Notes under the pieces: model-generated
What the model saw: the letters and a program-made list of their open reading frames with translations, nothing else
What the model was told of the DNA's origin: nothing
Databases searched by the model: none
Part shown: positions 1 through 64,000 of the stretch, piece by piece
Position numbering within the stretch: position 1 is the stretch's first letter
Layout: each line of letters opens with the position of its first letter
NCBI GenBank assembly: GCA_030149245.1
Contig: JASBRX010000036.1
Coordinates: 61,768 to 125,767, forward strand
Source of the DNA: Sphingomonas bacterium
GTDB taxonomy: Bacteria; Pseudomonadota; Alphaproteobacteria; Sphingomonadales; Sphingomonadaceae
DNA length: 64,000 bases
Direction of reading: 5' to 3'
Made by a program: the position numbers and the translations under genes

Positions 1-1280
1 ACATCGTCCACCTGTTCGAACGCGACTGCTCGCTCCAGCGCCGCCACCAGAAGGTGATCGAGGAAGCCCCCGCGCCCGGCATGGACCCAGAAACCCGCGC
101 CGCCGTGTGCGACGCGGCGGTCAAGGCCGCGCGCGCGGTCGACTATGTCGGCGCGGGCACGATCGAATTCATCGCCGACGCCAGCGAAGGCCTGCGCGCC
201 GACCGCATCTGGTTCATGGAAATGAACACGCGGCTGCAGGTCGAACACCCGGTGACCGAGGCGATTACTGGCGTCGATCTGGTCGAATGGCAGCTGCGCG
301 TTGCCAGCGGCGAACCCTTGCCCAAGCGGCAGTTCGAAATTTCGATGGAGGGCTGGGCGATGGAGGCGCGGCTCTATGCCGAGGACCCGGAGAAGGGATT
401 CCTGCCGTCCATCGGCTCACTCGATTATTTCGCGCTGCCATACGGCATCCGTGTCGATACCGGCGTCGCCGAAGGGGCGACGGTCAGCCGATACTACGAT
501 CCCATGATCGCCAAGCTGATCGCGACTGGCCACCACCGCGATGCGGCGCGCGAGCAACTCGCCGAAGCCTGCAAGAACATCCGGGTGCAGCCTGTCCGGA
601 CGAATGCGGAGTTCTTGGTGCGTCTGTTGGAATCGCAGGCCTTCGTGGACGCGGAGATCGACACCGGCCTGATCGAGCACAACCTCGATACGCTCGTCGA
701 ACGCGAAGCGCCGGATGCGCAGCTGCTTTCGGCTGGCGCGCTGCTTCTGCTCGCCGCACCGGATAAGGGGCTGGCCGAACAGCCGCTGCTTTCCGGCAAA
801 GGAAACCGCGAATGGGTGGTGTCCTCGGGCACGCAGTGGAATCCGCTGTTCGGCTTCCGTCTGAATGCGGCGGCAAAGCGCACCGTGCGCCTCGCCGTGG
901 ACGGTAGGCCCATGGAGATCGACCTGGATGCCACGGGGCCGGTCGAGCCCAGCCGCTATGACATCGATGGCGATAGCGTCTGGGTTCAGGCCGAAGATGG
1001 CATTGCGGCGCATCGGTTCTCGTTCCCGCTCTCCGCCGCGTCCCAAACCAGTGGCGCCGCAGGCGACGGCGCAGTCCTCGCACCGATGCCCGGCCGCATC
1101 GTCTCGGTCGAGGTCAGCGAAGGGCAGGCGGTCACCGCCGGTCAAAAGCTGCTGGTGCTCGAAGCCATGAAGATGGAACAGGCCCTGCTCGCCCCGTTCG
1201 ACGGCGTGGTCGAAACCCTGACCGCCACGCCCGGCGCGCAGGTTCAGGTCGATGTGCTGCTGGTGAAGGTGGCCAAATAA
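1..1280 (+). CDS. mccA: Methylcrotonyl-CoA carboxylase alpha (biotin) subunit, C-terminal part
   Basis: This gene is cut by the left edge; the frame is open from base 3, giving about 425 residues. It shows the ATP-grasp active-site stretch EMNTRLQVEHP, a biotin carboxylase C-terminal domain, and a C-terminal biotinyl domain with the lysine in EAMKME about 38 residues from the end. The family carboxylates biotin with ATP and bicarbonate and passes the CO2 to an acyl-CoA through a partner beta subunit. The sequence around DLVEWQLRVASGE is most like the methylcrotonyl-CoA (leucine degradation) branch, but propionyl- or acetyl-CoA carboxylase cannot be excluded. The beta subunit is presumably upstream, outside the window. 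Confidence 0.85.
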   Translation, partial: IVHLFERDCSLQRRHQKVIEEAPAPGMDPETRAAVCDAAVKAARAVDYVGAGTIEFIADASEGLRADRIWFMEMNTRLQVEHPVTEAITGVDLVEWQLRVASGEPLPKRQFEISMEGWAMEARLYAEDPEKGFLPSIGSLDYFALPYGIRVDTGVAEGATVSRYYDPMIAKLIATGHHRDAAREQLAEACKNIRVQPVRTNAEFLVRLLESQAFVDAEIDTGLIEHNLDTLVEREAPDAQLLSAGALLLLAAPDKGLAEQPLLSGKGNREWVVSSGTQWNPLFGFRLNAAAKRTVRLAVDGRPMEIDLDATGPVEPSRYDIDGDSVWVQAEDGIAAHRFSFPLSAASQTSGAAGDGAVLAPMPGRIVSVEVSEGQAVTAGQKLLVLEAMKMEQALLAPFDGVVETLTATPGAQVQVDVLLVKVAK

Positions 1281-1281
1281 C

Positions 1282-1433
1282 CGTCGCCCCGGCGCAGGCC
1301 GGGGCCGCCAGAGGCTCAAGCGACCCCCTCTACCCAGGCCCGACCCACCTCGTCGCCCCGGCGCAGGCCGGGGCCGCCAAGTTTTGCGCGCCCACCTATC
1401 CTTCTAGCGGCCCCGGCCAGCGCCGGGGCGACG
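1282..1433. repeat. REP-like palindromic repeats (three copies)
   Basis: Two direct copies of a roughly 27-base unit (cgtcgccccggcgcaggcc...) begin near 1282 and 1351, and an inverted, slightly diverged copy lies at 1407-1433. The direct and inverted copies can fold into long stems, so the block may also end transcription of the carboxylase gene. The same unit recurs as a perfect inverted repeat at 54312-54395. From 1434 to 1720 I see no gene; this stretch is less GC-rich and holds no convincing ORF. Confidence 0.8.
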
Positions 1434-1720
1434 GGGGTGGTTCGGGCGCGTGACTAGGTGTCGCTTGATCTTCTCGCGCCGACGGCACGCGTCTCGATCC
1501 ACTCTGCCGACATTCCCTAATGCAAGAGACACACCCCACCCGACACCCACGGCGCGTTCATCCGCGACATGTTCGCATCGCCGATTCAACCCGCCAGCGC
1601 CGAATCACCCCACCACGCCAAACAATCGGTCCAAACACCGCGCGCCCAACCACCAAAAACCCTCGCAAAACCGCGGGCTACAGCCCTGCATCTTTCCTAC
1701 AAGAACCCATTTGGCTAAAA

Positions 1721-1755
1721 TACATTCTCATAAACCAGCCGGAAATGAGAATGTA
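1721..1755 (-). terminator. Probable rho-independent terminator of the class II aldolase gene
   Basis: Perfect 11-base arms (tacattctcat / atgagaatgta) enclose a 13-base loop. Read on the minus strand, the stem is followed by a T-rich stretch (ttttag), and it lies 13 bases beyond the aldolase stop codon. The stem is AT-rich, so an operator role is an alternative. Confidence 0.5.
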
Positions 1756-1767
1756 CACACACGCCGC

Positions 1768-2529
1768 CTATTCCCGCCAGCTGGTATCCACCCGATCGAC
1801 CAGCCGCACCATCGCCGCAAAATCCGCCGCGCCCGGCCCGCCAGGCACCTGCGCCATATGCAGGTCGCGCTGGTGCACCGCGACCACTTCGGGCGACACC
1901 GTCAGCGGCTTGCCCATCGACAGCGTCGCCAGCTGGATCTCGCACGCGCGCTGCAGCGACCAATGCTTGATGAACGCCTCGGGCAATGTCCGCCCCATCG
2001 CGACGATGCCATGGTTGCGCAGCAACAGCATGCGCTTGTCGCCAAGGTTCGCGACCAGCCGCGCGCCCTCTTCGTCGCGCACCGTCACGCCCTCGAAATC
2101 ATGATAGGCGACCTGCCCCGCGAAATTGCACGCGTAGAAATTGATCGGCTGCAACCCGCCTTCCAGGCTCGAAACCGCCATCCCCGCCGTCGTATGCGTA
2201 TGCATGATGCAATGCACATCGGGCAAATGCCGGTGGAACACCGCATGCTGGACGAACCCGGCGCGGTTGACCGGATAGGGGCTGTCGTCGAGCTTGTTGC
2301 CGTCAATGTCGATCTTGACGAGGTTCGACGCCTTCACCTCGCTGAAATGCAGCCCGAACGGGTTGATCAGGAACGCGTGATCCTCGCCCGGTACCTTCAG
2401 CGTGATGTGGTTGTAGATCATCTCCGACCAGCCCAGGTGATCGAACACGCGATAGGCGGCGGCAAGCTGCTGCCGCGCCTCCCATTCGGCATCGGACATC
2501 GTGCGGGGCGCAACAGCGGCAGTAGCCAT
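1768..2529 (-). CDS. Class II aldolase/adducin family protein
   Basis: A 253-residue protein of the zinc-dependent class II aldolase/adducin fold. The HTHTT segment (His-x-His metal ligands) and the LLLRNHGI segment, with a further ligand histidine, are both visible. The ORF track extends upstream to 2694, but the start at 2529 is preferred: it has a GGAGAGG ribosome-binding site, and the extra residues are unlike the family. Relatives include fuculose/rhamnulose aldolases, 5-methylthioribulose-1-phosphate dehydratase and many uncharacterised members. This one has no pathway neighbours, so its substrate is unknown. Confidence 0.8.
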   Translation of the reverse strand: MATAAVAPRTMSDAEWEARQQLAAAYRVFDHLGWSEMIYNHITLKVPGEDHAFLINPFGLHFSEVKASNLVKIDIDGNKLDDSPYPVNRAGFVQHAVFHRHLPDVHCIMHTHTTAGMAVSSLEGGLQPINFYACNFAGQVAYHDFEGVTVRDEEGARLVANLGDKRMLLLRNHGIVAMGRTLPEAFIKHWSLQRACEIQLATLSMGKPLTVSPEVVAVHQRDLHMAQVPGGPGAADFAAMVRLVDRVDTSWRE

Positions 2530-2621
2530 GATCCTCTCCATTTTTCGTGGTTGCGGTATGTATGCCATGAGCGGGCGGGGCGACGCAACTTGCGCTGCGG
2601 CGCAGCATGCGCTAGGGGCCG

Positions 2622-2760
2622 CGACAGTCATCTGGGGAGTAGCCAGCCGTCTTCGGACGGGCCTTCGCGTCAACATACTTGGTCGAGAGACCATGGCGCG
2701 AAGGGAGCGGCCGCATCACGCGGCGTTCGGGCGAGACCAATGGCGCCATGCTTTCCGTCC
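2622..2760 (+). promoter_or_regulatory. yybP-ykoY manganese riboswitch
   Basis: The conserved yybP-ykoY blocks occur in the right order: ggggagtagcc at about 2634, a ccgtc-ttcg-gacgg hairpin, cgtcaacatact at about 2668, a tggtc-gaga-gacca hairpin, and ggcgagacc at about 2729. The element ends about 60 bases before the TTG start of the GDT1-type gene, and its presence supports a manganese-export role for that gene. In this riboswitch class Mn2+ binding turns expression on. The exact borders and the expression platform (transcriptional or translational) are inferred. Confidence 0.85.
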
Positions 2761-2820
2761 GGGCTGGGCGGAGGGGCGTGGTGTCGTTGGAATTCGCATC
2801 CGCCCGGCCCGGAGACTGTC

Positions 2821-3387
2821 TTGGAACCCTTTCTCACCTCCACCGCCGTGGTCGCGCTCGCCGAAATCGGCGACAAGACGCAATTGCTCGCGATCCTGCT
2901 GGCGACGCGGTTCAAGCGGCCCTTGCCGATCGTCGCGGGCATCCTCGTCGCCACGCTCGCCAACCATTTTCTCGCGGCGCTGGTCGGGCAACAGGCGGCG
3001 GCGCTGCTCCAAGGCGACTGGTTCCGCTATTTGGTCGCGGCCTCCTTCATCGCTATGGCGGCATGGACGCTCGTGCCCGACAAGATCGACGATCTGGAGG
3101 ACAAACCCGCGCGCTTCGGGCCGTTCCTGACCACCACCATCGCCTTCTTCCTGGTCGAAATGGGCGACAAGACCCAGATCGCCACCGTCGCGCTCGGCGC
3201 ACGCTTTGCCGAGGTCGGCTGGGTCACGGCGGGCACGACGCTCGGCATGATGCTGGCGAACGTCCCCGCGGTCTATCTCGGCAACGAACTGGTCAAGCGC
3301 GTGCCGATGCGCACCGTGCGGATCGTCGCGGCGTTGCTGTTCCTCGCCATCGGCATCTGGGTGCTGGTCCAGACGATACGGGGTTAG
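2821..3387 (+). CDS. GDT1/TMEM165 (UPF0016) family manganese exporter
   Basis: A 188-residue membrane protein of two homologous three-helix halves, each with the family signature: EIGDKT near residue 16 and EMGDKT near 116. These acidic motifs are the cation-binding sites in the GDT1 family, whose members move Mn2+ or Ca2+ out of the cytoplasm. The start is TTG at 2821, seven bases after a GGAG ribosome-binding site; the long ORF running back to 1450 is a chance extension. The Mn2+ riboswitch just upstream makes Mn2+ the likely substrate. It is convergent with btuD, and the stop codons overlap (3384-3387). Confidence 0.88.
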   Translation: MEPFLTSTAVVALAEIGDKTQLLAILLATRFKRPLPIVAGILVATLANHFLAALVGQQAAALLQGDWFRYLVAASFIAMAAWTLVPDKIDDLEDKPARFGPFLTTTIAFFLVEMGDKTQIATVALGARFAEVGWVTAGTTLGMMLANVPAVYLGNELVKRVPMRTVRIVAALLFLAIGIWVLVQTIRG

Positions 3388-4151
3388 TCGAGAAAGCGGA
3401 TCGTCGGGCCATATTCGTCACGGACGATCCGCACCTGCACGTCGTACAGCTCGGACAGCGTGCGATCGCGCATCACCTCCGGTGCAGGCCCGGCGGCGAG
3501 GATGTGCCCTTGGCGAACCGCGACCACGTCATCGGCAAAGCGAAAGGCAAGGTCGATGTCGTGGATCGCCATCACCACCGTCCGCCCGGCATCGGCGCGC
3601 GCGCGCAGGCGGCGGGCGGCGTCGATCGCGTGGCGTGGGTCGAGATCGGCGGTGGGCTCGTCGACGATCAGCAATTCGGGATCGCCGACGATGGCGCGGG
3701 CAAGCAGCACGCGGGCCAGCTCGCCCCCGGACAAGTCGGTCGCGGGGCGATCACGCAGCGCCAACAGGTCGCACTCCGCCAGCGCGCGCTCGATCGCGGG
3801 CAGCAACGCCGCGGGCAGGCCGCCGAACGCCGGAAGCTGGGGCAGCAGGCCCAGCGCAACCACCCGCTCCACGCTGATCGGCCAATCGACGCCAACCCGC
3901 TGCGGCAGATAGGCGCGGCGCAGCGCCAGATCCTGCCGCCGCAGCGTGGGCAGGGGGGTATCACCAAGCCGCACGTCCCCGCCTTCGGGCTTGAGCAGCC
4001 CCGCCGCGACTTCCAGCATGCTCGACTTGCCCGCGCCATTGGGGCCGATCACCGCCGTCAGCCGCCCCGCGGCGAACGTCGCGGATACGTCGTCGAGCAC
4101 CAGCCGCCCGCCGCGCTTCAGCGTGATCGCTTGAAGGGTCAGCGCGGTCAT
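3384..4151 (-). CDS. btuD: Cobalamin ABC transporter ATP-binding protein BtuD
   Basis: A 255-residue ABC ATPase with Walker A GPNGAGKS (about residue 36), signature LSGGE (about 139), Walker B LLIVDEP (about 160) and the switch histidine in AIHD (about 195). It powers vitamin B12 import through the BtuC permease. The ORF track starts far upstream inside btuC; the true start is the ATG at 4151, which overlaps the btuC stop as ATGA. It is the last gene of btuB-F-C-D. Homology alone would also allow haem or ferric siderophore transport, but the cobalamin riboswitch ahead of the operon settles B12. Confidence 0.88.
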   Translation of the reverse strand: MTALTLQAITLKRGGRLVLDDVSATFAAGRLTAVIGPNGAGKSSMLEVAAGLLKPEGGDVRLGDTPLPTLRRQDLALRRAYLPQRVGVDWPISVERVVALGLLPQLPAFGGLPAALLPAIERALAECDLLALRDRPATDLSGGELARVLLARAIVGDPELLIVDEPTADLDPRHAIDAARRLRARADAGRTVVMAIHDIDLAFRFADDVVAVRQGHILAAGPAPEVMRDRTLSELYDVQVRIVRDEYGPTIRFLD

Positions 4152-5134
4152 GGCGTCCGGCTCCGCATCCGCAGCACCAGCCACAGGAAAAAGGGCGCCC
4201 CGACCAGCGCAGTGAACACGCCCAGATGGATCGGGCTGTCGAGCCGGATCAGCCGCGTCGCGATATCGGCTGCAGTCAGCAACGCCGCGCCCGCCAGCGC
4301 CGCCGGGACCAATGTCGCGCCCGGCCGATGCCCCACGAACGGCCGCACCAGATGCGGCGCGACCAGCCCAATAAAGCCGATCGTCCCGACGACTGCCGTC
4401 GCCGCGCCGACCCCAAGCCCGGTGCCGGCAAGTGCGAGCAGCCGCGTGCGCCCGACATCGACCCCCAGGCTCTCGGCCTGCACCTCGCCCAGCGCCAGCG
4501 CGTCGAGCGACCGCGCCGTGGCGAGCAGCGCAGCGCCCCCAACCACGATTAGCGGCGCGGCCAGCAGGATCTCCTCCCACCCGCGATTGGCGAGCGAACC
4601 CATCAGCCAGGTCATGATCTCATAAGCAGCATAGGGATTGGGCGCGAGGTTGAGCGAGAGGCTGATCCCCGCACCGGCAAGGCTGGAAATGGCAGCGCCC
4701 GCGAGGATCAGCGCCAACGTCCCCCCGCCACGCGCGAGCAGCAACGCCGCAAACCCCGCCGCAATCGCTCCGGCCAGCCCCGCCAGCGGCGCGGCGAGCG
4801 GGGCCACTGCGGCCAGCCCGTAGTAGATCGCGATCACCGCCCCCAGCGACGCGCCGCCCGAAATGCCGAGCAGCCCCGGCTCGGCCAGCGGATTGCGCAA
4901 CAGCCCCTGAAGCACCGCGCCGGAGAGTCCGAGGATTGCGCCGGTCAGCACGCCGAGCAGCATGCGCGGCAGGCGGATTTCGGTAATCACCACGCCAGTC
5001 AGCCGCGCGGTGCCGCTGGTCTCGCCGCCCAGCCATCCGGCATAATCGAGTCCCAGCGTACCGATGCCGAGCGAGATCAGGCCCAGCAGGATCGTCACCA
5101 CGACCAGCACCGGGATCAGCAGCCGCCCGCTCAT
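4148..5134 (-). CDS. btuC: Cobalamin ABC transporter permease BtuC (FecCD family)
   Basis: A 328-residue hydrophobic protein of the FecCD/BtuC permease family with about nine to ten predicted membrane helices. The family segment EPGLLGISGG (about residue 86) and a C-terminal GFIGLVAPHLVRP loop (about 250), which contacts the ATPase, are visible. It forms the inner-membrane channel that takes B12 from BtuF and is driven by BtuD. Both ends overlap neighbouring genes by four bases, indicating tight translational coupling within the operon. Confidence 0.88.
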   Translation of the reverse strand: MSGRLLIPVLVVVTILLGLISLGIGTLGLDYAGWLGGETSGTARLTGVVITEIRLPRMLLGVLTGAILGLSGAVLQGLLRNPLAEPGLLGISGGASLGAVIAIYYGLAAVAPLAAPLAGLAGAIAAGFAALLLARGGGTLALILAGAAISSLAGAGISLSLNLAPNPYAAYEIMTWLMGSLANRGWEEILLAAPLIVVGGAALLATARSLDALALGEVQAESLGVDVGRTRLLALAGTGLGVGAATAVVGTIGFIGLVAPHLVRPFVGHRPGATLVPAALAGAALLTAADIATRLIRLDSPIHLGVFTALVGAPFFLWLVLRMRSRTP

Positions 5135-5988
5135 CGCGCTGCCTCAAGCTGATCGCGCAGAGCGGCCGCCGCATTGGCGATCAGCGGCGTACCGCAAATA
5201 TAGGCGCGCGGGCTGACCGCGACCTGCCGCCCGGCCCATCGCCTACGCACCAGCGGATGCCGCGCAACCCGATCGCGCAGGCTCTGCCCGACCACGCCGC
5301 CGACCGGCGCGACCAGGATGTCGGGGTTCAGCGCCAGCAGCGCCTCGACATCGGTGCCCGCCACGCCTTCCTTCGCCGCATTGCGTGCACCCGCCGCGTC
5401 GAGCACCGCGTCGTACAAAGCGCCCTCGCCCCGCGACAGGCCATCGCCGCTCCACGACGCGACGCGCAAATTGAGGGGCGGGCGGCGCGCCAGCTCGGCC
5501 AGCCGCGCGTCCATCCCCGCAATCAGCGCTTCGCCGCGCGCGACCGTCCCCAGCCGAACGGCCAGCGTGCGCACGGTCGCACGGATCTCATCGAAGCTCT
5601 GCGGTTGCGCCACCTCGATCATCGGAAAGCCGAAACGGCGCAGTGCCGCCCGCGTCGCCGCCGATCCAAAGCTGTCGGCGACGATCAGGTCGGGCTGCTG
5701 CCGCACCACATCCTCGATCTCGCCGCGATTGGCCGCCACGCCGCGCGCCCGCGCCGCCATCAGCGACAGCAACGGATCGCGCGACAGCCAGGTGACCGAC
5801 GCGATCCGCTCGGGCGGCAACAGCATCAGCACCAGCTGGTCGGTGCACTGGTTGATCGACATCACCCGCATCGGCAGTGCGGGCTGCGCCTTGGCGGCCT
5901 GCGCAGTGGCCACAGGCGGCGGAGCGCTGCCGGCCGAAACCGGCAGCGCCATTGCCGCGATCGCCAGCAGGATGCCGGCGCGCCGCAT
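5131..5988 (-). CDS. btuF: Periplasmic cobalamin-binding protein BtuF
   Basis: A 285-residue class III (helical-backbone) periplasmic binding protein with an N-terminal signal peptide (MRRAGILLAIAAMALPVSA). The fold family is suggested by MSINQCTDQLVLMLLPPERI in the first lobe and LLALNPDILVAP in the second. It would capture B12 delivered by BtuB and hand it to BtuC. The ATG at 5988 shares its A with the btuB stop (TGATG); the track's GTG at 5991 adds one residue. The first residues of the mature protein are Pro/Ala-rich. Confidence 0.85.
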   Translation of the reverse strand: MRRAGILLAIAAMALPVSAGSAPPPVATAQAAKAQPALPMRVMSINQCTDQLVLMLLPPERIASVTWLSRDPLLSLMAARARGVAANRGEIEDVVRQQPDLIVADSFGSAATRAALRRFGFPMIEVAQPQSFDEIRATVRTLAVRLGTVARGEALIAGMDARLAELARRPPLNLRVASWSGDGLSRGEGALYDAVLDAAGARNAAKEGVAGTDVEALLALNPDILVAPVGGVVGQSLRDRVARHPLVRRRWAGRQVAVSPRAYICGTPLIANAAAALRDQLEAAR

Positions 5989-7925
5989 CACAGCTTGACG
6001 CGCACGCCGGCGAACGCGCCGATGCCGGGCGTCGCAAAGCTGAACACCTCTTCGTAATCGACGTCGAAAAGGTTCTCGACGCGCCCGAACAGCTGCACCT
6101 TCTCCACCACGTCGAACGCGATGTTGAAGTTCACCAGCGTATAGGGCTTCAGCGACACCCGCACCGGAACATAGCTGGGGTCGGTGAAGGCGACATCGGT
6201 CATCCGCCCGTTATGCCGCACGGTCAGCGTGGTCGAAAGCCGCTCGTCGCTGGATGTGTAGGTCGCGTTGACGCTGGCGATGTCGCCCGGACGGCGCACT
6301 TCCTCGACCCCGTTCTCCTTGGCATTCAGATGCGTGTAGCTCGCATCGAACCGCAGCTGCGGGATCGGCCGCGCGCTCGCGAACAGCTCGACGCCATGCT
6401 GTTTCGACAGCGTCGTGCGGTTGGCCGGCGTCGCGACAAAAGTCGGGGCGGGGTAGGTCGTGTAAATCTCGCCCTTCAGCGTGGAATCGAAATAGGTCGC
6501 GCCGAACGTGATGGACTCGTCGGCAAAGCTCTGCTCGATCCCGGCTTCCCAGCCTTCCGACTTTTCCGGCTTCAGGTTCGGGTTGCCGATATAGACGCCG
6601 TCGGAAAAGCCGTAGAGCTCGTAATAGCCGGGGTTCTTGACGCCCGTGCCATATGCCCCGCGCACGCGCGTGCCGGTCGGCAGGCGATAGCTGCCCTGCA
6701 CGCGCCAAGTGGTCGCGTCGTCGAAGCGGTTATTGTCGTCGTGCCGCACCGATGCCCCCGCCGCAAAGCCGCCCGCGGTCAGCTCATATTGCGCGACCAG
6801 CCCGATATTGTCGGTGCTGCGCTTGCCGGTAAAGGCGTCGAACGGCGATCCGGTGCCGGGCGTGGTGTTGCGGAACTCTTCGCGCTCGACATCGACCGCG
6901 CCCGTAACGCGATGGGTGACCGCGTCGCTCCCGAAGCGCAGGCTGGACACCAGCGAGCCCTTGTAGCGCGTGCCGACATTGCCGAAATCGACGACATCAT
7001 TGGCGCGGAACATCGTCCGCTCGGTATCGGCGAACTGGCCCGTCAGGCTGGTCGTCCAGCGTCCGTCCATCGCGCTGAACTGCGCACTGAGCAGGCCGTA
7101 AAAGCCGCGATTGCGATAATGCACGCCGGGGCTGTCGATCGTGTAGCCAAAGGTCGGGCTGGCGGGGTTGCCGTCGCTGTTGTTCGCATCGGCATCGGTC
7201 ACCGCATAGCGCAGCACGCCGGTCAGCGTCAGGCTGTCGCTCGGGGTCCAGTTGAACTTGCCGCTCAGCGCGCCGCTTTCCGATCCGATATTGCGGGTGC
7301 CGCCGCGCGCGGTGGGGGTGCCGTCGGTCAGATAGCCGGTCGCCGACAGCGCATAATCGAAGTCACCCGATATACCCGCCGCGCGCGCTGCGGCGCTCAC
7401 CGTACCGAACGAACCGCCTTCGATCCGTGCGCTGAGCCCCGGTGCCTCACGGCCCGACAAGGTGAGGTAGTGGATCACGCCACCGATCGCGTCAGAGCCG
7501 TACAGCGAGGACTGCTGCCCACGCAGCACCTCGACCCGCGCCGCGCTGTCGGCCAGCACGCCGCTATAGTCGAACTCGCCCTGGAAGGGGTCCGACACTT
7601 CGATTCCGTCGATCAGGGTCAGGACATGATTGCCCTCGGTCCCGCGGATGCGGATCTGGGTCAGCCCGCCGATCTGGCGGTTGACCGCAACCCCCGGCAC
7701 GTCGCGCAGCACATCGGACAGATTGCGCGTCTGGCGCTGGTCGAGCGCCTCAGCGTCGATCACGGTGACGGACGCGCTGACCTGATCGACCGGAACCGCT
7801 TCGCCCGAACGCGACGCGGTGACGACCACCGTGTCGCTGGATTCTTCGGCAACAACAGTCTCGCGCGCAAAGGCGGGCGATGCCGCGGCGATGGCGAGTG
7901 TCGATACGGACAATAACTTCAACAT
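5988..7925 (-). CDS. btuB: TonB-dependent outer-membrane cobalamin receptor BtuB
   Basis: A 645-residue TonB-dependent receptor with a signal peptide ending near SPAFA, a TonB-box-like DTVVVTASR, a plug domain (LSDVLRDVPGVAVNRQ, then VEVLRGQQSSLYGSDAIGG) and a long beta-barrel. The start at 7925 puts the signal peptide first; the track start at 7952 adds nine unlikely residues. Its length matches BtuB (about 600-650). It heads btuB-F-C-D and lies 190 bases downstream of a clear cobalamin riboswitch, so it should be repressed when B12 is plentiful. Confidence 0.9.
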   Translation of the reverse strand: MLKLLSVSTLAIAAASPAFARETVVAEESSDTVVVTASRSGEAVPVDQVSASVTVIDAEALDQRQTRNLSDVLRDVPGVAVNRQIGGLTQIRIRGTEGNHVLTLIDGIEVSDPFQGEFDYSGVLADSAARVEVLRGQQSSLYGSDAIGGVIHYLTLSGREAPGLSARIEGGSFGTVSAAARAAGISGDFDYALSATGYLTDGTPTARGGTRNIGSESGALSGKFNWTPSDSLTLTGVLRYAVTDADANNSDGNPASPTFGYTIDSPGVHYRNRGFYGLLSAQFSAMDGRWTTSLTGQFADTERTMFRANDVVDFGNVGTRYKGSLVSSLRFGSDAVTHRVTGAVDVEREEFRNTTPGTGSPFDAFTGKRSTDNIGLVAQYELTAGGFAAGASVRHDDNNRFDDATTWRVQGSYRLPTGTRVRGAYGTGVKNPGYYELYGFSDGVYIGNPNLKPEKSEGWEAGIEQSFADESITFGATYFDSTLKGEIYTTYPAPTFVATPANRTTLSKQHGVELFASARPIPQLRFDASYTHLNAKENGVEEVRRPGDIASVNATYTSSDERLSTTLTVRHNGRMTDVAFTDPSYVPVRVSLKPYTLVNFNIAFDVVEKVQLFGRVENLFDVDYEEVFSFATPGIGAFAGVRVKL

Positions 7926-8114
7926 GGAAAACTGACCCCCGGCGCCGTACAACGAGGGCAGGGGCCTGCCGTCCAGTCCGAACGGCCGGTAGCCATGCGT
8001 CAGCCGGGCGCATGAACGCCTGACGCACGATACCGACGCGGCCCCCGCCGCTTGGTTCGTCGCTCAGACGGAGGACCGTGCCGCGGCCATTCCCTGGACC
8101 AAGGCAAGAGCGAC

Positions 8115-8320
8115 CCTGCGCCGGCAGGTCTCCTGGCTCGCGGGTCAGGGCGGGATGCACGGCCTTCCCGGGCGGTCGCCCAGTGGCTGTTCCCTCGAAC
8201 GGGGAACAAGTGCATCGCGCTCGCCGCTTACAGTTGCAGGGACAGCTGCGGATTTGGACGGCCAAGGCCGCCCGCACCGCATTCCCGTTTAAGCCCCTTT
8301 CGGGGCACCGGCGCGATCAT
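8115..8320 (-). promoter_or_regulatory. Cobalamin (AdoCbl) riboswitch
   Basis: On the minus strand the hallmark segments occur in order: ggtgccccgaaaggggc, aacgggaatgcggtg, aatccgcagctgtccctgc, aactgtaagc, gccactg, gggaaggc, and the B12 box agccaggagacctgcc (8123-8138). This is a full-length aptamer. The expression platform should lie between 8110 and 7926; a strong stem (tgcgtcag...ctgacgca, about 7996-8026) in that interval may be the terminator or ribosome-site sequestering hairpin. Confidence 0.93.
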
Positions 8321-8387
8321 GAAACATGGGGTCGCCCCCAGGTTCCGAGTGGGTCCTTACGCCTGCTTATGGGGCTCGGCAAGCTTA

Positions 8388-8407
8388 ATATAAAGAATTC
8401 TTTATAT
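8388..8407. promoter_or_regulatory. 20-base perfect palindrome upstream of the B12 riboswitch
   Basis: The sequence atataaagaattctttatat is a perfect AT-rich palindrome in a very GC-rich setting. It lies between the DUF1993 stop and the riboswitch, where the btuB promoter is expected. On the minus strand it includes -10-like TATATT/TATAAA sequences. It could be a repressor operator, a promoter element, or a weak hairpin ending the DUF1993 transcript. Confidence 0.45.
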
Positions 8408-8421
8408 CCCGTAGACGCGGC

Positions 8422-8979
8422 TTAGCTTCCCGGCGCGGTGCCGGGGCGCAGATGAGCGAACATGTGCGCGACGTAATCGACCTTGCCCAGCTCAACCCCC
8501 TGTGCCCGCAGGATCGCATAGGCGGTCATCAGGTGGAAATAGAATTGCGGCAGCGCCCAATCGCGCACGAACTGCTCGGCCGTCAGGTCGAACACCATTC
8601 CTTGCGGTAGCGCGTGCGCGATCGGAGCCGCCGGATCGACCGCGGGCATACCGCCGCGGACCTGTTCCAGAAGCGCCAGTGTCTCGGCAATGCGCGCGCG
8701 GGCATCGGCGATCGTGCCCGGGCGCTCGCCAGCGTTGCGGCCTTCGTCGAGCAGCTCGGTGACCGCGGGCGGGAATGCCTCGCCGCGCAGGCGGTACACG
8801 CCCTCCTGCGCCTGAACGCAGGCAAAGCGGATCTGGGTCGCGAGCGGGAACATGTCGGGGGCGAGCCGCGCGGACATGATTGCGTCCCCGCTGCCCTGTG
8901 TATCCGCCTTGCCCAGCCATCCCGACAGCGCGCCAAGCATTTGAACATAGGTCGGAATGATCAGGTCGGGCAGGGTCAC
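8422..8979 (-). CDS. DUF1993 family protein
   Basis: A 185-residue soluble protein that I assign to DUF1993 from its length, its N-terminal pattern (an aromatic/hydrophobic segment around TYVQMLGALSGWL) and its conserved C-terminal region (DWALPQFYFHLMTAYAILR). The family is distantly reminiscent of DinB-like four-helix bundles and has no established function. The start at 8979 is the first in-frame start. It is transcribed toward the btu operon, but the riboswitch separates them. Confidence 0.75.
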   Translation of the reverse strand: MTLPDLIIPTYVQMLGALSGWLGKADTQGSGDAIMSARLAPDMFPLATQIRFACVQAQEGVYRLRGEAFPPAVTELLDEGRNAGERPGTIADARARIAETLALLEQVRGGMPAVDPAAPIAHALPQGMVFDLTAEQFVRDWALPQFYFHLMTAYAILRAQGVELGKVDYVAHMFAHLRPGTAPGS

Positions 8980-9074
8980 GTTGGTCTCCTAAAGGCTATT
9001 GCGGGTCGGTTTAGGACAGGTTGTTGGCCGGTGCCATCAAATCCGGACTGACTGCATATACAGCCCGAAAAATA

Positions 9075-9089
9075 GAACATATAAAGAAC
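9075..9089. promoter_or_regulatory. LexA operator (SOS box)
   Basis: gaacatataaagaac is GAAC-N7-GAAC, the reverse complement of the alphaproteobacterial LexA consensus GTTC-N7-GTTC, with no mismatch. It ends two bases before the imuA start codon, so LexA binding would block initiation of the imuA-imuB-dnaE2 mutagenesis operon until DNA damage. Confidence 0.9.
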
Positions 9090-9091
9090 AT

Positions 9092-9889
9092 ATGCGTGTC
9101 GATTCGCTCTCCTTGATTCAGCGGCGCATCGCGTTGATCGAGCGCGGTGGGCGGACCGCGAGCGAGGCTGCGGGGCATGTGCCGACCGGGCATGACCGGA
9201 TCGATCGCGCGCTGGGGGGCGGCGTCATGCGTGCGCGGGTGCATGAGCTGGTGGCGGAGAGCGAGGCGGCGGGCAGCGGGGCGGGGTTTGCCGGTGTGCT
9301 GGCGCATCGGCTGGGCGGCGAAATGATCTGGCTGCGCGAACGCGATGCCGAATTGCGCTGTGGCCAGCTGCACGCACCCGGTATCGCCGCGATCGGTATC
9401 GATCCGGCGCGGTTGCTGCTGGGCGTGTTGCCCGATGCGGCTTCCGTGCTGCGGGCGGCGGTGGACGCGGTGCGCTGTGCCGGGCTGGGCAGCGTGGTGA
9501 TCGAACTGTGGGGCAATCCGCGCGCCTATGACCTCACTGCCAGCCGACGACTGGCGCTGTTGGCAGAGGCGTCGGGAGTGACTGCGCTGCTGCTGCGGGT
9601 GGGCGGCGACGTTGCGCCCAGCGCGGCGCAGACGCGGATCGGCGTGGCGCCAGCCCCGTCGGTGCCGTTGGCGGCAGATGCGCCGGGACATCCGGCCTGG
9701 ACGGTCGAATTGCAACGCCAGCGCGGCCGACCGGCTGGTGGCATCTGGCGGGTGGAATGGGATCGGGAACACGGCCAATTACGGGATCAAGATCATGACG
9801 CAGCGACGCTATCTGGCGTTGTTCCTCCCCTTTCTGGCGACCGATCGACTGGTACGATCCGGGCCGCCGGACTCCGCCGCACGGGATAG
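9092..9889 (+). CDS. imuA: ImuA, SOS mutagenesis accessory protein (RecA-like)
   Basis: A 265-residue RecA-related protein of the ImuA family, which works with ImuB and DnaE2 in damage-induced translesion mutagenesis. The core begins with an ImuA-type segment (TGHDRIDRALGGGVMRARVHEL) and shows a Walker-B-like SVVIELWGN. The start at 9092 follows the LexA box; the track start at 8999 would place the operator inside the gene. The last 31 codons run past the imuB start at 9795, an overlap of 95 bases, longer than usual. The ImuA-like sequence seems to end near WRVEWDRE, so the tail may be non-functional. Confidence 0.85.
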   Translation: MRVDSLSLIQRRIALIERGGRTASEAAGHVPTGHDRIDRALGGGVMRARVHELVAESEAAGSGAGFAGVLAHRLGGEMIWLRERDAELRCGQLHAPGIAAIGIDPARLLLGVLPDAASVLRAAVDAVRCAGLGSVVIELWGNPRAYDLTASRRLALLAEASGVTALLLRVGGDVAPSAAQTRIGVAPAPSVPLAADAPGHPAWTVELQRQRGRPAGGIWRVEWDREHGQLRDQDHDAATLSGVVPPLSGDRSTGTIRAAGLRRTG

Positions 9890-11330
9890 CGCGCCGCGCG
9901 TCGTGGTCGAGCGGCAGCGCGGCGCGATCCGGCTGACCGCGTGCGACTCCGAAGCGATGGCGCTGGGGCTGGCCCCCGGCCTGACGCTGGCCGATGCGCG
10001 GGCGCGGGTGCCCGACCTGGCGGTAGCGGACGCCGATCCGGTCGCCGACCTGCTGTGGCTGGAGCGGATTGCCGATGCCTGCGACCGGTTCACGCCGCGC
10101 GTCGCGATCGAGCCGCCCGACGGGCTGGTGCTCGACATCACCGGCTGCGCGCATCTGTTCGGCGGCGAATATGGCTTGCTGGAGGCGGTCGAGGCGCGGA
10201 TGCGGCGCTGGACCGGGCATTTGCGCCATGCCCTGGCCGATACGCCGGAGGGTGCGCGGGCACTCGCGCGGTTTCAGACCGCCCCGGCCGCCAGCGAGGC
10301 GGCGGCGTTGCGGCGCCTGCCGGTCGCGGCGCTGGAGCTGGAGGGCGAGACCGAGGCGGCGTTGCGCGGCGCGGGCCTCAAGACCATCGACGACCTCGTC
10401 TCGCGCCCGACCGGGCCGCTGGCGGCGCGGTTCGGGGCCGAGCTGCCCGACCTGCTCGCGCGCATTCTGGGCAAGTCGGGCAAGCCGATCGCGCCGCGCC
10501 ACACTGCACCCGCCTGGCAGTTCGAACGCCGCTTTGCCGAGCCGATTGCGCGCGCCGACGATGCGTTGCGCGTCATCGGCGAACTGGCGGCGGAAGCGGG
10601 GCAGGCGATGGAGGCGCGTCGTCAGGGCGGGCGGCGCTTTACCGCGCGGCTGTTTCGCAGCGACGGGCATGTCGTCGATCTGGCGGTCGATTGCGGACAG
10701 CCGTTGCGCGATCCGGCGCGGATCATGCGGCTGTTTACCGAGCGGATCGGCGCATTGGCCGACCCGATCGATCCGGGGTTCGGGTTCGACATGATCCGCT
10801 TGTCGGTGCCGCGCGCCGAGCCGCTCGACTTTGCCCAGCTCGAACTGGAGGGCGGGGCGGTGCATGCCGAGGATGTCTCGGCATTGATCGACCGGTTGAG
10901 CGTGCGGGCGGGCAGCGGGCGCATCCGCCGCTTCGTGCCGCGCGACTCGCACATTCCCGAACAGGCGGTGCTCGCGCTGCCCGCGACCGCGAGCGACCGG
11001 CAGGACTGGCCCGCGCCGCCCCCGGGCGAACCGCCGCGCCGACCGATCCATTTGTTCGATCCGCCCCAGCGGGTCGAGGTGATCGCCGAAGAACCCGATG
11101 GCCCGCCGCGCAGCTTTCGCTGGCAACGCACATTGCACGAAGTGACCCGCTTTGAGGGGCCGGAGCGGATCGCCGCCGAATGGTGGCACCGCGCGCCGGG
11201 CGATCCCGGCCTGACCCGCGACTATTACCGGGTAGAGGATATGCGCGGGCGGCGCTTGTGGCTGTTCCGTCACGGTCTCAATGATGAGCGGCCCGCGCCG
11301 CTCTGGTATGTCCACGGCCTATTTGCATGA
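9795..11330 (+). CDS. imuB: ImuB, Y-family polymerase-like protein
   Basis: A 511-residue protein of the ImuB branch of Y-family polymerases. It opens with RRYLALFLPFL, carries the palm-like DGLVLDITGCAHLFGGE, and has a long C-terminal extension. ImuB proteins are catalytically inactive adaptors linking ImuA, DnaE2 and the sliding clamp. The start at 9795 is chosen from family alignment; the preceding 61 codons in the track are a shadow of imuA. The stop overlaps the dnaE2 start as ATGA, so the two are coupled. Confidence 0.9.
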   Translation: MTQRRYLALFLPFLATDRLVRSGPPDSAARDSAPRVVVERQRGAIRLTACDSEAMALGLAPGLTLADARARVPDLAVADADPVADLLWLERIADACDRFTPRVAIEPPDGLVLDITGCAHLFGGEYGLLEAVEARMRRWTGHLRHALADTPEGARALARFQTAPAASEAAALRRLPVAALELEGETEAALRGAGLKTIDDLVSRPTGPLAARFGAELPDLLARILGKSGKPIAPRHTAPAWQFERRFAEPIARADDALRVIGELAAEAGQAMEARRQGGRRFTARLFRSDGHVVDLAVDCGQPLRDPARIMRLFTERIGALADPIDPGFGFDMIRLSVPRAEPLDFAQLELEGGAVHAEDVSALIDRLSVRAGSGRIRRFVPRDSHIPEQAVLALPATASDRQDWPAPPPGEPPRRPIHLFDPPQRVEVIAEEPDGPPRSFRWQRTLHEVTRFEGPERIAAEWWHRAPGDPGLTRDYYRVEDMRGRRLWLFRHGLNDERPAPLWYVHGLFA

Positions 11331-14300
11331 CCGGCTTTGCCGAGCTGGTCGCGGCGTCGCATTTCTCGTTCCTGCGCGGGGCGTCGCACCCGGCGGACCT
11401 GATTGGGTGCGCGATCGAGCTTGGCCTGACCGGCATCGGCATTGCCGATCGCAACACGGTGGCAGGCGTCGTCCGCGCCCAGCTGGCACTGCGTCACGCG
11501 CGGACGGCGGCGCAGGACGCTGGCCTTCCACCGCCAGCATTGAAGTTCGTTCCCGGCGCGCGGCTGGTGTTTGTCGACGGCACGCCGGACATCGTTGCCT
11601 ATCCCGCCAACCGGCGCGGTTGGGGGCGGCTGACGCGCTTGCTGACGACCGGCAATCTGCGCGCGCAAAAGGGTGACTGCATCCTGCGGCTGGAGGATCT
11701 GATCGCGTTTCACGACGATCTGCTGCTGATCGTCCTGCCCGGGTCGAGCGCGGTGGCGCAGCGCGCGCATCGCGATCCGGTCGCGCATGACAGCGACGCG
11801 CCGGTCCCGCCGCTCGCGTTGGTCCAGCCTGCGGGGTTGCAACCGCTGTTGACCCGGCTCGCGCGGATCGCGCCGGGGCGGGTGTGGCTGGGCGCGTGCA
11901 TGGCGCGGCGTGGCGACGATGCGCGGCGGCTGGCGGCGTTGCAGGTGCTGGCGACGTCCGCGGGCGTGCCGCTGATCGCGACTGCGGATGTGCTCTATGC
12001 CACGCCGGATTGCCGCCCGCTCCACGACATATTGACCTGCATCCAGGCCGGGGTGACGATCACCCAGGCCGGGCGGCGGCTGGAGGCGAATGCCGAGCGG
12101 CATCTGAAATCGCCGGAGGAAATGGCACGGCTGTTCGCAACCTGCCCCGACGCGATCGCGCAAACCGGGGTGCTGCTCGACCGGATCGGCTTCGACCTCG
12201 ATCAGCTGCGCTACGACTATCCGCACGAACCGGTGCCACAGGGCTGGGACGCGCAGGACTGGCTGGAGCATATCGTGATCGAGGCGGCCAAAGCACGCTA
12301 CGGCGCGGACCTGCCGGACAAGGTCACCGCGTTGCTGGCCGAAGAATTCACGCTGATCCGCGCGCGCAACTATGCCTTTTACTTTCTGACCGTCCACGAT
12401 CTGGTGAAGTTCGCGCGTAGTCAGCAGCCGCCGATCCTGTGTCAAGGGCGCGGCAGCGCGGCCAATTCGATCGTGTGTTTTCTGTTGGGTGTCACCTCGG
12501 TCGATCCGACCGAATATGATCTGCTCTTCTCGCGCTTCGTGTCGGAGGAGCGCGACGAGCCGCCCGACATCGACGTCGATTTCGAACATGAACGGCGCGA
12601 GGAGGTGATCCAGTATATCTATCGCCGCTATGGTCGCCACCGCGCGGCCATCGCCGCCACGGTGATCCATTATCGCCCGCGCAGCGCGGTGCGCGAGGTC
12701 GGCAAGGCGCTGGGGCTGAGCGAGGATGTCACGGCGCGGATCGTGAGCACGGTGTGGGGCAGCTTCAGCCGCGACCTGCCCGACAAGCGGGTCAGCGAGG
12801 CGGGGTTCGACCCGGAAGCGCCCGAAATCCGCCGCCTGATCGACCTGGCCGGCCAATTGCTCGCCGCACCGTTCCCGCGCCATCTGTCCCAGCATGTCGG
12901 CGGCTTCGTGCTGACGCAGGACCGGCTGGATGAAACGGTGCCGCTGCACCATGGCGCGATGGAGGGGCGCACCTTCATCGAATGGGACAAGGACGATATC
13001 GACGCGCTGTCGATCATGAAGGTCGATGTGCTCGCGCTCGGCATGCTGACCTGTATCCGCAAGGCGTTCGACCTGATCCGTGCGCAGGGGGAGGGAGATC
13101 ACACGCTGGAGGTCGATCTCCAGTCCGAAGATCCCGCCGTCTATGCGATGCTCCAGCGCGGCGACAGCGTCGGGGTGTTTCAGGTCGAAAGTCGGGCGCA
13201 GATGAACATGCTCCCGCGCCTCAAACCCCGCAATCTCTATGACCTGACCGTGCAGGTCGCGATCGTGCGGCCCGGGCCGATCGAGGGGGATATGGTCCAC
13301 CCCTATCTGCGGCGGCGCTGCGGGGAGGAGCGGGCAGAGTTCCCCTCGCCCAAACCGCCGCATGATCCCGATGAGCTGCGCACCCTGCTCGGCAAAACCT
13401 ATGGCGTGCCGATCTTTCAGGAACAGGCGATGAAGCTGGCGATCGTCGCGGCGGGCTTCACCCCGTCGGAAGCGAACCAGCTGCGCCGGGCAATGGCCAC
13501 GTTCCGCAATGTCGGCACGATCGGGCTGTTCGAAGCGAAGATGATCGATGGCATGGTCGCCAAGGGCTATACGGCGGACTTCGCCCAGCGTTGCTACAAC
13601 CAGATCAAGGGGTTCGGCAGCTACGGCTTTCCCGAAAGCCATGCGCTGTCCTTCGCGCGGCTGGTCTATGTGTCGTCGTGGATCAAATGCCATCATCCGG
13701 CTGCCTTCGCCTGCGCCTTGCTCAATTCGCAGCCGATGGGCTTTTACGCCCCGGCGCAGATCGTGCGCGATGCGCGCGAACATGGGGTGGAGGTGCGCGC
13801 GATCGACGTGAACCACAGCGGCTGGGACAATAGCCTGGAGCGCGATGCGGCGGGGGCGTTGGCGCTGCGGCTGGGCTTGCGCCAGATCGACGGGTTTCGC
13901 GTCGATTGGGCCGATGCGCTGGTGGCGACGCGCGCGGCGGGGCGGTTCGACGCGATCGAGCCGCTGGCACGTCGCGCCGATCTGCCCGCGCGCGCGCTGC
14001 GGCTGCTGGCCGATGCCGATGCCTATGGATCGCTCGGCCTGTCGCGGCGCGATGCATTGTGGGAGGCGCGGCGCACCCCGTCGGGCGAGCTCCCGCTGTT
14101 CGCCGCCGCATGCGCGCGCGAGCTTGGGACCGAACCGGCGATCGACCTGCCCGCCATGCCGCAAAGTGAAGAAGTAGCGGCGGATTACCAGACGATCCGC
14201 CTGTCGCTGAAAGACCATCCGATGACCTTCCTGCGCCCAGTGTTGAAGGCGGAAGGGGTGCTGAGCTGCGCCGAAACCAGCGCGGCAAAAGCGGGGCGCC

Positions 14301-14665
14301 GCGTGCGTACCGGCGGTGTCGTGCTGATCCGCCAGCGCCCGGGCAAGGGCAATGCCATCTTCATCACGATCGAGGATGAGACCGGCGTGACCAACGTCCT
14401 GCTTTGGGCGCGCCTGTTTGAAATCAACCGCCGCGCCGTGATGAGCGCGCGCCTGATGGTGGTTGAGGGCGAAGTTCAGCGCAGCAAGGAGGGCGTAGTC
14501 CACCTGATGGCGTCGCGCGTGTTCGACCGGACCGACCTGCTCCGCACCCTCGCCGACGAAGCGCCGCAGCCAGCGCTGTGCCGCCCCGATGAAGTCGCGC
14601 GCCCGGTCCAGAGCCGCCATCCGCGCGACGTTCGGATACTGCCGCGATCACGCGATTTTCATTGA
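11327..14665 (+). CDS. dnaE2: Error-prone DNA polymerase DnaE2
   Basis: A 1112-residue C-family polymerase. It has an N-terminal PHP domain (SHFSFLRGASHP), the palm with catalytic aspartates in PDIDVDFEHERRE (about residue 415), fingers, a helix-hairpin-helix region, an OB-fold (GVVLIRQRPGKGNAIF), and the DnaE2-type C-terminus HPRDVRILPRSRDFH. It performs SOS-induced translesion synthesis with ImuA and ImuB. Length and both termini are typical, so the gene looks intact. It is the last core gene before the accessory region. Confidence 0.95.
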   Translation: MTGFAELVAASHFSFLRGASHPADLIGCAIELGLTGIGIADRNTVAGVVRAQLALRHARTAAQDAGLPPPALKFVPGARLVFVDGTPDIVAYPANRRGWGRLTRLLTTGNLRAQKGDCILRLEDLIAFHDDLLLIVLPGSSAVAQRAHRDPVAHDSDAPVPPLALVQPAGLQPLLTRLARIAPGRVWLGACMARRGDDARRLAALQVLATSAGVPLIATADVLYATPDCRPLHDILTCIQAGVTITQAGRRLEANAERHLKSPEEMARLFATCPDAIAQTGVLLDRIGFDLDQLRYDYPHEPVPQGWDAQDWLEHIVIEAAKARYGADLPDKVTALLAEEFTLIRARNYAFYFLTVHDLVKFARSQQPPILCQGRGSAANSIVCFLLGVTSVDPTEYDLLFSRFVSEERDEPPDIDVDFEHERREEVIQYIYRRYGRHRAAIAATVIHYRPRSAVREVGKALGLSEDVTARIVSTVWGSFSRDLPDKRVSEAGFDPEAPEIRRLIDLAGQLLAAPFPRHLSQHVGGFVLTQDRLDETVPLHHGAMEGRTFIEWDKDDIDALSIMKVDVLALGMLTCIRKAFDLIRAQGEGDHTLEVDLQSEDPAVYAMLQRGDSVGVFQVESRAQMNMLPRLKPRNLYDLTVQVAIVRPGPIEGDMVHPYLRRRCGEERAEFPSPKPPHDPDELRTLLGKTYGVPIFQEQAMKLAIVAAGFTPSEANQLRRAMATFRNVGTIGLFEAKMIDGMVAKGYTADFAQRCYNQIKGFGSYGFPESHALSFARLVYVSSWIKCHHPAAFACALLNSQPMGFYAPAQIVRDAREHGVEVRAIDVNHSGWDNSLERDAAGALALRLGLRQIDGFRVDWADALVATRAAGRFDAIEPLARRADLPARALRLLADADAYGSLGLSRRDALWEARRTPSGELPLFAAACARELGTEPAIDLPAMPQSEEVAADYQTIRLSLKDHPMTFLRPVLKAEGVLSCAETSAAKAGRRVRTGGVVLIRQRPGKGNAIFITIEDETGVTNVLLWARLFEINRRAVMSARLMVVEGEVQRSKEGVVHLMASRVFDRTDLLRTLADEAPQPALCRPDEVARPVQSRHPRDVRILPRSRDFH

Positions 14666-14765
14666 GATCAAGCTCACGCGCACGACGGAGAAAGAGAGGT
14701 TTCTCGATTTTCCTAAAGGATGGAGATCCCGTGGCAGCTCAAAATGGCACTATCTATTTGATTTA

Positions 14766-14996
14766 TTAGTAAAATACTGCAAACGCAGCATTGATTCCGT
14801 CCCAGATATCATCAGGCTTGTTGGATGTATCTGCGCCGTTTGAGACGATCCCAAAGACAGAAGCAGCGTTTCTGGCACCGTACAAAACCGCAGTCGCCGT
14901 GCGTTGCGCGGCGCTAAGTGACGTAAACTGCCGTTGCAGACCATCTGCATTAGCGAAACCCGCAAAGTTTCCGAACGGCTGCCCACTCTGCATCAT
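14766..14996 (-). CDS. Small hypothetical protein at the left border of the accessory region
   Basis: A 76-residue ORF with no recognised domain and no recognised homologue. It has a plausible composition, with a Gly/Phe/Ala-rich start (GQPFGNFAGFANADG) and a hydrophobic C-terminus (GINAAFAVFY), and lies divergent from the gasdermin gene in a stretch of lower GC. The ribosome-binding site is weak, and the start could be 14993 or an upstream in-frame codon. The rest of 14666-15179 shows no other gene; it should hold the gasdermin operon promoter, but I could not fix -35/-10 boxes. Confidence 0.35.
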   Translation of the reverse strand: MMQSGQPFGNFAGFANADGLQRQFTSLSAAQRTATAVLYGARNAASVFGIVSNGADTSNKPDDIWDGINAAFAVFY

Positions 14997-15179
14997 TGCC
15001 CGACGCCTTTGCGCATTGATGGAAACTGTCACACGGCAAATTCGCAGCATAATAATGAAAGATGTTACTTGGTAGCAGGGTTGATTCTCTCCAATCTTGA
15101 TGATTCCCCTTACTAAAGAATATTTCCGTACAAACAGTTGAGTGCTACGCTTAGGCTGCAATATTGTGAGGTGATGGCC

Positions 15180-15998
15180 ATGGGTATCATTCCAAACTGC
15201 AAGGACCCGACGCTTTCCGCAATAAAGTCAAAGGGCTATAACGTTGTTCGCCTACCGCGGATCGATATGGCGCCGACTCAGTTGCTGGTCGCAAACGGCA
15301 AGACGCTGCAGCGGCTGGGCGACCTTCTCTCAGTTTTCGTGCCCGACCCGGATGGTCCGCCGCCGCCGCCCATCAGCGCCGACCGCCCGGGCCCCAATAT
15401 CCAGGGCACGAAGTCCGCTGATATCGGGCTCGACATCGGGCTCAATATCCTCGGAGGTCTGATCGCTGCGTTGGGTGGATCGCAAATCGGTGTTAATTTC
15501 GCATACAAGCAGGCGCGATCGGTGCAGTTCGAGTTTGGCTCGACGCTGGAAAACAGTACTCAGCTTGCCCAGATTGACGCGTTCCTCGCCTCCGCCAAGA
15601 TCAACAGCTTCGCGCGCGCGGTCGCGCAGATGCTGGAGGCGGATAAGGTGTTCGTCGTCACCAGCACGCTCAAGTCGGCGAACCTGACGGTGGCCGCCAA
15701 GGACAGCCAGAACCACTCGCTGGGGCTCGATATGCCGGTGATCCAGAATGCAATTGGCGGCAACCTGAAGGTCACCTCGGCCTCTTCAGACAATTCGGTG
15801 GTCACGTATCAGGGCTCGGTGCCACTGGTGTTCGGCTTCCAGACGGTGCAGCTGATCTTCGACAACGGCAAGTACCGCACGATGAAGCTGGTCGATGCGG
15901 GATCGCGGGTGGCAGAGGCTGGGGCCATCGGCGCGATCGAAGCGCCGGGCGGACCCGACGCACCGGCAATGCTGGAAACCGAGGCGATGCTGGCTTGA
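15180..15998 (+). CDS. Bacterial gasdermin (bGSDM), pore-forming cell-death protein
   Basis: A 272-residue protein I assign to the bacterial gasdermins. Visible family features are a short N-terminus with a cysteine (Cys7 in IIPNCKDP; N-terminal cysteines are palmitoylated in known bGSDMs), GYNVVRLPR, the SVQFEFGSTLENS strand region, VVTYQGSVPLVFGFQ near residue 207, and a roughly 30-residue C-terminal tail that would be the autoinhibitory segment. Proteolysis releases the tail so the protein can form large inner-membrane pores. Start 15180 has GAGG eight bases upstream; the ATG at 15174 is too close. It heads an operon with two trypsin-like proteases, the usual partners. Assignment is by recall, not by search. 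Confidence 0.82.
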   Translation: MGIIPNCKDPTLSAIKSKGYNVVRLPRIDMAPTQLLVANGKTLQRLGDLLSVFVPDPDGPPPPPISADRPGPNIQGTKSADIGLDIGLNILGGLIAALGGSQIGVNFAYKQARSVQFEFGSTLENSTQLAQIDAFLASAKINSFARAVAQMLEADKVFVVTSTLKSANLTVAAKDSQNHSLGLDMPVIQNAIGGNLKVTSASSDNSVVTYQGSVPLVFGFQTVQLIFDNGKYRTMKLVDAGSRVAEAGAIGAIEAPGGPDAPAMLETEAMLA

Positions 15999-16045
15999 TG
16001 CATGGGCCGTGTGCCCAACGGCGCGCGGTTTCGGTGGGGGTGTGA

Positions 16046-17194
16046 ATGGGATTGTTCACCTTTGGCGAACTGAATGAAATCGTGCAGCGCGCGATCCAGG
16101 CAGGGCTCGCCGCACGCCGCGAAAGCCTGTTGTTCGCGTTCCCGCCCGGGTTTGTCGCAGCACTTTCCGGATGGGGGCAAAGCAATCCCGCCGATGCGCT
16201 GAGAGCTGATCTCGGGCAGCTCAACGACCTGGACCAGCCTGTCGGCGGTGAAATCCCGATGGTGATGTGGCTGGGCAACGCCCATTCGACCACTGCGGCG
16301 ACAAGGCCGGCGGACGCCAAATACTTCAACGCGAAGGCGCTCCTCGCCGCGGAGCGCGCCGCCGCGCAGAACGGGCCCGTTACACCGGCGCCGTCAGTCG
16401 CCGCCGCCCTGACGGCGCTGACCATTCCCCAACTCGTCCTGTTCCGCAACGATCTGCTGCCCGACAGCTTCTTCAAGCTGGCGGCCGAGCGCGCCCAATC
16501 GGTCGCGCGGCTGACGGTCTATGCGTATCAGGACGGCAACCAACGCCTCCTCCCTTCCGGCAATCCGGACGGGGTCTACGGCACGGCGTGGCTGATCGGC
16601 GCGAGGCATCTGATCACCAACTGGCATGTCGTCACGGCGCGGCAGGATGGCGAGGCGCCACCCGGTCAGGCCGACATCGATCTGCAGGTCGCCAATATGC
16701 GTATCGAGTTCGATCTTATCGCGCCCGGAGCGATGACCCATATGGCGCTTGCGGCGCGGCTGGCGCACGGCAATGCGGCGCTCGATTATGCCGTCATCGA
16801 ACTGACCCAGCCAGAACCGCGCAGCGTCTTCCCGCTCGCCTCCACACTGCCGACGATCAGTGGCACCGATCCGCTGGCCGCGAACATCATTCAGCATCCC
16901 GCAGGCGAGCCGCGCCAATATGGCATCCGCGACAATCTGGTAGCCGTGGTCCAGGGCGACGACCTTGCCTATTTCACCGATACCAAAGGTGGGTCATCCG
17001 GTTCGCCGGTGTGCGACGATCAGTGGCGCGCGCTGGCGCTCCACAAGGCGACGACCGCGCAGCTGGGGAACTTCACCTTCCAGGGCAAGCAGACGGCGTG
17101 GATCAACATCGGCACGGTCATGCCGGCGATCATGGCCGACCTGAAGACCAAACAGCCTGCGCTGTGGGCCGCCATCGGCGCGAAGGTGGTCTGA
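16046..17194 (+). CDS. Trypsin-like protease with N-terminal death-domain-like adaptor module
   Basis: A 382-residue cytoplasmic protein (no signal peptide). Residues 1 to about 105 form a helical module shared with the next gene (RAIQAGLA, LGQLN, MWLGNA, ATRP). Residues about 155-375 are a chymotrypsin-fold serine protease with His in TNWHVV (about 193), Asp in ALDYAV (about 247) and Ser in GGSSGSP (about 318). The N-terminal module resembles effector-associated/CARD-like adaptors of bacterial conflict systems, which bring partners together by homotypic contact. It is the best candidate for cutting the gasdermin 48 bases upstream. A GGGGGTGTG site precedes the ATG. Confidence 0.82.
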   Translation: MGLFTFGELNEIVQRAIQAGLAARRESLLFAFPPGFVAALSGWGQSNPADALRADLGQLNDLDQPVGGEIPMVMWLGNAHSTTAATRPADAKYFNAKALLAAERAAAQNGPVTPAPSVAAALTALTIPQLVLFRNDLLPDSFFKLAAERAQSVARLTVYAYQDGNQRLLPSGNPDGVYGTAWLIGARHLITNWHVVTARQDGEAPPGQADIDLQVANMRIEFDLIAPGAMTHMALAARLAHGNAALDYAVIELTQPEPRSVFPLASTLPTISGTDPLAANIIQHPAGEPRQYGIRDNLVAVVQGDDLAYFTDTKGGSSGSPVCDDQWRALALHKATTAQLGNFTFQGKQTAWINIGTVMPAIMADLKTKQPALWAAIGAKVV

Positions 17195-17198
17195 GGCG

Positions 17199-18530
17199 AT
17201 GACAAAGCTGCTCGATTTCAACGCGCTTACAACCCTTTGCGAACGGGCGATCGAGGCCGGACTTGCGCCACCTCCGCGTGATGCGCTTTTCCTGGGATTT
17301 GACGCGGCCGTCAAAGCTGCCACCTTTTCAGACGCCGCGCCGGGTGACGCCCTGAAGATCGAAATCGACCGCCTGAACGGCTATATCGATCCGATCGAAG
17401 GCGACATCTATTTCCTGGCAATGTGGCTGATCAACGCAGCGAACAAGGTCAACGCTACCCGGCCAGAGACTGCAGGATTTTTCCGAAACCTGGCGGACAG
17501 GGTCAATGCCATTCCCCGCCCGGCACCGGCAACGGGTGTAACCACCGCAGCGCTGATCCCGGGCGCACGCGCTGAAGCGCTGATCAACCCGGCCGTCGGC
17601 GCGGCCGTGCAGATCCTGCGTGGATCAATGCCGGGAATGAACCGCAGAGCTACCAATCTGATGGTGAGCAAGCGGATGCATGACGCTCTACATCATATCC
17701 AGCTTTATACGCTGCCAATGTGGTCCGCGAGCGTGGCGGCATTGTCGAGCAGTCCCGATTACGCCCGGCAGATGGTGGAGGACAAGCATCGGGAACTGAG
17801 AGATAAGAGCGAGGCTCTACCCGGTGAGTTCGGCTTTCTTTCGACCAATGAAACGCTGCGAGCTGTCGCACAGCAGACGACCGACGCCCTGCTCTCGGCC
17901 GCCGCCGCCGCCGACACGGCGCTTGCCGCGGGCGATGCGGACGGCCTGAAGTCCGTGATCGCAAAGGTTCGTGACATCGTAAAGGCGGCCATGCCGGTTT
18001 ATGCGGGCAAGATGGACAGTTACCAGGAAGGTCTCGATCTTTCTGAGCTGGTCGCAAGCCTTACCATCATCGCTCAAAATTCGTCCGACGACGCGCTGAA
18101 CGCGAACGCAAGCCGCCTCGCCAGTTCGCTGACGACAATCATCCAGGACCTTAGCGTCATCGGGACCCAGCACAGCGAATGGCAGCTGCTGGACATGCGC
18201 CTCGGCGCGCTCGAAAACTGGTTCGGTTTCCTGCATCTGGGGCCGAGCGTCTACGCCTCGTTCAACCTGGACTGGGACGCAGTCCATTCCGCCATTGAGA
18301 CCCTGTCGAGTCAGGGGCCAAGTGAACGCTTCGATCCAGTCAAGCGGCTGCGTGAAGCCTTTCTGCAAATTTGCCCTGTGCCCATCCAAGGCGCTCCTGA
18401 GAAAGAGGCGACGAAGGCGTTCGTCGACTTCGTGATCCAGGCGCGCACGGTGTTCTACGGGGTGGACGTCCGCATGAAGCAAATCTGCAACCAGCTGCGC
18501 GAAATGACCAATCTGCTGGCGCAATTGTAA
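17199..18530 (+). CDS. Adaptor-module protein of the gasdermin operon, no known catalytic domain
   Basis: A 443-residue soluble, largely helical protein. Residues 1 to about 105 match the N-terminal module of the preceding protease (RAIEAGLA, IDRLN, MWLINA, ATRPETAGFF), which I read as a death-domain-like adaptor. The remaining 340 residues are unfamiliar, with an Ala-rich helical middle and no nucleotide-binding or protease motif. It starts four bases after the previous stop behind a GAGG site. A sensor or scaffold that recruits the protease through module-module contact is the simplest reading. Known gasdermin systems often use an ATPase here; none is seen. Confidence 0.7.
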   Translation: MTKLLDFNALTTLCERAIEAGLAPPPRDALFLGFDAAVKAATFSDAAPGDALKIEIDRLNGYIDPIEGDIYFLAMWLINAANKVNATRPETAGFFRNLADRVNAIPRPAPATGVTTAALIPGARAEALINPAVGAAVQILRGSMPGMNRRATNLMVSKRMHDALHHIQLYTLPMWSASVAALSSSPDYARQMVEDKHRELRDKSEALPGEFGFLSTNETLRAVAQQTTDALLSAAAAADTALAAGDADGLKSVIAKVRDIVKAAMPVYAGKMDSYQEGLDLSELVASLTIIAQNSSDDALNANASRLASSLTTIIQDLSVIGTQHSEWQLLDMRLGALENWFGFLHLGPSVYASFNLDWDAVHSAIETLSSQGPSERFDPVKRLREAFLQICPVPIQGAPEKEATKAFVDFVIQARTVFYGVDVRMKQICNQLREMTNLLAQL

Positions 18531-18540
18531 GGACCGCGAA

Positions 18541-20163
18541 ATGTACCGGGTTGCCTTCGAGGAAAATCAGGCTGAGCCATTCGCATCGCCGGTGGAGGGC
18601 GAGCAGGCGCATATCAAGCTGGTCGAGCGGGTACGCGAGATAGAGGCCGCGATCAGTACAGTCGATACACCGCCTGCCGGTGCGATCGACAGTCTCGCTC
18701 AACTGCGGGACGACATTGCCGTCTATGAGGCCCGGCTGGTCGCGTCTGGCGCCCATATGCCCGAAGGCAGCCGGCGCGATCTTTCCCAGAGCGTTTTGGA
18801 TTTTTGGGCGCTCCGCCAATCCGATCTTGCGGCGCTGGCGGCTCGCTATTCTCCGAACGAGCAGACAATGGTCCGGCAGGAGTTGCCCGCGGCCAAACTG
18901 CTTGCGCCCTATGATGAGGCAACTGCCGTCGCTGCCGCGGCCAAGGCCGAGGAATGCTATGTCGCGCTGCCCGACGATTCGGCGCGCGACGCGGCGCGCG
19001 GCGCCTTCCTCTCTCTCCTGCAGCGCAACGCTCCGCTCTCGCCCCCGGAAATCGCGGCGCTGGAGCCGTTCGCCGAGGCGGGTGTGCTCAGTCGATTGCC
19101 CACCGATGTGCTGGAGCCGGGCTATGATCTGGGGCACGAAGCACTTCCGCAGGCTTGGCAGAGGCTTGCCGAGTGGCAGCTCCAGGCGGCGAAGGTCCTT
19201 AGCGATCTGGATCGGGTACGAAGCAGCGCGCAGGCGTGGACGGAGACCAAGAGCTTCTCCGAATTGCCCCAGGGGCCGGCGGTCGATGTGGTCGCCAAGT
19301 TGGCCGAGCATGACGATTCGTTGAAGGAATATGCCGCTGCTGCCTACCGCCGCCGCACGCGCGCGCGCGCAATTGCGTGGGCAGCCGGGGTGATCTTCGC
19401 TGTTGCGCTTATTGGTGTCGGCACCTTAACTGTCCTCCTCACCTCGCGCCGGCCATCGCCCCCGGGCACGTCCATAGCGGCTGAATTCCAGGCCACGCAG
19501 AACGAGGCTTCGGAAGAGGTCATCGTCTCCGATCAGCCGCAGTCCGGCAAATCCGATACGGCGCAAGGTTCCACGGGCTGGATCTGGCTCGGTTCCACTG
19601 CGCTTCCGCAGGTGACGCTTGAAAACGGCACGCTGGCGGATCCGGCCGGCTTCAAGGGCGGGATGAAAGTGCGGACCCGCGCCAACCTCAAGATTCGTCA
19701 ACGCGGGCCAGAAGACAATGGCGAGAATATCGCCGGAGACCGGATCGGCCAGGTGTCGAGCGACGTGATCGTAGAATTGAAAAAGACGACGTCGGTGACG
19801 GTTGATGGCGTGGAGCAATATTGGGCCGAGGTACGGGTGATCCCGGTCGTGTATGTCCAGCGCTTCAGGGCAGCGGACCTGCGCATGGCCGAACTCCGGA
19901 AGGCGTTGGCGGACCGCGGCTTTCCGGCCCTGTACGAGCAGAAGCTCGACAGGATCGTGCAGGTCGACCCCGGACTGCCCTTCGACGTTCGCTACTATTA
20001 CGAGCAGGATAAGCAGGCGGCGAGCGAGGTGGCCGGCATCTTGCTACGCTGGCTTGGCAACGAACGCGTGCCGGTGGACAGAACCCTGTTCCCCCTGGTC
20101 GACACGCCAATCGCCGAACGGGTGAAAACCGGGACGATTGAAGTTTGGCTTTACCAGCGTTGA
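18541..20163 (+). CDS. Single-pass membrane protein with SH3b-like domain, gasdermin operon
   Basis: A 540-residue protein of unknown function. Residues 1-270 are cytoplasmic and helical, followed by a basic stretch (RRRTRAR) and one membrane helix (about 277-300). A Ser/Thr/Gln-rich linker leads to an SH3b-like segment (KVRTRANLKIRQRG to WAEVRVI, about 377-440), then a roughly 100-residue C-terminal domain reminiscent of LytR-C/SPOR-type folds. The topology suggests an N-in protein with envelope-facing domains, possibly sensing cell-wall damage. It starts ten bases after the previous stop behind AAGGA. Domain names beyond the SH3b-like call are uncertain. Confidence 0.65.
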   Translation: MYRVAFEENQAEPFASPVEGEQAHIKLVERVREIEAAISTVDTPPAGAIDSLAQLRDDIAVYEARLVASGAHMPEGSRRDLSQSVLDFWALRQSDLAALAARYSPNEQTMVRQELPAAKLLAPYDEATAVAAAAKAEECYVALPDDSARDAARGAFLSLLQRNAPLSPPEIAALEPFAEAGVLSRLPTDVLEPGYDLGHEALPQAWQRLAEWQLQAAKVLSDLDRVRSSAQAWTETKSFSELPQGPAVDVVAKLAEHDDSLKEYAAAAYRRRTRARAIAWAAGVIFAVALIGVGTLTVLLTSRRPSPPGTSIAAEFQATQNEASEEVIVSDQPQSGKSDTAQGSTGWIWLGSTALPQVTLENGTLADPAGFKGGMKVRTRANLKIRQRGPEDNGENIAGDRIGQVSSDVIVELKKTTSVTVDGVEQYWAEVRVIPVVYVQRFRAADLRMAELRKALADRGFPALYEQKLDRIVQVDPGLPFDVRYYYEQDKQAASEVAGILLRWLGNERVPVDRTLFPLVDTPIAERVKTGTIEVWLYQR

Positions 20164-20191
20164 AGTAGCTGCCCCCGCGAGGAGGATCACG

Positions 20192-22960
20192 ATGGCCAAT
20201 GACAAGGGGCTGCCCGCCGCCCGCTTTGCCCGCACACTGCTAGCGAAGGCCGCGCCGGGCGGAGGGCACCGGACTGAGGCCGCGGGCCTGGCATCGGCGG
20301 GGGAACTGGCCGAGGCTGTGGGTCCTTCGGTGGAAGAGTTGGTCCCGAAGTCGGTACCCGAAGGCTTTTCACGCGATGAGGTGGAGGCGGTTGCGCGCAA
20401 GCTGCTCGTCACCGACGAGCTTAGCCCGCGCGAGACCTTCGTCACCGAGGCGATCATCATTCCCGACTTGCGCCCTGCGGTGTTCGTGACCGGCAACGAC
20501 TATGCGATCGATCACCCGGCATGGACCGACTATGTCGCGGGCACGCCCGCGCACGCCAATTTCTGCCGGGCGATTCCGTCGGTCGGGCGGATCGAACTGA
20601 TCGGGAATCCGAGCCTGCCGTTCGGAGGAACCGGCTTCGTCGTCGCGCGGGATCTGGTGATGACCAACCGCCACGTCGCATCGCTGTTCGCGGCCGGCAT
20701 TGGCGTGCGCAACCTGCGTTTTCAGGACCAGCTGGGTGCGGCGGTCGATTTCGTGCGCGAACATGGCCAATCGTCCGGCGGCACGCCGTTCGCGGTACGC
20801 GATATCGTGATGATCCACCCCTATTGGGATCTGGCGCTGCTGCGCGTTGAAGGCCTTGAAGATCGCGAGCCGTTGACGTTCGCGACCTATGAGCCGGATC
20901 CCGCCAAGCCGCGACGTATCGCCGTGATCGGCTATCCCGCGTTCGACCCGCGCAACGATGCCAGCGTACAGAATCAAGTGTTTCACGGCGTCTACAACGT
21001 CAAGCGGCTGCAGCCGGGCCTGTATAACGGGCGCCGCAAGATCGACAGCTATGGCAAGCTGGTCGATGCCGGGACCCATGACAGCTCCACACTGGCTGGC
21101 AATTCCGGTTCGGTAGTGGTCGAGGCCGACGGTGGCCAAGTCGTCGGGCTGCACTTTGCGGGGATCTACAAGGACAGCAACTTCGCGGTGCCGGCAGTCG
21201 ATCTGGCGCGCGATCCGCGGATGATCGACGCCGGCTTGAAGTTCGCGCCGGGAGCGGAAGCGAGCAGCGGGCCGTGGGACATCTTTTGGGCCGCAACATC
21301 GTCGGTCGGGAATGAATTCGGCACGGCGCAAAGAGGGCAGGCGGTGATGGCGGAACAAGGCAAGACCATAAGGCTGACGGTGCCGGTGGAAATCGAGCTT
21401 TCCATCGGCGTGACCGGTGCGAGCATTGCGGGCGCGACGGCGGCGGTGGGCGGTGGTGCGCTGACCGAGAAGATGGTCGAACCCTTCCACGATCCGATCG
21501 AGCTGCCGCGTGAGGGCTATGATCCCGGCTTCCTGGGCATCGCCGTGCCCATGCCCGTGCCGCGCCGCCCGAACGAATGCGCGCAGCTGGCCGATGGGTC
21601 GAACGAGCTGAAATATTATAACTTCTCGATCGTGATGAACGCTGGCCGGCGCTTGGCACTCTTCGCCGCGTCGAACGTGGATGCGCGGGCAGTGGCGAAG
21701 GAGCCGGAGCCCGGCCACAAATATACGCGTGCCGGCCTGAGCGGGCTGGACGAAGGCGATGTCGAGAAGTGGTTCACCGACCCGCGCATCCGCGGCATCG
21801 AGCAGCTGCCCGACCGTTTCTTCACCAAAGATCGCAAGGCGTTCGACAAGGGCCATATCGTCCGACGCGAGGATGTGGCGTGGGGCGGGAGCTTCTCCGA
21901 AGTGCGCCGTGCCAATGGTGATACCTATTTCGTCACCAATTGCTCGCCGCAGACCGCCGGGTTCAACCGTTCGAACCGGAAGGACAATTGGGGCGCGCTC
22001 GAGGATCTGGTGCTAAAGCAGGCAAAGGCCGAGAAATACTGCCTGTTCGCCGGGCCTGTGCTGCACGCGGCTGATCCCGAATTCACCGGGGTCGATGATT
22101 TCGGCGGCGTCAAGGTCCGTATTCCGCAGAAATATTGGAAGGTCGTTGTCGCGCGCGCCGGGAACGCGCTCAAGAGCTTCGCCTTCGTGCTCAATCAGGA
22201 CGTCTCGCAGACGCCGATGGAGTTCGCGGTGCCGGCGACCTGGCAGCGGCATATGGTCAGGCTATCGGACTTGCAGGCGGAGCTGGACAGCCTCGATTTC
22301 GCGCCGGAACTGATAGCGGCCGACCAGTATGACGCCGTGCGCGATGGCAGCGAAACCGCCGCGCTGGACTCGGTAATGGAGGCAATCATCGCGATGGCCC
22401 CGGCCGAAGTCGTGACGGAAGGACCTCCGCGCCAGCACGGCCGCTTCGTTGGCTTGCCGCTGCAAGTGGCATTCAACACCGATCAGGACGAGCGCCGCTC
22501 GGCCCAGCTGCTCTCGCCGCTAAGCTATTTCCAGCCCGACGAGTCCGAATGGCCGGTACCGGCGGATGCCAGACTTGATGGCGCCTCGATCCCCAGGCCG
22601 TTCTGGTCCGTGATTGGTGGGCCATTCGAGGGACTCTACCTCGAGGCTTCGGTGGTTCACGATTACTATTGCGACCATCATGTGCGCCCATGGCGCGACG
22701 TCCACCGGATGTTCTACGATGCGATGCTGTGCCGCGGGGTCGGCGGATTCTGGGCACGGATCATGTATTATGCGGTCTACCGCTTCGGGCCACGATGGGA
22801 GATGGTCGAGGGCCTAGGGTCGGTCGCCATCCCGGCCGAGGCCCTCACGGACGACAAGGCGCCGTCCATTCTGGCCGACGCGAAAATTCTGGTGCACGAT
22901 CTGCCGCGTGAAATGATCGAGGCACTTGCCGAAAAGAGCGCTGCGAAAGCGGGACGGTAG
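20192..22960 (+). CDS. Trypsin-like protease / EndoG-type nuclease / DUF1353 fusion protein
   Basis: A 922-residue multidomain protein, last in the gasdermin operon. Residues about 135-360 form a trypsin-like protease with His in TNRHVA (about 160), Asp in WDLALL (about 212) and Ser in AGNSGS (about 305). Residues about 480-720 match the DNA/RNA non-specific endonuclease (EndoG/NUC) fold: DKGH (about 552) corresponds to the catalytic DRGH, and metal-binding Asn lies around TNCSPQTAGFN and NWGALED. Residues about 770-880 match DUF1353 (DGASIP near 795, ASVVHDYYCD). No signal peptide is seen. Start 20192 has a GGAGG site; the track start is shadow. It may both process targets and degrade nucleic acid. 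Confidence 0.82.
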   Translation: MANDKGLPAARFARTLLAKAAPGGGHRTEAAGLASAGELAEAVGPSVEELVPKSVPEGFSRDEVEAVARKLLVTDELSPRETFVTEAIIIPDLRPAVFVTGNDYAIDHPAWTDYVAGTPAHANFCRAIPSVGRIELIGNPSLPFGGTGFVVARDLVMTNRHVASLFAAGIGVRNLRFQDQLGAAVDFVREHGQSSGGTPFAVRDIVMIHPYWDLALLRVEGLEDREPLTFATYEPDPAKPRRIAVIGYPAFDPRNDASVQNQVFHGVYNVKRLQPGLYNGRRKIDSYGKLVDAGTHDSSTLAGNSGSVVVEADGGQVVGLHFAGIYKDSNFAVPAVDLARDPRMIDAGLKFAPGAEASSGPWDIFWAATSSVGNEFGTAQRGQAVMAEQGKTIRLTVPVEIELSIGVTGASIAGATAAVGGGALTEKMVEPFHDPIELPREGYDPGFLGIAVPMPVPRRPNECAQLADGSNELKYYNFSIVMNAGRRLALFAASNVDARAVAKEPEPGHKYTRAGLSGLDEGDVEKWFTDPRIRGIEQLPDRFFTKDRKAFDKGHIVRREDVAWGGSFSEVRRANGDTYFVTNCSPQTAGFNRSNRKDNWGALEDLVLKQAKAEKYCLFAGPVLHAADPEFTGVDDFGGVKVRIPQKYWKVVVARAGNALKSFAFVLNQDVSQTPMEFAVPATWQRHMVRLSDLQAELDSLDFAPELIAADQYDAVRDGSETAALDSVMEAIIAMAPAEVVTEGPPRQHGRFVGLPLQVAFNTDQDERRSAQLLSPLSYFQPDESEWPVPADARLDGASIPRPFWSVIGGPFEGLYLEASVVHDYYCDHHVRPWRDVHRMFYDAMLCRGVGGFWARIMYYAVYRFGPRWEMVEGLGSVAIPAEALTDDKAPSILADAKILVHDLPREMIEALAEKSAAKAGR

Positions 22961-23018
22961 GTGATCGCCGCAGCGAGTTCATCGGCTTGAAGGCGGTGAG
23001 CTACCCGTGCCGCTATAG

Positions 23019-23393
23019 ATGAGTAAATCCGCGAGGACCGCCGTCGGGGTCCGTTACCTCCTCGCCGTCGTCGACGACTTTGCATGCAAGAGTCTGGCGC
23101 TGGTGGTGGACACGTCACTGTTGGGCGCTGGTGTTGCGTACCAACCCGATGCGATCATCACGGTGCGTGGCCGGCCGCTGGTGATCGTCAGCGACAGCGG
23201 GATCGATCTGACGATCCTGGCGATCCTGCGCTGGGCGCAGGACCGGCAGATCGAGCGGCACTACATCGCGCCGGGCAAGCCACGGCAGAACGGCTACGTC
23301 GGGAGCGTCAATGATAGCTTGCACGTCAATCGCTGCGGGGCCGTTCCTTACCTCGTGAAAGAGCATCGAGTACGCCCCGACAAACGAGCATGA
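23019..23393 (+). pseudogene. IS3-family transposase (OrfB) remnant
   Basis: A 124-residue fragment of an rve-type integrase core: LLAVVDDFACKSLALV, IVSDSGIDLT, RWAQDRQIERHYIAPGKP. The catalytic Asp pair survives, but the segment normally read as FVESFN is YVGSVN, so the catalytic Glu is gone; SDNG has become SDSG. Both ends are missing and no terminal inverted repeats were found. It marks past transposition just downstream of the gasdermin operon. The rest of 22961-23466 shows no gene. Confidence 0.82.
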
Positions 23394-23466
23394 CGACGTC
23401 ACATCGGGGACAATGAATCCGGGCAGGCTTCTCGACCGCGGTCGAGTCGCATGCGCGTGGTGTGTT

Positions 23467-24267
23467 TCATTTATCTTCCGCGTACAATTTGTTCAGGAGA
23501 TGATCGATCGCATATTGCCCGACTTCATTGAGCGTCCGCTCTTCGAATTCCTGGATCAGCTGTAGCGCCAGCACGAGTACCGAGGCGAGCACGAGTGCGA
23601 TGAAGGTGGTATTGAAAGCGAGGCTCAGGTCGCCGATCGTCACTTCGAGCATCTTCTGGAACTGTTCCGGATCCTGCGGATTCATGCCCTTCATTCCCGC
23701 CAGGCCGCGCGAGAGGCCCCAGACCGTGCCGATGAAGCCGACCGTCGGCAGCAGCCAGGTGAGGTAGCGCGAGAGATTGTAGCCGAGGTCGAGCTCGTGC
23801 TGCTGGAGTTCGAGCGTCGAATCCATGATCTCTGCGGCGAGCCCGATCGAACGCGTGCCCTGGAACTGCCAGATCACGCGGAGCAGCAGGCGCTGGAGAT
23901 AATGGTCCCGGCCGGTCGCCCGGATGCTGCGCGCGATCCCGGGCAGAGCGCGTGGATCGATCATCGCGTCGTCGCGCTCGGGGAGCAGGCTGCGGCCAAG
24001 CTGTTTCCGCTCCGCGCGCGCGTGCAGATAGCGCCCGGCAAGCTCGCCGCAACCGATGCCGAACACCAGCCATTCGAGGCAGCTGATCGTCACCGGGAAC
24101 GGCGGAACCGCCCCGTCTCGGTAGTCGAACAGGAGGATCGCGAGCCAGCTGCCCTTCGGCAACAGCGCGCCTGCAGCGACGATCGCGATGCCGAGCGCCA
24201 GGCCGCCGAGGCGAAAGAGAGTCTGCGTGGGCGGCTTTCGCTTTGCGGCTTCGATGTTGCTGCTCAT
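23467..24267 (-). CDS. MotA/TolQ/ExbB-like proton channel protein
   Basis: A 266-residue membrane protein with about four hydrophobic segments. The C-terminal half carries the MotA/TolQ/ExbB signature LPTVGFIGTVWGLSRGL (about residue 168) followed by a helix pair. Such proteins form five-subunit proton or sodium channels that drive a partner with one N-terminal helix. The vWA protein encoded 28 bases upstream has exactly such a helix, so the two are probably one motor. Zorya ZorA is a related defence channel, but the long cytoplasmic tail of ZorA is absent here. It is the last gene of the 12-gene operon. Confidence 0.78.
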   Translation of the reverse strand: MSSNIEAAKRKPPTQTLFRLGGLALGIAIVAAGALLPKGSWLAILLFDYRDGAVPPFPVTISCLEWLVFGIGCGELAGRYLHARAERKQLGRSLLPERDDAMIDPRALPGIARSIRATGRDHYLQRLLLRVIWQFQGTRSIGLAAEIMDSTLELQQHELDLGYNLSRYLTWLLPTVGFIGTVWGLSRGLAGMKGMNPQDPEQFQKMLEVTIGDLSLAFNTTFIALVLASVLVLALQLIQEFEERTLNEVGQYAIDHLLNKLYAEDK

Positions 24268-24295
24268 CCTTCCCCCTTTTGACGTGCGGTGCGAG

Positions 24296-25111
24296 TCATT
24301 CAGCCATCGCGATCAGCAGCGAAAGCGCGAACGAGGAGCCGGGTGCGGGCACCTTGCCGTTCCCCCGCTGCGCGAGTTCGGAGTAGAAGCTCATGGTGGT
24401 GGCGGAGTCGCCCTCGACGAACGCCGAGAGGCGCGCGCCGCTGCCCCCCCACGCGGTCGCGAACGCGAAGGCCTGGGCGATCTCGTCGGCGCTGCGCGGG
24501 GGGTTGTCGCCGATCACGACGATGAAGCGGTTGTCCGGGTTCGCCTTCCAGTCGAGCCCGCGCGCCGCGATCAGACCGCCCAGGACCTGCTCCTCCGCTT
24601 CCTCGTTGGTGCACGGGACGCCGGCCTCGAGCGAGTTGGCGAACGACTGGAGCTGCTGGAGGCCATTCGCGTCGATCAGCGTGAGCGGCTGGACGCGGAC
24701 CGCCGCGCTGCCCATGCAATAGTCCTTATATTCGACGATCGCGATGCGCGCCTGGTCCGTCAGCTTGTTCAGGATCATTGAAAGGCTGCGTATCTCCTCC
24801 TTGAGGCGGCCGATGGGCTGCTGCATCGATGCGGTCGTGTCGATCACGATGGCGATGTCGGTCGCCCGCTGCTGCAGGCCGCGCTTGAGCTCTTCGATCG
24901 CGGCGTCGCGCTCGGTTTCGGCCTTGCTGAGCTGTTCCTTGAGCGTCTGGTTCTCGCGCTTGATCGCGGCGACCTCCTCCGCCTTGGGGCCTAGGTTCGG
25001 GGCGAACAGCGAGAAGAGGATCGCGAGGAACATGAACGCGCCCAGCGCGGAGCAGAACATGTCGAGCGCCGACATGCTGACGATATTGATTTCGCGCGAT
25101 CGGATCTTCAA
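24296..25111 (-). CDS. MotB-like membrane-anchored vWA-domain protein
   Basis: A 271-residue protein with an N-terminal membrane helix preceded by SMSALDMFCSALG (about residues 12-38), like the plug/ion-binding helix of MotB-type stators, then a coiled coil (about 45-80) and a von Willebrand A domain (about 83-270) with the MIDAS motif DTTAS near residue 91. In MotB/ExbD/ZorB the periplasmic part binds peptidoglycan or TonB; here a vWA domain takes that place. It is paired with the ExbB-like gene and overlaps the YiiX-like gene by four bases. I do not recognise a named family with this architecture. Confidence 0.78.
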   Translation of the reverse strand: MKIRSREINIVSMSALDMFCSALGAFMFLAILFSLFAPNLGPKAEEVAAIKRENQTLKEQLSKAETERDAAIEELKRGLQQRATDIAIVIDTTASMQQPIGRLKEEIRSLSMILNKLTDQARIAIVEYKDYCMGSAAVRVQPLTLIDANGLQQLQSFANSLEAGVPCTNEEAEEQVLGGLIAARGLDWKANPDNRFIVVIGDNPPRSADEIAQAFAFATAWGGSGARLSAFVEGDSATTMSFYSELAQRGNGKVPAPGSSFALSLLIAMAE

Positions 25112-25695
25112 CGTACGCGATCCATCGCCACCGCCCGAGTCAGCTCGTATGGCAAGACGGCCTTGCGGGGATGGGACGCCGCGTCCGGCAGCAGGTCGAC
25201 GCCCGCCGCGCGCAAGACTCGCCAGGCAAGCTCCGTGCAGTAAATCCGCGAAGGCTCGCCGAGGTCGAAGGCGAAATCGTAAAGTAGTTTCCGGCCGCGC
25301 AGCGCCTCAACCGAGCGGCGCACGGCCCGGTCGAAACGCGCCCGCGCGTCTGCGCCGTGCCATCGCACGCGCATGACGCGATAGTCGCCGTTGCGGGCGA
25401 AGCGGATGAAGTCTTCGACTGGTTCGGTCTGCACGGCGCCGTGCGGCCCGCCGGGAAGCGCGTGCACCACCTGCCACGCGCCGCCGCTCCGGTAGATCAC
25501 CCCCACATGCGAATAGCCATTGCCGACGATGCTCAGCATGCGGGTCTCGATGCCGAACCCGGTCCGAAAGATTAGGTCCCCGTTCCGCAGCGCATTGGCA
25601 GGGAGCGCGCGCGCCGCAGGCGCGGAGTGGACGGCCGCGGTGGTGGTGAGGCCTGCGACGAGCGCGATGGCCATCAGCGGCACGAGCGGCCTCAT
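25108..25695 (-). CDS. YiiX/NlpC-P60-like (permuted papain fold) hydrolase, exported
   Basis: A 195-residue protein with a signal peptide (MRPLVPLMAIALVAGLTTTAAVHSA). It shows the YiiX/YebB permuted-papain pattern: LRNGDLIFRTG, the catalytic-type His in YSHVGVIY (about 63), and the Cys in IYCTELAWRV (about 153). Such enzymes are amidases or thioesterases acting on cell-wall or lipid substrates. Start 25695 overlaps the upstream gene as ATGA; the track's 495-residue version is a spurious extension. In this operon it may act on the envelope; the substrate is unknown. Confidence 0.75.
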   Translation of the reverse strand: MRPLVPLMAIALVAGLTTTAAVHSAPAARALPANALRNGDLIFRTGFGIETRMLSIVGNGYSHVGVIYRSGGAWQVVHALPGGPHGAVQTEPVEDFIRFARNGDYRVMRVRWHGADARARFDRAVRRSVEALRGRKLLYDFAFDLGEPSRIYCTELAWRVLRAAGVDLLPDAASHPRKAVLPYELTRAVAMDRVR

Positions 25696-26288
25696 GGGTG
25701 CATCCATCCCGGCATGCGCCGCAATATCGCCTGGCGCTTGGGGGCATGCCACAGCGCCCGGAACGCCTTCGCGGTCTCGATGATCGAGAACACATATATC
25801 AGCCATGCGGCGAGCACGAAGAAAGCGCCGACCACCCAGCCGAAGCCGCCCAGCGCATCGAGCCATCTGGAGAACTTCTCCATGTTGCTCAGCGTCTTGA
25901 AGCCGCCCATGAAGTGCGGGAGGATGAGATAGGCAAAGAAGAAGAACCAGCCGACTAGGGCAGGAAAGCCGGCGAGGAACAGCAGCCCGTGCCGACGCGT
26001 CCATCGCCGCGGCCTTTGCTCCATCAGGCCACAATAGGCGAGGAAGAACGGCATTCCGACAAGGAAGAAGAAGCCGGCGATCAATAGGCCCGTCGCCAGT
26101 ATCTCGAACATCATGCCGATCGCGCCGCCCCCCTCCCGGGGGTATGCTAGCATGCTGCCCTGGACGAACAGCGCGAGCGCGATGCCGGCATAGGACAGGA
26201 CGGTCAGCAGCCCCGCCAGCACGATCGCGACGATCCCGGGGATCCGGCCGGCAGGCGGCGTCGAAGGCGAATGCGTGGATGCCATCAT
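25692..26288 (-). CDS. Hypothetical four-helix integral membrane protein
   Basis: A 198-residue protein with four clear hydrophobic segments (about residues 18-45, 60-85, 100-128 and 145-170) and a basic C-terminus (WHAPKRQAILRRMPG). I recognise no family. It lies between the kinase and the YiiX-like protein and overlaps the latter by four bases, so it is very probably part of the same membrane complex. The first two codons are both ATG; the second is equally possible as start. Confidence 0.65.
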   Translation of the reverse strand: MMASTHSPSTPPAGRIPGIVAIVLAGLLTVLSYAGIALALFVQGSMLAYPREGGGAIGMMFEILATGLLIAGFFFLVGMPFFLAYCGLMEQRPRRWTRRHGLLFLAGFPALVGWFFFFAYLILPHFMGGFKTLSNMEKFSRWLDALGGFGWVVGAFFVLAAWLIYVFSIIETAKAFRALWHAPKRQAILRRMPGWMHP

Positions 26289-26303
26289 GCGATTCCGTTT
26301 CGT

Positions 26304-27956
26304 CTACATTGCGTTGTCGGCGGTCATCTCCGATGCGTCTAGCGCTTCCGCGCTCTCGCAGTTTATCGAAAGATAATAGACGCCGTTCTCGTAATAGGGT
26401 TCTAGAACTCGCCAGCTGACCTTGCCAAGTTCGGGGGCGGGGTACATATTTTCGCTGCCGTCCCCAAACCATCCATGGGTGGAGCCAAAGATTTTCCCAT
26501 AATAGTATAGGGGGGAGTTCGAGAAGAGAACCCGGCGAAATCTGCCGGAATCTAGGAAGGTCAGTGTGTTCTTTGTTGGTCCATTGAAGGTCCAATATTC
26601 GATCATTAGTTCGTTGTTTTCGTCGTACCAGCGGACCCAGACCTTGTGGGTCATCGAACAGCGGCTGTCGATGCCGAGCTGGCTCGCGATCACCGGGGGA
26701 GTTGCGACGTTACCCATCACATCCGCCGTCACGGAAGCATTATCAATAGCGGTGACGTTATCAGCGGCAGTTTCCAGCGCATCGGCCGTATTCTCGGTGC
26801 CGGCATCGTCCGTCGAAATCTGCTGAGCCGTTGGCCTGGCGAGGATGAGCAACACCATAATCACGACGAAGATCGCGATCGCGATGCTGAGACCGATGCC
26901 GGATCGATTCTTCGCGGGCGGTGGGGGCGGTGGGGGCGGCGGGGGCGGCGGGGGCGGTGGGGGGGGAGGCGGAGGCGGAGGCGAGGAAGGACGCGTCCTG
27001 CCCCGGGCACCGCCTGCCTCTTCCCCGATCGCTGCAAGCCAATCGCGCGCCGATTGGAACCGGGCAGATGGCTCGACCTCCAGCGCCCGATCGATGGCTT
27101 CGAGAAACGGCGCGGGACCTGCGACGCGTCCCGCCAGCGGCTCGTAGTTGGCTTTGCCGGTGAACCGAAGCAGGCCGTCGGGCGGCGCTCGCCCGGTTAG
27201 GGCATAATGGGCCACGCCGCCCAGGGCATAGATGTCGGTGGGCGGCCCCTGTTTCGGAAAATTGGGGCTCACATGGGTGTATTGCTCGTAGGGAGCATAG
27301 CCCTGAGTGAGGATCGCAGTGAGCGTGTTAGTGCGCTCGCCGATGACATGGCGCGCTGCGCCGAAGTCGATCAGCACGGGGCTGAGCGTTCCGTCGCGCA
27401 GCAGGATGTTACCGGGCTTGATGTCTCGGTGGATCAGCTGCGGTTCCGCCTCATGGAGCGCGACTAGGGCGTTGAGCAGGGGAATCAGGATCGGAGCCAA
27501 CGTCTCGGTGGTCAGCGGAGCGAAATGGCGCGTGTCGGTCGGCGAGCGCGGCGGCTCGCCGACGAACGCGCGCAGCGTCTTTCCCTCGATCAGTTCCATC
27601 ACCATATAGGCGGTGCCGTTCTGCTTGAAATAGTCGAGCACCTCGACGACGTTGGGGTGCGCGCTTCCGTGAGCCTGACGGTAATGGTCATGGAAGTCGG
27701 CGACGCGATCGGCCTCGTCGTTGAACTCCTCTAGGTTGAGGAGAAATATTCCGGCGGAATCGTCGTCGGAGGGTTGGACCGTGTCTTCGCCACGCGCGCG
27801 CTCGACTAGGTTGCGTGGGAACAGTTCCTTGATCGCGCGGACGCGGTCCGGAAACCTCACATGATGGGTACGATAGGTGATGCCGAACTGGCCCTGGCCA
27901 AGATGCCCGTCGATCTCATAGGCGCCGATCCGGTCCTTCGCCTTGAGCCGCGTCAT
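26304..27956 (-). CDS. Transmembrane Ser/Thr protein kinase (PknB-like)
   Basis: A 550-residue protein with a Hanks-type kinase domain (about residues 10-275): glycine loop LGQGQFGITY, VAIK-like lysine in RAIKELF, catalytic HRDIKPGN (about 175) and DFGAARH (about 197). It continues into a run of about 23 prolines, one membrane helix (about 357-378) and a roughly 140-residue exported C-terminal domain of unknown fold. It would phosphorylate the FHA proteins of this operon and be opposed by the PP2C phosphatase encoded just upstream (ATGA overlap). The external domain may sense an envelope signal. Confidence 0.9.
   Translation of the reverse strand: MTRLKAKDRIGAYEIDGHLGQGQFGITYRTHHVRFPDRVRAIKELFPRNLVERARGEDTVQPSDDDSAGIFLLNLEEFNDEADRVADFHDHYRQAHGSAHPNVVEVLDYFKQNGTAYMVMELIEGKTLRAFVGEPPRSPTDTRHFAPLTTETLAPILIPLLNALVALHEAEPQLIHRDIKPGNILLRDGTLSPVLIDFGAARHVIGERTNTLTAILTQGYAPYEQYTHVSPNFPKQGPPTDIYALGGVAHYALTGRAPPDGLLRFTGKANYEPLAGRVAGPAPFLEAIDRALEVEPSARFQSARDWLAAIGEEAGGARGRTRPSSPPPPPPPPPPPPPPPPPPPPPPAKNRSGIGLSIAIAIFVVIMVLLILARPTAQQISTDDAGTENTADALETAADNVTAIDNASVTADVMGNVATPPVIASQLGIDSRCSMTHKVWVRWYDENNELMIEYWTFNGPTKNTLTFLDSGRFRRVLFSNSPLYYYGKIFGSTHGWFGDGSENMYPAPELGKVSWRVLEPYYENGVYYLSINCESAEALDASEMTADNAM
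26916..26984. repeat. Proline-codon tract in the kinase gene
   Basis: About 69 bases of near-perfect (ggcgggg)-type sequence, including a run of eight G on the plus strand, encode roughly 23 consecutive prolines between kinase domain and membrane helix. Such tracts can slip during replication. Slippage by multiples of three would change linker length; other changes would shift the frame and cut off the membrane and external parts. Confidence 0.85.
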
Positions 27957-29170
27957 TCGTTCTCTCCGGTTTGGCCTTCGGATTGATTCTCAGCCGGAGG
28001 GGGTGTTGTCTCCGCGGTGGGAGGCTGTGTCGAATTGCCGGTCGGATCGCCAGTTATGGGTTCCGTTCCGTCTGCTTGGACGTTGCCCGGAGCTGACACG
28101 TTACGGACCGACACACCCCCCTCCGCTTGACCCGCCTCCTCCTCCTCCTCTTGCTTCTCCGGCGGCGCGGGCACGGTTTGGTTGGCCACCGGGGGCGGCG
28201 GGGCGACTGTAGCGACGCCGTTGTCGGGCGCTGCGGTGGCATTCTCAGTGTCGTTGGGAAACAGGGCCGGGAACCACATGTCGCGAAGCTTGTCGTAGAA
28301 GAGCCAACCCGCCACCGCTGCGGCAACGAGGGCGAGCAGCATCACTCCGCCAAGAAGCCGCTTCCCGCGTCCGCCGCTATTGCGGGCGGCGGCTGCGTCG
28401 GTTCGACCCGGCTGCCATAGGCAAATCGTCGTGTTGTCCTGCCGGGGCCGATTTGCCCTGACTATGGCGTCGAGCATGGCGCGGCCCGCGGCTTCCGTGC
28501 TGGCGGCTGATCGCAGGATGCTCGTCATCTCGCCTTCGTCGAGTGTCTCAATGCCGTCGGTGGCCGCAATCAGCCAGTCGTCCGGCGCCAGCGCGAGCGG
28601 CGCGGAGGAAGCGTCGACGAGCTCCGGGACACCTTCGCCCAGCGCCGAGCGCAGCTGGTTCCGATGCGGATGGTTCTGCGCCTCCTCGGCGGTCATTTCG
28701 CCGCGCTCCGCCATCTCGGCGAACAGCGCGCGCATCGAGTGATCCTCGGACAGCCGAGTCAGCCGATTGTCCGCGAAGCGCCACAGGGGCGAATCGCCGA
28801 CGCTGATCCAGTGGAGCCCGTCGCTGCCTTTGGCGACCGCGATCAGGGTCGTTCCCATACCCTCCAGCGCCGGATCGGCGACGATCGCGTCGGAGATCGC
28901 GTGGCTCGCTTCTTCCAGCGCGGTGCGCAGCCGGTCGCGCGTGGTGCCCGTGGTCTGGCGCTCATAGCTTGCGACGAAGGTCCGCACGGCAATGCCGCTG
29001 GCGACATCGCCGCCAGCGTGCCCGCCCATCCCGTCGGCGACGACGACGAGGTTGGGCAGGGAGGTGCCCTTGCGCAGGCTGACTCCGTAGGAATCCTCCT
29101 GCCGTTTCCGAGCGCCGAGAATCTGACCGATGAAATATGGCGGTGGGGGAGGCCCGGTCCTTCGGGCCAT
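27953..29170 (-). CDS. PP2C-type Ser/Thr protein phosphatase with membrane anchor
   Basis: A 405-residue protein. Residues about 15-250 are a PPM/PP2C phosphatase with metal-binding motifs RQEDSYG, ADGMGGHAGG (about 47), GDSPLWR and RQDNTT. A membrane helix (about 275-295) is followed by an Asn/Pro/Glu-rich, low-complexity tail. It would reverse phosphorylation by the kinase encoded just downstream. It overlaps the kinase gene by four bases and the upstream FHA gene as TGATG. Kinase/PP2C/FHA sets also occur in type VI secretion and TerY-P modules, but no secretion genes are seen here. Confidence 0.9.
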   Translation of the reverse strand: MARRTGPPPPPYFIGQILGARKRQEDSYGVSLRKGTSLPNLVVVADGMGGHAGGDVASGIAVRTFVASYERQTTGTTRDRLRTALEEASHAISDAIVADPALEGMGTTLIAVAKGSDGLHWISVGDSPLWRFADNRLTRLSEDHSMRALFAEMAERGEMTAEEAQNHPHRNQLRSALGEGVPELVDASSAPLALAPDDWLIAATDGIETLDEGEMTSILRSAASTEAAGRAMLDAIVRANRPRQDNTTICLWQPGRTDAAAARNSGGRGKRLLGGVMLLALVAAAVAGWLFYDKLRDMWFPALFPNDTENATAAPDNGVATVAPPPPVANQTVPAPPEKQEEEEEAGQAEGGVSVRNVSAPGNVQADGTEPITGDPTGNSTQPPTAETTPPPAENQSEGQTGENE

Positions 29171-29736
29171 CAGAGGTCGGTCCAGTCGAACGCCGTGTCG
29201 CAGAACGGCATGAAGCGCAAGCTCGTCCCGCCGACGATCAGCGTGTCGCCAGCGGAGAGCTCGTGCGGCTGGCGTACCTTCTGGCCATTGTGCTCCGCGC
29301 TGTCGCCAGTGCCGGGGATTAGATAGAATTTGCGGTCTTTAGCATCATATTCCAGCCGCACATGATCCTTGTTGGACACACGCTTGTCGCCGAAGTTGAG
29401 CCGGAGATTGGCTTCGGGCCCGCGAGCGATGACGTTCATTCCCGGACGGATCGTGAGCACGCTGCCAATGCCGGGCCCCTCGACAACCACCAGCCAGCCG
29501 ACCGGTTGCGGATGTTTGCGTGTCGGGTCGCCGCGGATGGTCGCATCGGGATCCTCGCCACTTGCCGAGTCGGGATCCTCGTCCGATTCCCATTTCCGCC
29601 GGCCATGGGGATGCGCCACCGTCGGCTTCCAGGTCGGGGCCTCGGCATCGGGCTTGTCATTGGGGCCAAAGAGATGCTCGGTTTCGCCGACCGGATCCGC
29701 ATCGTCTCCGCCGCCCTCGTTCAATATCCGTCCCAT
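29170..29736 (-). CDS. FHA-domain protein (cytoplasmic)
   Basis: A 188-residue protein with an acidic, probably disordered N-terminal 75 residues and a C-terminal FHA domain (GMNVIARGPEANLRL, then VSNKDHVRLEYD and EHNGQKV). FHA domains bind phosphothreonine, so it is a likely readout of the adjacent kinase. The usual SxxH-type core is present as SNKDH, with one extra residue before His. Start 29736 follows a GGGGGAATC site. It overlaps the phosphatase gene by one base. Confidence 0.82.
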   Translation of the reverse strand: MGRILNEGGGDDADPVGETEHLFGPNDKPDAEAPTWKPTVAHPHGRRKWESDEDPDSASGEDPDATIRGDPTRKHPQPVGWLVVVEGPGIGSVLTIRPGMNVIARGPEANLRLNFGDKRVSNKDHVRLEYDAKDRKFYLIPGTGDSAEHNGQKVRQPHELSAGDTLIVGGTSLRFMPFCDTAFDWTDL

Positions 29737-29791
29737 GATTCCCCCTCATGTTCAGTTGCAAACTCATCTGTCTGGTCGTGATTCGTCAATA

Positions 29792-31093
29792 TCAACTGTC
29801 GGATTGTTCGAATGACACGCTAAATTCTTTCTGAGCGAGGCGGATGCGATTGCCTCTTCTTAGCTCGACGGGCTCGAATGGCTTGAGCGATACACCTTCG
29901 ACCGCACTGCCGTTGCTCGACCCGAGATCCTCCGCAACGACCCCGCCGTCGCTGGCCCGCAGCCGCAAGTGTCGCCGTGAGAGCGTAGGATCGTCGATAC
30001 AATGGTCGACGAAACGGCGCGCGCGGCCTAGCACCACGCCGGCGCGGCGCCCGAGATCGGCGGTCGGCACCCTCACGCTCGTCCCGCCGCCGACTGGAGT
30101 CAGCACGAGCGTCCGCAGCGATCCCGGGAGCGGCGAGGTGGGGGTGGGGCCGACCGAACTGCCGCCGGCCGAGGGCTTGTCAGAACGCCCGCGCGCGCGG
30201 AAAGCGGCGACGGCGGCGACCGCGCCCAGCAACGCGACCGCGAGCCCGCCCGCATAGGGAAGCATCTCGCCGAGGTTTGCGGAAGGCGCGGGCGCGGGCG
30301 CGGGCGCGGGGGAAGGGGTGGCAGTCGGCGTTCCGGACGGCGTCAGTGTCGGCGTGGGCGTGGGCGTGGGCGTGGGCGTGGGCGATGGCGTCGGACCGCA
30401 AGCGGGGCCGGTTTCGAGCGTCACGCCCAGCGAAGCCTGCATCAGGCGCGCGCGGAGCACCTGGCTCGCCGAGGCGATGTAGATCGCCTCGGCCTTGGTG
30501 GGGAGGGCGGTGTTGACGCCCACCACCTGCCCGCAGGTGTTGAGCAGCGGGCCGCCGCTATTGCCTTGCGAGATCGCGGCGCTGTGGATGATCGTATCGA
30601 CCTTGCCGCCGCCCTGGCCGAGCTGCATCGGATATTCCGACGAGACGATCCCCGTCGTCAGCGCCATCACCACGGTGTCGTTTCCCTGCTGCCATTGCAG
30701 CGAGACGCCCGGGAAACCTGCAGCCCAGACCGGATCGCCCTGTTCGGGTGCGGCCGACGCCAGCGCGATCGCGGGGTTGGGCAGCCCGGGGACGTCGAGC
30801 AGGGCGAGATCCGCCTCGGTGTCGCTCCAAAGCAGCCGGGCAGGATAGGCGGTGTTTGGCGGGGCGACCACGAGATAGCGGTCGTAGCCGGCCTCCAGGA
30901 CGACATGCGCGTTGGTCACGACCTTGCCCGGCGCCACAACGAAGCCCGATCCGACCACGCTCTGGTTGGTGTTGCTGGCGCTGAGGGCGTTGATCAGGAC
31001 GACGCCGCGCAGCTGCTCGCGCTTCGGGTTAGCGTGTGCCGCGGTTCCCCACCATGCAAGGGCGACGAGCGCCGTGATCAGCCCGCCGCGCAT
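29792..31093 (-). CDS. Periplasmic trypsin-like protease / cytoplasmic FHA fusion
   Basis: A 433-residue protein with a signal peptide (about 1-21), then a trypsin-like domain with His in TNAHVV (about 63), Asp in EADLALL (about 95) and Ser in GNSGGPL (about 178). A Pro/Thr/Ala linker encoded by 6-base tandem repeats (about 233-275), a membrane helix (about 283-305) and a C-terminal FHA domain (LSRRHLRLR, LGSSNGS) follow. Topology puts the protease outside the inner membrane and the FHA domain inside, so phosphorylation in the cytoplasm could control proteolysis in the periplasm. It forms part of the minus-strand operon. Confidence 0.85.
   Translation of the reverse strand: MRGGLITALVALAWWGTAAHANPKREQLRGVVLINALSASNTNQSVVGSGFVVAPGKVVTNAHVVLEAGYDRYLVVAPPNTAYPARLLWSDTEADLALLDVPGLPNPAIALASAAPEQGDPVWAAGFPGVSLQWQQGNDTVVMALTTGIVSSEYPMQLGQGGGKVDTIIHSAAISQGNSGGPLLNTCGQVVGVNTALPTKAEAIYIASASQVLRARLMQASLGVTLETGPACGPTPSPTPTPTPTPTPTLTPSGTPTATPSPAPAPAPAPSANLGEMLPYAGGLAVALLGAVAAVAAFRARGRSDKPSAGGSSVGPTPTSPLPGSLRTLVLTPVGGGTSVRVPTADLGRRAGVVLGRARRFVDHCIDDPTLSRRHLRLRASDGGVVAEDLGSSNGSAVEGVSLKPFEPVELRRGNRIRLAQKEFSVSFEQSDS
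30285..30390. repeat. Six-base tandem repeats in the protease-FHA linker
   Basis: Two short arrays occur inside the gene: gcgggc-type units near 30285-30310 and gggcgt units near 30355-30390. They encode the alternating Pro-Ala and Pro-Thr linker between the protease and the membrane helix. Because units are a multiple of three, copy-number change would alter linker length without breaking the frame. Confidence 0.75.
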
Positions 31094-31094
31094 G

Positions 31095-31913
31095 TTATTT
31101 GAGGATTCGGAACTGGAACTGGTGAACGGAGAAGGTCAGCCGGTCCCCGCTGGCCAGCGCCGCCGGCGCATGGCTCTCGAGCGGGACGCCGTTGAGGAAG
31201 GTCCCGTTCTCCGATCCCAGGTGCTCGACGAAATAGCTCCCGTCCCGATATTCGAAACGCGCATGCTCGCGGCCGACATCGCCCTTCGACAGCACTGCGG
31301 TCGCTTTGGCGGGGTTGCGCCCCAGCACCACGCCGCCCAGCGCGGCCGGCAGCTGCGCGCCGGGCAAGAGCAGGTCGCTTTCTTCGCCCTCCAGTACGCA
31401 ATTCGCCACCGGTTGCGTCAATGCCCTGCGGCGGCGGAGCCGTAGGGCGATCGCCAGCGTGGCAATCGCGGCCACCAGCACGCCGCCGCCGATCCTCAAC
31501 CAGGTCAGCCGCTCGCGCGCGGCGCGACGGTCGATTTCCGCCTTCAGCTCCGCCGCCGACTGGACCAGCCGCTTCCGCTCCTCCGCGGTGCGCCGGGCGA
31601 TCTCGGCGTCGCGATCCGCCCGCTGCTTGGATTCGCGCGCCTGCCGCTCTGCCTCGGCCCGCGCCGAGGCCGCCTCGCTGGCAAGGCGGTTCACCTCCGC
31701 CGCCCTGCGCGCGGCTTCGCGGCGCGAGCGCTCGGCGCGGAATTCCGCGGCGCGGGCGTCCCGCTGCGAATCTCGCAATGCATCCTCGATGCTGCTCAGT
31801 CGGCGCTCGATCTCCGCGGCCGATCCATTGGCCGGGTCCTGAGCGGACCGGGCGTCGGCCGCCACGGCGCCGCACGCCATCACCAGCAGGGCCAGTCCGA
31901 GAAGGCGCCGCAT
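31095..31913 (-). CDS. Membrane-anchored coiled-coil FHA protein
   Basis: A 272-residue protein: signal peptide or anchor (MRRLLGLALLVMACGAVAADA), a long charged coiled coil of Arg/Ala/Glu heptads (about 30-135), a membrane helix (about 138-158) and a C-terminal FHA domain (VLGRNPAKATAVLSKGDVGREHARF, ENGTFLNG). The coiled coil lies outside, the FHA domain inside. Start 31913 (TGATG with the upstream stop) gives the signal peptide; the track start adds 33 unlikely residues. Only one base separates it from the protease-FHA gene. Confidence 0.8.
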   Translation of the reverse strand: MRRLLGLALLVMACGAVAADARSAQDPANGSAAEIERRLSSIEDALRDSQRDARAAEFRAERSRREAARRAAEVNRLASEAASARAEAERQARESKQRADRDAEIARRTAEERKRLVQSAAELKAEIDRRAARERLTWLRIGGGVLVAAIATLAIALRLRRRRALTQPVANCVLEGEESDLLLPGAQLPAALGGVVLGRNPAKATAVLSKGDVGREHARFEYRDGSYFVEHLGSENGTFLNGVPLESHAPAALASGDRLTFSVHQFQFRILK

Positions 31914-32488
31914 CAGCGAATCTCCACAAAGGAGCGATAATGGTCGCGCGTATACCATGTCCGCCCGCTCCGCGAGTCGCGCACGATCCGTTCCGCGCCC
32001 TTGTCGTGCCAACGGGAGCCCTGGATCATCTGATATTCGCGATACTGGCCGCGTTCGGGTAGCCGCTGGTACCCGGGACGCGGTGTGTTGCTATAGGCCT
32101 GGCTGGAATAGTTCGGGTGCGCCTTGCCCTGATTCTGGTGCAGGTAGCGGGCATATTGAACTGCGCGCGGCGTCGGGCGATAGTTTTGGTGCTCGGCGGC
32201 GCGGCGGGCATATTCGGCGCGGCGCAGGGCCGGCGTGGTGCGCTTGTTCTCCAGCTTGCGCTCGCGCTTCGCGATTTCCTGTCGGCGCTTGTTCTCCAGC
32301 TTCTCGCGCGCACGCCGCTCCATCGCCGCGCGTTCGCGCTGCTTCTGGCGTTCGACCCTTGCCTTTTCGCGCGTCTCGCGCGGCGGCTTGCCGCCGCCGC
32401 CAACCTGAGCCTGCGCCGGCAGCGCCAGCGCCGCCGCGAGCAGGGCGGCGACCGGGAACAGCAGGATGCGTTGTGGCACGCAGAACAT
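31913..32488 (-). CDS. Exported Arg/Lys-rich hypothetical protein
   Basis: A 191-residue protein with a signal peptide (cleavage near LPAQAQ), a highly charged helical stretch (about 30-90, many KRER/EKLENKR units) and a Tyr/Arg-rich C-terminal region (GRTWYTRDHYRSFVEIR). I recognise no family. Start 32488 is set by an AGGAGG ribosome-binding site and the signal peptide; the longer track ORF reads shadow sequence. Its charged rod suggests a structural or wall-associated part of the complex. Confidence 0.68.
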   Translation of the reverse strand: MFCVPQRILLFPVAALLAAALALPAQAQVGGGGKPPRETREKARVERQKQRERAAMERRAREKLENKRRQEIAKRERKLENKRTTPALRRAEYARRAAEHQNYRPTPRAVQYARYLHQNQGKAHPNYSSQAYSNTPRPGYQRLPERGQYREYQMIQGSRWHDKGAERIVRDSRSGRTWYTRDHYRSFVEIR

Positions 32489-32496
32489 GCTTCCTC

Positions 32497-32883
32497 CTAT
32501 CCGTACAGGACTTCGCCGGTCTCCGGGTTGCGCCGGATCAGAAGGTCTCCGCCCGGTGTCGGCGCGGGCCCGGGTGCGGGTTGGCGCGGACGGGGTGCCT
32601 CGTCGGCCAGCGCGGCGCGCCGCAGCTGCGCGCCGGTGATCTCGAAGCCGGCGAAGCGGATCCGAGTCGCATCGTCGATCAGGTCCTGCCGCACCGCCAC
32701 CCATGCGCCTTCGCGCTGCACCCAGGTACCGCCCTTCGACTTACGGTCGATCAGCAGCATTTCCTTCCCGTCTGCAATGGTGAGCTCGGCATGGCGCCGC
32801 GAGACTTCCGGATGTCCCCGGATCTCCAACTCGCAGTCGGAGCTGCGTCCAATCAGAAAAGTGCGGTGCACCATCCGGATCAT
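32497..32883 (-). CDS. Small FHA-domain protein
   Basis: A 128-residue protein, essentially one FHA domain: FLIGRSSDCELEI, the phosphothreonine-binding VSRRHAEL, and KGGTWV, with a Pro-rich tail. It is cytoplasmic. It overlaps the upstream FHA gene by four bases (ATGA), indicating coupled translation, and precedes the exported charged protein by eight bases. Confidence 0.8.
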   Translation of the reverse strand: MIRMVHRTFLIGRSSDCELEIRGHPEVSRRHAELTIADGKEMLLIDRKSKGGTWVQREGAWVAVRQDLIDDATRIRFAGFEITGAQLRRAALADEAPRPRQPAPGPAPTPGGDLLIRRNPETGEVLYG

Positions 32884-33386
32884 CTCCCTTCGTGTTCACG
32901 TGACGGGGGTCGCATCTCGACGCGCCAGCGCGCGCCGTGAACGTCGATCGTCGCCCCCGGCCAAAGCGGCTGGGGCTTGAATTGTTCGATCCGCTCGCCG
33001 TCGAGCCAGGTGCCGCTGCGGCTGCCGAGATCCTCGACCGTCAGGTTGGCGCCGTGGAGCAACTCGACGCGCGCGTGGCGGAGCTCGCCGCCGGCATCGC
33101 GCACGAGGATGTCGCATCCCGGCGCCCATCGCCCGATCACAAGCGCCCGCCGCTCGGCGGTGACCGCGTGCGAAGGTGCGTCGCCGTCGCCACGCAGGAT
33201 GGCCAGCGCGTCGCCGAAGCCGTCGACCGGGGTTGGGCGCGGGCGCTTGTGCGCAGCCGCGTCGGCCGACCTCCCGGCGCGGCTCCTGTTCTGGAAGAAC
33301 AGGCGCAGGCCGAGCGCCCCGAGCGAGACGATGAACACCGCCGCTGCGGCATAGGCCGGCCAGGGAAGTTGAAGCAGATCCGGCAT
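32880..33386 (-). CDS. N-terminally anchored FHA-domain protein
   Basis: A 168-residue protein with one N-terminal membrane helix (WPAYAAAAVFIVSLGALGLRLFF) and a cytoplasmic FHA domain (LVIGRWAPGCDILV, GSRSGTWLDGE). The core that normally reads SxxH is ELRHARVEL. Start 33386 places the helix at the N-terminus, with AAGG seven bases upstream; the track start adds 50 unlikely residues. It is the first gene of the minus-strand operon, so the operon promoter should be in 33387-33563. Confidence 0.78.
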   Translation of the reverse strand: MPDLLQLPWPAYAAAAVFIVSLGALGLRLFFQNRSRAGRSADAAAHKRPRPTPVDGFGDALAILRGDGDAPSHAVTAERRALVIGRWAPGCDILVRDAGGELRHARVELLHGANLTVEDLGSRSGTWLDGERIEQFKPQPLWPGATIDVHGARWRVEMRPPSREHEGR

Positions 33387-33563
33387 GTCGCCTTGACTTC
33401 CCCTCAACGTGCGCAGGTTTCGGGCGAGGGCGGCGTTTCCTGCGCAACGTCCCGGACGCAAGGACGACAAAATGCCATGATGAATTGTCCCCCGAACAAT
33501 CGCTGCTATGCTATTTATCTTGAGGGCAGTAGGCAATCCCAGGTCTGAACTCGGCTAAAACGG

Positions 33564-34691
33564 ATGCGTTTCGACAGGATTTCGCTTGCGCTGGCGGCGC
33601 TTTGCCTGGTGTCGGCCACGGTCGTCGCCCTTGCGCTGCTGCCTGCCGCGACGACGGTCAATCAGGCCGAGCCGGCGCCGGAACCGCGCGATCCGCCCGA
33701 GGATGCCGCCTGGACCACCGCGATGTGCCTCGAGAATTCCGACCCCGACGATCCCAGGCGCCCTGGCACCGTGCCGGGAGAACATCGAACCGAGCTGGAG
33801 ACGCTGGCGGTAGACGAGCCCGCGTTCGTCGACGAGATGATTGCCGCCTGCTCGAATTTCGCCGCCAACGAGCGGGACCAGGCGCTGGCCGACCAGCTCG
33901 ATTATGTCGTCGCTCGGCTCCACGATGTCCGGCAGCGCCGCGAGCACTATCTGCGCTTGCTCGAAAAGCTCGCGCCGCGCTATCCGAGCGCAGCCTACTT
34001 CCTGGCGCTGGATCTCGACGACAAGCCCCACGAGGTCGGTACCGCCGAGTTCGACCGTGTGCTCGAGTTGCTGCGCTTTGCATATAAGGGGGGTGACCTC
34101 CGCGCGGAGCAGCGACTGCTCGCCAAGCTGGGTGAGCTCTATCCGGTTGAGGAATTTGATTTCCCGACGCTCTTCCTGGCGCTCTATCGCGGGGATTTCG
34201 CCACCGTTCCGGATACGATCGAGACGCGGATGGCCGCGCATAGCCTGTGGGAGGGCTATCTGCAGCGCTGTAAGGCGTGGGAGGTCGCGCCGCTAGCACC
34301 GGCCGACGAAGCCACTATCAAGAATTTTATGATCCCGGTCCAGGTCCAACGGATCAAGGACCTGATCCAGCAGGCCCCGACCATGGCGGGAGCCGTGAAG
34401 GACTGGTTCAACAATGTGGGCACAATCACGCTCGAGCAGGCGTTGCGCGACATCAACACGGCGACCGCGCATCCGAGCCAGATCCTGTTCGTCGCCGACA
34501 CTGCGGCGCATCGCGATGGATCGCATGTCTATGACAAGTTCACCTGTTCGGGCGTGCGCGCGCAAACCATGATCAAGCACCTGATCTGGTTTTTCAGGGA
34601 GCGTGAAACCGTCGGCGCGGTCCGCACCGACCCGGAAAGCATCAAGGTGCTCGCCGCGAGACCCGATCTGCGGAAGCTGCTTGCCGATTGA
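33564..34691 (+). CDS. Hypothetical exported or anchored protein
   Basis: A 375-residue protein with one N-terminal hydrophobic segment (ISLALAALCLVSATVVALALLP) that may be a signal peptide or anchor, and a helical body with TPR-like or Sel1-like spacing around residues 105-240 (for example VLELLRFAYKGGDLRAEQRLLAKLGELYP). Cysteines occur singly. I recognise no family. It is divergent from the FHA operon, 177 bases away, and could share regulation with it. Confidence 0.6.
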   Translation: MRFDRISLALAALCLVSATVVALALLPAATTVNQAEPAPEPRDPPEDAAWTTAMCLENSDPDDPRRPGTVPGEHRTELETLAVDEPAFVDEMIAACSNFAANERDQALADQLDYVVARLHDVRQRREHYLRLLEKLAPRYPSAAYFLALDLDDKPHEVGTAEFDRVLELLRFAYKGGDLRAEQRLLAKLGELYPVEEFDFPTLFLALYRGDFATVPDTIETRMAAHSLWEGYLQRCKAWEVAPLAPADEATIKNFMIPVQVQRIKDLIQQAPTMAGAVKDWFNNVGTITLEQALRDINTATAHPSQILFVADTAAHRDGSHVYDKFTCSGVRAQTMIKHLIWFFRERETVGAVRTDPESIKVLAARPDLRKLLAD

Positions 34692-34714
34692 AAATGTTGG
34701 CGCTGGTGCCCCCC

Positions 34715-34804
34715 TTCGGAAGCTTCTTCAACAAACTCAAACATTTCCGCGCTGTCGCTACCAGCTATGACAAAGCCGACGACAACTTCCTCCCATCCGT
34801 CTGA
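34715..34804 (+). pseudogene. IS5-family transposase C-terminal remnant
   Basis: The reading frame ending at 34804 gives GSFFNKLKHFRAVATSYDK, the C-terminal signature of IS5-family (IS1031-like) transposases, with only about 30 codons left. It is too short for the ORF track. No inverted repeat or start survives. It lies between the hypothetical exported gene and the integrase remnant. Confidence 0.75.
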
Positions 34805-34810
34805 CTCGCG

Positions 34811-35194
34811 TCACATGCGCACCCGGTCATCCCAATACTCGCCGCGGGTATAAGCGCGGCGAACTGCGTTGCCATCGCAGTGCGCAAGCTGCCGCTCGAT
34901 CGCGTCAGCATACCACAGGCCCATTTCATTGAGCAGGGTCGCAGCCATCGCTCGGAAGCCGTGTCCGACTATCTGGTTTTGAACATAGACCACGCGGCGC
35001 AGGGCGGCGTTGGTCTTGTTCTCCGGCCATACGCGAAACACCAGGGGCTTCTGCTTTCCCAGATGTCGGTAGTTCATTCGCCAGTAGCGCCCGCCCGCAG
35101 GCGTCACGAGCAGGTAAAGCCCGTCGCTGTCACTAAGCTTGTACGCCTTGTCGCGACTCCTGGCGGCTTTGATCGCCACAACCGAAAACGCCAT
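34811..35194 (-). pseudogene. P4-type tyrosine integrase with large internal deletion
   Basis: The first 65 codons match the arm-binding (DUF4102) region of P4-type integrases (AAIKAARSRDKAYKLSDSDGLYLLV, YRHLGKQKPLVF). The last 55 match the extreme C-terminus of the catalytic domain (GHGFRAMAATLLNEMG, IERQLAH, RRAYTRGEYW). About 250 residues in between, including the core-binding domain and the first catalytic residues, are missing, yet the two ends are joined in frame. It reads away from the 3' end of tRNA-Glu, as integrases of tRNA-targeting islands usually do. Confidence 0.88.
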
Positions 35195-35342
35195 GATGGC
35201 ATTTCCATCGAAGCGACCCGCGTCGTGCCATCAGATATACCATCAGATTGTTGGTATGGAGTGGCTTTTCACCGACCCATTGGGATGATTATACCACAAG
35301 AGCCGCAGAAAAAGGCCGTTCTGGATGCTCTGGGAAGCGGCC

Positions 35343-35418
35343 TGGTGACCCCTACGGGACTCGAACCCGTGTTTTCGCCGTGAGAGGGCGACGTCCTAGA
35401 CCGCTAGACGAAGGGGCC
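35343..35418 (-). tRNA. tRNA-Glu (CTC anticodon)
   Basis: The minus strand reads ggccccttcgtctagcgg... and ends ...gtaggggtcacca, giving a 76-base cloverleaf with encoded CCA. The acceptor stem pairs GGCCCCT with AGGGGTC, the anticodon arm is cgccctctcacggcg (anticodon CTC), and the T arm holds GGTTCGAGTCC. The gene is intact although an integrase remnant abuts its 3' end, as expected when an element restores the tRNA 3' part on insertion. Confidence 0.96.
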
Positions 35419-35528
35419 GCGCGAGCGGAAGCGGGGCCTTTATCGGGGGGCGGGCGGGGCGTCAAGCCGGATGGGGAAAACACCGGGCGGGGTGGCGTTC
35501 GTCACAATCGCGTCCTATCTGGCCAGTA

Positions 35529-36065
35529 ATGGCGCGTTCTTCACGATCGATGGATTGGGGCTTCCCCCGCTGGCGCGCCTATGGCGCCGAGCGCGAGGCG
35601 GTGAAAGTGCGCCTGTGCGACCGTGAGGGTTGCGACAAGCCCGGCGATCGCCCCGCGCCCAAATCGCCCAACAGCCCGGAACGCTGGTATTTCTGCGAAG
35701 AACATGCCGGCGAGTACAATCGCAACTGGAACTACTTCGAAGGGCTGACCGCCGAAGAGGCGGCCAAACGCGAGGCCGATGAGCGGCGCACCGCGAACGG
35801 CTATGCCGAAAGCAAGCATAATGCCTGGGCTGGCCCCGGTGACGGCACCCGCTCACGCGACGAAATGCGCGCGCTCGACGTGCTCGAGCTAGAGCCGGAC
35901 GCGAGCTTTGAGGACGTGCGCACGGCGTGGCGGCGGCTGGCCAAGTCGAACCACCCGGATATCCGCCCCGGCGATGCCGAGGCGGCCAAGCGCTTTCAGG
36001 CGATTCAGGCGGCCTATGAAGTCCTGCGCACCGCCGAAGAGCGGCGGCAATGGCGGCCGGATTGA
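35529..36065 (+). CDS. J-domain (DnaJ-like) protein
   Basis: A 178-residue protein with a C-terminal J domain (about 118-178) that includes the HPD tripeptide in KSNHPDIRPGD, needed to stimulate Hsp70 ATPase. The N-terminal half has four cysteine/histidine-type ligands in CDREGCDKPG and FCEEHAGEYN, which may form a small zinc site. The product is likely an Hsp70 co-chaperone of a type common in alphaproteobacteria. Its end overlaps the next gene by 16 bases. Confidence 0.85.
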   Translation: MARSSRSMDWGFPRWRAYGAEREAVKVRLCDREGCDKPGDRPAPKSPNSPERWYFCEEHAGEYNRNWNYFEGLTAEEAAKREADERRTANGYAESKHNAWAGPGDGTRSRDEMRALDVLELEPDASFEDVRTAWRRLAKSNHPDIRPGDAEAAKRFQAIQAAYEVLRTAEERRQWRPD

Positions 36066-36361
36066 AGACGCGGGTCCGGTCGAACTGGGCGAACGCCGTC
36101 CTCGTCTGCGCCAAATGCTCGAAGAAACTTGACGGCGGGTTCGGGCCGAAGGGCAAGGCTCCGCTGGGCAAGGCGCTGCGCAAGCATCTCCATCTGAAGA
36201 AGGGGCGCAAGGCGGCGGCGGGGATCGTCGACGTCAAATGCCTCGGCGTCTGCCCGCGTGGCGCAGTGACCATGGTCAATGGTGCGGCGAGCCGCGAATG
36301 GCTGCTGGTTCCGGCGGGCGCCGATCTCGACGCGGTGGCCGATGAACTTGGCCTTGGCTGA
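36050..36361 (+). CDS. Thioredoxin-like 2Fe-2S ferredoxin family protein
   Basis: A 103-residue protein with four cysteines in the spacing of thioredoxin-like 2Fe-2S proteins: VCAKCSKK near the N-terminus and KCLGVCPRGAV in the C-terminal half. A (2Fe-2S) ferredoxin-like role is likely, but its electron partner is unknown. It starts inside the J-domain gene (16-base overlap), so translation is probably coupled. Confidence 0.72.
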   Translation: MAAGLKTRVRSNWANAVLVCAKCSKKLDGGFGPKGKAPLGKALRKHLHLKKGRKAAAGIVDVKCLGVCPRGAVTMVNGAASREWLLVPAGADLDAVADELGLG

Positions 36362-36406
36362 TCACGGCAGCTTGCGCACGACGCCGGGTGCGTTAGGGTT
36401 CGCGCC

Positions 36407-36979
36407 GTGACGCCGTCATCGCCCTCCGCAAGTCTCGCGCGCAAGCGGTTGGCCGACGCCCTCATTTCGGTGGGTCGGGGCGATCGCGCCGCGCTGGCAG
36501 AAGTCTATAATCTGACCAGCGCGAAGCTTTTCGGCATTTGCCTGCGTATCTGTGGGGACCGGGAGGAAGCAGAGGACGTGGTGCAGGAAGTCTATGTGAA
36601 GGTGTGGCAGCGTGCGGGGCGGTTTGACCCTGAACGCGCCAGCCCGATCACCTGGCTTGCCGCCATCGCCCGCAACAGCGCAATCGACCGGTTGCGGTCC
36701 CGTCCGGCAGCGGCCGTCGCGCCGATCGATTCCGCCGCGATGGTCGCCGATGACCGCCCCGCCGCCGACGCCGTGATCGAGGATGCGCAGGAGCAAGGCC
36801 GCATGCGCGCCTGTCTCGACGCGCTGGAGGCGCGCGCTTCGTCCGCGATCCGGGCGGCCTTTTTCGGTGGGCTGACCTATGCCGAGCTGGCGGAGCGCGA
36901 CCGGGTGCCGCTGGGCACGATGAAGACGTGGATCCGCCGCGGCCTGTTGCAGTTGAAGGCGTGCCTGGGCGATGGTTGA
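36407..36979 (+). CDS. ECF-type RNA polymerase sigma factor
   Basis: A 190-residue ECF sigma factor with region 2 (FGICLRICGDREEAEDVVQEVYVKVW) and region 4 (GLTYAELAERDRVPLGTMKTWIRRGL), and no other domain. It overlaps the anti-sigma gene by eight bases, so the two are made together. With an RskA-type anti-sigma factor and a fasciclin gene next door, it probably belongs to a SigK/RskA-type envelope stress circuit. The start is GTG at 36407; an upstream promoter was not fixed. Confidence 0.9.
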   Translation: MTPSSPSASLARKRLADALISVGRGDRAALAEVYNLTSAKLFGICLRICGDREEAEDVVQEVYVKVWQRAGRFDPERASPITWLAAIARNSAIDRLRSRPAAAVAPIDSAAMVADDRPAADAVIEDAQEQGRMRACLDALEARASSAIRAAFFGGLTYAELAERDRVPLGTMKTWIRRGLLQLKACLGDG

Positions 36980-37700
36980 CCCGATGGACCTTCCCGACGA
37001 GCGCGAACTGCTTGCTGCCGAGCTGGCGCTGGGCGTGCTGGAGGGCGATGCGCTCGCTGCCGCCAACCGCCGCCTGCTGACCGACGCGGCGTTCGCCGAA
37101 GAGGTCGAGGCGTGGCGCGAGCGGCTGGCGGGCATGGCGCTCGACGTACCCGACGAAACGCCGCCGGATGACCTGTGGAACCGGATCGAGCGTGCGATCG
37201 ACGGCATCGCCCCCGCGCCGGTGGTTGATCTGGTGCCGCGTCGCCAGCTGCGCCGCTGGCAGTTCGGCACCGCCGCCGCCGGAGCGGTCGCCGCCGCACT
37301 CGCCGTGATGCTCGTTATCCCCCGCCCCGAGCCCGTCGCTCCCGCGCCGACCCAGGTCGCGGTGCAGCCCGCCATCGTCGCGCAGTTGCGTGGCGAAGGG
37401 GAGGGGCCGTTCGTCGCCGCACGCTACGATCAGGCGACGGCCCAACTGCGGCTGGTTGCGCAGGATATGGGCGAGGATCCGCGCGTACCGGAGCTGTGGA
37501 TCATTCCCGAAGACGGCATCCCGCGTTCGCTCGGGGTGATCCAGCCGGCGGGCAATACAGAGCTGGTCGTGGCCGAAGGGCATCGGTCGATGATCCATGA
37601 CGGCGCGACGCTGGCGATCACGATGGAGCCGCGCGCGACCGCGCCGCACCCTGCGCCGACCGGTCCGCGCGTCGCGGCAGGAAAAATTTTCGGCATCTGA
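36972..37700 (+). CDS. RskA-like transmembrane anti-sigma factor
   Basis: A 242-residue protein with an N-terminal anti-sigma domain (about 1-80, ELLAAELALGVLEGD), one membrane helix (about 96-115) and a periplasmic RskA domain (VPELWIIPEDGIPRSLGVI). No zinc-binding HxxxCxxC is present, so it is of the zinc-free type. It should hold the sigma factor encoded just upstream at the membrane until a periplasmic signal leads to its cleavage. It overlaps the sigma gene by eight bases. Confidence 0.87.
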   Translation: MVDPMDLPDERELLAAELALGVLEGDALAAANRRLLTDAAFAEEVEAWRERLAGMALDVPDETPPDDLWNRIERAIDGIAPAPVVDLVPRRQLRRWQFGTAAAGAVAAALAVMLVIPRPEPVAPAPTQVAVQPAIVAQLRGEGEGPFVAARYDQATAQLRLVAQDMGEDPRVPELWIIPEDGIPRSLGVIQPAGNTELVVAEGHRSMIHDGATLAITMEPRATAPHPAPTGPRVAAGKIFGI

Positions 37701-37783
37701 CATCCGGCGCGCATCCGCGCCCGTATCTCCTGCGCAACCCGGCCAGCACAGGGTCGGGCACTGCCACGAAAGCAGGAGGATCT

Positions 37784-38341
37784 ATGAAGTTTCGTACCTC
37801 GCATTTCGCACTGGCGCTTGCCGGTGCCGCCCTGGCCACCGGTTCGGTCGCAATTGCCGGTCAGACCAAGATGGTCGGCGGTGCCGCCATGTATCCGACC
37901 AAGGATATCGTCGATAACGCCGTCAACTCGAAGGATCACACCACGCTGGTCGCTGCGGTGAAGGCCGCTGGCCTGGTCGATACGCTGAAGTCGCCCGGAC
38001 CGTTCACGGTGTTCGCGCCGACCAACGCCGCATTCGCCAAGCTTCCCGCCGGCACCGTCGACACCCTCTTAAAGCCCGAGAACAAGGGCACGCTGACCGC
38101 CGTGCTGACCTATCATGTCGTCCCCGGCAAGATGATGGCCGCCGACATCGCCGCCAAGGCGAAGGCCAATGGCGGCAAGCTCGATCTGACCACCGTTCAG
38201 GGTGAGAAGATCACGCTGTCGATGCGCGGCAATGGCTGGATCGTCACCGATGCCAAGGGCGGGACGTCCAACATCACCATCGCCGACGTCGCACAGAAGA
38301 ACGGCGTGATCCACGTCGTCGACACCGTCCTGATGCCCTGA
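37784..38341 (+). CDS. Exported fasciclin-domain protein
   Basis: A 185-residue protein with a signal peptide (FALALAGAALATGSVAIA) and one FAS1 domain containing the H1 motif FTVFAPTNAAFAKLP and the H2-like NGVIHVVDTVLMP. FAS1 proteins are secreted adhesion-type proteins; in several bacteria they are targets of an ECF/RskA pair, and this gene directly follows one. AGGAGG lies six bases before the ATG. It is likely induced by the upstream sigma factor, though no promoter motif was proved. Confidence 0.9.
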   Translation: MKFRTSHFALALAGAALATGSVAIAGQTKMVGGAAMYPTKDIVDNAVNSKDHTTLVAAVKAAGLVDTLKSPGPFTVFAPTNAAFAKLPAGTVDTLLKPENKGTLTAVLTYHVVPGKMMAADIAAKAKANGGKLDLTTVQGEKITLSMRGNGWIVTDAKGGTSNITIADVAQKNGVIHVVDTVLMP

Positions 38342-38384
38342 ACCGACCCCCGTCGCGCGGGTTTTACCCGGTCCCGCGCGGCAC

Positions 38385-38461
38385 CCCGCCGGTGTTGTTT
38401 CCCTCTTTAACCACCGGCGGGACTACCGCCCGCCCGGCCACTGTCTCTCAGGCCGGGCGGG
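38385..38461. terminator. Two hairpins between convergent fasciclin and PepSY genes
   Basis: Hairpin one has perfect 10-base arms (cccgccggtg / caccggcggg, 38385-38421) around a T-rich loop. Hairpin two has perfect 11-base arms (cccgcccggcc / ggccgggcggg, 38429-38461), its right arm covering the end of the PepSY coding sequence. They separate convergent genes and probably end transcription in both directions, although classic T-tails are weak. Confidence 0.6.
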
Positions 38462-39788
38462 TACGGTTGAGCCAGCGTGCAGCGCGCGGAACGCGCGGCA
38501 GGATAAGCCGGTCGAACACGAACACCACGATCAGCGACAGCGCGAGCATCGGCAGCAATGCAGCCATCACCAGCGTGATCGCCGCCACCACGCGAAGCTT
38601 TGCATCGGCAGGACGCGGCGGCGCGCCGAGCGATCCATCGGGACGTCTCCGCCACCACATGACGACTCCGCTGACCGCCAGGAGCATCAGCGCAACCGCC
38701 GTCAGCACGCCGACCAGCTGGTTGATCCACCCGAACAACTGCCCTTCATGCCAGGCGATGCCATAGCCGATCGCGCGATCAATCGGGTGCTTGTCGGCAA
38801 ATCCGCTGCGCGCGGTGACATTGCCGGTCATCGGATCGAACTGGACGGTGCGCGCGATCGGGCGGTTCTGCGTCGTGCTGGTCAGCTTCCAGATATTGCC
38901 GTTGGGCGGCCCGAACTGCGCGGGTGCACCGGGCGGGGACAGGATTGCTGGGGCGGGCACACCCTCCGCTTGCGCGCGCGCGACCATGTCGGTCAGCGTC
39001 ATGCCCATCGGCATCGGCGTCCCGTTCGCCGCCGCGCGCAGCATCGCGTCATGGTCGTGCTCGGCATGCAGGTCGACGCCGCCCTTCCACTGCTGCGGGC
39101 CTTGCACCAGCCCCAGCTCGGCCCGGACTGCGCGGAAGGCGGTCGCCCAGCCATCGGTCCAGGGCAGGCCGGAGACGAGCAGCACCAGCGCCAGACCGGA
39201 TACCCAAAAGCCCGTCACCGCATGCAGATCGCGCCACACGACGCGCCCGCGCGCGCTCAGTCGTGGCCACAGCACCCCCGCCGGACCGCGCCCGCGCGGC
39301 CACCACAGATACAGGCCCGACAGGATCAGCAGGATCGCCCAGCTCGCGGCGATCTCGACCAGAAAGCCGCCCCATTTGCCCAGAAGCAGCGAGCCGTGGA
39401 TGCGCGAGACAGTCGCGGCGATCCGCGCCTCGGGATAGTCTATCGCGATCACCTTGCCCTGCGGCGACACCGCAATGTCGCGCATGCCCCCTTCAGCAAG
39501 ACCGACATGGATCACGGCGGCGTCACCTGAAGCTGCGGGCAGCCGGTAGCTGTGGAAGCTTGCGCCCGGCACCGCCGCCAGCGCCGCCTTGAGCTGCGCA
39601 TCCGGCGTCACCGCCCCGGCGACGGGCAGGCCGCGCCAGTCGCGCTCCTGCCACGCATCCAGCTGGGGCTTGAACAGATAAATCGCCCCGGTCAGCGCCA
39701 GCAGCAGGATGAACGGCACGACAAACAAGCCGGCATAGAAATGCCAGCGCCAGATCGCGCGGTAGAGTTTGCCCCCTTCGGCGCTCAT
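38448..39788 (-). CDS. PepSY-associated transmembrane protein (iron-uptake type)
   Basis: A 446-residue membrane protein of the PepSY_TM family with helices near residues 15-35, 140-160, 190-212, 355-378 and 410-432, a PepSY-like soluble region, and conserved histidines (WRWHFYAGLF, RIHGSLLL, LHAVTGFW) that in relatives may bind haem or take part in ferric-siderophore reduction. The start at 39788 overlaps the sufE stop (ATGA); the longer track ORF extends through sufE. A role in iron metabolism fits coupling to SufE but is not proved. Confidence 0.82.
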   Translation of the reverse strand: MSAEGGKLYRAIWRWHFYAGLFVVPFILLLALTGAIYLFKPQLDAWQERDWRGLPVAGAVTPDAQLKAALAAVPGASFHSYRLPAASGDAAVIHVGLAEGGMRDIAVSPQGKVIAIDYPEARIAATVSRIHGSLLLGKWGGFLVEIAASWAILLILSGLYLWWPRGRGPAGVLWPRLSARGRVVWRDLHAVTGFWVSGLALVLLVSGLPWTDGWATAFRAVRAELGLVQGPQQWKGGVDLHAEHDHDAMLRAAANGTPMPMGMTLTDMVARAQAEGVPAPAILSPPGAPAQFGPPNGNIWKLTSTTQNRPIARTVQFDPMTGNVTARSGFADKHPIDRAIGYGIAWHEGQLFGWINQLVGVLTAVALMLLAVSGVVMWWRRRPDGSLGAPPRPADAKLRVVAAITLVMAALLPMLALSLIVVFVFDRLILPRVPRAARWLNRTRPA

Positions 39789-40192
39789 GCCGCGTAGCGT
39801 TCCGCCGTTGCGCGGATCAGAGCGATCATGTTGGGGATGCCCTGCGTCCGGTTGGAGCTGAGCTGGTTGCGCAGGTCGAACGGGGCAAGCGCACCTTCGA
39901 TATCGGTGGCCAATATGTCGCCCGGCGCGCGATCCTGCACGGTCAGCAGCACCAGCGCGATGATCCCCTTGGTAATCGCGGCATTGCTGTCGGCCAGGAA
40001 GTGGAGCGACCCGTCGTCGCGCACCGTCGGATAGACCCACACCGCCGCCGAACATCCGCGCACCAAGGTCGCGTCGGTCTTGAGCGCGTCGGGCATTGGC
40101 TCCAGCGCCTTGCCCAGCTCGATCAGCAACCGGTAGCGGTCGTCGGCGTCGAGGAACTCATATTCGTCGGTCAGGTCGGACAGGCTGGTCAT
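39785..40192 (-). CDS. sufE: SufE, cysteine desulfurase sulfur acceptor
   Basis: A 135-residue SufE family protein with the active cysteine in VRGCSAAVWV (about residue 47), which accepts persulfide sulfur from SufS for iron-sulfur cluster assembly. Length and the C-terminal RTQGIPNMIALIR segment are typical. It stands apart from a suf operon and is followed, with a four-base overlap, by the PepSY membrane protein. Confidence 0.92.
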   Translation of the reverse strand: MTSLSDLTDEYEFLDADDRYRLLIELGKALEPMPDALKTDATLVRGCSAAVWVYPTVRDDGSLHFLADSNAAITKGIIALVLLTVQDRAPGDILATDIEGALAPFDLRNQLSSNRTQGIPNMIALIRATAERYAA

Positions 40193-40287
40193 GCCGCGCC
40201 CTTAGCGGGACCACGCGCCCGCGTCACCGGTCTTGCGCGCAGGGACGCGCGGCCCCTAGGCTGGGCTTCGAGTAGAGGAGAGTGTGG

Positions 40288-41154
40288 ATGCTGAGATTGA
40301 TTGGCCTGGGACTGGCGGCGACGGTATTGGCGGCGCCCGCGCCCGCGCGCCAGGCCGCCCCTGCCGTCGTCAGCCAGCGCGACATCGTTTATCGCACCAC
40401 CGAAACCGGCCCGCTGCACCTCGACCTGCACCGACCGCAGTCCGCCAAGGGCAAACACGCGCCGGTGCTGGTTGTGATCCATGGCGGGGCCTGGGCACGC
40501 GGCGAGCGGCCCAAGGGCTGGACCGGCTATCGCCGCTTCGTCGATGCGGGGTTCGCGGTGGTCAGCATGCAATATCGCCTGGCGGGACAGGCGCGCGCAC
40601 CCGCGGCGGTCGAGGATGTCCGGTGCGTCATGGGCTGGATCGCGCGCGCGGCGGAGCGCGAAGGGCTGGACTCGAAGCGGATCGTGCTGATGGGCACATC
40701 GGCGGGCGCGCATCTCGCGCTGATGGCGGCGAGCGTCGACAAAAATGAAGGGCTCGACCCGGCCGAGTGCGGGCCCGCGCCGCGCGCCGCCGCCGTGATC
40801 GACTTTTACGGCCCGACCGATCTGCGTCGGGAAGCGCTCGGGGCCTGGACCAGTCCGTCGATCGGCAAATGGGTGGGCGAGGGGGAGGCGGGCGCCGCGA
40901 TGGCCGCCCGCATGTCCCCGATCGCCCGCGTCCGCACGGGCCAGCCGCCGGTGTTCATCGTCCATGGCGATGCCGATCCGGTCGTCCCGCTCGCCGCATC
41001 GACCGCGCTGAAAGCCGCGCTCGACCGGGCGAAAGTGCCGACCGAACTGCACATTGTGCCCGGCGGGGTGCATGGGAAATTCGGTCCCGAGGTGCAGGAC
41101 CGGCTGATGGCCGATGCGGTGACCTTCCTGAAGCGTCACCGCGTGATTGACTGA
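40288..41154 (+). CDS. Exported alpha/beta hydrolase (carboxylesterase-like)
   Basis: A 288-residue protein with a signal peptide (LIGLGLAATVLAAPAPA). It has the oxyanion motif HGGAW, nucleophile elbow GTSAG (about residue 137), acid in HGDADPVV and catalytic His in GGVHGKF, all in the hormone-sensitive-lipase/BD-FAE order. A periplasmic esterase or deacetylase is likely; the substrate is unknown. The ATG at 40288 has GAGGAG seven bases upstream, so it is preferred to the GTG at 40282. Confidence 0.85.
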   Translation: MLRLIGLGLAATVLAAPAPARQAAPAVVSQRDIVYRTTETGPLHLDLHRPQSAKGKHAPVLVVIHGGAWARGERPKGWTGYRRFVDAGFAVVSMQYRLAGQARAPAAVEDVRCVMGWIARAAEREGLDSKRIVLMGTSAGAHLALMAASVDKNEGLDPAECGPAPRAAAVIDFYGPTDLRREALGAWTSPSIGKWVGEGEAGAAMAARMSPIARVRTGQPPVFIVHGDADPVVPLAASTALKAALDRAKVPTELHIVPGGVHGKFGPEVQDRLMADAVTFLKRHRVID

Positions 41155-41187
41155 ACGGTTTTCGGTGACTGAGGTTTCCGGCCGGCC

Positions 41188-41254
41188 CTTCGACAAGCTC
41201 AGGGCAAACGGCGGTTTGGAAAGCCTCCCCCCGTTGGTGCTGAGCTTGTCGAAG
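41188..41254. repeat. Palindromic element (cttcgacaagctcag type)
   Basis: Two 23-base inverted arms (cttcgacaagctcagggcaaacg and its near complement cgttggtgctgagcttgtcgaag) flank a 21-base centre. The same family, in the other orientation, lies inside the MtaB-like gene at 48972-49048. Here it is in the 231-base gap between esterase and psp locus, which shows no gene. Confidence 0.88.
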
Positions 41255-41385
41255 CACGAAGCGGGGCGCTCTGTTGTCGTCCTGCGCCAAGGCGGGGCAG
41301 GGGTGGGAGCGGCGTCTGCAGCTGCCGCTCCCGTGGTGCAGTGGCGGTGGCCTCCCAACCGTTCCGCCGCTGCTCCGGGGGTTGG

Positions 41386-41634
41386 TTAGAGGTCGACGCC
41401 CGCGGCGATCGCCTCAAGCTTGCGGATGCGTTCCTTGAGGTCCGCGATCTCGATCCGCGCGCCGGCATTGGTCGGTTCGGCGTGGGCGGTCTCACCCTGA
41501 TGCACCAGCGACAGCTCCTGCCGCTTCAGCGCCAGCCAGCCGCGCCATCCGGCCAGGCCCGCTCCGGTCACCATGCCCAGCCCCGCAAGGGTCGCCAGCG
41601 CCATGACCATGTAGAAATTGGGGTCGGTCATCAC
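41386..41634 (-). CDS. PspB-like small membrane protein (sixth copy)
   Basis: An 82-residue protein with an N-terminal membrane helix (about 8-30) and a C-terminal coiled coil (IADLKERIRKLEAIAAG) resembling the other small proteins of this locus. It lacks the final REIExLR motif. It is the last gene of the psp locus on the minus strand, and probably a diverged PspB paralogue acting with PspA at the inner membrane. Confidence 0.65.
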   Translation of the reverse strand: MMTDPNFYMVMALATLAGLGMVTGAGLAGWRGWLALKRQELSLVHQGETAHAEPTNAGARIEIADLKERIRKLEAIAAGVDL

Positions 41635-41659
41635 ATCCTCCTCCGGTTCTGGCCGGACT

Positions 41660-41926
41660 TCAGTTGCGGTCGTCGCGCAGCTTCTCGATCTCGCGGTCGA
41701 GGCTCACGCTCGAATGATTGTCGGTGATCACGCGCTCCAGCACCGCGATGCGGTCCTTCAGCGTGCGCACTTCCTGCTCCAGGCGGCGGGCTTCGGCGCT
41801 CGCCGCGGGGTCATGGGCGACATAGTCGTTGCCGCGGCCATCCTTCTGGATGCCCATCTTGGCGCGGACGATGTTGCCGATGGTTACGATCGCCACGATC
41901 GCGACCACCATGAACGCCCAATCCAT
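41660..41926 (-). CDS. PspB-like small membrane protein (fifth copy)
   Basis: An 88-residue protein with one N-terminal helix (about 3-21) and a coiled coil, LKDRIAVLERVITDN...LDREIEKLRDD, matching the PspB-like paralogues upstream. PspB senses membrane stress with PspC and releases PspA from PspF. The copy number here is unusual. Confidence 0.7.
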   Translation of the reverse strand: MDWAFMVVAIVAIVTIGNIVRAKMGIQKDGRGNDYVAHDPAASAEARRLEQEVRTLKDRIAVLERVITDNHSSVSLDREIEKLRDDRN

Positions 41927-41966
41927 ATCCTGCCTCCTGTTCGTATGATCTGGTCAGCCCGGGGGC

Positions 41967-42098
41967 TTATTCGGCCGGCTGGGCCGCCGCTTCGCGTGCC
42001 AGTCGCTCGGCGCGACGGACGGGGCGGTCCCGCTTTTCGGCCATCGCGACGCCGATCGCGCCAATGACGCCGAGCACCGCGAAAACTCCGATCAACAT
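41967..42098 (-). CDS. 43-residue membrane microprotein of the psp locus
   Basis: Too short for the ORF track. It reads MLIGVFAVLGVIGAIGVAMA followed by a basic tail (EKRDRPVRRAERLAREAA), ending at a TAA at 41967. A GAGGGAG ribosome-binding site lies eight bases before the ATG, and codon use is that of the neighbours. It is probably an inner-membrane peptide of the stress complex. Confidence 0.65.
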   Translation of the reverse strand: MLIGVFAVLGVIGAIGVAMAEKRDRPVRRAERLAREAAAQPAE

Positions 42099-42128
42099 GG
42101 TAGATACTCCCTCACAAAACTCGTTGGT

Positions 42129-42410
42129 TCAGTTCACCGGCCGGTCGTCGCGCAGCCGTTCAATCTCGTCAGCCAGGTCGACACCCTTGTCGGTGACGAT
42201 CCGCTCCAGCACCCGCACCCGTTGCTCCAGCCGCTCGGTATGTGCCGCATATTGCGCGGCCTTTTCGGCGGTCTGGGCGCTGAGCGCCTCGGCCATCTTC
42301 TCCTTGTGCTTCAGCCAGCGTCGGAACATGTCGCCGCCGACGCCGAGGATCACCGGGATACCGACCACGATGAAGAAGAAGCCGAGGATAAAGCTCTGTT
42401 TGTCGCCCAT
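42129..42410 (-). CDS. PspB-like small membrane protein (fourth copy)
   Basis: A 93-residue protein with an N-terminal helix (FILGFFFIVVGIPVILGVG), a charged middle and the shared C-terminal coiled coil (LEQRVRVLERIVTDKG...DEIERLRDD). The pattern is that of PspB paralogues, and it lies between two other copies. The helix region also resembles short phage-shock-associated proteins, so the exact subfamily is uncertain. Confidence 0.7.
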   Translation of the reverse strand: MGDKQSFILGFFFIVVGIPVILGVGGDMFRRWLKHKEKMAEALSAQTAEKAAQYAAHTERLEQRVRVLERIVTDKGVDLADEIERLRDDRPVN

Positions 42411-42420
42411 CGTCCGGTCC

Positions 42421-42732
42421 TCAATTCTTGCCCAGCCGCAGCGCTTCGATCTCGCGATCCAGCGCGTGGCTGCTGTCGGTCACGATCCGCTCGACATTGG
42501 CCAGCCGGTCCTTGACCGAACCCAGTTCCGCGCGGAGCTGGGCATTTTCCTGGCTGATCAGCTTGATCCGCTCGACCAGTTCCTCATTCTTCTGCGGATA
42601 GACCGCCTGGCCCCAGGCCCCGTCGAGCGGGTACCCATTCTTGATGCGGAGCCAGGTGGTGAAGATCCAGCCACCGACCGCGAGGACGCCCACCACCGCA
42701 ACGACCGGGGCAAAGGCTTCAAAAGGAAACAT
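42421..42732 (-). CDS. PspB-like small membrane protein (third copy)
   Basis: A 103-residue protein with an N-terminal helix (about 8-27), a segment WLRIKNGYPLDG shared with the next paralogue (WIRAKHGYPIEN), and the common coiled coil VKDRLANVERIVTDS...LDREIEALR. It is one of the tandem PspB-like copies of this locus. Confidence 0.72.
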   Translation of the reverse strand: MFPFEAFAPVVAVVGVLAVGGWIFTTWLRIKNGYPLDGAWGQAVYPQKNEELVERIKLISQENAQLRAELGSVKDRLANVERIVTDSSHALDREIEALRLGKN

Positions 42733-42757
42733 GCGTCAAACTCCCGATGCCGGCTGC

Positions 42758-43048
42758 TCAGCGCAGCGCGTCGATTTCGCGGGCGGTCCGCTCGGCCGGG
42801 TCGGTGGCGATGCGTTCAAGCACCGCGATCCGCTCCTCCAGCCGGCTGATCTGTCCGGTCAGCCGCGCATTCTCATTGGTCAGCAATTCGATCTTGCGTG
42901 CCGCGCCGGCATCGCCCTTTTCTGCAGTGCCTGACCATTCATTCTCGATCGGGTATCCGTGCTTGGCGCGGATCCAGGTCGAAGCGAGCCATCCGAAGGT
43001 CGAGATCGCGATGATCGCGATGACAAAACCCGGTCCACCCCAGTTCAT
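42758..43048 (-). CDS. PspB-like small membrane protein (second copy)
   Basis: A 96-residue protein with an N-terminal helix (about 7-24), WIRAKHGYPIEN after the helix, and a coiled coil ending LEERIAVLERIATDP...AREIDALR. It lies just downstream of pspC. Sequence similarity to the third copy suggests a local duplication. Confidence 0.72.
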   Translation of the reverse strand: MNWGGPGFVIAIIAISTFGWLASTWIRAKHGYPIENEWSGTAEKGDAGAARKIELLTNENARLTGQISRLEERIAVLERIATDPAERTAREIDALR

Positions 43049-43077
43049 TGTATTTTCCTCCTGTTGAGCGCGCGCTG

Positions 43078-43455
43078 TCAGCGCAGGCGCTCGATCTCGT
43101 CGGCGAGCTGCGTGTTGCGGCTCGTGTAGAATGTTTCGATATCGGCCATGCGGCGATCGATGTCGCGCAGCTTGGAGCGGACTTCCTGGGTCGAGCGGCG
43201 CGGATTGGCCCGCACGCCCTGCCAGAACTTTGCGTCCTCCTTGGTCTCATAGAGGCCCATGGGCTTCTGCGACACGACCATGGCGAGGCCGATGTAAACG
43301 AACAGCATCAGCGGGAAGGTGGCGAAGGTCAGGACCAGGAAGCCCAGGCGGATCCACAGCGGGTCGACCCCGGTATATTCGCCCAGACCTTCACAGATCC
43401 CGAGCCATTTGCCGTTAACCTTGTCACGATACAGTTGCGTGCGGCTGACAGACAT
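43078..43455 (-). CDS. pspC: PspC, phage shock membrane protein
   Basis: A 125-residue protein with a PspC domain (LYRDKVNGKWLGICEGLGEYTGVDPLWIR) and one strong membrane stretch (LGFLVLTFATFPLMLFVYIGLAMVV). Its C-terminal tail ends in LADEIERLR, like the tails of the PspB-like proteins, so the proteins may contact each other through this motif. Start 43455 has GGAGGAACTGAG before the ATG; the track start adds 19 unlikely residues. Confidence 0.9.
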   Translation of the reverse strand: MSVSRTQLYRDKVNGKWLGICEGLGEYTGVDPLWIRLGFLVLTFATFPLMLFVYIGLAMVVSQKPMGLYETKEDAKFWQGVRANPRRSTQEVRSKLRDIDRRMADIETFYTSRNTQLADEIERLR

Positions 43456-43456
43456 C

Positions 43457-43738
43457 TCAGTTCCTCCGTGCGCGTTCATAGTCGGGGAGTTCGCGGGCCG
43501 GCGGCGTGTCATTGCCGCGCAGACGGAACTCGGGATTATCGGCGGCGATGATCCGCTCGATCGTGTGGAGGCGATCCTCCAGGCGGCGTGCCGTATAGTG
43601 CAGCTCGTCCAGCAGGTTTTCGTCCTCGCCGGTCAGCGTCTTGGCCTGCTTCCACTTGGTGACATAGTGGAGGATGACCCAGGGCATGCCGATGAAGAGC
43701 ATGCCGACGACGCCGATCGGGACCAGGATGTCTTCCAT
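43457..43738 (-). CDS. pspB: PspB, phage shock membrane protein
   Basis: A 93-residue PspB: an N-terminal helix (VPIGVVGMLFIGMPWVILHYV), then a coiled coil (LDELHYTARRLEDRLHTIERII). It works with PspC to sense envelope stress and draw PspA from PspF. It is directly upstream of pspC and three bases downstream of pspA, in the standard pspABC order. Confidence 0.9.
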   Translation of the reverse strand: MEDILVPIGVVGMLFIGMPWVILHYVTKWKQAKTLTGEDENLLDELHYTARRLEDRLHTIERIIAADNPEFRLRGNDTPPARELPDYERARRN

Positions 43739-43741
43739 GGT

Positions 43742-44410
43742 TTAGTTCCCCTTGTTCAGGCGCGCCTTGAGCGCGGCCAGCTCGGCATCGACCTTCTCGG
43801 CCGACTGGAGCTCGGCGATTTCCTCCTCCAGCGTCTTCTTCGGCGCGCCCAGTGCCAGCGCATCGGCGCGGCCCTCGGCAAAGTCGACGCGGCGCTCGAG
43901 CAGGTCGAAGCGGCTGAACGCGTCGCTGACCTTCGACCCGTGCGTCATCTCGCGCAGCTTGACGCGGTTGTTGGCGCTTTCCAGGCGGGTCAAGATCGCA
44001 GTCTGACGGGCACGGGCGTCGCGCAGCTTGGTCTGCAGCTTGGCGATGTCCTCTTCCGACGCGCGCAGCGCATCGTCGAGCACCGCGATTTCCGCATTCA
44101 GCTGGTCGCACATGTCATACGCCTTCTGGCGCTCGACCAGTGCGGCCTTGGCCAGGTCCTCGCGGTCCTTGCTCAGCGCCAGCTCGGCCTTTTCGGTCCA
44201 GCTCATCTGGAGGTTCTCCAGCTTGGCGATGTGGCGGCGCATTTCCTTCTGGTCGGCGATGGTGCGGGCCGCGCTGGCGCGGACCTCGACCAGCGTCTCC
44301 TCCATTTCGAGGATGATCATGCGGATCATCTTCGCCGGGTCTTCCGCCTTGTCGAGCAGGTCGGTGAAGTTGGCGGCGATGATGTCGCGGGTGCGAGAGA
44401 AAATGCCCAT
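43742..44410 (-). CDS. pspA: PspA, phage shock protein A (IM30/ESCRT-III family)
   Basis: A 222-residue coiled-coil protein of the PspA/IM30 family, with the amphipathic N-terminal helix (MGIFSRTRDIIAANFTDLLDKAEDP) and long heptad regions. PspA binds stressed inner membrane and, in unstressed cells, inhibits PspF. Length is typical. It lies behind a sigma-54 promoter and a 48-codon leader gene. Confidence 0.95.
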   Translation of the reverse strand: MGIFSRTRDIIAANFTDLLDKAEDPAKMIRMIILEMEETLVEVRASAARTIADQKEMRRHIAKLENLQMSWTEKAELALSKDREDLAKAALVERQKAYDMCDQLNAEIAVLDDALRASEEDIAKLQTKLRDARARQTAILTRLESANNRVKLREMTHGSKVSDAFSRFDLLERRVDFAEGRADALALGAPKKTLEEEIAELQSAEKVDAELAALKARLNKGN

Positions 44411-44477
44411 CTGAATTTAGCTCCTTGGAAACTCGTGCCGCCGGGCGGGCTAGGGGGTACCCGCCCGGCGGGATCGC

Positions 44478-44624
44478 TTACGCGATGGCTCGGGTGGAAA
44501 CCGCAACCCCATCCGTCGCCGTGACGGCGGGGCCGACCACGGTTGCCAGGCTGGTGGTGCTGACGATCAGGGTGCAGACCAGCGCCGCCAGCGTCGTGCG
44601 AAAGCTGTTGTTGCCCTTATACAT
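44478..44624 (-). CDS. 48-residue exported or membrane peptide, first gene of the psp operon
   Basis: This small gene is visible as the end of a longer track ORF. It encodes a basic N-terminus and one hydrophobic segment (TTLAALVCTLIVSTTSLATVVG), then TATDGVAVSTRAIA. A GAGGGACGG site precedes the ATG at 44624. It lies between the sigma-54 promoter and pspA, so it is co-induced with the operon. I recognise no family. Confidence 0.65.
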   Translation of the reverse strand: MYKGNNSFRTTLAALVCTLIVSTTSLATVVGPAVTATDGVAVSTRAIA

Positions 44625-44683
44625 TGTTTTCCGTCCCTCGATTTCTTCGTTTGGCTGCCGCCCTTCGCGGCATGCCAGACACT

Positions 44684-44700
44684 TTGCACGGGGCGTGCCA
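44684..44700 (-). promoter_or_regulatory. Sigma-54 promoter of the psp operon
   Basis: The minus strand reads tggcacgccccgtgcaa: the -24 element TGGCAC and -12 element GTGCA with the correct spacing. It lies 60 bases before the 48-codon gene and drives pspA-B-C and the downstream copies, activated by PspF encoded divergently from 44802. The PspF enhancer sites should lie between 44700 and 44801. Confidence 0.88.
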
Positions 44701-44801
44701 AAACAGTTTAGCCGCAGTTTTCCGCCATTTTTTGCCCAAATGGCAATGTGGGGGAAACTTCGCACTTGCCAAAACTTGGGAAAATATCCCAAGAGTTCGG
44801 C

Positions 44802-45836
44802 ATGGAGCGCACTACCCATGTCGTTGGCCAGTCGGGCGCCTTTCTCGACGCGCTCGAACTCGCCTCACGCGCGGCCGCGCTCGACCGTCCGGTGCTGGTG
44901 ATCGGCGAGCGCGGGACGGGCAAGGAGCTGGTTGCCGAGCGCCTGCACCGCCTGTCGCCGCGCTGGGATCAGCCGCTCGTCGTGATGAACTGCGCGGCAT
45001 TGCCAGAAACGCTGATCGAGGCCGAACTGTTCGGGCATGAGGCGGGATCGTTTACCGGCGCGACCAAGGGGCGTCCCGGCCGGTTCGAGGAAGCCGATGG
45101 CGGCACCCTGTTCCTCGACGAACTCGGCACGCTCAGCATGGCGGCGCAGGACCGGCTGCTGCGCGCGGTCGAATATGGTGAGATTACCCGGATCGGCTCA
45201 TCCCGTCCGATGCGCGTCGATGTCCGCATCGTTGCGGCGACCAATGAGGATTTGCCGTACCGGGTCGAGAAGGGGACGTTCCGCGCCGATCTGCTCGACC
45301 GGTTGAGCTTTGAGGTGGTCACGCTGCCCCCGTTGCGCGCCCGCGCCGGCGACGTCCTGGTGCTCGCCGAGTTTTTCGGGCGGCGCATGGCGGCGGAACT
45401 GGGACGTGAGTGGGACGGCTTTGGCCCAACCGCACTCGATGGACTGACCAATCACGATTGGCCCGGCAATGTGCGCGAACTGCGCAACGTGGTCGAACGG
45501 TCGGTCTATCGCTGGGACCGGTCGGGGCCGGTGGACGAAATCCAGATCGACCCCTTCGCATCGCCCTATCGCCCACGCCCGATGCCGCACAGCATCCCCG
45601 GCAATGCCGCCCCGGTGCAGCTGACCACCGAAGAACCCGGCCCGCTGCCGCGCGGTGAGGACGATCTGTCGGGCGACTTCAAGAGCCGCGTCAACCGCTT
45701 CGAACGCGAACTGCTTAGCCGCGCGCTCTCGGAAAACCGCTTCAATCAGCGCGCGACGGCAGAGGCGCTCGGCCTCAGCTACGACCAGCTCCGCCACGCG
45801 CTCAAGCGGCACGACCTGCTCAACGCGGGCGGCTGA
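44802..45836 (+). CDS. pspF: PspF, sigma-54-dependent activator
   Basis: A 344-residue bacterial enhancer-binding protein without a receiver domain, as expected of PspF. It has Walker A GERGTGKE (about 35), the sigma-54 contact loop as GSFTGA (usual GAFTGA), Walker B GGTLFLDEL, and a C-terminal Fis-type helix-turn-helix (NQRATAEALGLSYDQLRHALKRH). The ATG at 44802 gives the usual N-terminus (MERTTHVVGQSGAFLDALE); the track GTG at 44748 is less likely. It is divergent from pspA, which it activates when PspA is withdrawn. Confidence 0.92.
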   Translation: MERTTHVVGQSGAFLDALELASRAAALDRPVLVIGERGTGKELVAERLHRLSPRWDQPLVVMNCAALPETLIEAELFGHEAGSFTGATKGRPGRFEEADGGTLFLDELGTLSMAAQDRLLRAVEYGEITRIGSSRPMRVDVRIVAATNEDLPYRVEKGTFRADLLDRLSFEVVTLPPLRARAGDVLVLAEFFGRRMAAELGREWDGFGPTALDGLTNHDWPGNVRELRNVVERSVYRWDRSGPVDEIQIDPFASPYRPRPMPHSIPGNAAPVQLTTEEPGPLPRGEDDLSGDFKSRVNRFERELLSRALSENRFNQRATAEALGLSYDQLRHALKRHDLLNAGG

Positions 45837-45840
45837 TCAA

Positions 45841-45998
45841 TTCCTCCCCCAGCTTGCTGGGGGAGGGGGACCAGCCAAAGGCTGGTGGAGGGGCCGCCGC
45901 GAAGACGGCGGAATTTTGCCGAGCTGCTCACGGCCGTCTGCGCGGCCGCCCCTCCGTCACGCTGCGCGTGCCACCTCCCCTGCGGGGCAGGGGAGGAA
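45841..45998. repeat. GC-rich palindromic intergenic repeat
   Basis: Several nested inverted repeats occur here (cctcccccagcttgctgggggagg; ccagccaaaggctgg; cctcccctgcggggcaggggagg), a common sphingomonad repeat type. Related blocks occur at 50801-50938 and 63720-64000. Bases 45999-46116 hold the sodB promoter region, and no other gene is seen. Confidence 0.8.
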
Positions 45999-46116
45999 TG
46001 ACCCGCTGATCGCCCCACTCGATCGGGTCCGTCGATTACCGGCGCAGAAAAATTTGTGCGGCAATGACGGGCTTCATGCGTTAGGCGGGCGCGAACAACA
46101 AAACGGAGGGTAACCC

Positions 46117-46734
46117 ATGGCGTTCGAACTTCCCACGCTCCCCTATGCCAAGGACGCGCTCGCGCCGACGATCTCGGCCGAAACGCTCGAATTTCACTAT
46201 GGCAAGCATCACAAGGCCTATGTCGACAAGACCAACGGGTTCGTCGCCGACAAGGGCCTCGAAGGCAAGTCGCTGGTCGAGGTGATCAAGCACGCCAAGG
46301 AAACCGGCGACAAGGGCCTGTTTAACAACAGCGCACAGATCTGGAACCACAGCTTCTACTGGTTCGGCCTGACGCCGGAGCCCAAGGAGCCGACCGGCAA
46401 GCTCGCAGAGATGATCGCGGCGAAGTTCGGTTCGAAGGAAGAGCTGGTCAAGCAGCTGATCGCCGAATCCACCGCGCATTTCTCGAACGGCTGGGGCTGG
46501 CTGGTGCTCGACGGCGACGAGATCAAGGTGACCTCGCTCCACGACGCCGACACGCCGGTGGTCTATGACTATAAGCCGCTGCTGACGATCGACGTGTGGG
46601 AGCACGCTTACTACATCGATTACCGCAACGCGCGCCCGGGCTATCTCGAAGCGATCACCAAGATCATCGACTGGGACTTCGTCGCCGCCAACCTCGACGG
46701 CGAAGGCGTCAGCCGCGCGGACCAGGCCGGCTGA
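46117..46734 (+). CDS. sodB: Superoxide dismutase (Fe/Mn family)
   Basis: A 205-residue Fe/Mn superoxide dismutase with metal ligands in LEFHYGKHH (His27), IWNHSFYW (His, about 77), and IDVWEHAYYIDY (Asp and His, about 163 and 167). GWGWLVLDG and the overall composition suggest the iron-type cytoplasmic enzyme, which converts superoxide to hydrogen peroxide and oxygen. GGAGG precedes the ATG, and a strong terminator follows. Confidence 0.95.
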   Translation: MAFELPTLPYAKDALAPTISAETLEFHYGKHHKAYVDKTNGFVADKGLEGKSLVEVIKHAKETGDKGLFNNSAQIWNHSFYWFGLTPEPKEPTGKLAEMIAAKFGSKEELVKQLIAESTAHFSNGWGWLVLDGDEIKVTSLHDADTPVVYDYKPLLTIDVWEHAYYIDYRNARPGYLEAITKIIDWDFVAANLDGEGVSRADQAG

Positions 46735-46759
46735 TCTACGCGATCATGGATTGAAGAAG

Positions 46760-46795
46760 CGGGCCGGGGGAAACTCCGGCCCGTTTTGGTTTTTG
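46760..46795 (+). terminator. Rho-independent terminator after sodB
   Basis: The stem cgggccgg / ccggcccg with loop gggaaact is followed by ttttggttttt, 25 bases after the sodB stop. This is a classic intrinsic terminator. Confidence 0.9.
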
Positions 46796-46797
46796 AG

Positions 46798-46840
46798 CGA
46801 GTTTGTCTCGCACAAAGACACAAAGACACAAAGGCACGAA
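46798..46840. repeat. Left inverted repeat of the GxxExxY cassette
   Basis: gagtttgtctcgcacaaagacac (46798-46820) continues into short acaaagac tandem units. Its complement, with one mismatch over 23 bases, occurs at 47254-47290 on the far side of the GxxExxY gene. Confidence 0.8.
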
Positions 46841-46844
46841 GCGG

Positions 46845-47243
46845 TCAGGGGTTTGGCCGGAAGTAGTTGTTCGCGAGCCGACGCACGCCTTGCTTGAAGG
46901 TCGGGGCGCCGAAGTTCATCAATAGGCCCAGTGGCAGGTTCAGCAGGCGTAGATAGGTGATGACCTGCTTGGCGTGGACCGGGGCATGCGCCTCGGTTGA
47001 TTTGAGCTCGATCAGCAGACAGTTTTCGACCAACAAATCGGCGCGAAACCCTTCTGACAAGGTGACCCCTTTGTATGTGATCGGGATTGCCTTCTGCCGC
47101 TCAACGAACAGACCGCGCTCGCGCAATGCCTCGAAAAGGCAGATTTCATAGACACTCTCCAGCAAGCCTGGACCCAACTCATCATGGAGCCGATAGCCGC
47201 AATCCACGGCAATGGTCGCGACCTGTTCCAGAGCTTCGCTCAA
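46845..47243 (-). CDS. GxxExxY family protein
   Basis: A 132-residue member of the GxxExxY family (PF13366 type). The naming motif is seen in GPGLLESVYE (about residue 24). The conserved FRADLLVENCLLIELKS has the D...ExK spacing of PD-(D/E)XK nucleases, suggesting a nuclease-like fold. The function of the family is not established. The gene and its flanking 23-base inverted repeats are inserted between sodB and ispZ. Confidence 0.85.
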   Translation of the reverse strand: MSEALEQVATIAVDCGYRLHDELGPGLLESVYEICLFEALRERGLFVERQKAIPITYKGVTLSEGFRADLLVENCLLIELKSTEAHAPVHAKQVITYLRLLNLPLGLLMNFGAPTFKQGVRRLANNYFRPNP

Positions 47244-47253
47244 TCGCCCCTCA

Positions 47254-47290
47254 CTTTTCGTGGCTTCGTGTCTTTGTGCGAGTCAAACTC
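47254..47290. repeat. Right inverted repeat of the GxxExxY cassette
   Basis: cttttcgtggcttcgtgtctttgtgcgagtcaaactc, whose complement begins gagtttgactcgcacaaagacac, matches the left repeat with one mismatch. It also contains a reversed caccaaag-like unit. Confidence 0.8.
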
Positions 47291-47291
47291 T

Positions 47292-47921
47292 TCATTGCTC
47301 CGGTGGCAACGCCTTGTCGACGATCTCGCCATCGGTCTTCAGCCCATGGCGCAGCAGCAACGGCACGTTCCCGATCGCGAACAACAGGGTCAGCGGCACC
47401 ACGCCCCACAGCTTGAACGCGACCCAGAAGTCCCAGCTCTGCGTGCGCCAGACGATCTCGTTCAGCACCGCCATCGCGACGAAGAACACCGCCCAGTTGA
47501 TGGTCAGCAACTGCCACCCGCGCGCGGTGAGCCCGGGATAGGCGCTCTCGAGCAGCATCTGCAGCAGCGGCTTCTTGGTGATCAGGCCGTAAATCAGGAC
47601 GATCGCGAACATCGCATAGACGAGCGTCGGCTTGACCTTGATGAACGTGTCGTTGTGGAACCACAGGGTCAGCCCGCCAAATACCAGCACCAGCACGCCG
47701 GAGATCCACAGCATCGGCGAGATATGCTTGGTCTTCCACAGCGACAGCCCCATGGCGAGGAAGATCGCGACCATGAATGCCGCCGTCGCCGCGAGCATCC
47801 GCGTCAGCTGCGGCCCGCCCATGAAACTGTTGACGGCAAAGAACACCGCCAACGGACCGAAATCGATCAGCATGCGCAGGCCGGGGGAGGGGGCGGCTTT
47901 GGTCGGGGCAGATTCGGTCAT
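47292..47921 (-). CDS. ispZ: Septation protein A / intracellular septation family (IspZ/YciB)
   Basis: A 209-residue membrane protein with five to six helices and the IspZ/YciB patterns GPLAVFFAVN and WAVFFVAMAVLNEIVWR. Members take part in cell-envelope and division integrity in gammaproteobacteria. It is downstream of ftsY on the same strand (49-base gap). The track ORF in another frame is a shadow. Confidence 0.9.
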   Translation of the reverse strand: MTESAPTKAAPSPGLRMLIDFGPLAVFFAVNSFMGGPQLTRMLAATAAFMVAIFLAMGLSLWKTKHISPMLWISGVLVLVFGGLTLWFHNDTFIKVKPTLVYAMFAIVLIYGLITKKPLLQMLLESAYPGLTARGWQLLTINWAVFFVAMAVLNEIVWRTQSWDFWVAFKLWGVVPLTLLFAIGNVPLLLRHGLKTDGEIVDKALPPEQ

Positions 47922-47970
47922 GCGGGCACTCTATAACGGGTCGGGCTTGTCGAAACATCTGCGAAACGGG

Positions 47971-48903
47971 TCACCCCTTGGTCAACGCCTCCACCCCGGC
48001 GATGATCCGCGACACTTCGCGCGGGTCGAATCCGCGCAGGTCGTCGACCTTTTCGCCGACGCCGATCGCGTGGATCGGCAGGCCGTATTTCTCCGCCGCC
48101 GCGACCAGTACGCCGCCGCGCGCAGTGCCGTCGAGCTTGGTCATCACCATGCCGGTGACGCCCGCGACTTCCTGAAACACCGCGATCTGGTTCAGCGCAT
48201 TCTGACCCGTCGTCGCATCGAGCACCAGCAGCACATCGTGCGGCGCATCAGGATCGAGCTTGCCCAGCACGCGGCGGATTTTCGCCAGCTCGTCCATCAG
48301 CTCGCGCTTGTTCTGCAAGCGGCCCGCGGTGTCGACGATCAGCAGATCGATCCCCTCGGCGGTCGCGCGGCGCAGCGCCTCATGCGCGACCCCTGCGGCG
48401 TCGCCACCCTCGGCCCCCGCGACGATCGGCACGCCGATCCGCTCGGCCCAGGTACGCAGCTGGCCGATCGCGGCCGCGCGGAACGTGTCGCCCGCCGCGA
48501 CCATCACCTTCAGCCCCTGATCCTTCAAGATCGCGGCGAGCTTGGCGATGGTGGTGGTCTTGCCTGATCCGTTGACGCCGATCACCAGCATCACCTGTGG
48601 CCGCGCCTTGTCGGTGATCAGCGGCTTGGCGACCTTGGTCAGCACCTTCTCGATCTCGTCGGCGACGACGAGGCGGATGCCCAGCTCCTCCATCCCGCGC
48701 TCGACCTGCTCCTCCGCCAGTCGCTCGCGGATTCGCGCCGCCGTCGCCGGGCCAAGATCCGACGCGATCAGCGCCTCCTCGATCTCGTCGAGCGTCGCGT
48801 CATCCAGCCGCCCGGTGCCAAGCCCCGCCAGATTGCCGACCAGCCGGTCCGACGTCTTCTTGAACCCGCCGAGCAACCGCTCGCGCCAGCTGGGGCCGCT
48901 CAT
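47971..48903 (-). CDS. ftsY: Signal recognition particle receptor FtsY
   Basis: A 310-residue SRP GTPase with the N domain (about 1-95) and G domain: G1 GVNGSGKTTT (about 113), DTAGR, and TKLDGTARGG. It guides Ffh-ribosome complexes to the membrane. The long acidic N-terminal extension of enterobacterial FtsY is absent, as usual in alphaproteobacteria. It overlaps the MtaB-like gene by four bases. Confidence 0.95.
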   Translation of the reverse strand: MSGPSWRERLLGGFKKTSDRLVGNLAGLGTGRLDDATLDEIEEALIASDLGPATAARIRERLAEEQVERGMEELGIRLVVADEIEKVLTKVAKPLITDKARPQVMLVIGVNGSGKTTTIAKLAAILKDQGLKVMVAAGDTFRAAAIGQLRTWAERIGVPIVAGAEGGDAAGVAHEALRRATAEGIDLLIVDTAGRLQNKRELMDELAKIRRVLGKLDPDAPHDVLLVLDATTGQNALNQIAVFQEVAGVTGMVMTKLDGTARGGVLVAAAEKYGLPIHAIGVGEKVDDLRGFDPREVSRIIAGVEALTKG

Positions 48904-50216
48904 GCCTGTGCCCCGATCAGTTTGCCGTCGTCCACTCCGGTTATCGTCACCGTCACGATCGTCCCAACCTCCGTTTGCCCTGAGCTTGTCGAAGGGCTTT
49001 GCATGTCATTGTCGTCTGGAAGGCGCTTCGACAAGCTCAGCGCAAACGGGGTAGGGTATAGCCGCACCTCCGCGAAATTCTCCGCATGCCCCCGGTCGCC
49101 CGGCCGTTCGACCAGCACCCTCTGCGTCGTCCCGACCATATCGCGCAGCCAGTCCGCCCGCCGCGCCGCCGCGCGCTTGCGCAACGCCGCCGCCCGCGCC
49201 TTGGCCATCCCCAGCGCAACCTGCGGCATCCGCGCCGCCGGGGTGCCCTCGCGCGGGCTATAGGGGAAGATATGCGCGTGCACGATGTCGCAATCGTCGA
49301 TCAGCGCCAGCGTATTGGCGGCCATGCCCTCATCCTCGGTCGGAAAGCCCGCGATCAAATCCGCGCCGATGGCGATCTCGGGCCGCGCCGCCTTCAGCCG
49401 CTCCACCAACGCCACCGATTGCGCCCGCGAATGCCGCCGCTTCATCCGCTTGAGCACCATGTCATCGCCCGCCTGCAGCGACAGATGCACATGCGGCAGC
49501 ACCCGCGCTTCCTGCGTCAACAGCGCGAACAGCCGGTCATCAATCTCGATCCCGTCGAGCGACGACAGCCGCAGCCGCTCGACCGCCGTATGCGCCAGCA
49601 CCCGCTCTACCAACTGCCCCAACGACGGCGCGCCCGGCAAATCGGGCCCGTAGCTCGTCAAATCCACCCCGGTCAGCACGATCTCACGATGCCCGGCCTC
49701 GACCAAAGCCTGCACCCGATCGATCACCGCGCCCGCTGGCACCGACCGGCTGTTGCCGCGCCCGAACGGGATCGCACAGAAAGTGCAGCGATGGTCGCAG
49801 CCATTCTGTACCTCGACGAACGCGCGGACATGCGCGGAAAAACTTGCCGCCAGATGCGGCGCGGTCTGGCGCACCGCCATGATGTCCTGCACCAGTGCCG
49901 CATCGTCGCGTTGCCACGATGCCGGAACCAGCTTTTCGGCATTGCCGATCACCCGGTCCACCTCTGGCATCGCGCCGAACGACGCCGGGTCGATCTGCGC
50001 CGCACAGCCCGTTACCACCAGCTGTGCCGAGGGTCGGGCACGTCGCGCGCGGCGGATCGCCTGGCGTGTCTGGCGCACCGCTTCGTTGGTCACGGCACAG
50101 CTGTTGACCACGACGACATCGCGGGAGCCAAGCAGCGCGCGGATCGTTTCGCTTTCGGCAAGGTTGAGCCGACAGCCAAGGCTGATTACCTCTGGTGCGG
50201 CAATGGAGGACGACAT
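48900..50216 (-). CDS. mtaB: MtaB-like tRNA methylthiotransferase (radical SAM)
   Basis: A 438-residue radical SAM methylthiotransferase with an N-terminal UPF0004 domain (SLGCRLNLAESE, NSCAVTNEA), the SAM cluster motif CDHRCTFC (about residue 141), and a C-terminal TRAM-like segment (VGTIVTVTITGVDDGKLIG). The family adds 2-methylthio to t6A37 of tRNA; lack of an ESR signature favours MtaB over MiaB. Residues about 389-415 are encoded by a palindromic element inserted in the gene, just before the TRAM-like end. The start codon shares CATG with the divergent DUF924 gene. Confidence 0.88.
   Translation of the reverse strand: MSSSIAAPEVISLGCRLNLAESETIRALLGSRDVVVVNSCAVTNEAVRQTRQAIRRARRARPSAQLVVTGCAAQIDPASFGAMPEVDRVIGNAEKLVPASWQRDDAALVQDIMAVRQTAPHLAASFSAHVRAFVEVQNGCDHRCTFCAIPFGRGNSRSVPAGAVIDRVQALVEAGHREIVLTGVDLTSYGPDLPGAPSLGQLVERVLAHTAVERLRLSSLDGIEIDDRLFALLTQEARVLPHVHLSLQAGDDMVLKRMKRRHSRAQSVALVERLKAARPEIAIGADLIAGFPTEDEGMAANTLALIDDCDIVHAHIFPYSPREGTPAARMPQVALGMAKARAAALRKRAAARRADWLRDMVGTTQRVLVERPGDRGHAENFAEVRLYPTPFALSLSKRLPDDNDMQSPSTSSGQTEVGTIVTVTITGVDDGKLIGAQA
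48972..49048. repeat. Palindromic element inside the mtaB coding sequence
   Basis: Two 23-base arms (cgtttgccctgagcttgtcgaag / cttcgacaagctcagcgcaaacg, one mismatch) with a 31-base centre lie in the gene and are read through in frame, adding peptide of the PFALSLSKR...STSSGQTE type. The same element is intergenic at 41188-41254. Confidence 0.92.
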
Positions 50217-50793
50217 GACAGGCGATCTAGAGACGCACGGGGTCGAAGTCCATGCGTGCGCGCAGGCGGTGCTGGACTATTGGTTCGACGAACTGAAGCC
50301 CGAACAGCAATTCGCGAAGGACGATGCGGTCGATGCGGAAATTACGCGCCGCTTTGGTCACGCGCGGGATGTGGTGCTGGCGAGCGGCGCTGCGGGCCGG
50401 CGCGATCACCCCGACGCCTTGCTCGCCGCGGTGATCCTGCTCGACCAGTTCAGCCGCAACATCCATCGCGGCAGCCCGCAAGCCTATGCCGCCGACCCGC
50501 TGGCGCTCGCGCTGACGCTGGAGGCGATCGGCAAGGGCTGGGACGGCGAGATGCCGCCCGAACGCGCCACGTTCCTCTACATGCCGCTGATGCACGCCGA
50601 AAATGCCGAGGCGCAGCGGATGTGCCTCGAGAAATTCATCGCACTGGGACGCCCCGAAAACCTGCGCTTCGCGATGGATCATGCGGTGGTGATCGAACAA
50701 TTCGGCCGCTTCCCGTCGCGCAACGAAGCGCTTGGCCGCGAATCGACGGCGGAGGAGCTGGAGTATCTGAAGCGTCCCGACGCAGGCTGGTGA
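50215..50793 (+). CDS. DUF924 family protein
   Basis: A 192-residue helical protein of DUF924 (VLDYWFDELKPEQQF, LDQFSRNIHRG, FLYMPLMHAE, VIEQFGRFPSRNEALGR), distantly like TPR folds; the function is not established. The ATG at 50215 lies behind a GGAGG site; the track ORF begins far upstream in mtaB shadow. Its start codon and that of mtaB share CATG in opposite directions. Confidence 0.85.
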   Translation: MTGDLETHGVEVHACAQAVLDYWFDELKPEQQFAKDDAVDAEITRRFGHARDVVLASGAAGRRDHPDALLAAVILLDQFSRNIHRGSPQAYAADPLALALTLEAIGKGWDGEMPPERATFLYMPLMHAENAEAQRMCLEKFIALGRPENLRFAMDHAVVIEQFGRFPSRNEALGRESTAEELEYLKRPDAGW

Positions 50794-50800
50794 TCTGAAA

Positions 50801-50938
50801 ATCCTCCCCCGCCAGGGGGAGGTGGCGCCGAAGGCGACGGGGGGGGGGGAGGACGGCGATGCCCCCTCGCCGCAAGCCGATACCCTTCCGCCCCCTCCGT
50901 CAGCTACGCTGACACCTCCCCCTGGCGGGGGAGGATTA
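50801..50938. repeat. GC-rich palindromic intergenic repeat
   Basis: cctcccccgccagggggagg at the left and the near-complement cctccccctggcgggggagg at the right bracket about 140 bases, with an inner G run (ggcgacggggggggg). The same family begins at 63871. It separates convergent genes and likely ends transcription. Confidence 0.85.
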
Positions 50939-50944
50939 AGGTGG

Positions 50945-52603
50945 CTACCCCGCCATCCTGTCCGGGCGCTGCACCGGCAGTTCGCTTTCGATCGTCGGCT
51001 CAACCGGCATCTGAACCAGCAGCCGGCGCTCGGCGAGCAAGCGACGCGCACCGCTGACCGACAGCGGCTTTCCGTAATGCCAGCCCTGCGCCTTGGCACA
51101 GCCCAGCGCCTTCAGCCGCGCCGCGATCGCCTCGTCCTCCACGCCCTCGGCGGTGATCGGCAGGTTGAGGCTTTCGCCCAGCGACACGATCGCGTTGACG
51201 ATCGCCGCCGAATCCGCGCTTTCGTTGAGCGAAATCACGAAGCTCTTGTCGATCTTGATCCGGTCGAACGGCAGCGCGCGCAGATGCGCCAGCGACGAAT
51301 AGCCGGTGCCGAAATCGTCGAGCGCCAGGCGGACGCCCTGATTCTTCAGGCTGCCGACGATCGACTGGGCGAGCGAGAGATTGTCGAACAGCGAGCTTTC
51401 GGTGATCTCCACCTCCAGCCGGCTGGCCGGGAAGCGCGTCTCGGTCAGCACCTTGATGATCTTTTGCGCCAGCCAGGCGTCGCGCAACTGGACCGGCGAG
51501 ATATTGACCGACAAGCTTAGCGAGCTGTCCCAGTCGCGCGCGGCGGTGAATGCCTGGTGCATCAGCGCCAGCGACATGTCGGCAATCAGGCCGGTTTCTT
51601 CGGCGATCGGGATGAACAGCTCCGGGCTGATCAGCCCGCGCGTCGGGTGTTCCCAGCGGGCCAGCACCTCGAACCCGATCAGCTTGCCGGTCTGCAGGTC
51701 GATCTGCTGTTCGAAATAAGGGACGATCTCGCCGCGCGGGATCGCGGTGCGCAGCCCGTTTTCCAGCTCGTTGCGCGTCTGCAGCTCGCGCTCCATCGAA
51801 TGGTCGAACCAGGCATAGCGGTTGCGGCCCGATTTCTTGGCGACATACATCGCAATGTCCGCCGATCGCATCAGCGAATCGACCGACTGGCAATCAAAGT
51901 CCGACCGCGCGATGCCGACCGAACAGCTGACATGCAGCCGCAGCCCTTCGGCCTCGAATGGCTGCGCCATCTGCGCGATCAGCTTCTCCGCGATCCGTTC
52001 GATCAAGTCGGGATGCTGCGGGTCGAACAGGAAGGCGCAGGCGAATTCGTCGCCGCCCAGTCGCGCGGTCAGTGCGATCGGCGGCATCGCGCCGGCAATC
52101 TCGCCCGCCGCCGCGCGCAGCAGCGCGTCGCCGACGGCATGGCCGTGCATGTCGTTGACCGTCTTGAAGTGATCGAGGTCGATGATCATCATCGCCATCG
52201 CCTTGCGCCGCTTTTGTCCGCGCACGAACATCGCTGCGCCTTCTTCGGCCAGGCTGCGGCGGTTGAGGAAGCCGGTGAGCGGGTCGCGGCTCGCCAGCAT
52301 CTGCGCGCGCTCCTCGGCGGCGGCGCGGATGCGTACTTCGTTGCTCAGACCCCGGTGGCGACGCCAGCCAAACAGGATCAGCGCGACGTTGAGCAACAGC
52401 GCGATCACCAATGTGCGATCCGCCGGCGCCGCGCCCTCCAGATAATGGCGCAGCGTCTTCGACAGCACCGAACTGCCGGTCCCGACGAACATCAGGATCG
52501 CGGCCACGCTGATCGCGCCCGTGATCAGGTCCGATCCGGCACCACTGCGTTCGGTGTGATCGTCGTCGATGCCCAGCGACATGCCGGAATTGCTCCCCTT
52601 CAT
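50945..52603 (-). CDS. Membrane GGDEF-EAL protein (cyclic di-GMP synthesis/breakdown)
   Basis: A 552-residue protein: two membrane helices (about 28-50 and 65-82), a GGDEF domain (LDHFKTVND, ARLGGDEFACAF near residue 190), and an EAL domain (GFEVLARWEHP near 320, VNISPVQL, EITESSLFDN, DDFGTGYSS). GGDEF is intact; the EAL signature reads EVL, which is allowed. The protein could make or degrade cyclic di-GMP. The second ATG (52582) has a better GGGGAG site and may be the true start. Confidence 0.92.
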   Translation of the reverse strand: MKGSNSGMSLGIDDDHTERSGAGSDLITGAISVAAILMFVGTGSSVLSKTLRHYLEGAAPADRTLVIALLLNVALILFGWRRHRGLSNEVRIRAAAEERAQMLASRDPLTGFLNRRSLAEEGAAMFVRGQKRRKAMAMMIIDLDHFKTVNDMHGHAVGDALLRAAAGEIAGAMPPIALTARLGGDEFACAFLFDPQHPDLIERIAEKLIAQMAQPFEAEGLRLHVSCSVGIARSDFDCQSVDSLMRSADIAMYVAKKSGRNRYAWFDHSMERELQTRNELENGLRTAIPRGEIVPYFEQQIDLQTGKLIGFEVLARWEHPTRGLISPELFIPIAEETGLIADMSLALMHQAFTAARDWDSSLSLSVNISPVQLRDAWLAQKIIKVLTETRFPASRLEVEITESSLFDNLSLAQSIVGSLKNQGVRLALDDFGTGYSSLAHLRALPFDRIKIDKSFVISLNESADSAAIVNAIVSLGESLNLPITAEGVEDEAIAARLKALGCAKAQGWHYGKPLSVSGARRLLAERRLLVQMPVEPTIESELPVQRPDRMAG

Positions 52604-52825
52604 ATGAACCGGGGATATCCCATGCCGACCGTGTAGAAGGGGTTAAGGCAATCGCAGGAAGAGGGTTAACGTCGCCGCAGTTGCACTTATCTAGGAATGC
52701 GGCTAAGCGCGCCTCCAACCGTTCTCACGAACGCGACGACATATGCCCCCGGGCAACGCTGGCTGACGAGGTTTCGTCCGCCGGCGTTTTATGCGTTTCG
52801 GACGTGAGAGCAATGGGAGAAGCGA

Positions 52826-54310
52826 GTGTTTGACAGTCTGAGCGAACGGCTTGGCGGCGTATTTGACCGTCTCAAGGGCCGTGGCGCGCTGACCGAAGCG
52901 GATGTGCGGACCGCGATGCGCGAAGTGCGTATCGCGCTGCTCGAAGCTGACGTCGCGCTGCCGGTCGCCCGCCAGTTCGTCGACAAGGTGACCGAGGAAG
53001 CGGTCGGCCAGCAGGTGCTGCGCTCGGTCACGCCGGGGCAACAGGTCGTCAAGATCGTCAACGACGCGCTGGTCGCGATGCTCGGCCCCGATACCGCCGA
53101 GCTTCAGATCGACGTTACCCCGCCCGCCGTGATCATGATGGTCGGCCTGCAGGGCTCGGGCAAGACGACCACCACCGCCAAGCTCGCCCGCCTGCTCAAG
53201 AAGCAGGGCAAGAAGGTCATGATGGCGTCGCTCGACGTCAATCGCCCGGCCGCGCAGGAACAGCTGGCGGTGCTCGGCACGCAGATCGAGGTCGCGACCC
53301 TTCCGATCGTCGCGGGTCAGCAGCCGGTCGATATCGGTCGCCGCGCGATGCAGGCCGCGAAGCTGCAGGGCTTCGACGTGCTGATGCTCGACACCGCTGG
53401 CCGCCTGCACGTCGACCAGCAGCTGATGGACGAGATGAAGGCGGTTGCCGACATCTCCAAGCCGCAGGAAATCCTGCTCGTCGTCGACTCGCTGACCGGT
53501 CAGGACGCGGTCAACGTCGCGCAGAACTTCAGCGATCAGGTGCCGCTGACCGGCGTCGTGCTGACCCGCATGGACGGCGATGCCCGCGGCGGCGCGGCGC
53601 TGTCGATGCGCGCGGTCACCGGCAAGCCGATCAAGTTTGCGGGCGTCGGCGAAAAGCTCGACCAGATCGAGCCCTTCCACCCCTCGCGCGTCGCCGGCCG
53701 CATCCTCGGCATGGGTGACGTCGTCTCGCTGGTCGAAAAAGCCGCGCAGGCGATCGAGCAGGAAGACGCCGAGAAGATGGCGGCGCGCTTGGCCAAGGGG
53801 CAGTTCGACATGAACGACCTGCGCAGCCAACTCGCGCAGATGCGCAAGATGGGCGGTCTGGGCGCGCTGGCGGGCATGATCCCCGGCATGAAGAAGGCGC
53901 AGGGCGCGGTCGAACAGGCCGGCGGCGACAAGATCCTGCTGCGCATGGACGCGATCATCACCTCGATGACGGTGAAGGAGCGCGCCAAGCCCGAGCTGAT
54001 CAACGCCAAGCGCAAGATCCGCATCGCCAAGGGTTCGGGCACGACCGTTCAGGACGTGAACAAGCTGCTCAAGATGCATCAGGAAATGTCCACCGCGATG
54101 AAGCGGCTCAAGAAGATGGGCGGCATCAAGGGCATGCTGGGCATGCTCGGCAAGGGCGGCATGGGCGGACTCGGCAACGCGCTCGGCGGCCCCGGCATGG
54201 GCGACATGATGGGCAAGATGGGCGGCCCCGGCGGCGGGCTGCCCGGCCTGCCCGGCGGGGACGGCAACATCCCGCCCGAACTCGCCAAGTTTTTGAACAA
54301 GAAGAAATAG
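52826..54310 (+). CDS. ffh: Signal recognition particle protein Ffh
   Basis: A 494-residue SRP54 homologue: N domain, G domain (GLQGSGKTTT near residue 107, DTAGRLHVD, TRMDGDARGG) and a methionine-rich M domain with a Gly/Met-rich tail. It binds 4.5S RNA and signal peptides and docks on FtsY. GGGAG precedes the start. The 220-base upstream gap shows no gene and should hold the promoter of the ffh-rpsP-rimM group. Confidence 0.96.
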   Translation: MFDSLSERLGGVFDRLKGRGALTEADVRTAMREVRIALLEADVALPVARQFVDKVTEEAVGQQVLRSVTPGQQVVKIVNDALVAMLGPDTAELQIDVTPPAVIMMVGLQGSGKTTTTAKLARLLKKQGKKVMMASLDVNRPAAQEQLAVLGTQIEVATLPIVAGQQPVDIGRRAMQAAKLQGFDVLMLDTAGRLHVDQQLMDEMKAVADISKPQEILLVVDSLTGQDAVNVAQNFSDQVPLTGVVLTRMDGDARGGAALSMRAVTGKPIKFAGVGEKLDQIEPFHPSRVAGRILGMGDVVSLVEKAAQAIEQEDAEKMAARLAKGQFDMNDLRSQLAQMRKMGGLGALAGMIPGMKKAQGAVEQAGGDKILLRMDAIITSMTVKERAKPELINAKRKIRIAKGSGTTVQDVNKLLKMHQEMSTAMKRLKKMGGIKGMLGMLGKGGMGGLGNALGGPGMGDMMGKMGGPGGGLPGLPGGDGNIPPELAKFLNKKK

Positions 54311-54311
54311 C

Positions 54312-54395
54312 CGTCGCCCCGGCGGAGGCCGGGGCCGCCCTGTGGCAAGGCGGGAATACTGAAAACTAGCGGCCCCGGCCTCCGCCGGGGCGACG
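54312..54395. repeat. 27-base perfect inverted repeat between ffh and rpsP
   Basis: The arms cgtcgccccggcggaggcc... (54312-54338) and their exact complement (54369-54395) enclose 30 bases. The stem would be very stable and may end or attenuate ffh transcription. It belongs to the same repeat family as 1282-1433. Confidence 0.9.
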
Positions 54396-54418
54396 AATTG
54401 AGAAGAAGGAAGTACACA

Positions 54419-54913
54419 ATGGCTCTCAGCATGCGTCTGTCGCGTGGCGGTTCGAAGAAGCGCCCTTACTACCGCATCGTCGTTGCCGATGCGCGCTCGC
54501 CCCGCGACGGCAAGTTCATCGAGAAGATCGGCACCTACAACCCGCTGCTCGCCAAGGATGACGAGAAGCGCATCGTGCTCGACACCGACCGTGCGAAGCA
54601 CTGGCTGAGCGTCGGCGCGCAGCCGACCGACCGCGTGGCCCGTTTCCTCGACGTCACCGGCGTCAAGGAGCGCACCGCGAAGAACAACCCGAACAAGGGC
54701 AAGCCGGGCGAAAAGGCCGTCGAGCGCGCCGAAGAAAAGGCCGAGAAGCTGAAGGCCGCCGAGGAAGCCGCCGCCGAAGCCAAGGCCGCTGCCGAAGCCG
54801 CCGCTGCTGCCCCGGCCGAAGAGCCCGCCGCTGAAGAAGCCCCGGCCGCTGCAGAAGCTGCTGCCGAGGAAGCTCCGGCCGCCGAAGCTGGCGAAGAAAA
54901 GGCCGAGGGCTGA
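54419..54913 (+). CDS. rpsP: 30S ribosomal protein S16
   Basis: A 164-residue protein. The first 80 residues are S16 ([35 protein letters not shown]). The C-terminal 75 residues are an Ala/Glu/Lys-rich extension, disordered or helical, also known in other alphaproteobacterial S16 proteins. The start at 54419 matches S16; the track adds seven residues. rimM follows three bases later. Confidence 0.95.
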
Positions 54914-54916
54914 TCC

Positions 54917-55393
54917 TTGGCGAACGACGCCCCCGTCACGCTCGCCGTCATCATCGGCGCGCACGGCGTGACGGGGGAGGTCCGCCTCAAGGTCTTTGCC
55001 GAAGACCTGTCGGTGCACCGCCGCTTCAACGGCGGCGCGCTGACGCTTAAATCGGTGCGCCCCGGCAATAACGGCGCGATCGCGCGCTTTGCCGAGGTGA
55101 CCGACCGCAACGCGGCCGAAGCGCTGCGCGGCACCGAACTCACCGTCGCGCGCGCCGAACTCCCGCCGCTGGGTGAGGGCGAATATTACCACGCCGACCT
55201 GATCGGCCTGTCCGCCGTCTCCGAAGGCGGCGATCCCATCGGCACCATCGTCACGATCGAGAATTTTGGCGCAGGCGACGTGCTTGAAATCGAAAAGTCC
55301 GACGGCAAGCGCTTCATGGTGCCAATGCGCGCGGAAGCGGTGCCCGCCTGGGACGCGACCACGCTGACCATCGCCGACGGCTGGGTGGACTAA
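54917..55393 (+). CDS. rimM: Ribosome maturation factor RimM
   Basis: A 158-residue RimM with an N-terminal beta-barrel (IIGAHGVTGEVRLKVF) and a PRC-barrel (DLIGLSAVSEGGDPIGTI). It assists 16S rRNA 3'-domain and 30S assembly. The start is TTG (54917). In most bacteria trmD follows; here seven other genes intervene before trmD at 60244. Confidence 0.94.
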   Translation: MANDAPVTLAVIIGAHGVTGEVRLKVFAEDLSVHRRFNGGALTLKSVRPGNNGAIARFAEVTDRNAAEALRGTELTVARAELPPLGEGEYYHADLIGLSAVSEGGDPIGTIVTIENFGAGDVLEIEKSDGKRFMVPMRAEAVPAWDATTLTIADGWVD

Positions 55394-55519
55394 CCGCGCA
55401 TAAAGCGCGCAATCCCGAACTTTTCAGCCAATTGACCGCGCTCGCCGTGGCGCGGACGGCTGTACTCAGCCCAACTCGTGAGAAACACGCTTTACATACC
55501 CAGTGAGTTATATATCCAT

Positions 55520-55858
55520 ATGGCTATGGATGAGTCGCTCGATCTAGCCTTCGCCGCCCTTGCCGATCCCACCCGCCGCGCGATCCTCGCCCGGCTGGCC
55601 AAGGGGGAGGCGACGGTGTCCGAACTCGCCGCGCCGTTCGCGGTCAGCCAGCCCGCCATTTCCAAGCACCTCAAGGTGCTCGAACGCGCCGGCTTTGTCG
55701 AAACCGCCACCGCCGGCCAGTCGCGCCCGCGCCGCCTCAACCGCGCCGCGCTTGCGCTGCCCGCCGATTGGCTCGACCGGCTCGGTGCCGACTGGGATGC
55801 GAAGTTCGACCGCCTCGACGCCTATTTCGCTACGCTCAACACTGGAGACCCCATATGA
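55520..55858 (+). CDS. ArsR-family winged-helix regulator
   Basis: A 112-residue ArsR-type regulator: LAFAALADPTRRAILARLAKGEATVSELAAPFAVSQPAISKHLKVLE, without obvious metal-binding cysteines. It is coupled by ATGA to an AHSA1/SRPBCC gene, a very common pairing. The start is 55520 (or 55526); the track start at 55478 is less likely. The region upstream is AT-rich (gagttatatatccatatgg) and may hold its own operator. Confidence 0.85.
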   Translation: MAMDESLDLAFAALADPTRRAILARLAKGEATVSELAAPFAVSQPAISKHLKVLERAGFVETATAGQSRPRRLNRAALALPADWLDRLGADWDAKFDRLDAYFATLNTGDPI

Positions 55859-56355
55859 CCGACGCCGCTGTGACCCCCGAATTCACGATCCAGCGTACCT
55901 TCGCGGCCCTGATCGAACGCGTGTTCGACGCCTGGGCCGATCCGGTCCAGATGGCGCGCTGGTCGGGACCGGAGGGGACGCAGGTGACCGTGCTCAGCGG
56001 CACCATCGCCACCGGTGCAACGCTCCACGCCCGCTCCGACGCGGCGGATGGCGGCGTGCTCTACACGCTCTGCGATTATCGCACAGTCGATCGCCCCGAC
56101 CATCTCGTCTATGACCAGAGCTTCGCCGATGCCGACGGCAAGATCGTGCCATGCCCGTTCTTCGATGCCTGGCCCGCAACGTTGCGCACCGACATCCGGT
56201 TCGAGTCGGTCGAGGGCGGCACGCGCATCACGCTGCGCTGGATCCCGATCGATCCGACGGCGGAACAGGCGGCCAGCTTCGTCGCGGCGATGGAATCGAT
56301 GACCGGCGGCTGGAGCGGCAGCTTCGACAAGCTCGACAGCTACCTCGCGGCATAA
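55855..56355 (+). CDS. SRPBCC/AHSA1 domain protein
   Basis: A 166-residue START-like protein (FTIQRTFAALIERVFDAWADPVQMARWSGPEG), typical of the AHSA1 group that lies next to ArsR regulators. The fold binds hydrophobic ligands; no specific ligand is known. It starts inside the regulator stop (ATGA). The true start is 55855; the track start adds shadow. Confidence 0.85.
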   Translation: MTDAAVTPEFTIQRTFAALIERVFDAWADPVQMARWSGPEGTQVTVLSGTIATGATLHARSDAADGGVLYTLCDYRTVDRPDHLVYDQSFADADGKIVPCPFFDAWPATLRTDIRFESVEGGTRITLRWIPIDPTAEQAASFVAAMESMTGGWSGSFDKLDSYLAA

Positions 56356-56404
56356 CGCGCGCGGGGGTTTGCGTGCGGGGCGAATTTCTGATTGGCTGCG
56401 CGCC

Positions 56405-57898
56405 ATGAAGTTCCGCCTCGCCGCCCTCGCGCTCGCCCCGCTGCCCGCGCTCGCCCAGACGCCAGCGGGCCAGATCCCGCCCGCTCAGGTGGCCGAGATC
56501 GGCGATCATTTCGCGCGGTATCGCGACCAGAACCGGACCCCCGGCATGGTGTATATGGTCATCAAGGACGGCAAGCCCGCTTTGTCCGCGATGGTCGGGA
56601 CGCAGACCCCCGGCGGTGCGCCGGTCACGCTCGATACGCGCTTCCGCATCGCGTCGATGAGCAAGGCGTTCACCGCGCTCGCGATCCTGCAACTGCGCGA
56701 TGAGGGGCGACTGGTCCTCGACGACCTCGCCGAAAGGCACATCCCCGAAATGCGCGGCTGGACATACCCCACGACCGACAGCCCGCGCATCCGCATCCGC
56801 GACCTGCTCGCGCATGTCGGCGGCATGGTCACCGACGATCCGTGGGGCGACCGGCAACAGGTGCTGAGCGAGGCGGAGTTCAGCGCGATGATCGCGCAGG
56901 GCGTGCCATGGAGCCGCACCGGCGGCATGGCGCACGAATACTCGAACTACGGCTATGCGCTGCTCGGCCGGATCATCACCAATGCGTCGGGCGAACCGTA
57001 TCAGCGTTATATCGGGCGCACGATCCTCAAGCCGCTCGGCATGACCGCGACCACCTACGACATCGCGCAAGTGCCGCGCGACAAGCTCGCGCTGGGCTAT
57101 CGCTGGGAGGATGAGACGTGGGTGGCCGAGCCGGAAATGCGCGATGGCGCGTTCGGGGCGATGGGTGGCATGATCACCACCGCCAATGATTATGCGAAGT
57201 GGGTCGGATTCCTCATCTCCGCCTGGCCCCCGCGCGACGGCGCCGAGACCGGTCCGGTCAAGCGCGCCACGGTGCGCGAGATGGTGCAGGGTCTGAACTT
57301 CGTCCGCGTCGGCCCGCGGCGTGGCGCGCCGGAGGGCGACACGTGCAAGCACGGCACCGCCTATGGCATGGGGCTGCGCATCACCAGCGATTGCGACCTC
57401 GGCACCGCGCTCGAACATGGCGGCGGTTACCCCGGCTATGGCAGCTATGTCGTGCTCGCCCCCGAGCGTGGCATCGCCGCCTTCGCCTTCACCAACAAGA
57501 CCTATACCGCCCCCGCCGTGCCGGTGTGGCAGTCGCTGTGGTCATTGGCGCGGGCAGGGGCAGCGGACCCCCGCGCTGTGCCAATCAATCCGCTATTGGC
57601 GCAAATGCACGACGCCGCCCGCGCCGCCTATGCCGCAGGCGACCTCAAACCGCTCGACGGCAAGCTCGCGATGAACTTCCTGCTCGACCGCGACGCCGCC
57701 CACTGGCGGACGGAATTCGTGCGGATCAAGGCGATGGTCGGCGACTGCCCCACCGCCGAACCGCTACAGCCGACCGGGAACCTCTCAACCGCATTCCGCT
57801 GGAATTGCAGCAAGGGCAAGCTGGACGGCCAGATCCTCCTCGCCCCCACCAACCCGCCGACGATCCAGGCGCTGCGGTTCTTGCCAAGGCCGGATTAA
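56405..57898 (+). CDS. Exported serine hydrolase, beta-lactamase/PBP class C family
   Basis: A 497-residue protein with a signal peptide (FRLAALALAPLPALAQT). Active-site motifs of class C-type serine hydrolases are present: SMSK (nucleophile Ser, about residue 90), YSNYGYALLG (about 180) and HGGGYPGYGS in place of KTG. This is the esterase/D-aminopeptidase-like pattern; beta-lactamase activity cannot be claimed. Start 56405 gives the signal peptide. Confidence 0.88.
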   Translation: MKFRLAALALAPLPALAQTPAGQIPPAQVAEIGDHFARYRDQNRTPGMVYMVIKDGKPALSAMVGTQTPGGAPVTLDTRFRIASMSKAFTALAILQLRDEGRLVLDDLAERHIPEMRGWTYPTTDSPRIRIRDLLAHVGGMVTDDPWGDRQQVLSEAEFSAMIAQGVPWSRTGGMAHEYSNYGYALLGRIITNASGEPYQRYIGRTILKPLGMTATTYDIAQVPRDKLALGYRWEDETWVAEPEMRDGAFGAMGGMITTANDYAKWVGFLISAWPPRDGAETGPVKRATVREMVQGLNFVRVGPRRGAPEGDTCKHGTAYGMGLRITSDCDLGTALEHGGGYPGYGSYVVLAPERGIAAFAFTNKTYTAPAVPVWQSLWSLARAGAADPRAVPINPLLAQMHDAARAAYAAGDLKPLDGKLAMNFLLDRDAAHWRTEFVRIKAMVGDCPTAEPLQPTGNLSTAFRWNCSKGKLDGQILLAPTNPPTIQALRFLPRPD

Positions 57899-57985
57899 AG
57901 ACACGCGCAATCAAAGTGGACGGTCGGCCGATGATTTCGACGCGTGGATTGGATGCCGCCAAGCAAAGATCGTTGGGAAACTACT

Positions 57986-58564
57986 ATGTCGAGTGGCGCG
58001 CAATCATTGCCAATGAAGCTTGAATCCGTTTTTGGTCCGATTCAGGAGGGGTGGGCTGGTCCCGCAATCGGAACCGTCGAGCCGGGTGTTCAGGTCGTTT
58101 CATTCGCCGGCACAAGATCAACTCCTCCGGTCCTCGCCACTCTAGGGCTGAGTGATCACATCTTGACCTCGCGGCAGAGCCAGCGCGGAATTCGGATCGA
58201 ACTGGTGTGCGTCGAGGTAGGCGACGTGGCGCATCTGGTGCCGCTAATGATGATGGTGTCGCAGAGGATAGTCCAGTCACACGACGCTGTGCTGAGAGGG
58301 GATTGGTTTAATATCAGCGGCTTATCCAGCGACTGGTCTGGTTTTTACATGACGCTACCCATCTTCATTGATGAGGTTGATCATGCGGTTCAGGCAGGCA
58401 ACGAGATCGTCAATCTGGTCTGGACCATTCCTATCAAGCAAGCTGAGGCTCACTTCATTGATCGGTCGGGGTGGCAGGCTTGGGAGGACGTGCTCGAAGA
58501 AAACTTAGACAAGCTGTCCGATCCTCGCCGCGCTTCGTTTATTGGAGCCGATGCTGCGTTCTAA
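57986..58564 (+). CDS. SUFU (suppressor of fused) domain protein
   Basis: A 192-residue protein resembling the SUFU family (VLATLGLSDHI, RGIRIELVCVEVG, VWTIPIKQAEAHFIDRSGW...L). In bacteria SUFU-like proteins often act as immunity proteins of toxin systems, but no toxin is adjacent. Codon use is less GC-biased than that of neighbours, hinting at transfer. The ATG at 57986 follows a GGAAA site. Confidence 0.78.
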   Translation: MSSGAQSLPMKLESVFGPIQEGWAGPAIGTVEPGVQVVSFAGTRSTPPVLATLGLSDHILTSRQSQRGIRIELVCVEVGDVAHLVPLMMMVSQRIVQSHDAVLRGDWFNISGLSSDWSGFYMTLPIFIDEVDHAVQAGNEIVNLVWTIPIKQAEAHFIDRSGWQAWEDVLEENLDKLSDPRRASFIGADAAF

Positions 58565-58603
58565 ACGGTCAACGCTGATGTTCCCTCCGGCCTCTTGCCC
58601 GCA

Positions 58604-59521
58604 CTACCGCCAAATCGCCCGCTGCGCGCTCAGCATATTCCGGATCGTCGTCGACGCCACGCCCGCCTGACCCATCGCGTTGCTGATCTGGTCCAGCCCC
58701 TTCACCACGTCACCCGCCGCGAACAGGCCGGGGATGCTGGTGCGCTGGTGATCATCGACCTCAAGGCACCCCTCCGCCGTCGCCGCCGCGCCCGCCGCAA
58801 CCGCCAGGTCGGATCGGATGCGCGACCCCAGCGCCGGGTAGATGCTGTCGAACGCCATCCGCCCATGCGCGGTATCCAGCGCAATCCGGTCGCCTTCGAT
58901 CGCATAGCCCCCGCATGGCCCGTCGACTCGCGCGATCCCCGCTTCCTCCAGCTTGGCGACACACGCCGCATCCAGTCGATGCTCCACGTCCGGCGCGATC
59001 AGCGTCACGTCGCGGGTGAAGCCGCGCAGGAACAGTGCCTCGCGCATCCCATGGTCGCCGGTCCCGATCACGCCCACACGCGTGTCGGTAACCTCATAGC
59101 CGTCGCACACCGGGCAGTAGCGCAGCAGCCCGCGCGCCAGCGCCGGATCATGCACCGCATCCTCCAGCCCCTCGGGGCGGTGATTGACCACACCGGTCGC
59201 CAGCAGCACCGACCGCGTCGCAACCCGCCGCGCGCCGGCATGGACGATAAAGCCATCCGCCACGGGCTCGAGCCGCGTCACCTTGGCCGCCTCACGCACC
59301 GCGCCATACAGTTCCGCTTGTGCCAGCATCCGCCGCAGCAACTCGACCCCCGCGATCCCCTCGGGATAGCCGGCATGATTGTGCGTGCGCGGGATCAGCG
59401 CCGCCCGGCTCGACCCGCAATCGAACAGCCGGATCGACAGGTGATAGCGCGCCAGATAGATCGCCGCCGTCAGCCCGGCCGGCCCAGCGCCGATGATGAT
59501 GCAATCTTCCATGCCCGCCAT
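58604..59521 (-). CDS. Thioredoxin-reductase-like FAD/NAD(P) oxidoreductase
   Basis: A 305-residue pyridine nucleotide-disulfide oxidoreductase with an FAD Rossmann motif [10 protein letters not shown] (N-terminal), a redox-active CPVCD (about residue 135), an NAD(P) motif GTGDHG and a C-terminal [10 protein letters not shown]. The layout is that of thioredoxin reductase, but the low-molecular-weight subgroup could serve another partner. It is on the minus strand, against its neighbours. Confidence 0.87.
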
Positions 59522-59565
59522 AGCGCCGAGCGCGTAACATCGTTCCTTGAACGCTAGAGCGGTAT

Positions 59566-59588
59566 TGTATATACATCACGTATATACA
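59566..59588. promoter_or_regulatory. Palindromic operator of vapBC
   Basis: tgtatatac-atcac-gtatataca has perfect 9-base arms and lies 10 bases before the vapB start. AbrB-type antitoxins bind such palindromes to repress their own operon. It is AT-rich in a GC-rich context and overlaps the probable -10 region. Confidence 0.85.
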
Positions 59589-59598
59589 GGAGGCCGTG

Positions 59599-59871
59599 AT
59601 GGGCGATGAGTATCGCGCGAAGACGTTCAAGTCCGGCAATTCGGTCGCGCTGCGCCTGCCCAAGGCGCTAGGCATCAAGGAAGGAATGGAGATGAAGGTG
59701 CGCGAGGAACGCGGCAACTTCATCGTCGAACCGGTTCCTGAGACACCCAAGAAGATCGACATCAGCAAGTTCGCTGGAAAAGTCCCTTGGCTGAAACCGA
59801 TCCCGCCAGAGGATCGAATTTTTGAAGAGCGTGAACTGGACTGGGAACTGAAGCGGATCAAGGGTGACTGA
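59599..59871 (+). CDS. vapB: Antitoxin VapB (AbrB/SpoVT type)
   Basis: A 90-residue antitoxin. The N-terminal swapped-hairpin domain (AKTFKSGNSVALRLPKALGIKEGMEMKVREE) binds DNA and the C-terminal tail (residues 55-90) should wrap the toxin. The ATG at 59599 has AGGAGG five bases upstream; the track GTG is one codon earlier. It overlaps the toxin start by eight bases. Confidence 0.88.
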   Translation: MGDEYRAKTFKSGNSVALRLPKALGIKEGMEMKVREERGNFIVEPVPETPKKIDISKFAGKVPWLKPIPPEDRIFEERELDWELKRIKGD

Positions 59872-60247
59872 GCTGCGCTACCTTCTCGACACCAATATCT
59901 GCATCTACATTCTGGCGGATTTGACGAGCCCCGAGGCTCAGCGGTTGGCGCTACAGGACGCTGGGTCTGTGGGCGTTTCAGCGATCGTCTATGCCGAACT
60001 GGAGCGTGGTCTTGTGGGCGCAAGTCCAGAGGCGCGGGCGGCTGCGGATGCGCTCTACGAGGCCGCCCCGCCAGTCGACTTCGACCGGCGCGCCGCTGTC
60101 GCCTATGCACGAATACCGTTCAAACGCGGTAGTTTCGACCGCCTGATCGCCGCCCATGCCCTTTCGCTCAACCTCATTCTCGTGACCAACAACGAAGCCG
60201 ACTTCGCCGATATTCCCGGCCTCAAAACCGAAAACTGGACCCGATGA
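59864..60247 (+). CDS. vapC: Toxin VapC (PIN-domain ribonuclease)
   Basis: A 127-residue PIN domain with the acidic residues in [10 protein letters not shown] (Asp9), YAELERG (Glu), FDRLIAAHA (Asp) and TNNEADF (Asp). Family members cut tRNAs or rRNA. It starts with GTG inside vapB, and its stop overlaps the trmD start as ATGA, an unusual direct link between a tRNA-cutting toxin and a tRNA methyltransferase gene. Confidence 0.9.
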
Positions 60248-60969
60248 CCTTCGCCACCACCGTCCTGACCCTCTACCCGGACATGTTTCCCGGCCCACTC
60301 GGCGCGTCCATCGCCGGGCGCGCGCTGAACGAGGGGAAATGGAGCCTCGACACCGTCCAGATCCGCGACTTCGCCACCGACAAGCACCGCACCGTCGATG
60401 ACACGCCGGCTGGGGGCGGGGCTGGGATGGTGCTCAAGCCCGACATCCTCGCCGCGGCGTGCGATTCAGTGGGTTATGACCGCCCGATGCTCGCCATGAC
60501 CCCGCGCGGCGCGCCGCTGACGCAGGATCGCGTGCGCGCGCTCGCTGCCGGTCCTGGCGTATCGATCCTGTGCGGCCGGTTCGAGGGGTTTGACGAGCGA
60601 TTGTTCGACGCGCGGCCGATCGAGCAGGTGTCGATCGGCGACTATGTGCTCTCGGGCGGCGAGATGGGCGCGCTGGTGCTGCTCGACGCTTGCATTCGGC
60701 TGCTTCCCGGCGTAATGGGCGCGCCTTCCAGCGGAGTCGAGGAAAGCTTCGAAAGCGGCCTTCTCGAATATCCGCAATATACCCGACCCGTCGAATGGGA
60801 AGGGCGCACGATCCCGCAAGTGCTGCGATCGGGGGATCATGCGCGGATCAACGCCTGGCGCAAGCAACAGGCCGAGACCGATACACGGCTAAGGAGGCCG
60901 GATCTTTGGGAGCGCCATGAGGGCGCTCGGGTCCAGTCTCCCTCTGGTGCGCGGCGCGAAAAGGAATGA
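60244..60969 (+). CDS. trmD: tRNA (guanine-37-N1)-methyltransferase TrmD
   Basis: A 241-residue SPOUT (trefoil-knot) methyltransferase with [30 protein letters not shown] (SAM-binding knot) and LEYPQYTRP. It makes m1G37, preventing frameshifts, and is normally essential. Its ATG overlaps the vapC stop by four bases, so its translation is probably coupled to the toxin. No separate promoter was spotted in the 3' part of vapC. Confidence 0.95.
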
Positions 60970-60974
60970 GAGCC

Positions 60975-61367
60975 ATGAACCTGCTCCAGCAGATCGAGGC
61001 CGAGAACGTCGCAAAGTTCTCTGCCGACAAGAAGATCCCCGAATTCCGCCCGGGCGACACCGTCCGCGTCGGCGTGAAGGTCGTCGAAGGCGAGCGCACC
61101 CGCGTTCAGGCCTATGAAGGCGTCTGCATCGCCCGCGCCAACAAGGGCATGGGCAGCAACTTCACCGTGCGCAAGATTTCGTTCGGTGAGGGCGTCGAGC
61201 GCGTCTTCCCGCTCTACTCGCCGAACATCGACAGCATCGAAGTCGTCCGTCGCGGCGTCGTGCGTCGTGCGAAGCTCTATTATCTGCGCGGTCGTACCGG
61301 CAAGTCGGCACGTATCGCCGAGCGTCGCGACCCGCGTCCGGCCAAGACCACCGAAGCCGCCGAATAA
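60975..61367 (+). CDS. rplS: 50S ribosomal protein L19
   Basis: A 130-residue L19 ([64 protein letters not shown]). The ATG at 60975 is preferred over 60966 by family N-termini. It follows trmD by five bases and is followed by a terminator. Confidence 0.95.
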
Positions 61368-61397
61368 TCGGCCTTCGGCACGAACAAGCGCGAGGCG

Positions 61398-61424
61398 CGG
61401 GGCGAAAGCTTCCGCGCCCCGTTT
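61398..61424 (+). terminator. Intrinsic terminator after rplS
   Basis: The stem cggggcg / cgccccg with a 10-base loop is followed by TTTG. It lies 30 bases after the rplS stop. Confidence 0.65.
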
Positions 61425-61456
61425 GATTCCGGGCCATGCGACACTAAGTTGGGCGG

Positions 61457-61846
61457 GTGACAGCCCGATCCGCCGCCTTTCCCGCCACAGACGCCCGGCC
61501 AGCCCGGGCGGCGGCGCTGTGGATCGCCCTGCTCGTCGCGCTGGCCTCCTCGCTGCTCAGCAGCGGGCCGCCGCGCACCGTGGCGTTCGGCTCGGCGTTC
61601 AACCCCGCAACCACGGTCGAGGCACTTCGCCCGCTGCGACCCTCGCCGCGGATCGTCGCACCCGATGTCCGACCTGACCCCGATCCGGTCGCCGGGGCCG
61701 GTGGCGCGACGTTGCCCAGCGTGACGCCGCTGATCGTCCCGGCCCCCGATGCCGTCGACGCGCGACCGTCCAGCGTCGCGACCGCCTCCATAAGCCCGTC
61801 CCACCCGCCGCGTGTCGGCAGCCCCCGCGCGCCGCCTGTAGCCTGA
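61457..61846 (+). CDS. Hypothetical membrane or exported protein
   Basis: A 129-residue ORF with one hydrophobic segment (ALWIALLVALASSLLSS) and a Pro/Ala-rich remainder without a recognised fold. The start is GTG and codon use is GC-rich on the coding strand, but the low complexity makes it only moderately likely to be a real gene. It lies between the rplS terminator and the microprotein gene. Confidence 0.45.
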   Translation: MTARSAAFPATDARPARAAALWIALLVALASSLLSSGPPRTVAFGSAFNPATTVEALRPLRPSPRIVAPDVRPDPDPVAGAGGATLPSVTPLIVPAPDAVDARPSSVATASISPSHPPRVGSPRAPPVA

Positions 61847-61888
61847 CATTCCCCGTTCGCGCTGCGGCGCGGTTTCAGGAGAGATGTC

Positions 61889-62002
61889 ATGAAGAATGCG
61901 CACGACAAACGGCAGCCCTGGTGGTTTGCGCCGATCGTATGGAGTGGAATGGCGGCCAGCACGGCGGCTGCAGCGCTCGTGATCGGTGGCACCAGCGGCT
62001 GA
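61889..62002 (+). CDS. 37-residue membrane microprotein
   Basis: Too short for the ORF track. It reads MKNAHDKRQPWWFAPIVWSG, then an Ala/Gly-rich helix (MAASTAAAALVIGGTSG). A GGAGAG site lies five bases before the ATG. The amphipathic, Trp-rich start and single helix suggest an inner-membrane peptide. It precedes the antiporter gene by 58 bases. Confidence 0.6.
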   Translation: MKNAHDKRQPWWFAPIVWSGMAASTAAAALVIGGTSG

Positions 62003-62060
62003 CCGCACCGCCCGGACCGCACGCTGCGGTCCGGGCCAGAACCGGGACAGCTGCCAGCCT

Positions 62061-63698
62061 ATGCACCACACACCTCTAATTGCCACGATCGTGGCCGGAC
62101 TCGTCATCGCCTTCATCATGGGGGCGATCGCCCACAAGCTGAAGGTTTCGCCCATCGCGGGCTACCTCCTCGCCGGGATCATGGTCGGGCCGTTCACGCC
62201 CGGCTTTGTTGCCGATGGAGACCTGGCCGCAGAGCTGGCGGAGATCGGCGTCATCCTCCTGATGTTCGGCGTCGGCCTGCACTTCTCGCTGCGCGACCTG
62301 CTGGCGGTGCGCAAGATCGCGGTGCCCGGAGCGATCGGACAGATCGCCGCCGCAGTGGTGATGGGCATGGGTCTGTCCTGGACGCTGAGTTGGGACCCGC
62401 TCGCCGGATTCGTCTTCGGCCTGGCCCTGTCGGTCGCGAGCACGGTGGTGCTGCTGCGCGGGCTTCAGGGCTTCGGCATCGTCGATACTGAACGCGGGCG
62501 GATCGCGGTCGGCTGGCTGATCGTCGAGGATCTGGTGATGGTGCTCGCACTGGTGCTGCTGCCGGTGCTCGCGCAGATCGTGAAGAGCGACGGCCCGATG
62601 ACGTGGAGCGCGCTGCTGGTGCCGCTGGCGCAGATCGGGTTCAAGCTCACCGGCTTCCTCGTCGTCATGCTGCTGGTCGCGCGCCGCGTGATCCCGATGG
62701 CGCTGCATTGGGTGGTCCATACCGGATCGCGGGAGCTGTTCCGTCTCGCGGTCCTCGCCATCGCGCTCGGCGTCGCCTTCGGCGCGGCGGTAGTGTTCGA
62801 CGTGTCCTTCGCGCTGGGCGCCTTCTTCGCCGGCATGATCCTGGGCGAAACCCCGCTCAGCCGTCAGGCGACCGAGGAAACGCTGCCGCTGCGCGACGCG
62901 TTCGCGGTGCTGTTCTTCGTATCGGTCGGCATGTTGTTCAATCCGGCAGTGATCGTGGAGCAGCCGATCCCGCTGATCGCCACCGTCCTGATCATCGTGG
63001 TCGGCAAGTCGCTGGTCGCCTATGCCATCGTCCGGGCGCTCGGCCGCACGCATCGGATCGCCGTGACCGCCGCCGCCAGCCTTGCCCAGATCGGCGAATT
63101 TTCGTTCATCCTGGTCGGGCTCGGCGTATCGCTGCAGATCCTGCCGCCGGAAGGGCGCGATCTGGTGCTGGCAGGCGCGTTGCTGTCGATCCTCGCCAAT
63201 CCCTTTATCTTCAACGCCTTCGTCCCGCGCCGACAGGAGCAGACCGACCCGATCGAACCGCCGCGCGATACCGGCGACCGCACCGGCCACATCGTGCTGG
63301 TCGGCTATGGCCGGGTCGGCAAGCTGATCGCGCGCGATTTGCTGGCGAAGAAGCGCCCGTTCATCCTGATCGAGGATCAGCCGGACATCGCCACCATCGC
63401 GAAGGAAGCCGGGCTGGACGTCGTGCGCGGCAACGGCGTCGATCCCGAAGCGCTGAAGGCCGCCGGCGTGGACCGCGCCGCCAAGCTGCTGATCGCGATT
63501 CCCCACGGGTTCGAGGGCGGCGCCGTCGTCCAGGCTGCACGCGAGCTCAACCCCGGCATCGCCGTCGTCGCCCGCGCGCACTCCGACGCTGAAGTCGAAC
63601 ATCTCGAAGCCAAGGGCGCGGGCGACGTGGTCGTCGGCGAGCGCGAGATCGCCAGCCGCATGCTCAGCCTGTGCGCGGCGCGAGCGGGGCGGGCGTAA
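62061..63698 (+). CDS. ybaL: CPA2 family cation:proton antiporter (KefB/YbaL type) with TrkA-N domain
   Basis: A 545-residue protein: about 12-13 membrane helices of the Na+/H+ exchanger fold (KVSPIAGYLLAGIMVGPFTPGF, FALGAFFAGMILGETPLSRQ) and a C-terminal TrkA-N (RCK) domain (HIVLVGYGRVGKLIARDLL), which binds NAD(H) or nucleotides and gates the transporter. Potassium efflux coupled to protons is the usual role. Start 62061 matches the family; the track start at 61986 overlaps the microprotein. Confidence 0.9.
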   Translation: MHHTPLIATIVAGLVIAFIMGAIAHKLKVSPIAGYLLAGIMVGPFTPGFVADGDLAAELAEIGVILLMFGVGLHFSLRDLLAVRKIAVPGAIGQIAAAVVMGMGLSWTLSWDPLAGFVFGLALSVASTVVLLRGLQGFGIVDTERGRIAVGWLIVEDLVMVLALVLLPVLAQIVKSDGPMTWSALLVPLAQIGFKLTGFLVVMLLVARRVIPMALHWVVHTGSRELFRLAVLAIALGVAFGAAVVFDVSFALGAFFAGMILGETPLSRQATEETLPLRDAFAVLFFVSVGMLFNPAVIVEQPIPLIATVLIIVVGKSLVAYAIVRALGRTHRIAVTAAASLAQIGEFSFILVGLGVSLQILPPEGRDLVLAGALLSILANPFIFNAFVPRRQEQTDPIEPPRDTGDRTGHIVLVGYGRVGKLIARDLLAKKRPFILIEDQPDIATIAKEAGLDVVRGNGVDPEALKAAGVDRAAKLLIAIPHGFEGGAVVQAARELNPGIAVVARAHSDAEVEHLEAKGAGDVVVGEREIASRMLSLCAARAGRA

Positions 63699-63719
63699 TC
63701 CCGCTTCTTCTTCTCCTTC

Positions 63720-64000
63720 TATAACCCCTCCCGCTTGCGGGAGGGGCAGGGGAGGGTCTTCTTCTTTTTATTCTTCTTCCTTCCAACCCGCCGCGCGGAA
63801 GACAGAAGAAGAAGACCCTCACCCAACCCTCTCCCGCAAGCGGGAGAGGGCTAAGAAGGAAGGTGCGTGCTAATCCTCCCCCGCCAGGGGGAGGTGGCGC
63901 CGAAGGCGACGGAGGGGGAGGACGGCTGTGTCCTGTTGGCTCTTGCCGAACCCCTTCCTGGCCCGCCGTCAGCTGGGCGGACACCTCCCCCAGGCGGGGG
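63720..64000. repeat. Cluster of palindromic repeats at the right edge
   Basis: Three nested inverted repeats occur here: cccctcccgcttgcgggagggg; an outer pair around 63750-63830 rich in tcttctt/aagaaga; ctctcccgcaagcgggagag; and, from 63871, the cctcccccgccagggggagg family also seen at 50801. No gene is visible in the last 300 bases. Confidence 0.85.

Follow-up and report, generated by a model that had tools for sequence, protein, structure and literature searches.

What a single protein that joins a protease, a nuclease and a DUF1353 domain does at the end of a gasdermin operon is the question raised by the window, a stretch of 64,000 nucleotides from a Sphingomonas bacterium (contig JASBRX010000036.1). 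A first-pass annotation had described a 922-residue frame with a trypsin triad, the DKGH and Asn motifs of a nuclease and the DGASIP motif of DUF1353, and had suggested that the protease may cut itself to free the nuclease or that the nuclease may be a second killing arm besides the pore.

The fusion protein and its operon

The fusion gene (20192..22960, + strand) is a single open frame without internal stop that runs from the ATG at 20192 to the stop codon at 22960, encodes 922 amino acids and has a good ribosome-binding site (GAGGAGGATCACG-ATG). Three Pfam domains, all exceeding the curated cut-offs, follow one another: Trypsin_2 (residues 146-320, 20627..21151, E 2e-17), Endonuclease_NS (residues 469-690, 21596..22261, E 4e-29) and DUF1353 (residues 772-862, 22505..22777, E 9e-20). 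When compared with solved structures using Foldseek, the trypsin-like protease matched 6tya (E 3e-9), and the best matches of the nuclease were EndoG/EXOG enzymes (E 4e-10). In the AlphaFold model both domains are folded, and the linker between them (residues 371-426, 21302..21469) is disordered, with pLDDT values below 50. The protease triad H161/D213/S305 is unchanged in 25 of 25 sequences, the window counted in, and DGASIP occupies residues 796-801. Frame, Pfam domains and residues thus all agree with the annotation. The nuclease residues, on whose conservation it had made its reading depend, are kept among the nuclease-bearing homologues (H555 and N583 in 17/17, D552 in 16/17). A short strand motif of the TIPL.ITISLG type (residues 396-406) occurs in most fusion linkers, whichever enzyme forms the C-terminus.

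The operon consists of five + strand genes, spaced by 47, 4, 10 and 28 bases, and ends with the fusion gene. The first gene encodes a bacterial gasdermin of 272 aa (15180..15998). Its frame is open from a TTG at 15138, and the start at ATG 15180 is backed by a relative at the locus L072 that begins with MGLIPNCKDP. Both PADLOC (bGSDM, E 1.5e-76) and NCBIfam (prok_gasdermin, E 8e-63) recognise the protein, and the solved gasdermins 7n51/8sl0 match it with an E-value of 1e-41. It has a cysteine close to the N-terminus (Cys7) and a short C-terminal tail with the sequence GAIE254/APGG (here and below, the slash follows the Glu). With these matches and the tight gaps leading to the fusion gene, the gasdermin operon of the first-pass annotation is confirmed, and the domain and operon evidence for the observation as a whole is far beyond chance.

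The second gene (16046..17194) codes for a candidate initiator protease of 382 aa, EAD5-trypsin, in which EAD5 (residues 7-143, E 3.5e-12) precedes Trypsin_2 (residues 179-332, E 3.9e-14); its triad is H194/D247/S318. It is followed by a 443-aa protein (17199..18530), a candidate adaptor or core partner, whose EAD5-like N-terminus shares 38% identity over 95 aa (E 5e-15) with the EAD5 of the neighbouring EAD5-trypsin. Its counterpart at L009 has EAD1 at the equivalent place. The fourth protein (540 aa, 18541..20163) has one transmembrane segment near residue 282 and only the C-terminal part of nSTAND1 (profile positions 251-375 of 379, E 2.7e-6), and it is a candidate membrane sensor or scaffold. 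It has no P-loop, and indeed a Walker A or P-loop NTPase motif is absent from all five operon genes. At L073, a full nSTAND1 NTPase occupies the slot that is held by the STAND remnant in the window. In the sister operon L009, the nSTAND1-remnant protein (7789-9774) has an Endonuclease_NS domain fused to it.

Directly downstream of the operon lies a transposase (rve) remnant (23019..23393, + strand). Scans of the window for promoters, terminators and repeats gave nothing of note. The adjoining region on the - strand (23467-31093) carries genes for ExbB/ZorA-like and vWA/ZorB-like proteins, a C92 amidase, a Ser/Thr kinase, a PP2C phosphatase, an FHA protein and a trypsin-FHA protein; this cluster may form a signalling or conflict system of its own.

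Homologues with exchanged effectors

The homologue set comprises 23 loci from a search with one genome per species, and L073 was added by whole-genome searches. The homologues share the N-terminal region and the protease, the latter with about 47-57% identity for most and 70% for L023, and vary in the C-terminal enzyme. Most have Endonuclease_NS alone. It is accompanied by a subtilase at L001 and L003 and by an S41 peptidase at L014, and elsewhere the C-terminus is a subtilase alone (L016), endonuclease I (L017, L021), lipase 3 (L015), an alpha/beta hydrolase (L020) or an AAA protein (L022). In a protease tree the C-terminal types do not cluster; the window pairs with L023 with support, and the backbone is weak. 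At L018 (9939-11492) the fusion gene is split in two, with 410 aa in the protease frame and 77 aa in the nuclease fragment. Two bacteria have Amidase_2 genes near the trypsin-nuclease fusion (L005:11465-12139 and L012:11116-11961, 69% identical to each other), which possibly encode a cell-wall effector.

A partner, by which we mean a STAND protein or a second trypsin (of EAD, CARD, TPR-S or other type), is present at 18 of 24 loci. Four of them (L001, L002, L003, L016) are CARD-NLR-like four-gene operons and five (L005, L009, L010, L023, L073) are EAD operons, with EAD1 versions at L009, L010 and, weakly, L005. L020 combines a gasdermin, a caspase, STAND genes and EAD5. A second trypsin or STAND gene is present at L004, L006, L007, L008, L012 (where the trypsin is about 8 kb away), L013, L017 and L018. 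No recognised partner was seen at L011, L014, L015, L019 (a very short contig), L021 and L022. Plasmid records of Paracoccus and Pseudomonas contain more distant, solo trypsin-nuclease genes, whose neighbours are metabolic genes. Although such genes exist, the partners at 18 of 24 loci show that the fusion is not found mostly outside defence loci, which the first-pass annotation had named as evidence against itself.

Association with gasdermins

The annotation had also proposed a search for the domain order next to gasdermins in other genomes. The full protease-nuclease-DUF1353 order does recur, in only one other genome found (Porphyrobacter, L023), but there the gasdermin is missing. L023 keeps the four downstream genes in order, the match starting with EAD5-trypsin and extending over the whole fusion, with about 52-84% protein identity; its block has no gasdermin, and the genes upstream are unrelated. 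The gasdermin is thus an add-on to a four-gene block.

A different arrangement is seen at L072 (6537-10111, - strand), a compact three-gene operon for a protein with DUF1353 and a weakly matched metallopeptidase domain (HESLH), a gasdermin and a trypsin. Its gasdermin is 61% identical to that of the window, and the protease beside it is related to that of the window fusion and lacks fused effectors. Since DUF1353 is part of the fusion in the window and of a separate protein at L072, DUF1353 and gasdermin are found together in two different gene arrangements. In a Solibacteraceae genome (L020:5458-17930), a gasdermin, a caspase, a trypsin-hydrolase fusion, two STAND NTPase genes, an EAD5-trypsin and a TPR protein stand in a row, and this locus may be related to the window system, in a larger form that includes a caspase. 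Gasdermins are rare in this group: within the order, 2 of 401 genomes have one, and a single-protein query of the class sample found 1 in 376 genomes, the window's own.

The fusion might also be an independent second system that is co-transcribed with the gasdermin and has no link to it, its nuclease and DUF1353 hitting phage DNA and membranes. The absence of a gasdermin from the otherwise matching L023 block would suit this reading, as would the distant solo genes outside defence loci. However, gasdermin, trypsin and DUF1353 co-occur again at L072, and gasdermin, a fusion-type protease and EAD5-trypsin do so at L020. We regard such independence as improbable.

Predicted Glu-directed cleavage

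For the part of the fusion protease that contains T300, S305 and H321, glutamyl endopeptidases are the best PDB profile matches, and Foldseek agrees. In V8-type enzymes, specificity for Glu is conferred by Thr190 and His213. We take T300/H321 of the fusion and T313/H333, the specificity positions of EAD5-trypsin, to be their equivalents; T300 and H321 are present in 25 of 25 homologues. The predicted release site ahead of the nuclease is Glu426 (21467-21469, + strand), where 14 of 16 homologues have Glu in linkers that are otherwise variable and disordered. A second candidate, Glu743 (VTE/GPPR; 22418..22420, + strand), lies in the nuclease-DUF1353 linker, and L023 has ALE/GPPR there. Just ahead of the protease domain, Glu86 (20447..20449, + strand) is invariant in 22 of 22 sequences, within the motif [L/I/T]-E-[A/S]-I-[I/V]...R-P. 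In the AlphaFold model it falls in a predicted helix (residues 79-93) and not in a loop. We therefore did not accept it as a certain zymogen site; it is possibly an activation site or a structural residue.

Related motifs of the form [GA][LI]E[GAST] occur in the gasdermin tails of the window and of L072, flank the L072 DUF1353 on either side and are also present in amidases and small ORFs of sister operons. Thirteen were seen where shuffled sequences led us to expect 1.3, and none of 5000 shuffles gave more than 6, in a test designed after the motif had been seen. Six DUF1353 proteins from outside these operons have one cut motif in total. The LE/IE motif is absent from the L020 gasdermin and the L069 amidase, and the window fusion carries TE, not LE, at its predicted sites. 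Class-level genomes, plasmids and viral contigs offered no usable further gasdermins or amidases for a test of the motif on unseen data. We rejected a T/L switch before the Glu as co-evolution between sites, as it is inconsistent across homologues.

Taken together, the glutamyl-endopeptidase-like protease, the linker Glu in 14 of 16 homologues and the LE/IE motifs that gasdermin tails and sister effectors contain lead us to predict Glu-directed release of the effectors. The self-cleavage suggested by the first-pass annotation fits a conserved Glu in a disordered linker beside such a protease, as a prediction from sequence.

The DUF1353 module

The only biochemical study of DUF1353 that we found (PMC11525133) reports phospholipase A2 activity of TtaP, with the catalytic residues His70, Asp71 and Asp85, and mentions DUF1353 fusions to an endonuclease and to several protease domains. 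The window domain shares the family's His-Asp motif (H823-D824) but has His838 where TtaP has the catalytic Asp85, a position assigned by spacing and alignment, and it differs from TtaP in being fused to a protease and a nuclease. His838 is almost invariant in the window's subfamily; a Vibrio phage member has Asp. The domain is modelled with a pLDDT of 82 and has no significant PDB match in Foldseek. With the dyad Asp replaced, and with Foldseek and PDB profile searches returning no phospholipase, we do not class it as a confirmed phospholipase A2. A lipase activity would be predicted from the family resemblance and is uncertain, because His838 replaces Asp85 and there is no PDB match.

The same two facts are what one would expect if this part of the fusion were a non-enzymatic module that targets the nuclease to membranes or binds it, which would be compatible with the other models. 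On the other hand, H823, D824 and His838 hardly vary among many members, viral ones included, which is how an active site would behave, and lipase families occupy the C-terminal slot of other fusions; a non-enzymatic role seems to us rather unlikely. DUF1353, domain and DGASIP motif confirmed, had served the first-pass annotation as a mere label, yet it is probably the third effector of the fusion. DUF1353 genes also occur on rhizobial plasmids near caspase-family or subtilase genes (L093, L094, L095), one of them fused to an M12 metallopeptidase.

Relation to known systems

For alphaproteobacteria, NucA-trypsin conflict systems, extended by S8 and EAD1, were predicted in 2020, and a proteolytic cascade was proposed for them (Kaur et al. 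2020, system 3, PMC7159879). The window, likewise alphaproteobacterial, shares with them a trypsin-like peptidase and an Endonuclease_NS (NucA) domain, often fused in these systems and fused here, and also the further trypsin paralogue, which in a subset of them is fused to EAD1 and here to EAD5. The optional, non-defining STAND NTPase with a Death-like domain is not among the window's five genes and is present at L001. The window has no P-loop STAND NTPase and adds gasdermin, DUF1353 and the proposed Glu-directed release sites.

LypC of the CARD-NLR-like LypABC system of Caulobacter, a protein with a function in lysis, is alike in architecture, with an N-terminal trypsin-like protease, a flexible linker and a C-terminal endonuclease (PMC13236601). 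It has neither DUF1353 nor gasdermin, and its partners are a CARD-trypsin-ATPase and an NLR, not EAD5 proteins. We rejected membership of the window in the CARD-NLR group, since it has no CARD/bDLD2 and no P-loop; these are present next to L001, with related genes at L002, L003 and L016. As in bacterial gasdermin systems, among them the CARD-NLR type of Lysobacter (PMC13236601), the gasdermin gene stands beside trypsin-like proteases, but here NLR and CARD are lacking and an effector-carrying protease shares the operon. In gated nuclease-protease pairs, which act in antiviral immunity, the protease frees the nuclease in trans (Tuck et al., PMC12799240). Their nuclease has an MBL fold and is cut after Ile in Hachiman, whereas that of the window is EndoG-like, fused in cis and predicted to be released after Glu. 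An MBL-type gated pair was therefore rejected on account of the fold and the fusion in cis.

The fusion operon is then an EAD5-containing, NTPase-free variant of the predicted NucA-trypsin kind and kin of LypC by architecture. In the literature searched we found no description of gasdermin combined with protease-nuclease-DUF1353, which does not prove that no report exists. The remark of the first-pass annotation that no named defence protein is known with this order needs correction for the first two domains, as trypsin-NucA fusions had been predicted (PMC7159879) and LypC studied (PMC13236601).

The LypC experiments bear on which part of the fusion matters. Lysis requires protease activity, as the serine mutant fails, whereas it is normal in nuclease H/N mutants, and the nuclease is missing from one LypC homologue (PMC13236601). 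The nuclease may thus not be the main killing arm, and the second-arm proposal of the first-pass annotation, although supported by conserved catalytic residues, is weakened. One could go further and regard the fusion mainly as a gasdermin-activating protease with a secondary or structural nuclease and DUF1353, all the more as the L072 gasdermin neighbours a related protease free of fused effectors. Yet the nuclease residues show strict conservation across 17 homologues, and the L023 fusion, in a block without any gasdermin, must act in another way. We hold this role to be doubtful as the main one.

A proposed protease cascade

We give an even chance to an abortive-infection type operon that works as a two-step protease cascade, in which an initiator switches on an executioner, and the latter releases the effectors it carries and perhaps the gasdermin. 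Infection or envelope damage would be sensed by the membrane protein and the adaptor, and EAD5-EAD5 contacts would cluster EAD5-trypsin, the initiator. Clustered EAD5-trypsin would activate the fusion protease, the executioner. This predicted Glu-cutter would cut itself in the linkers, at Glu426 and near Glu743, to free the EndoG-like nuclease and DUF1353. One of the two proteases would shorten the tail of the gasdermin, with Glu254 as a possible site. The cell would then die of the pores, the loss of its DNA and perhaps an attack on its phospholipids before phage are released.

The cascade is suggested by the operon and its domains, the travelling four-gene block, the conserved catalytic residues, Glu426, the motifs and the module swaps. 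It has precedents in the LypC protease (PMC13236601), in protease-released pro-nucleases (PMC12799240) and in the cascade proposed for NucA-trypsin systems (PMC7159879). It is weakened by the lysis that LypC nuclease mutants still caused, by the helical position of Glu86, the post-hoc motif test and the TE sites of the fusion, and by the replaced Asp of DUF1353 and a full domain order in two genomes only.

A broader version, which we put forward tentatively, sees a Glu-directed hub of death proteases, in which an EAD-clustered initiator acts on an effector-carrying executioner and [L/I/T]E tags plug in unrelated effectors in cis or in trans. With such tags on gasdermin, nuclease, lipase, amidase and subtilase, one trigger could release pore, nuclease and lipid attack without an NLR-type ATPase.

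If these proposals are true, one protease cascade would release a pore, a nuclease resembling the EndoG of animal apoptosis and possibly a lipase, in parallel to initiator and executioner caspases. The locus would be an example of gasdermin action apparently independent of an NLR ATPase, and a code of cutting after Glu in flexible tails would predict cleavage sites of gasdermins and other effectors in many operons.
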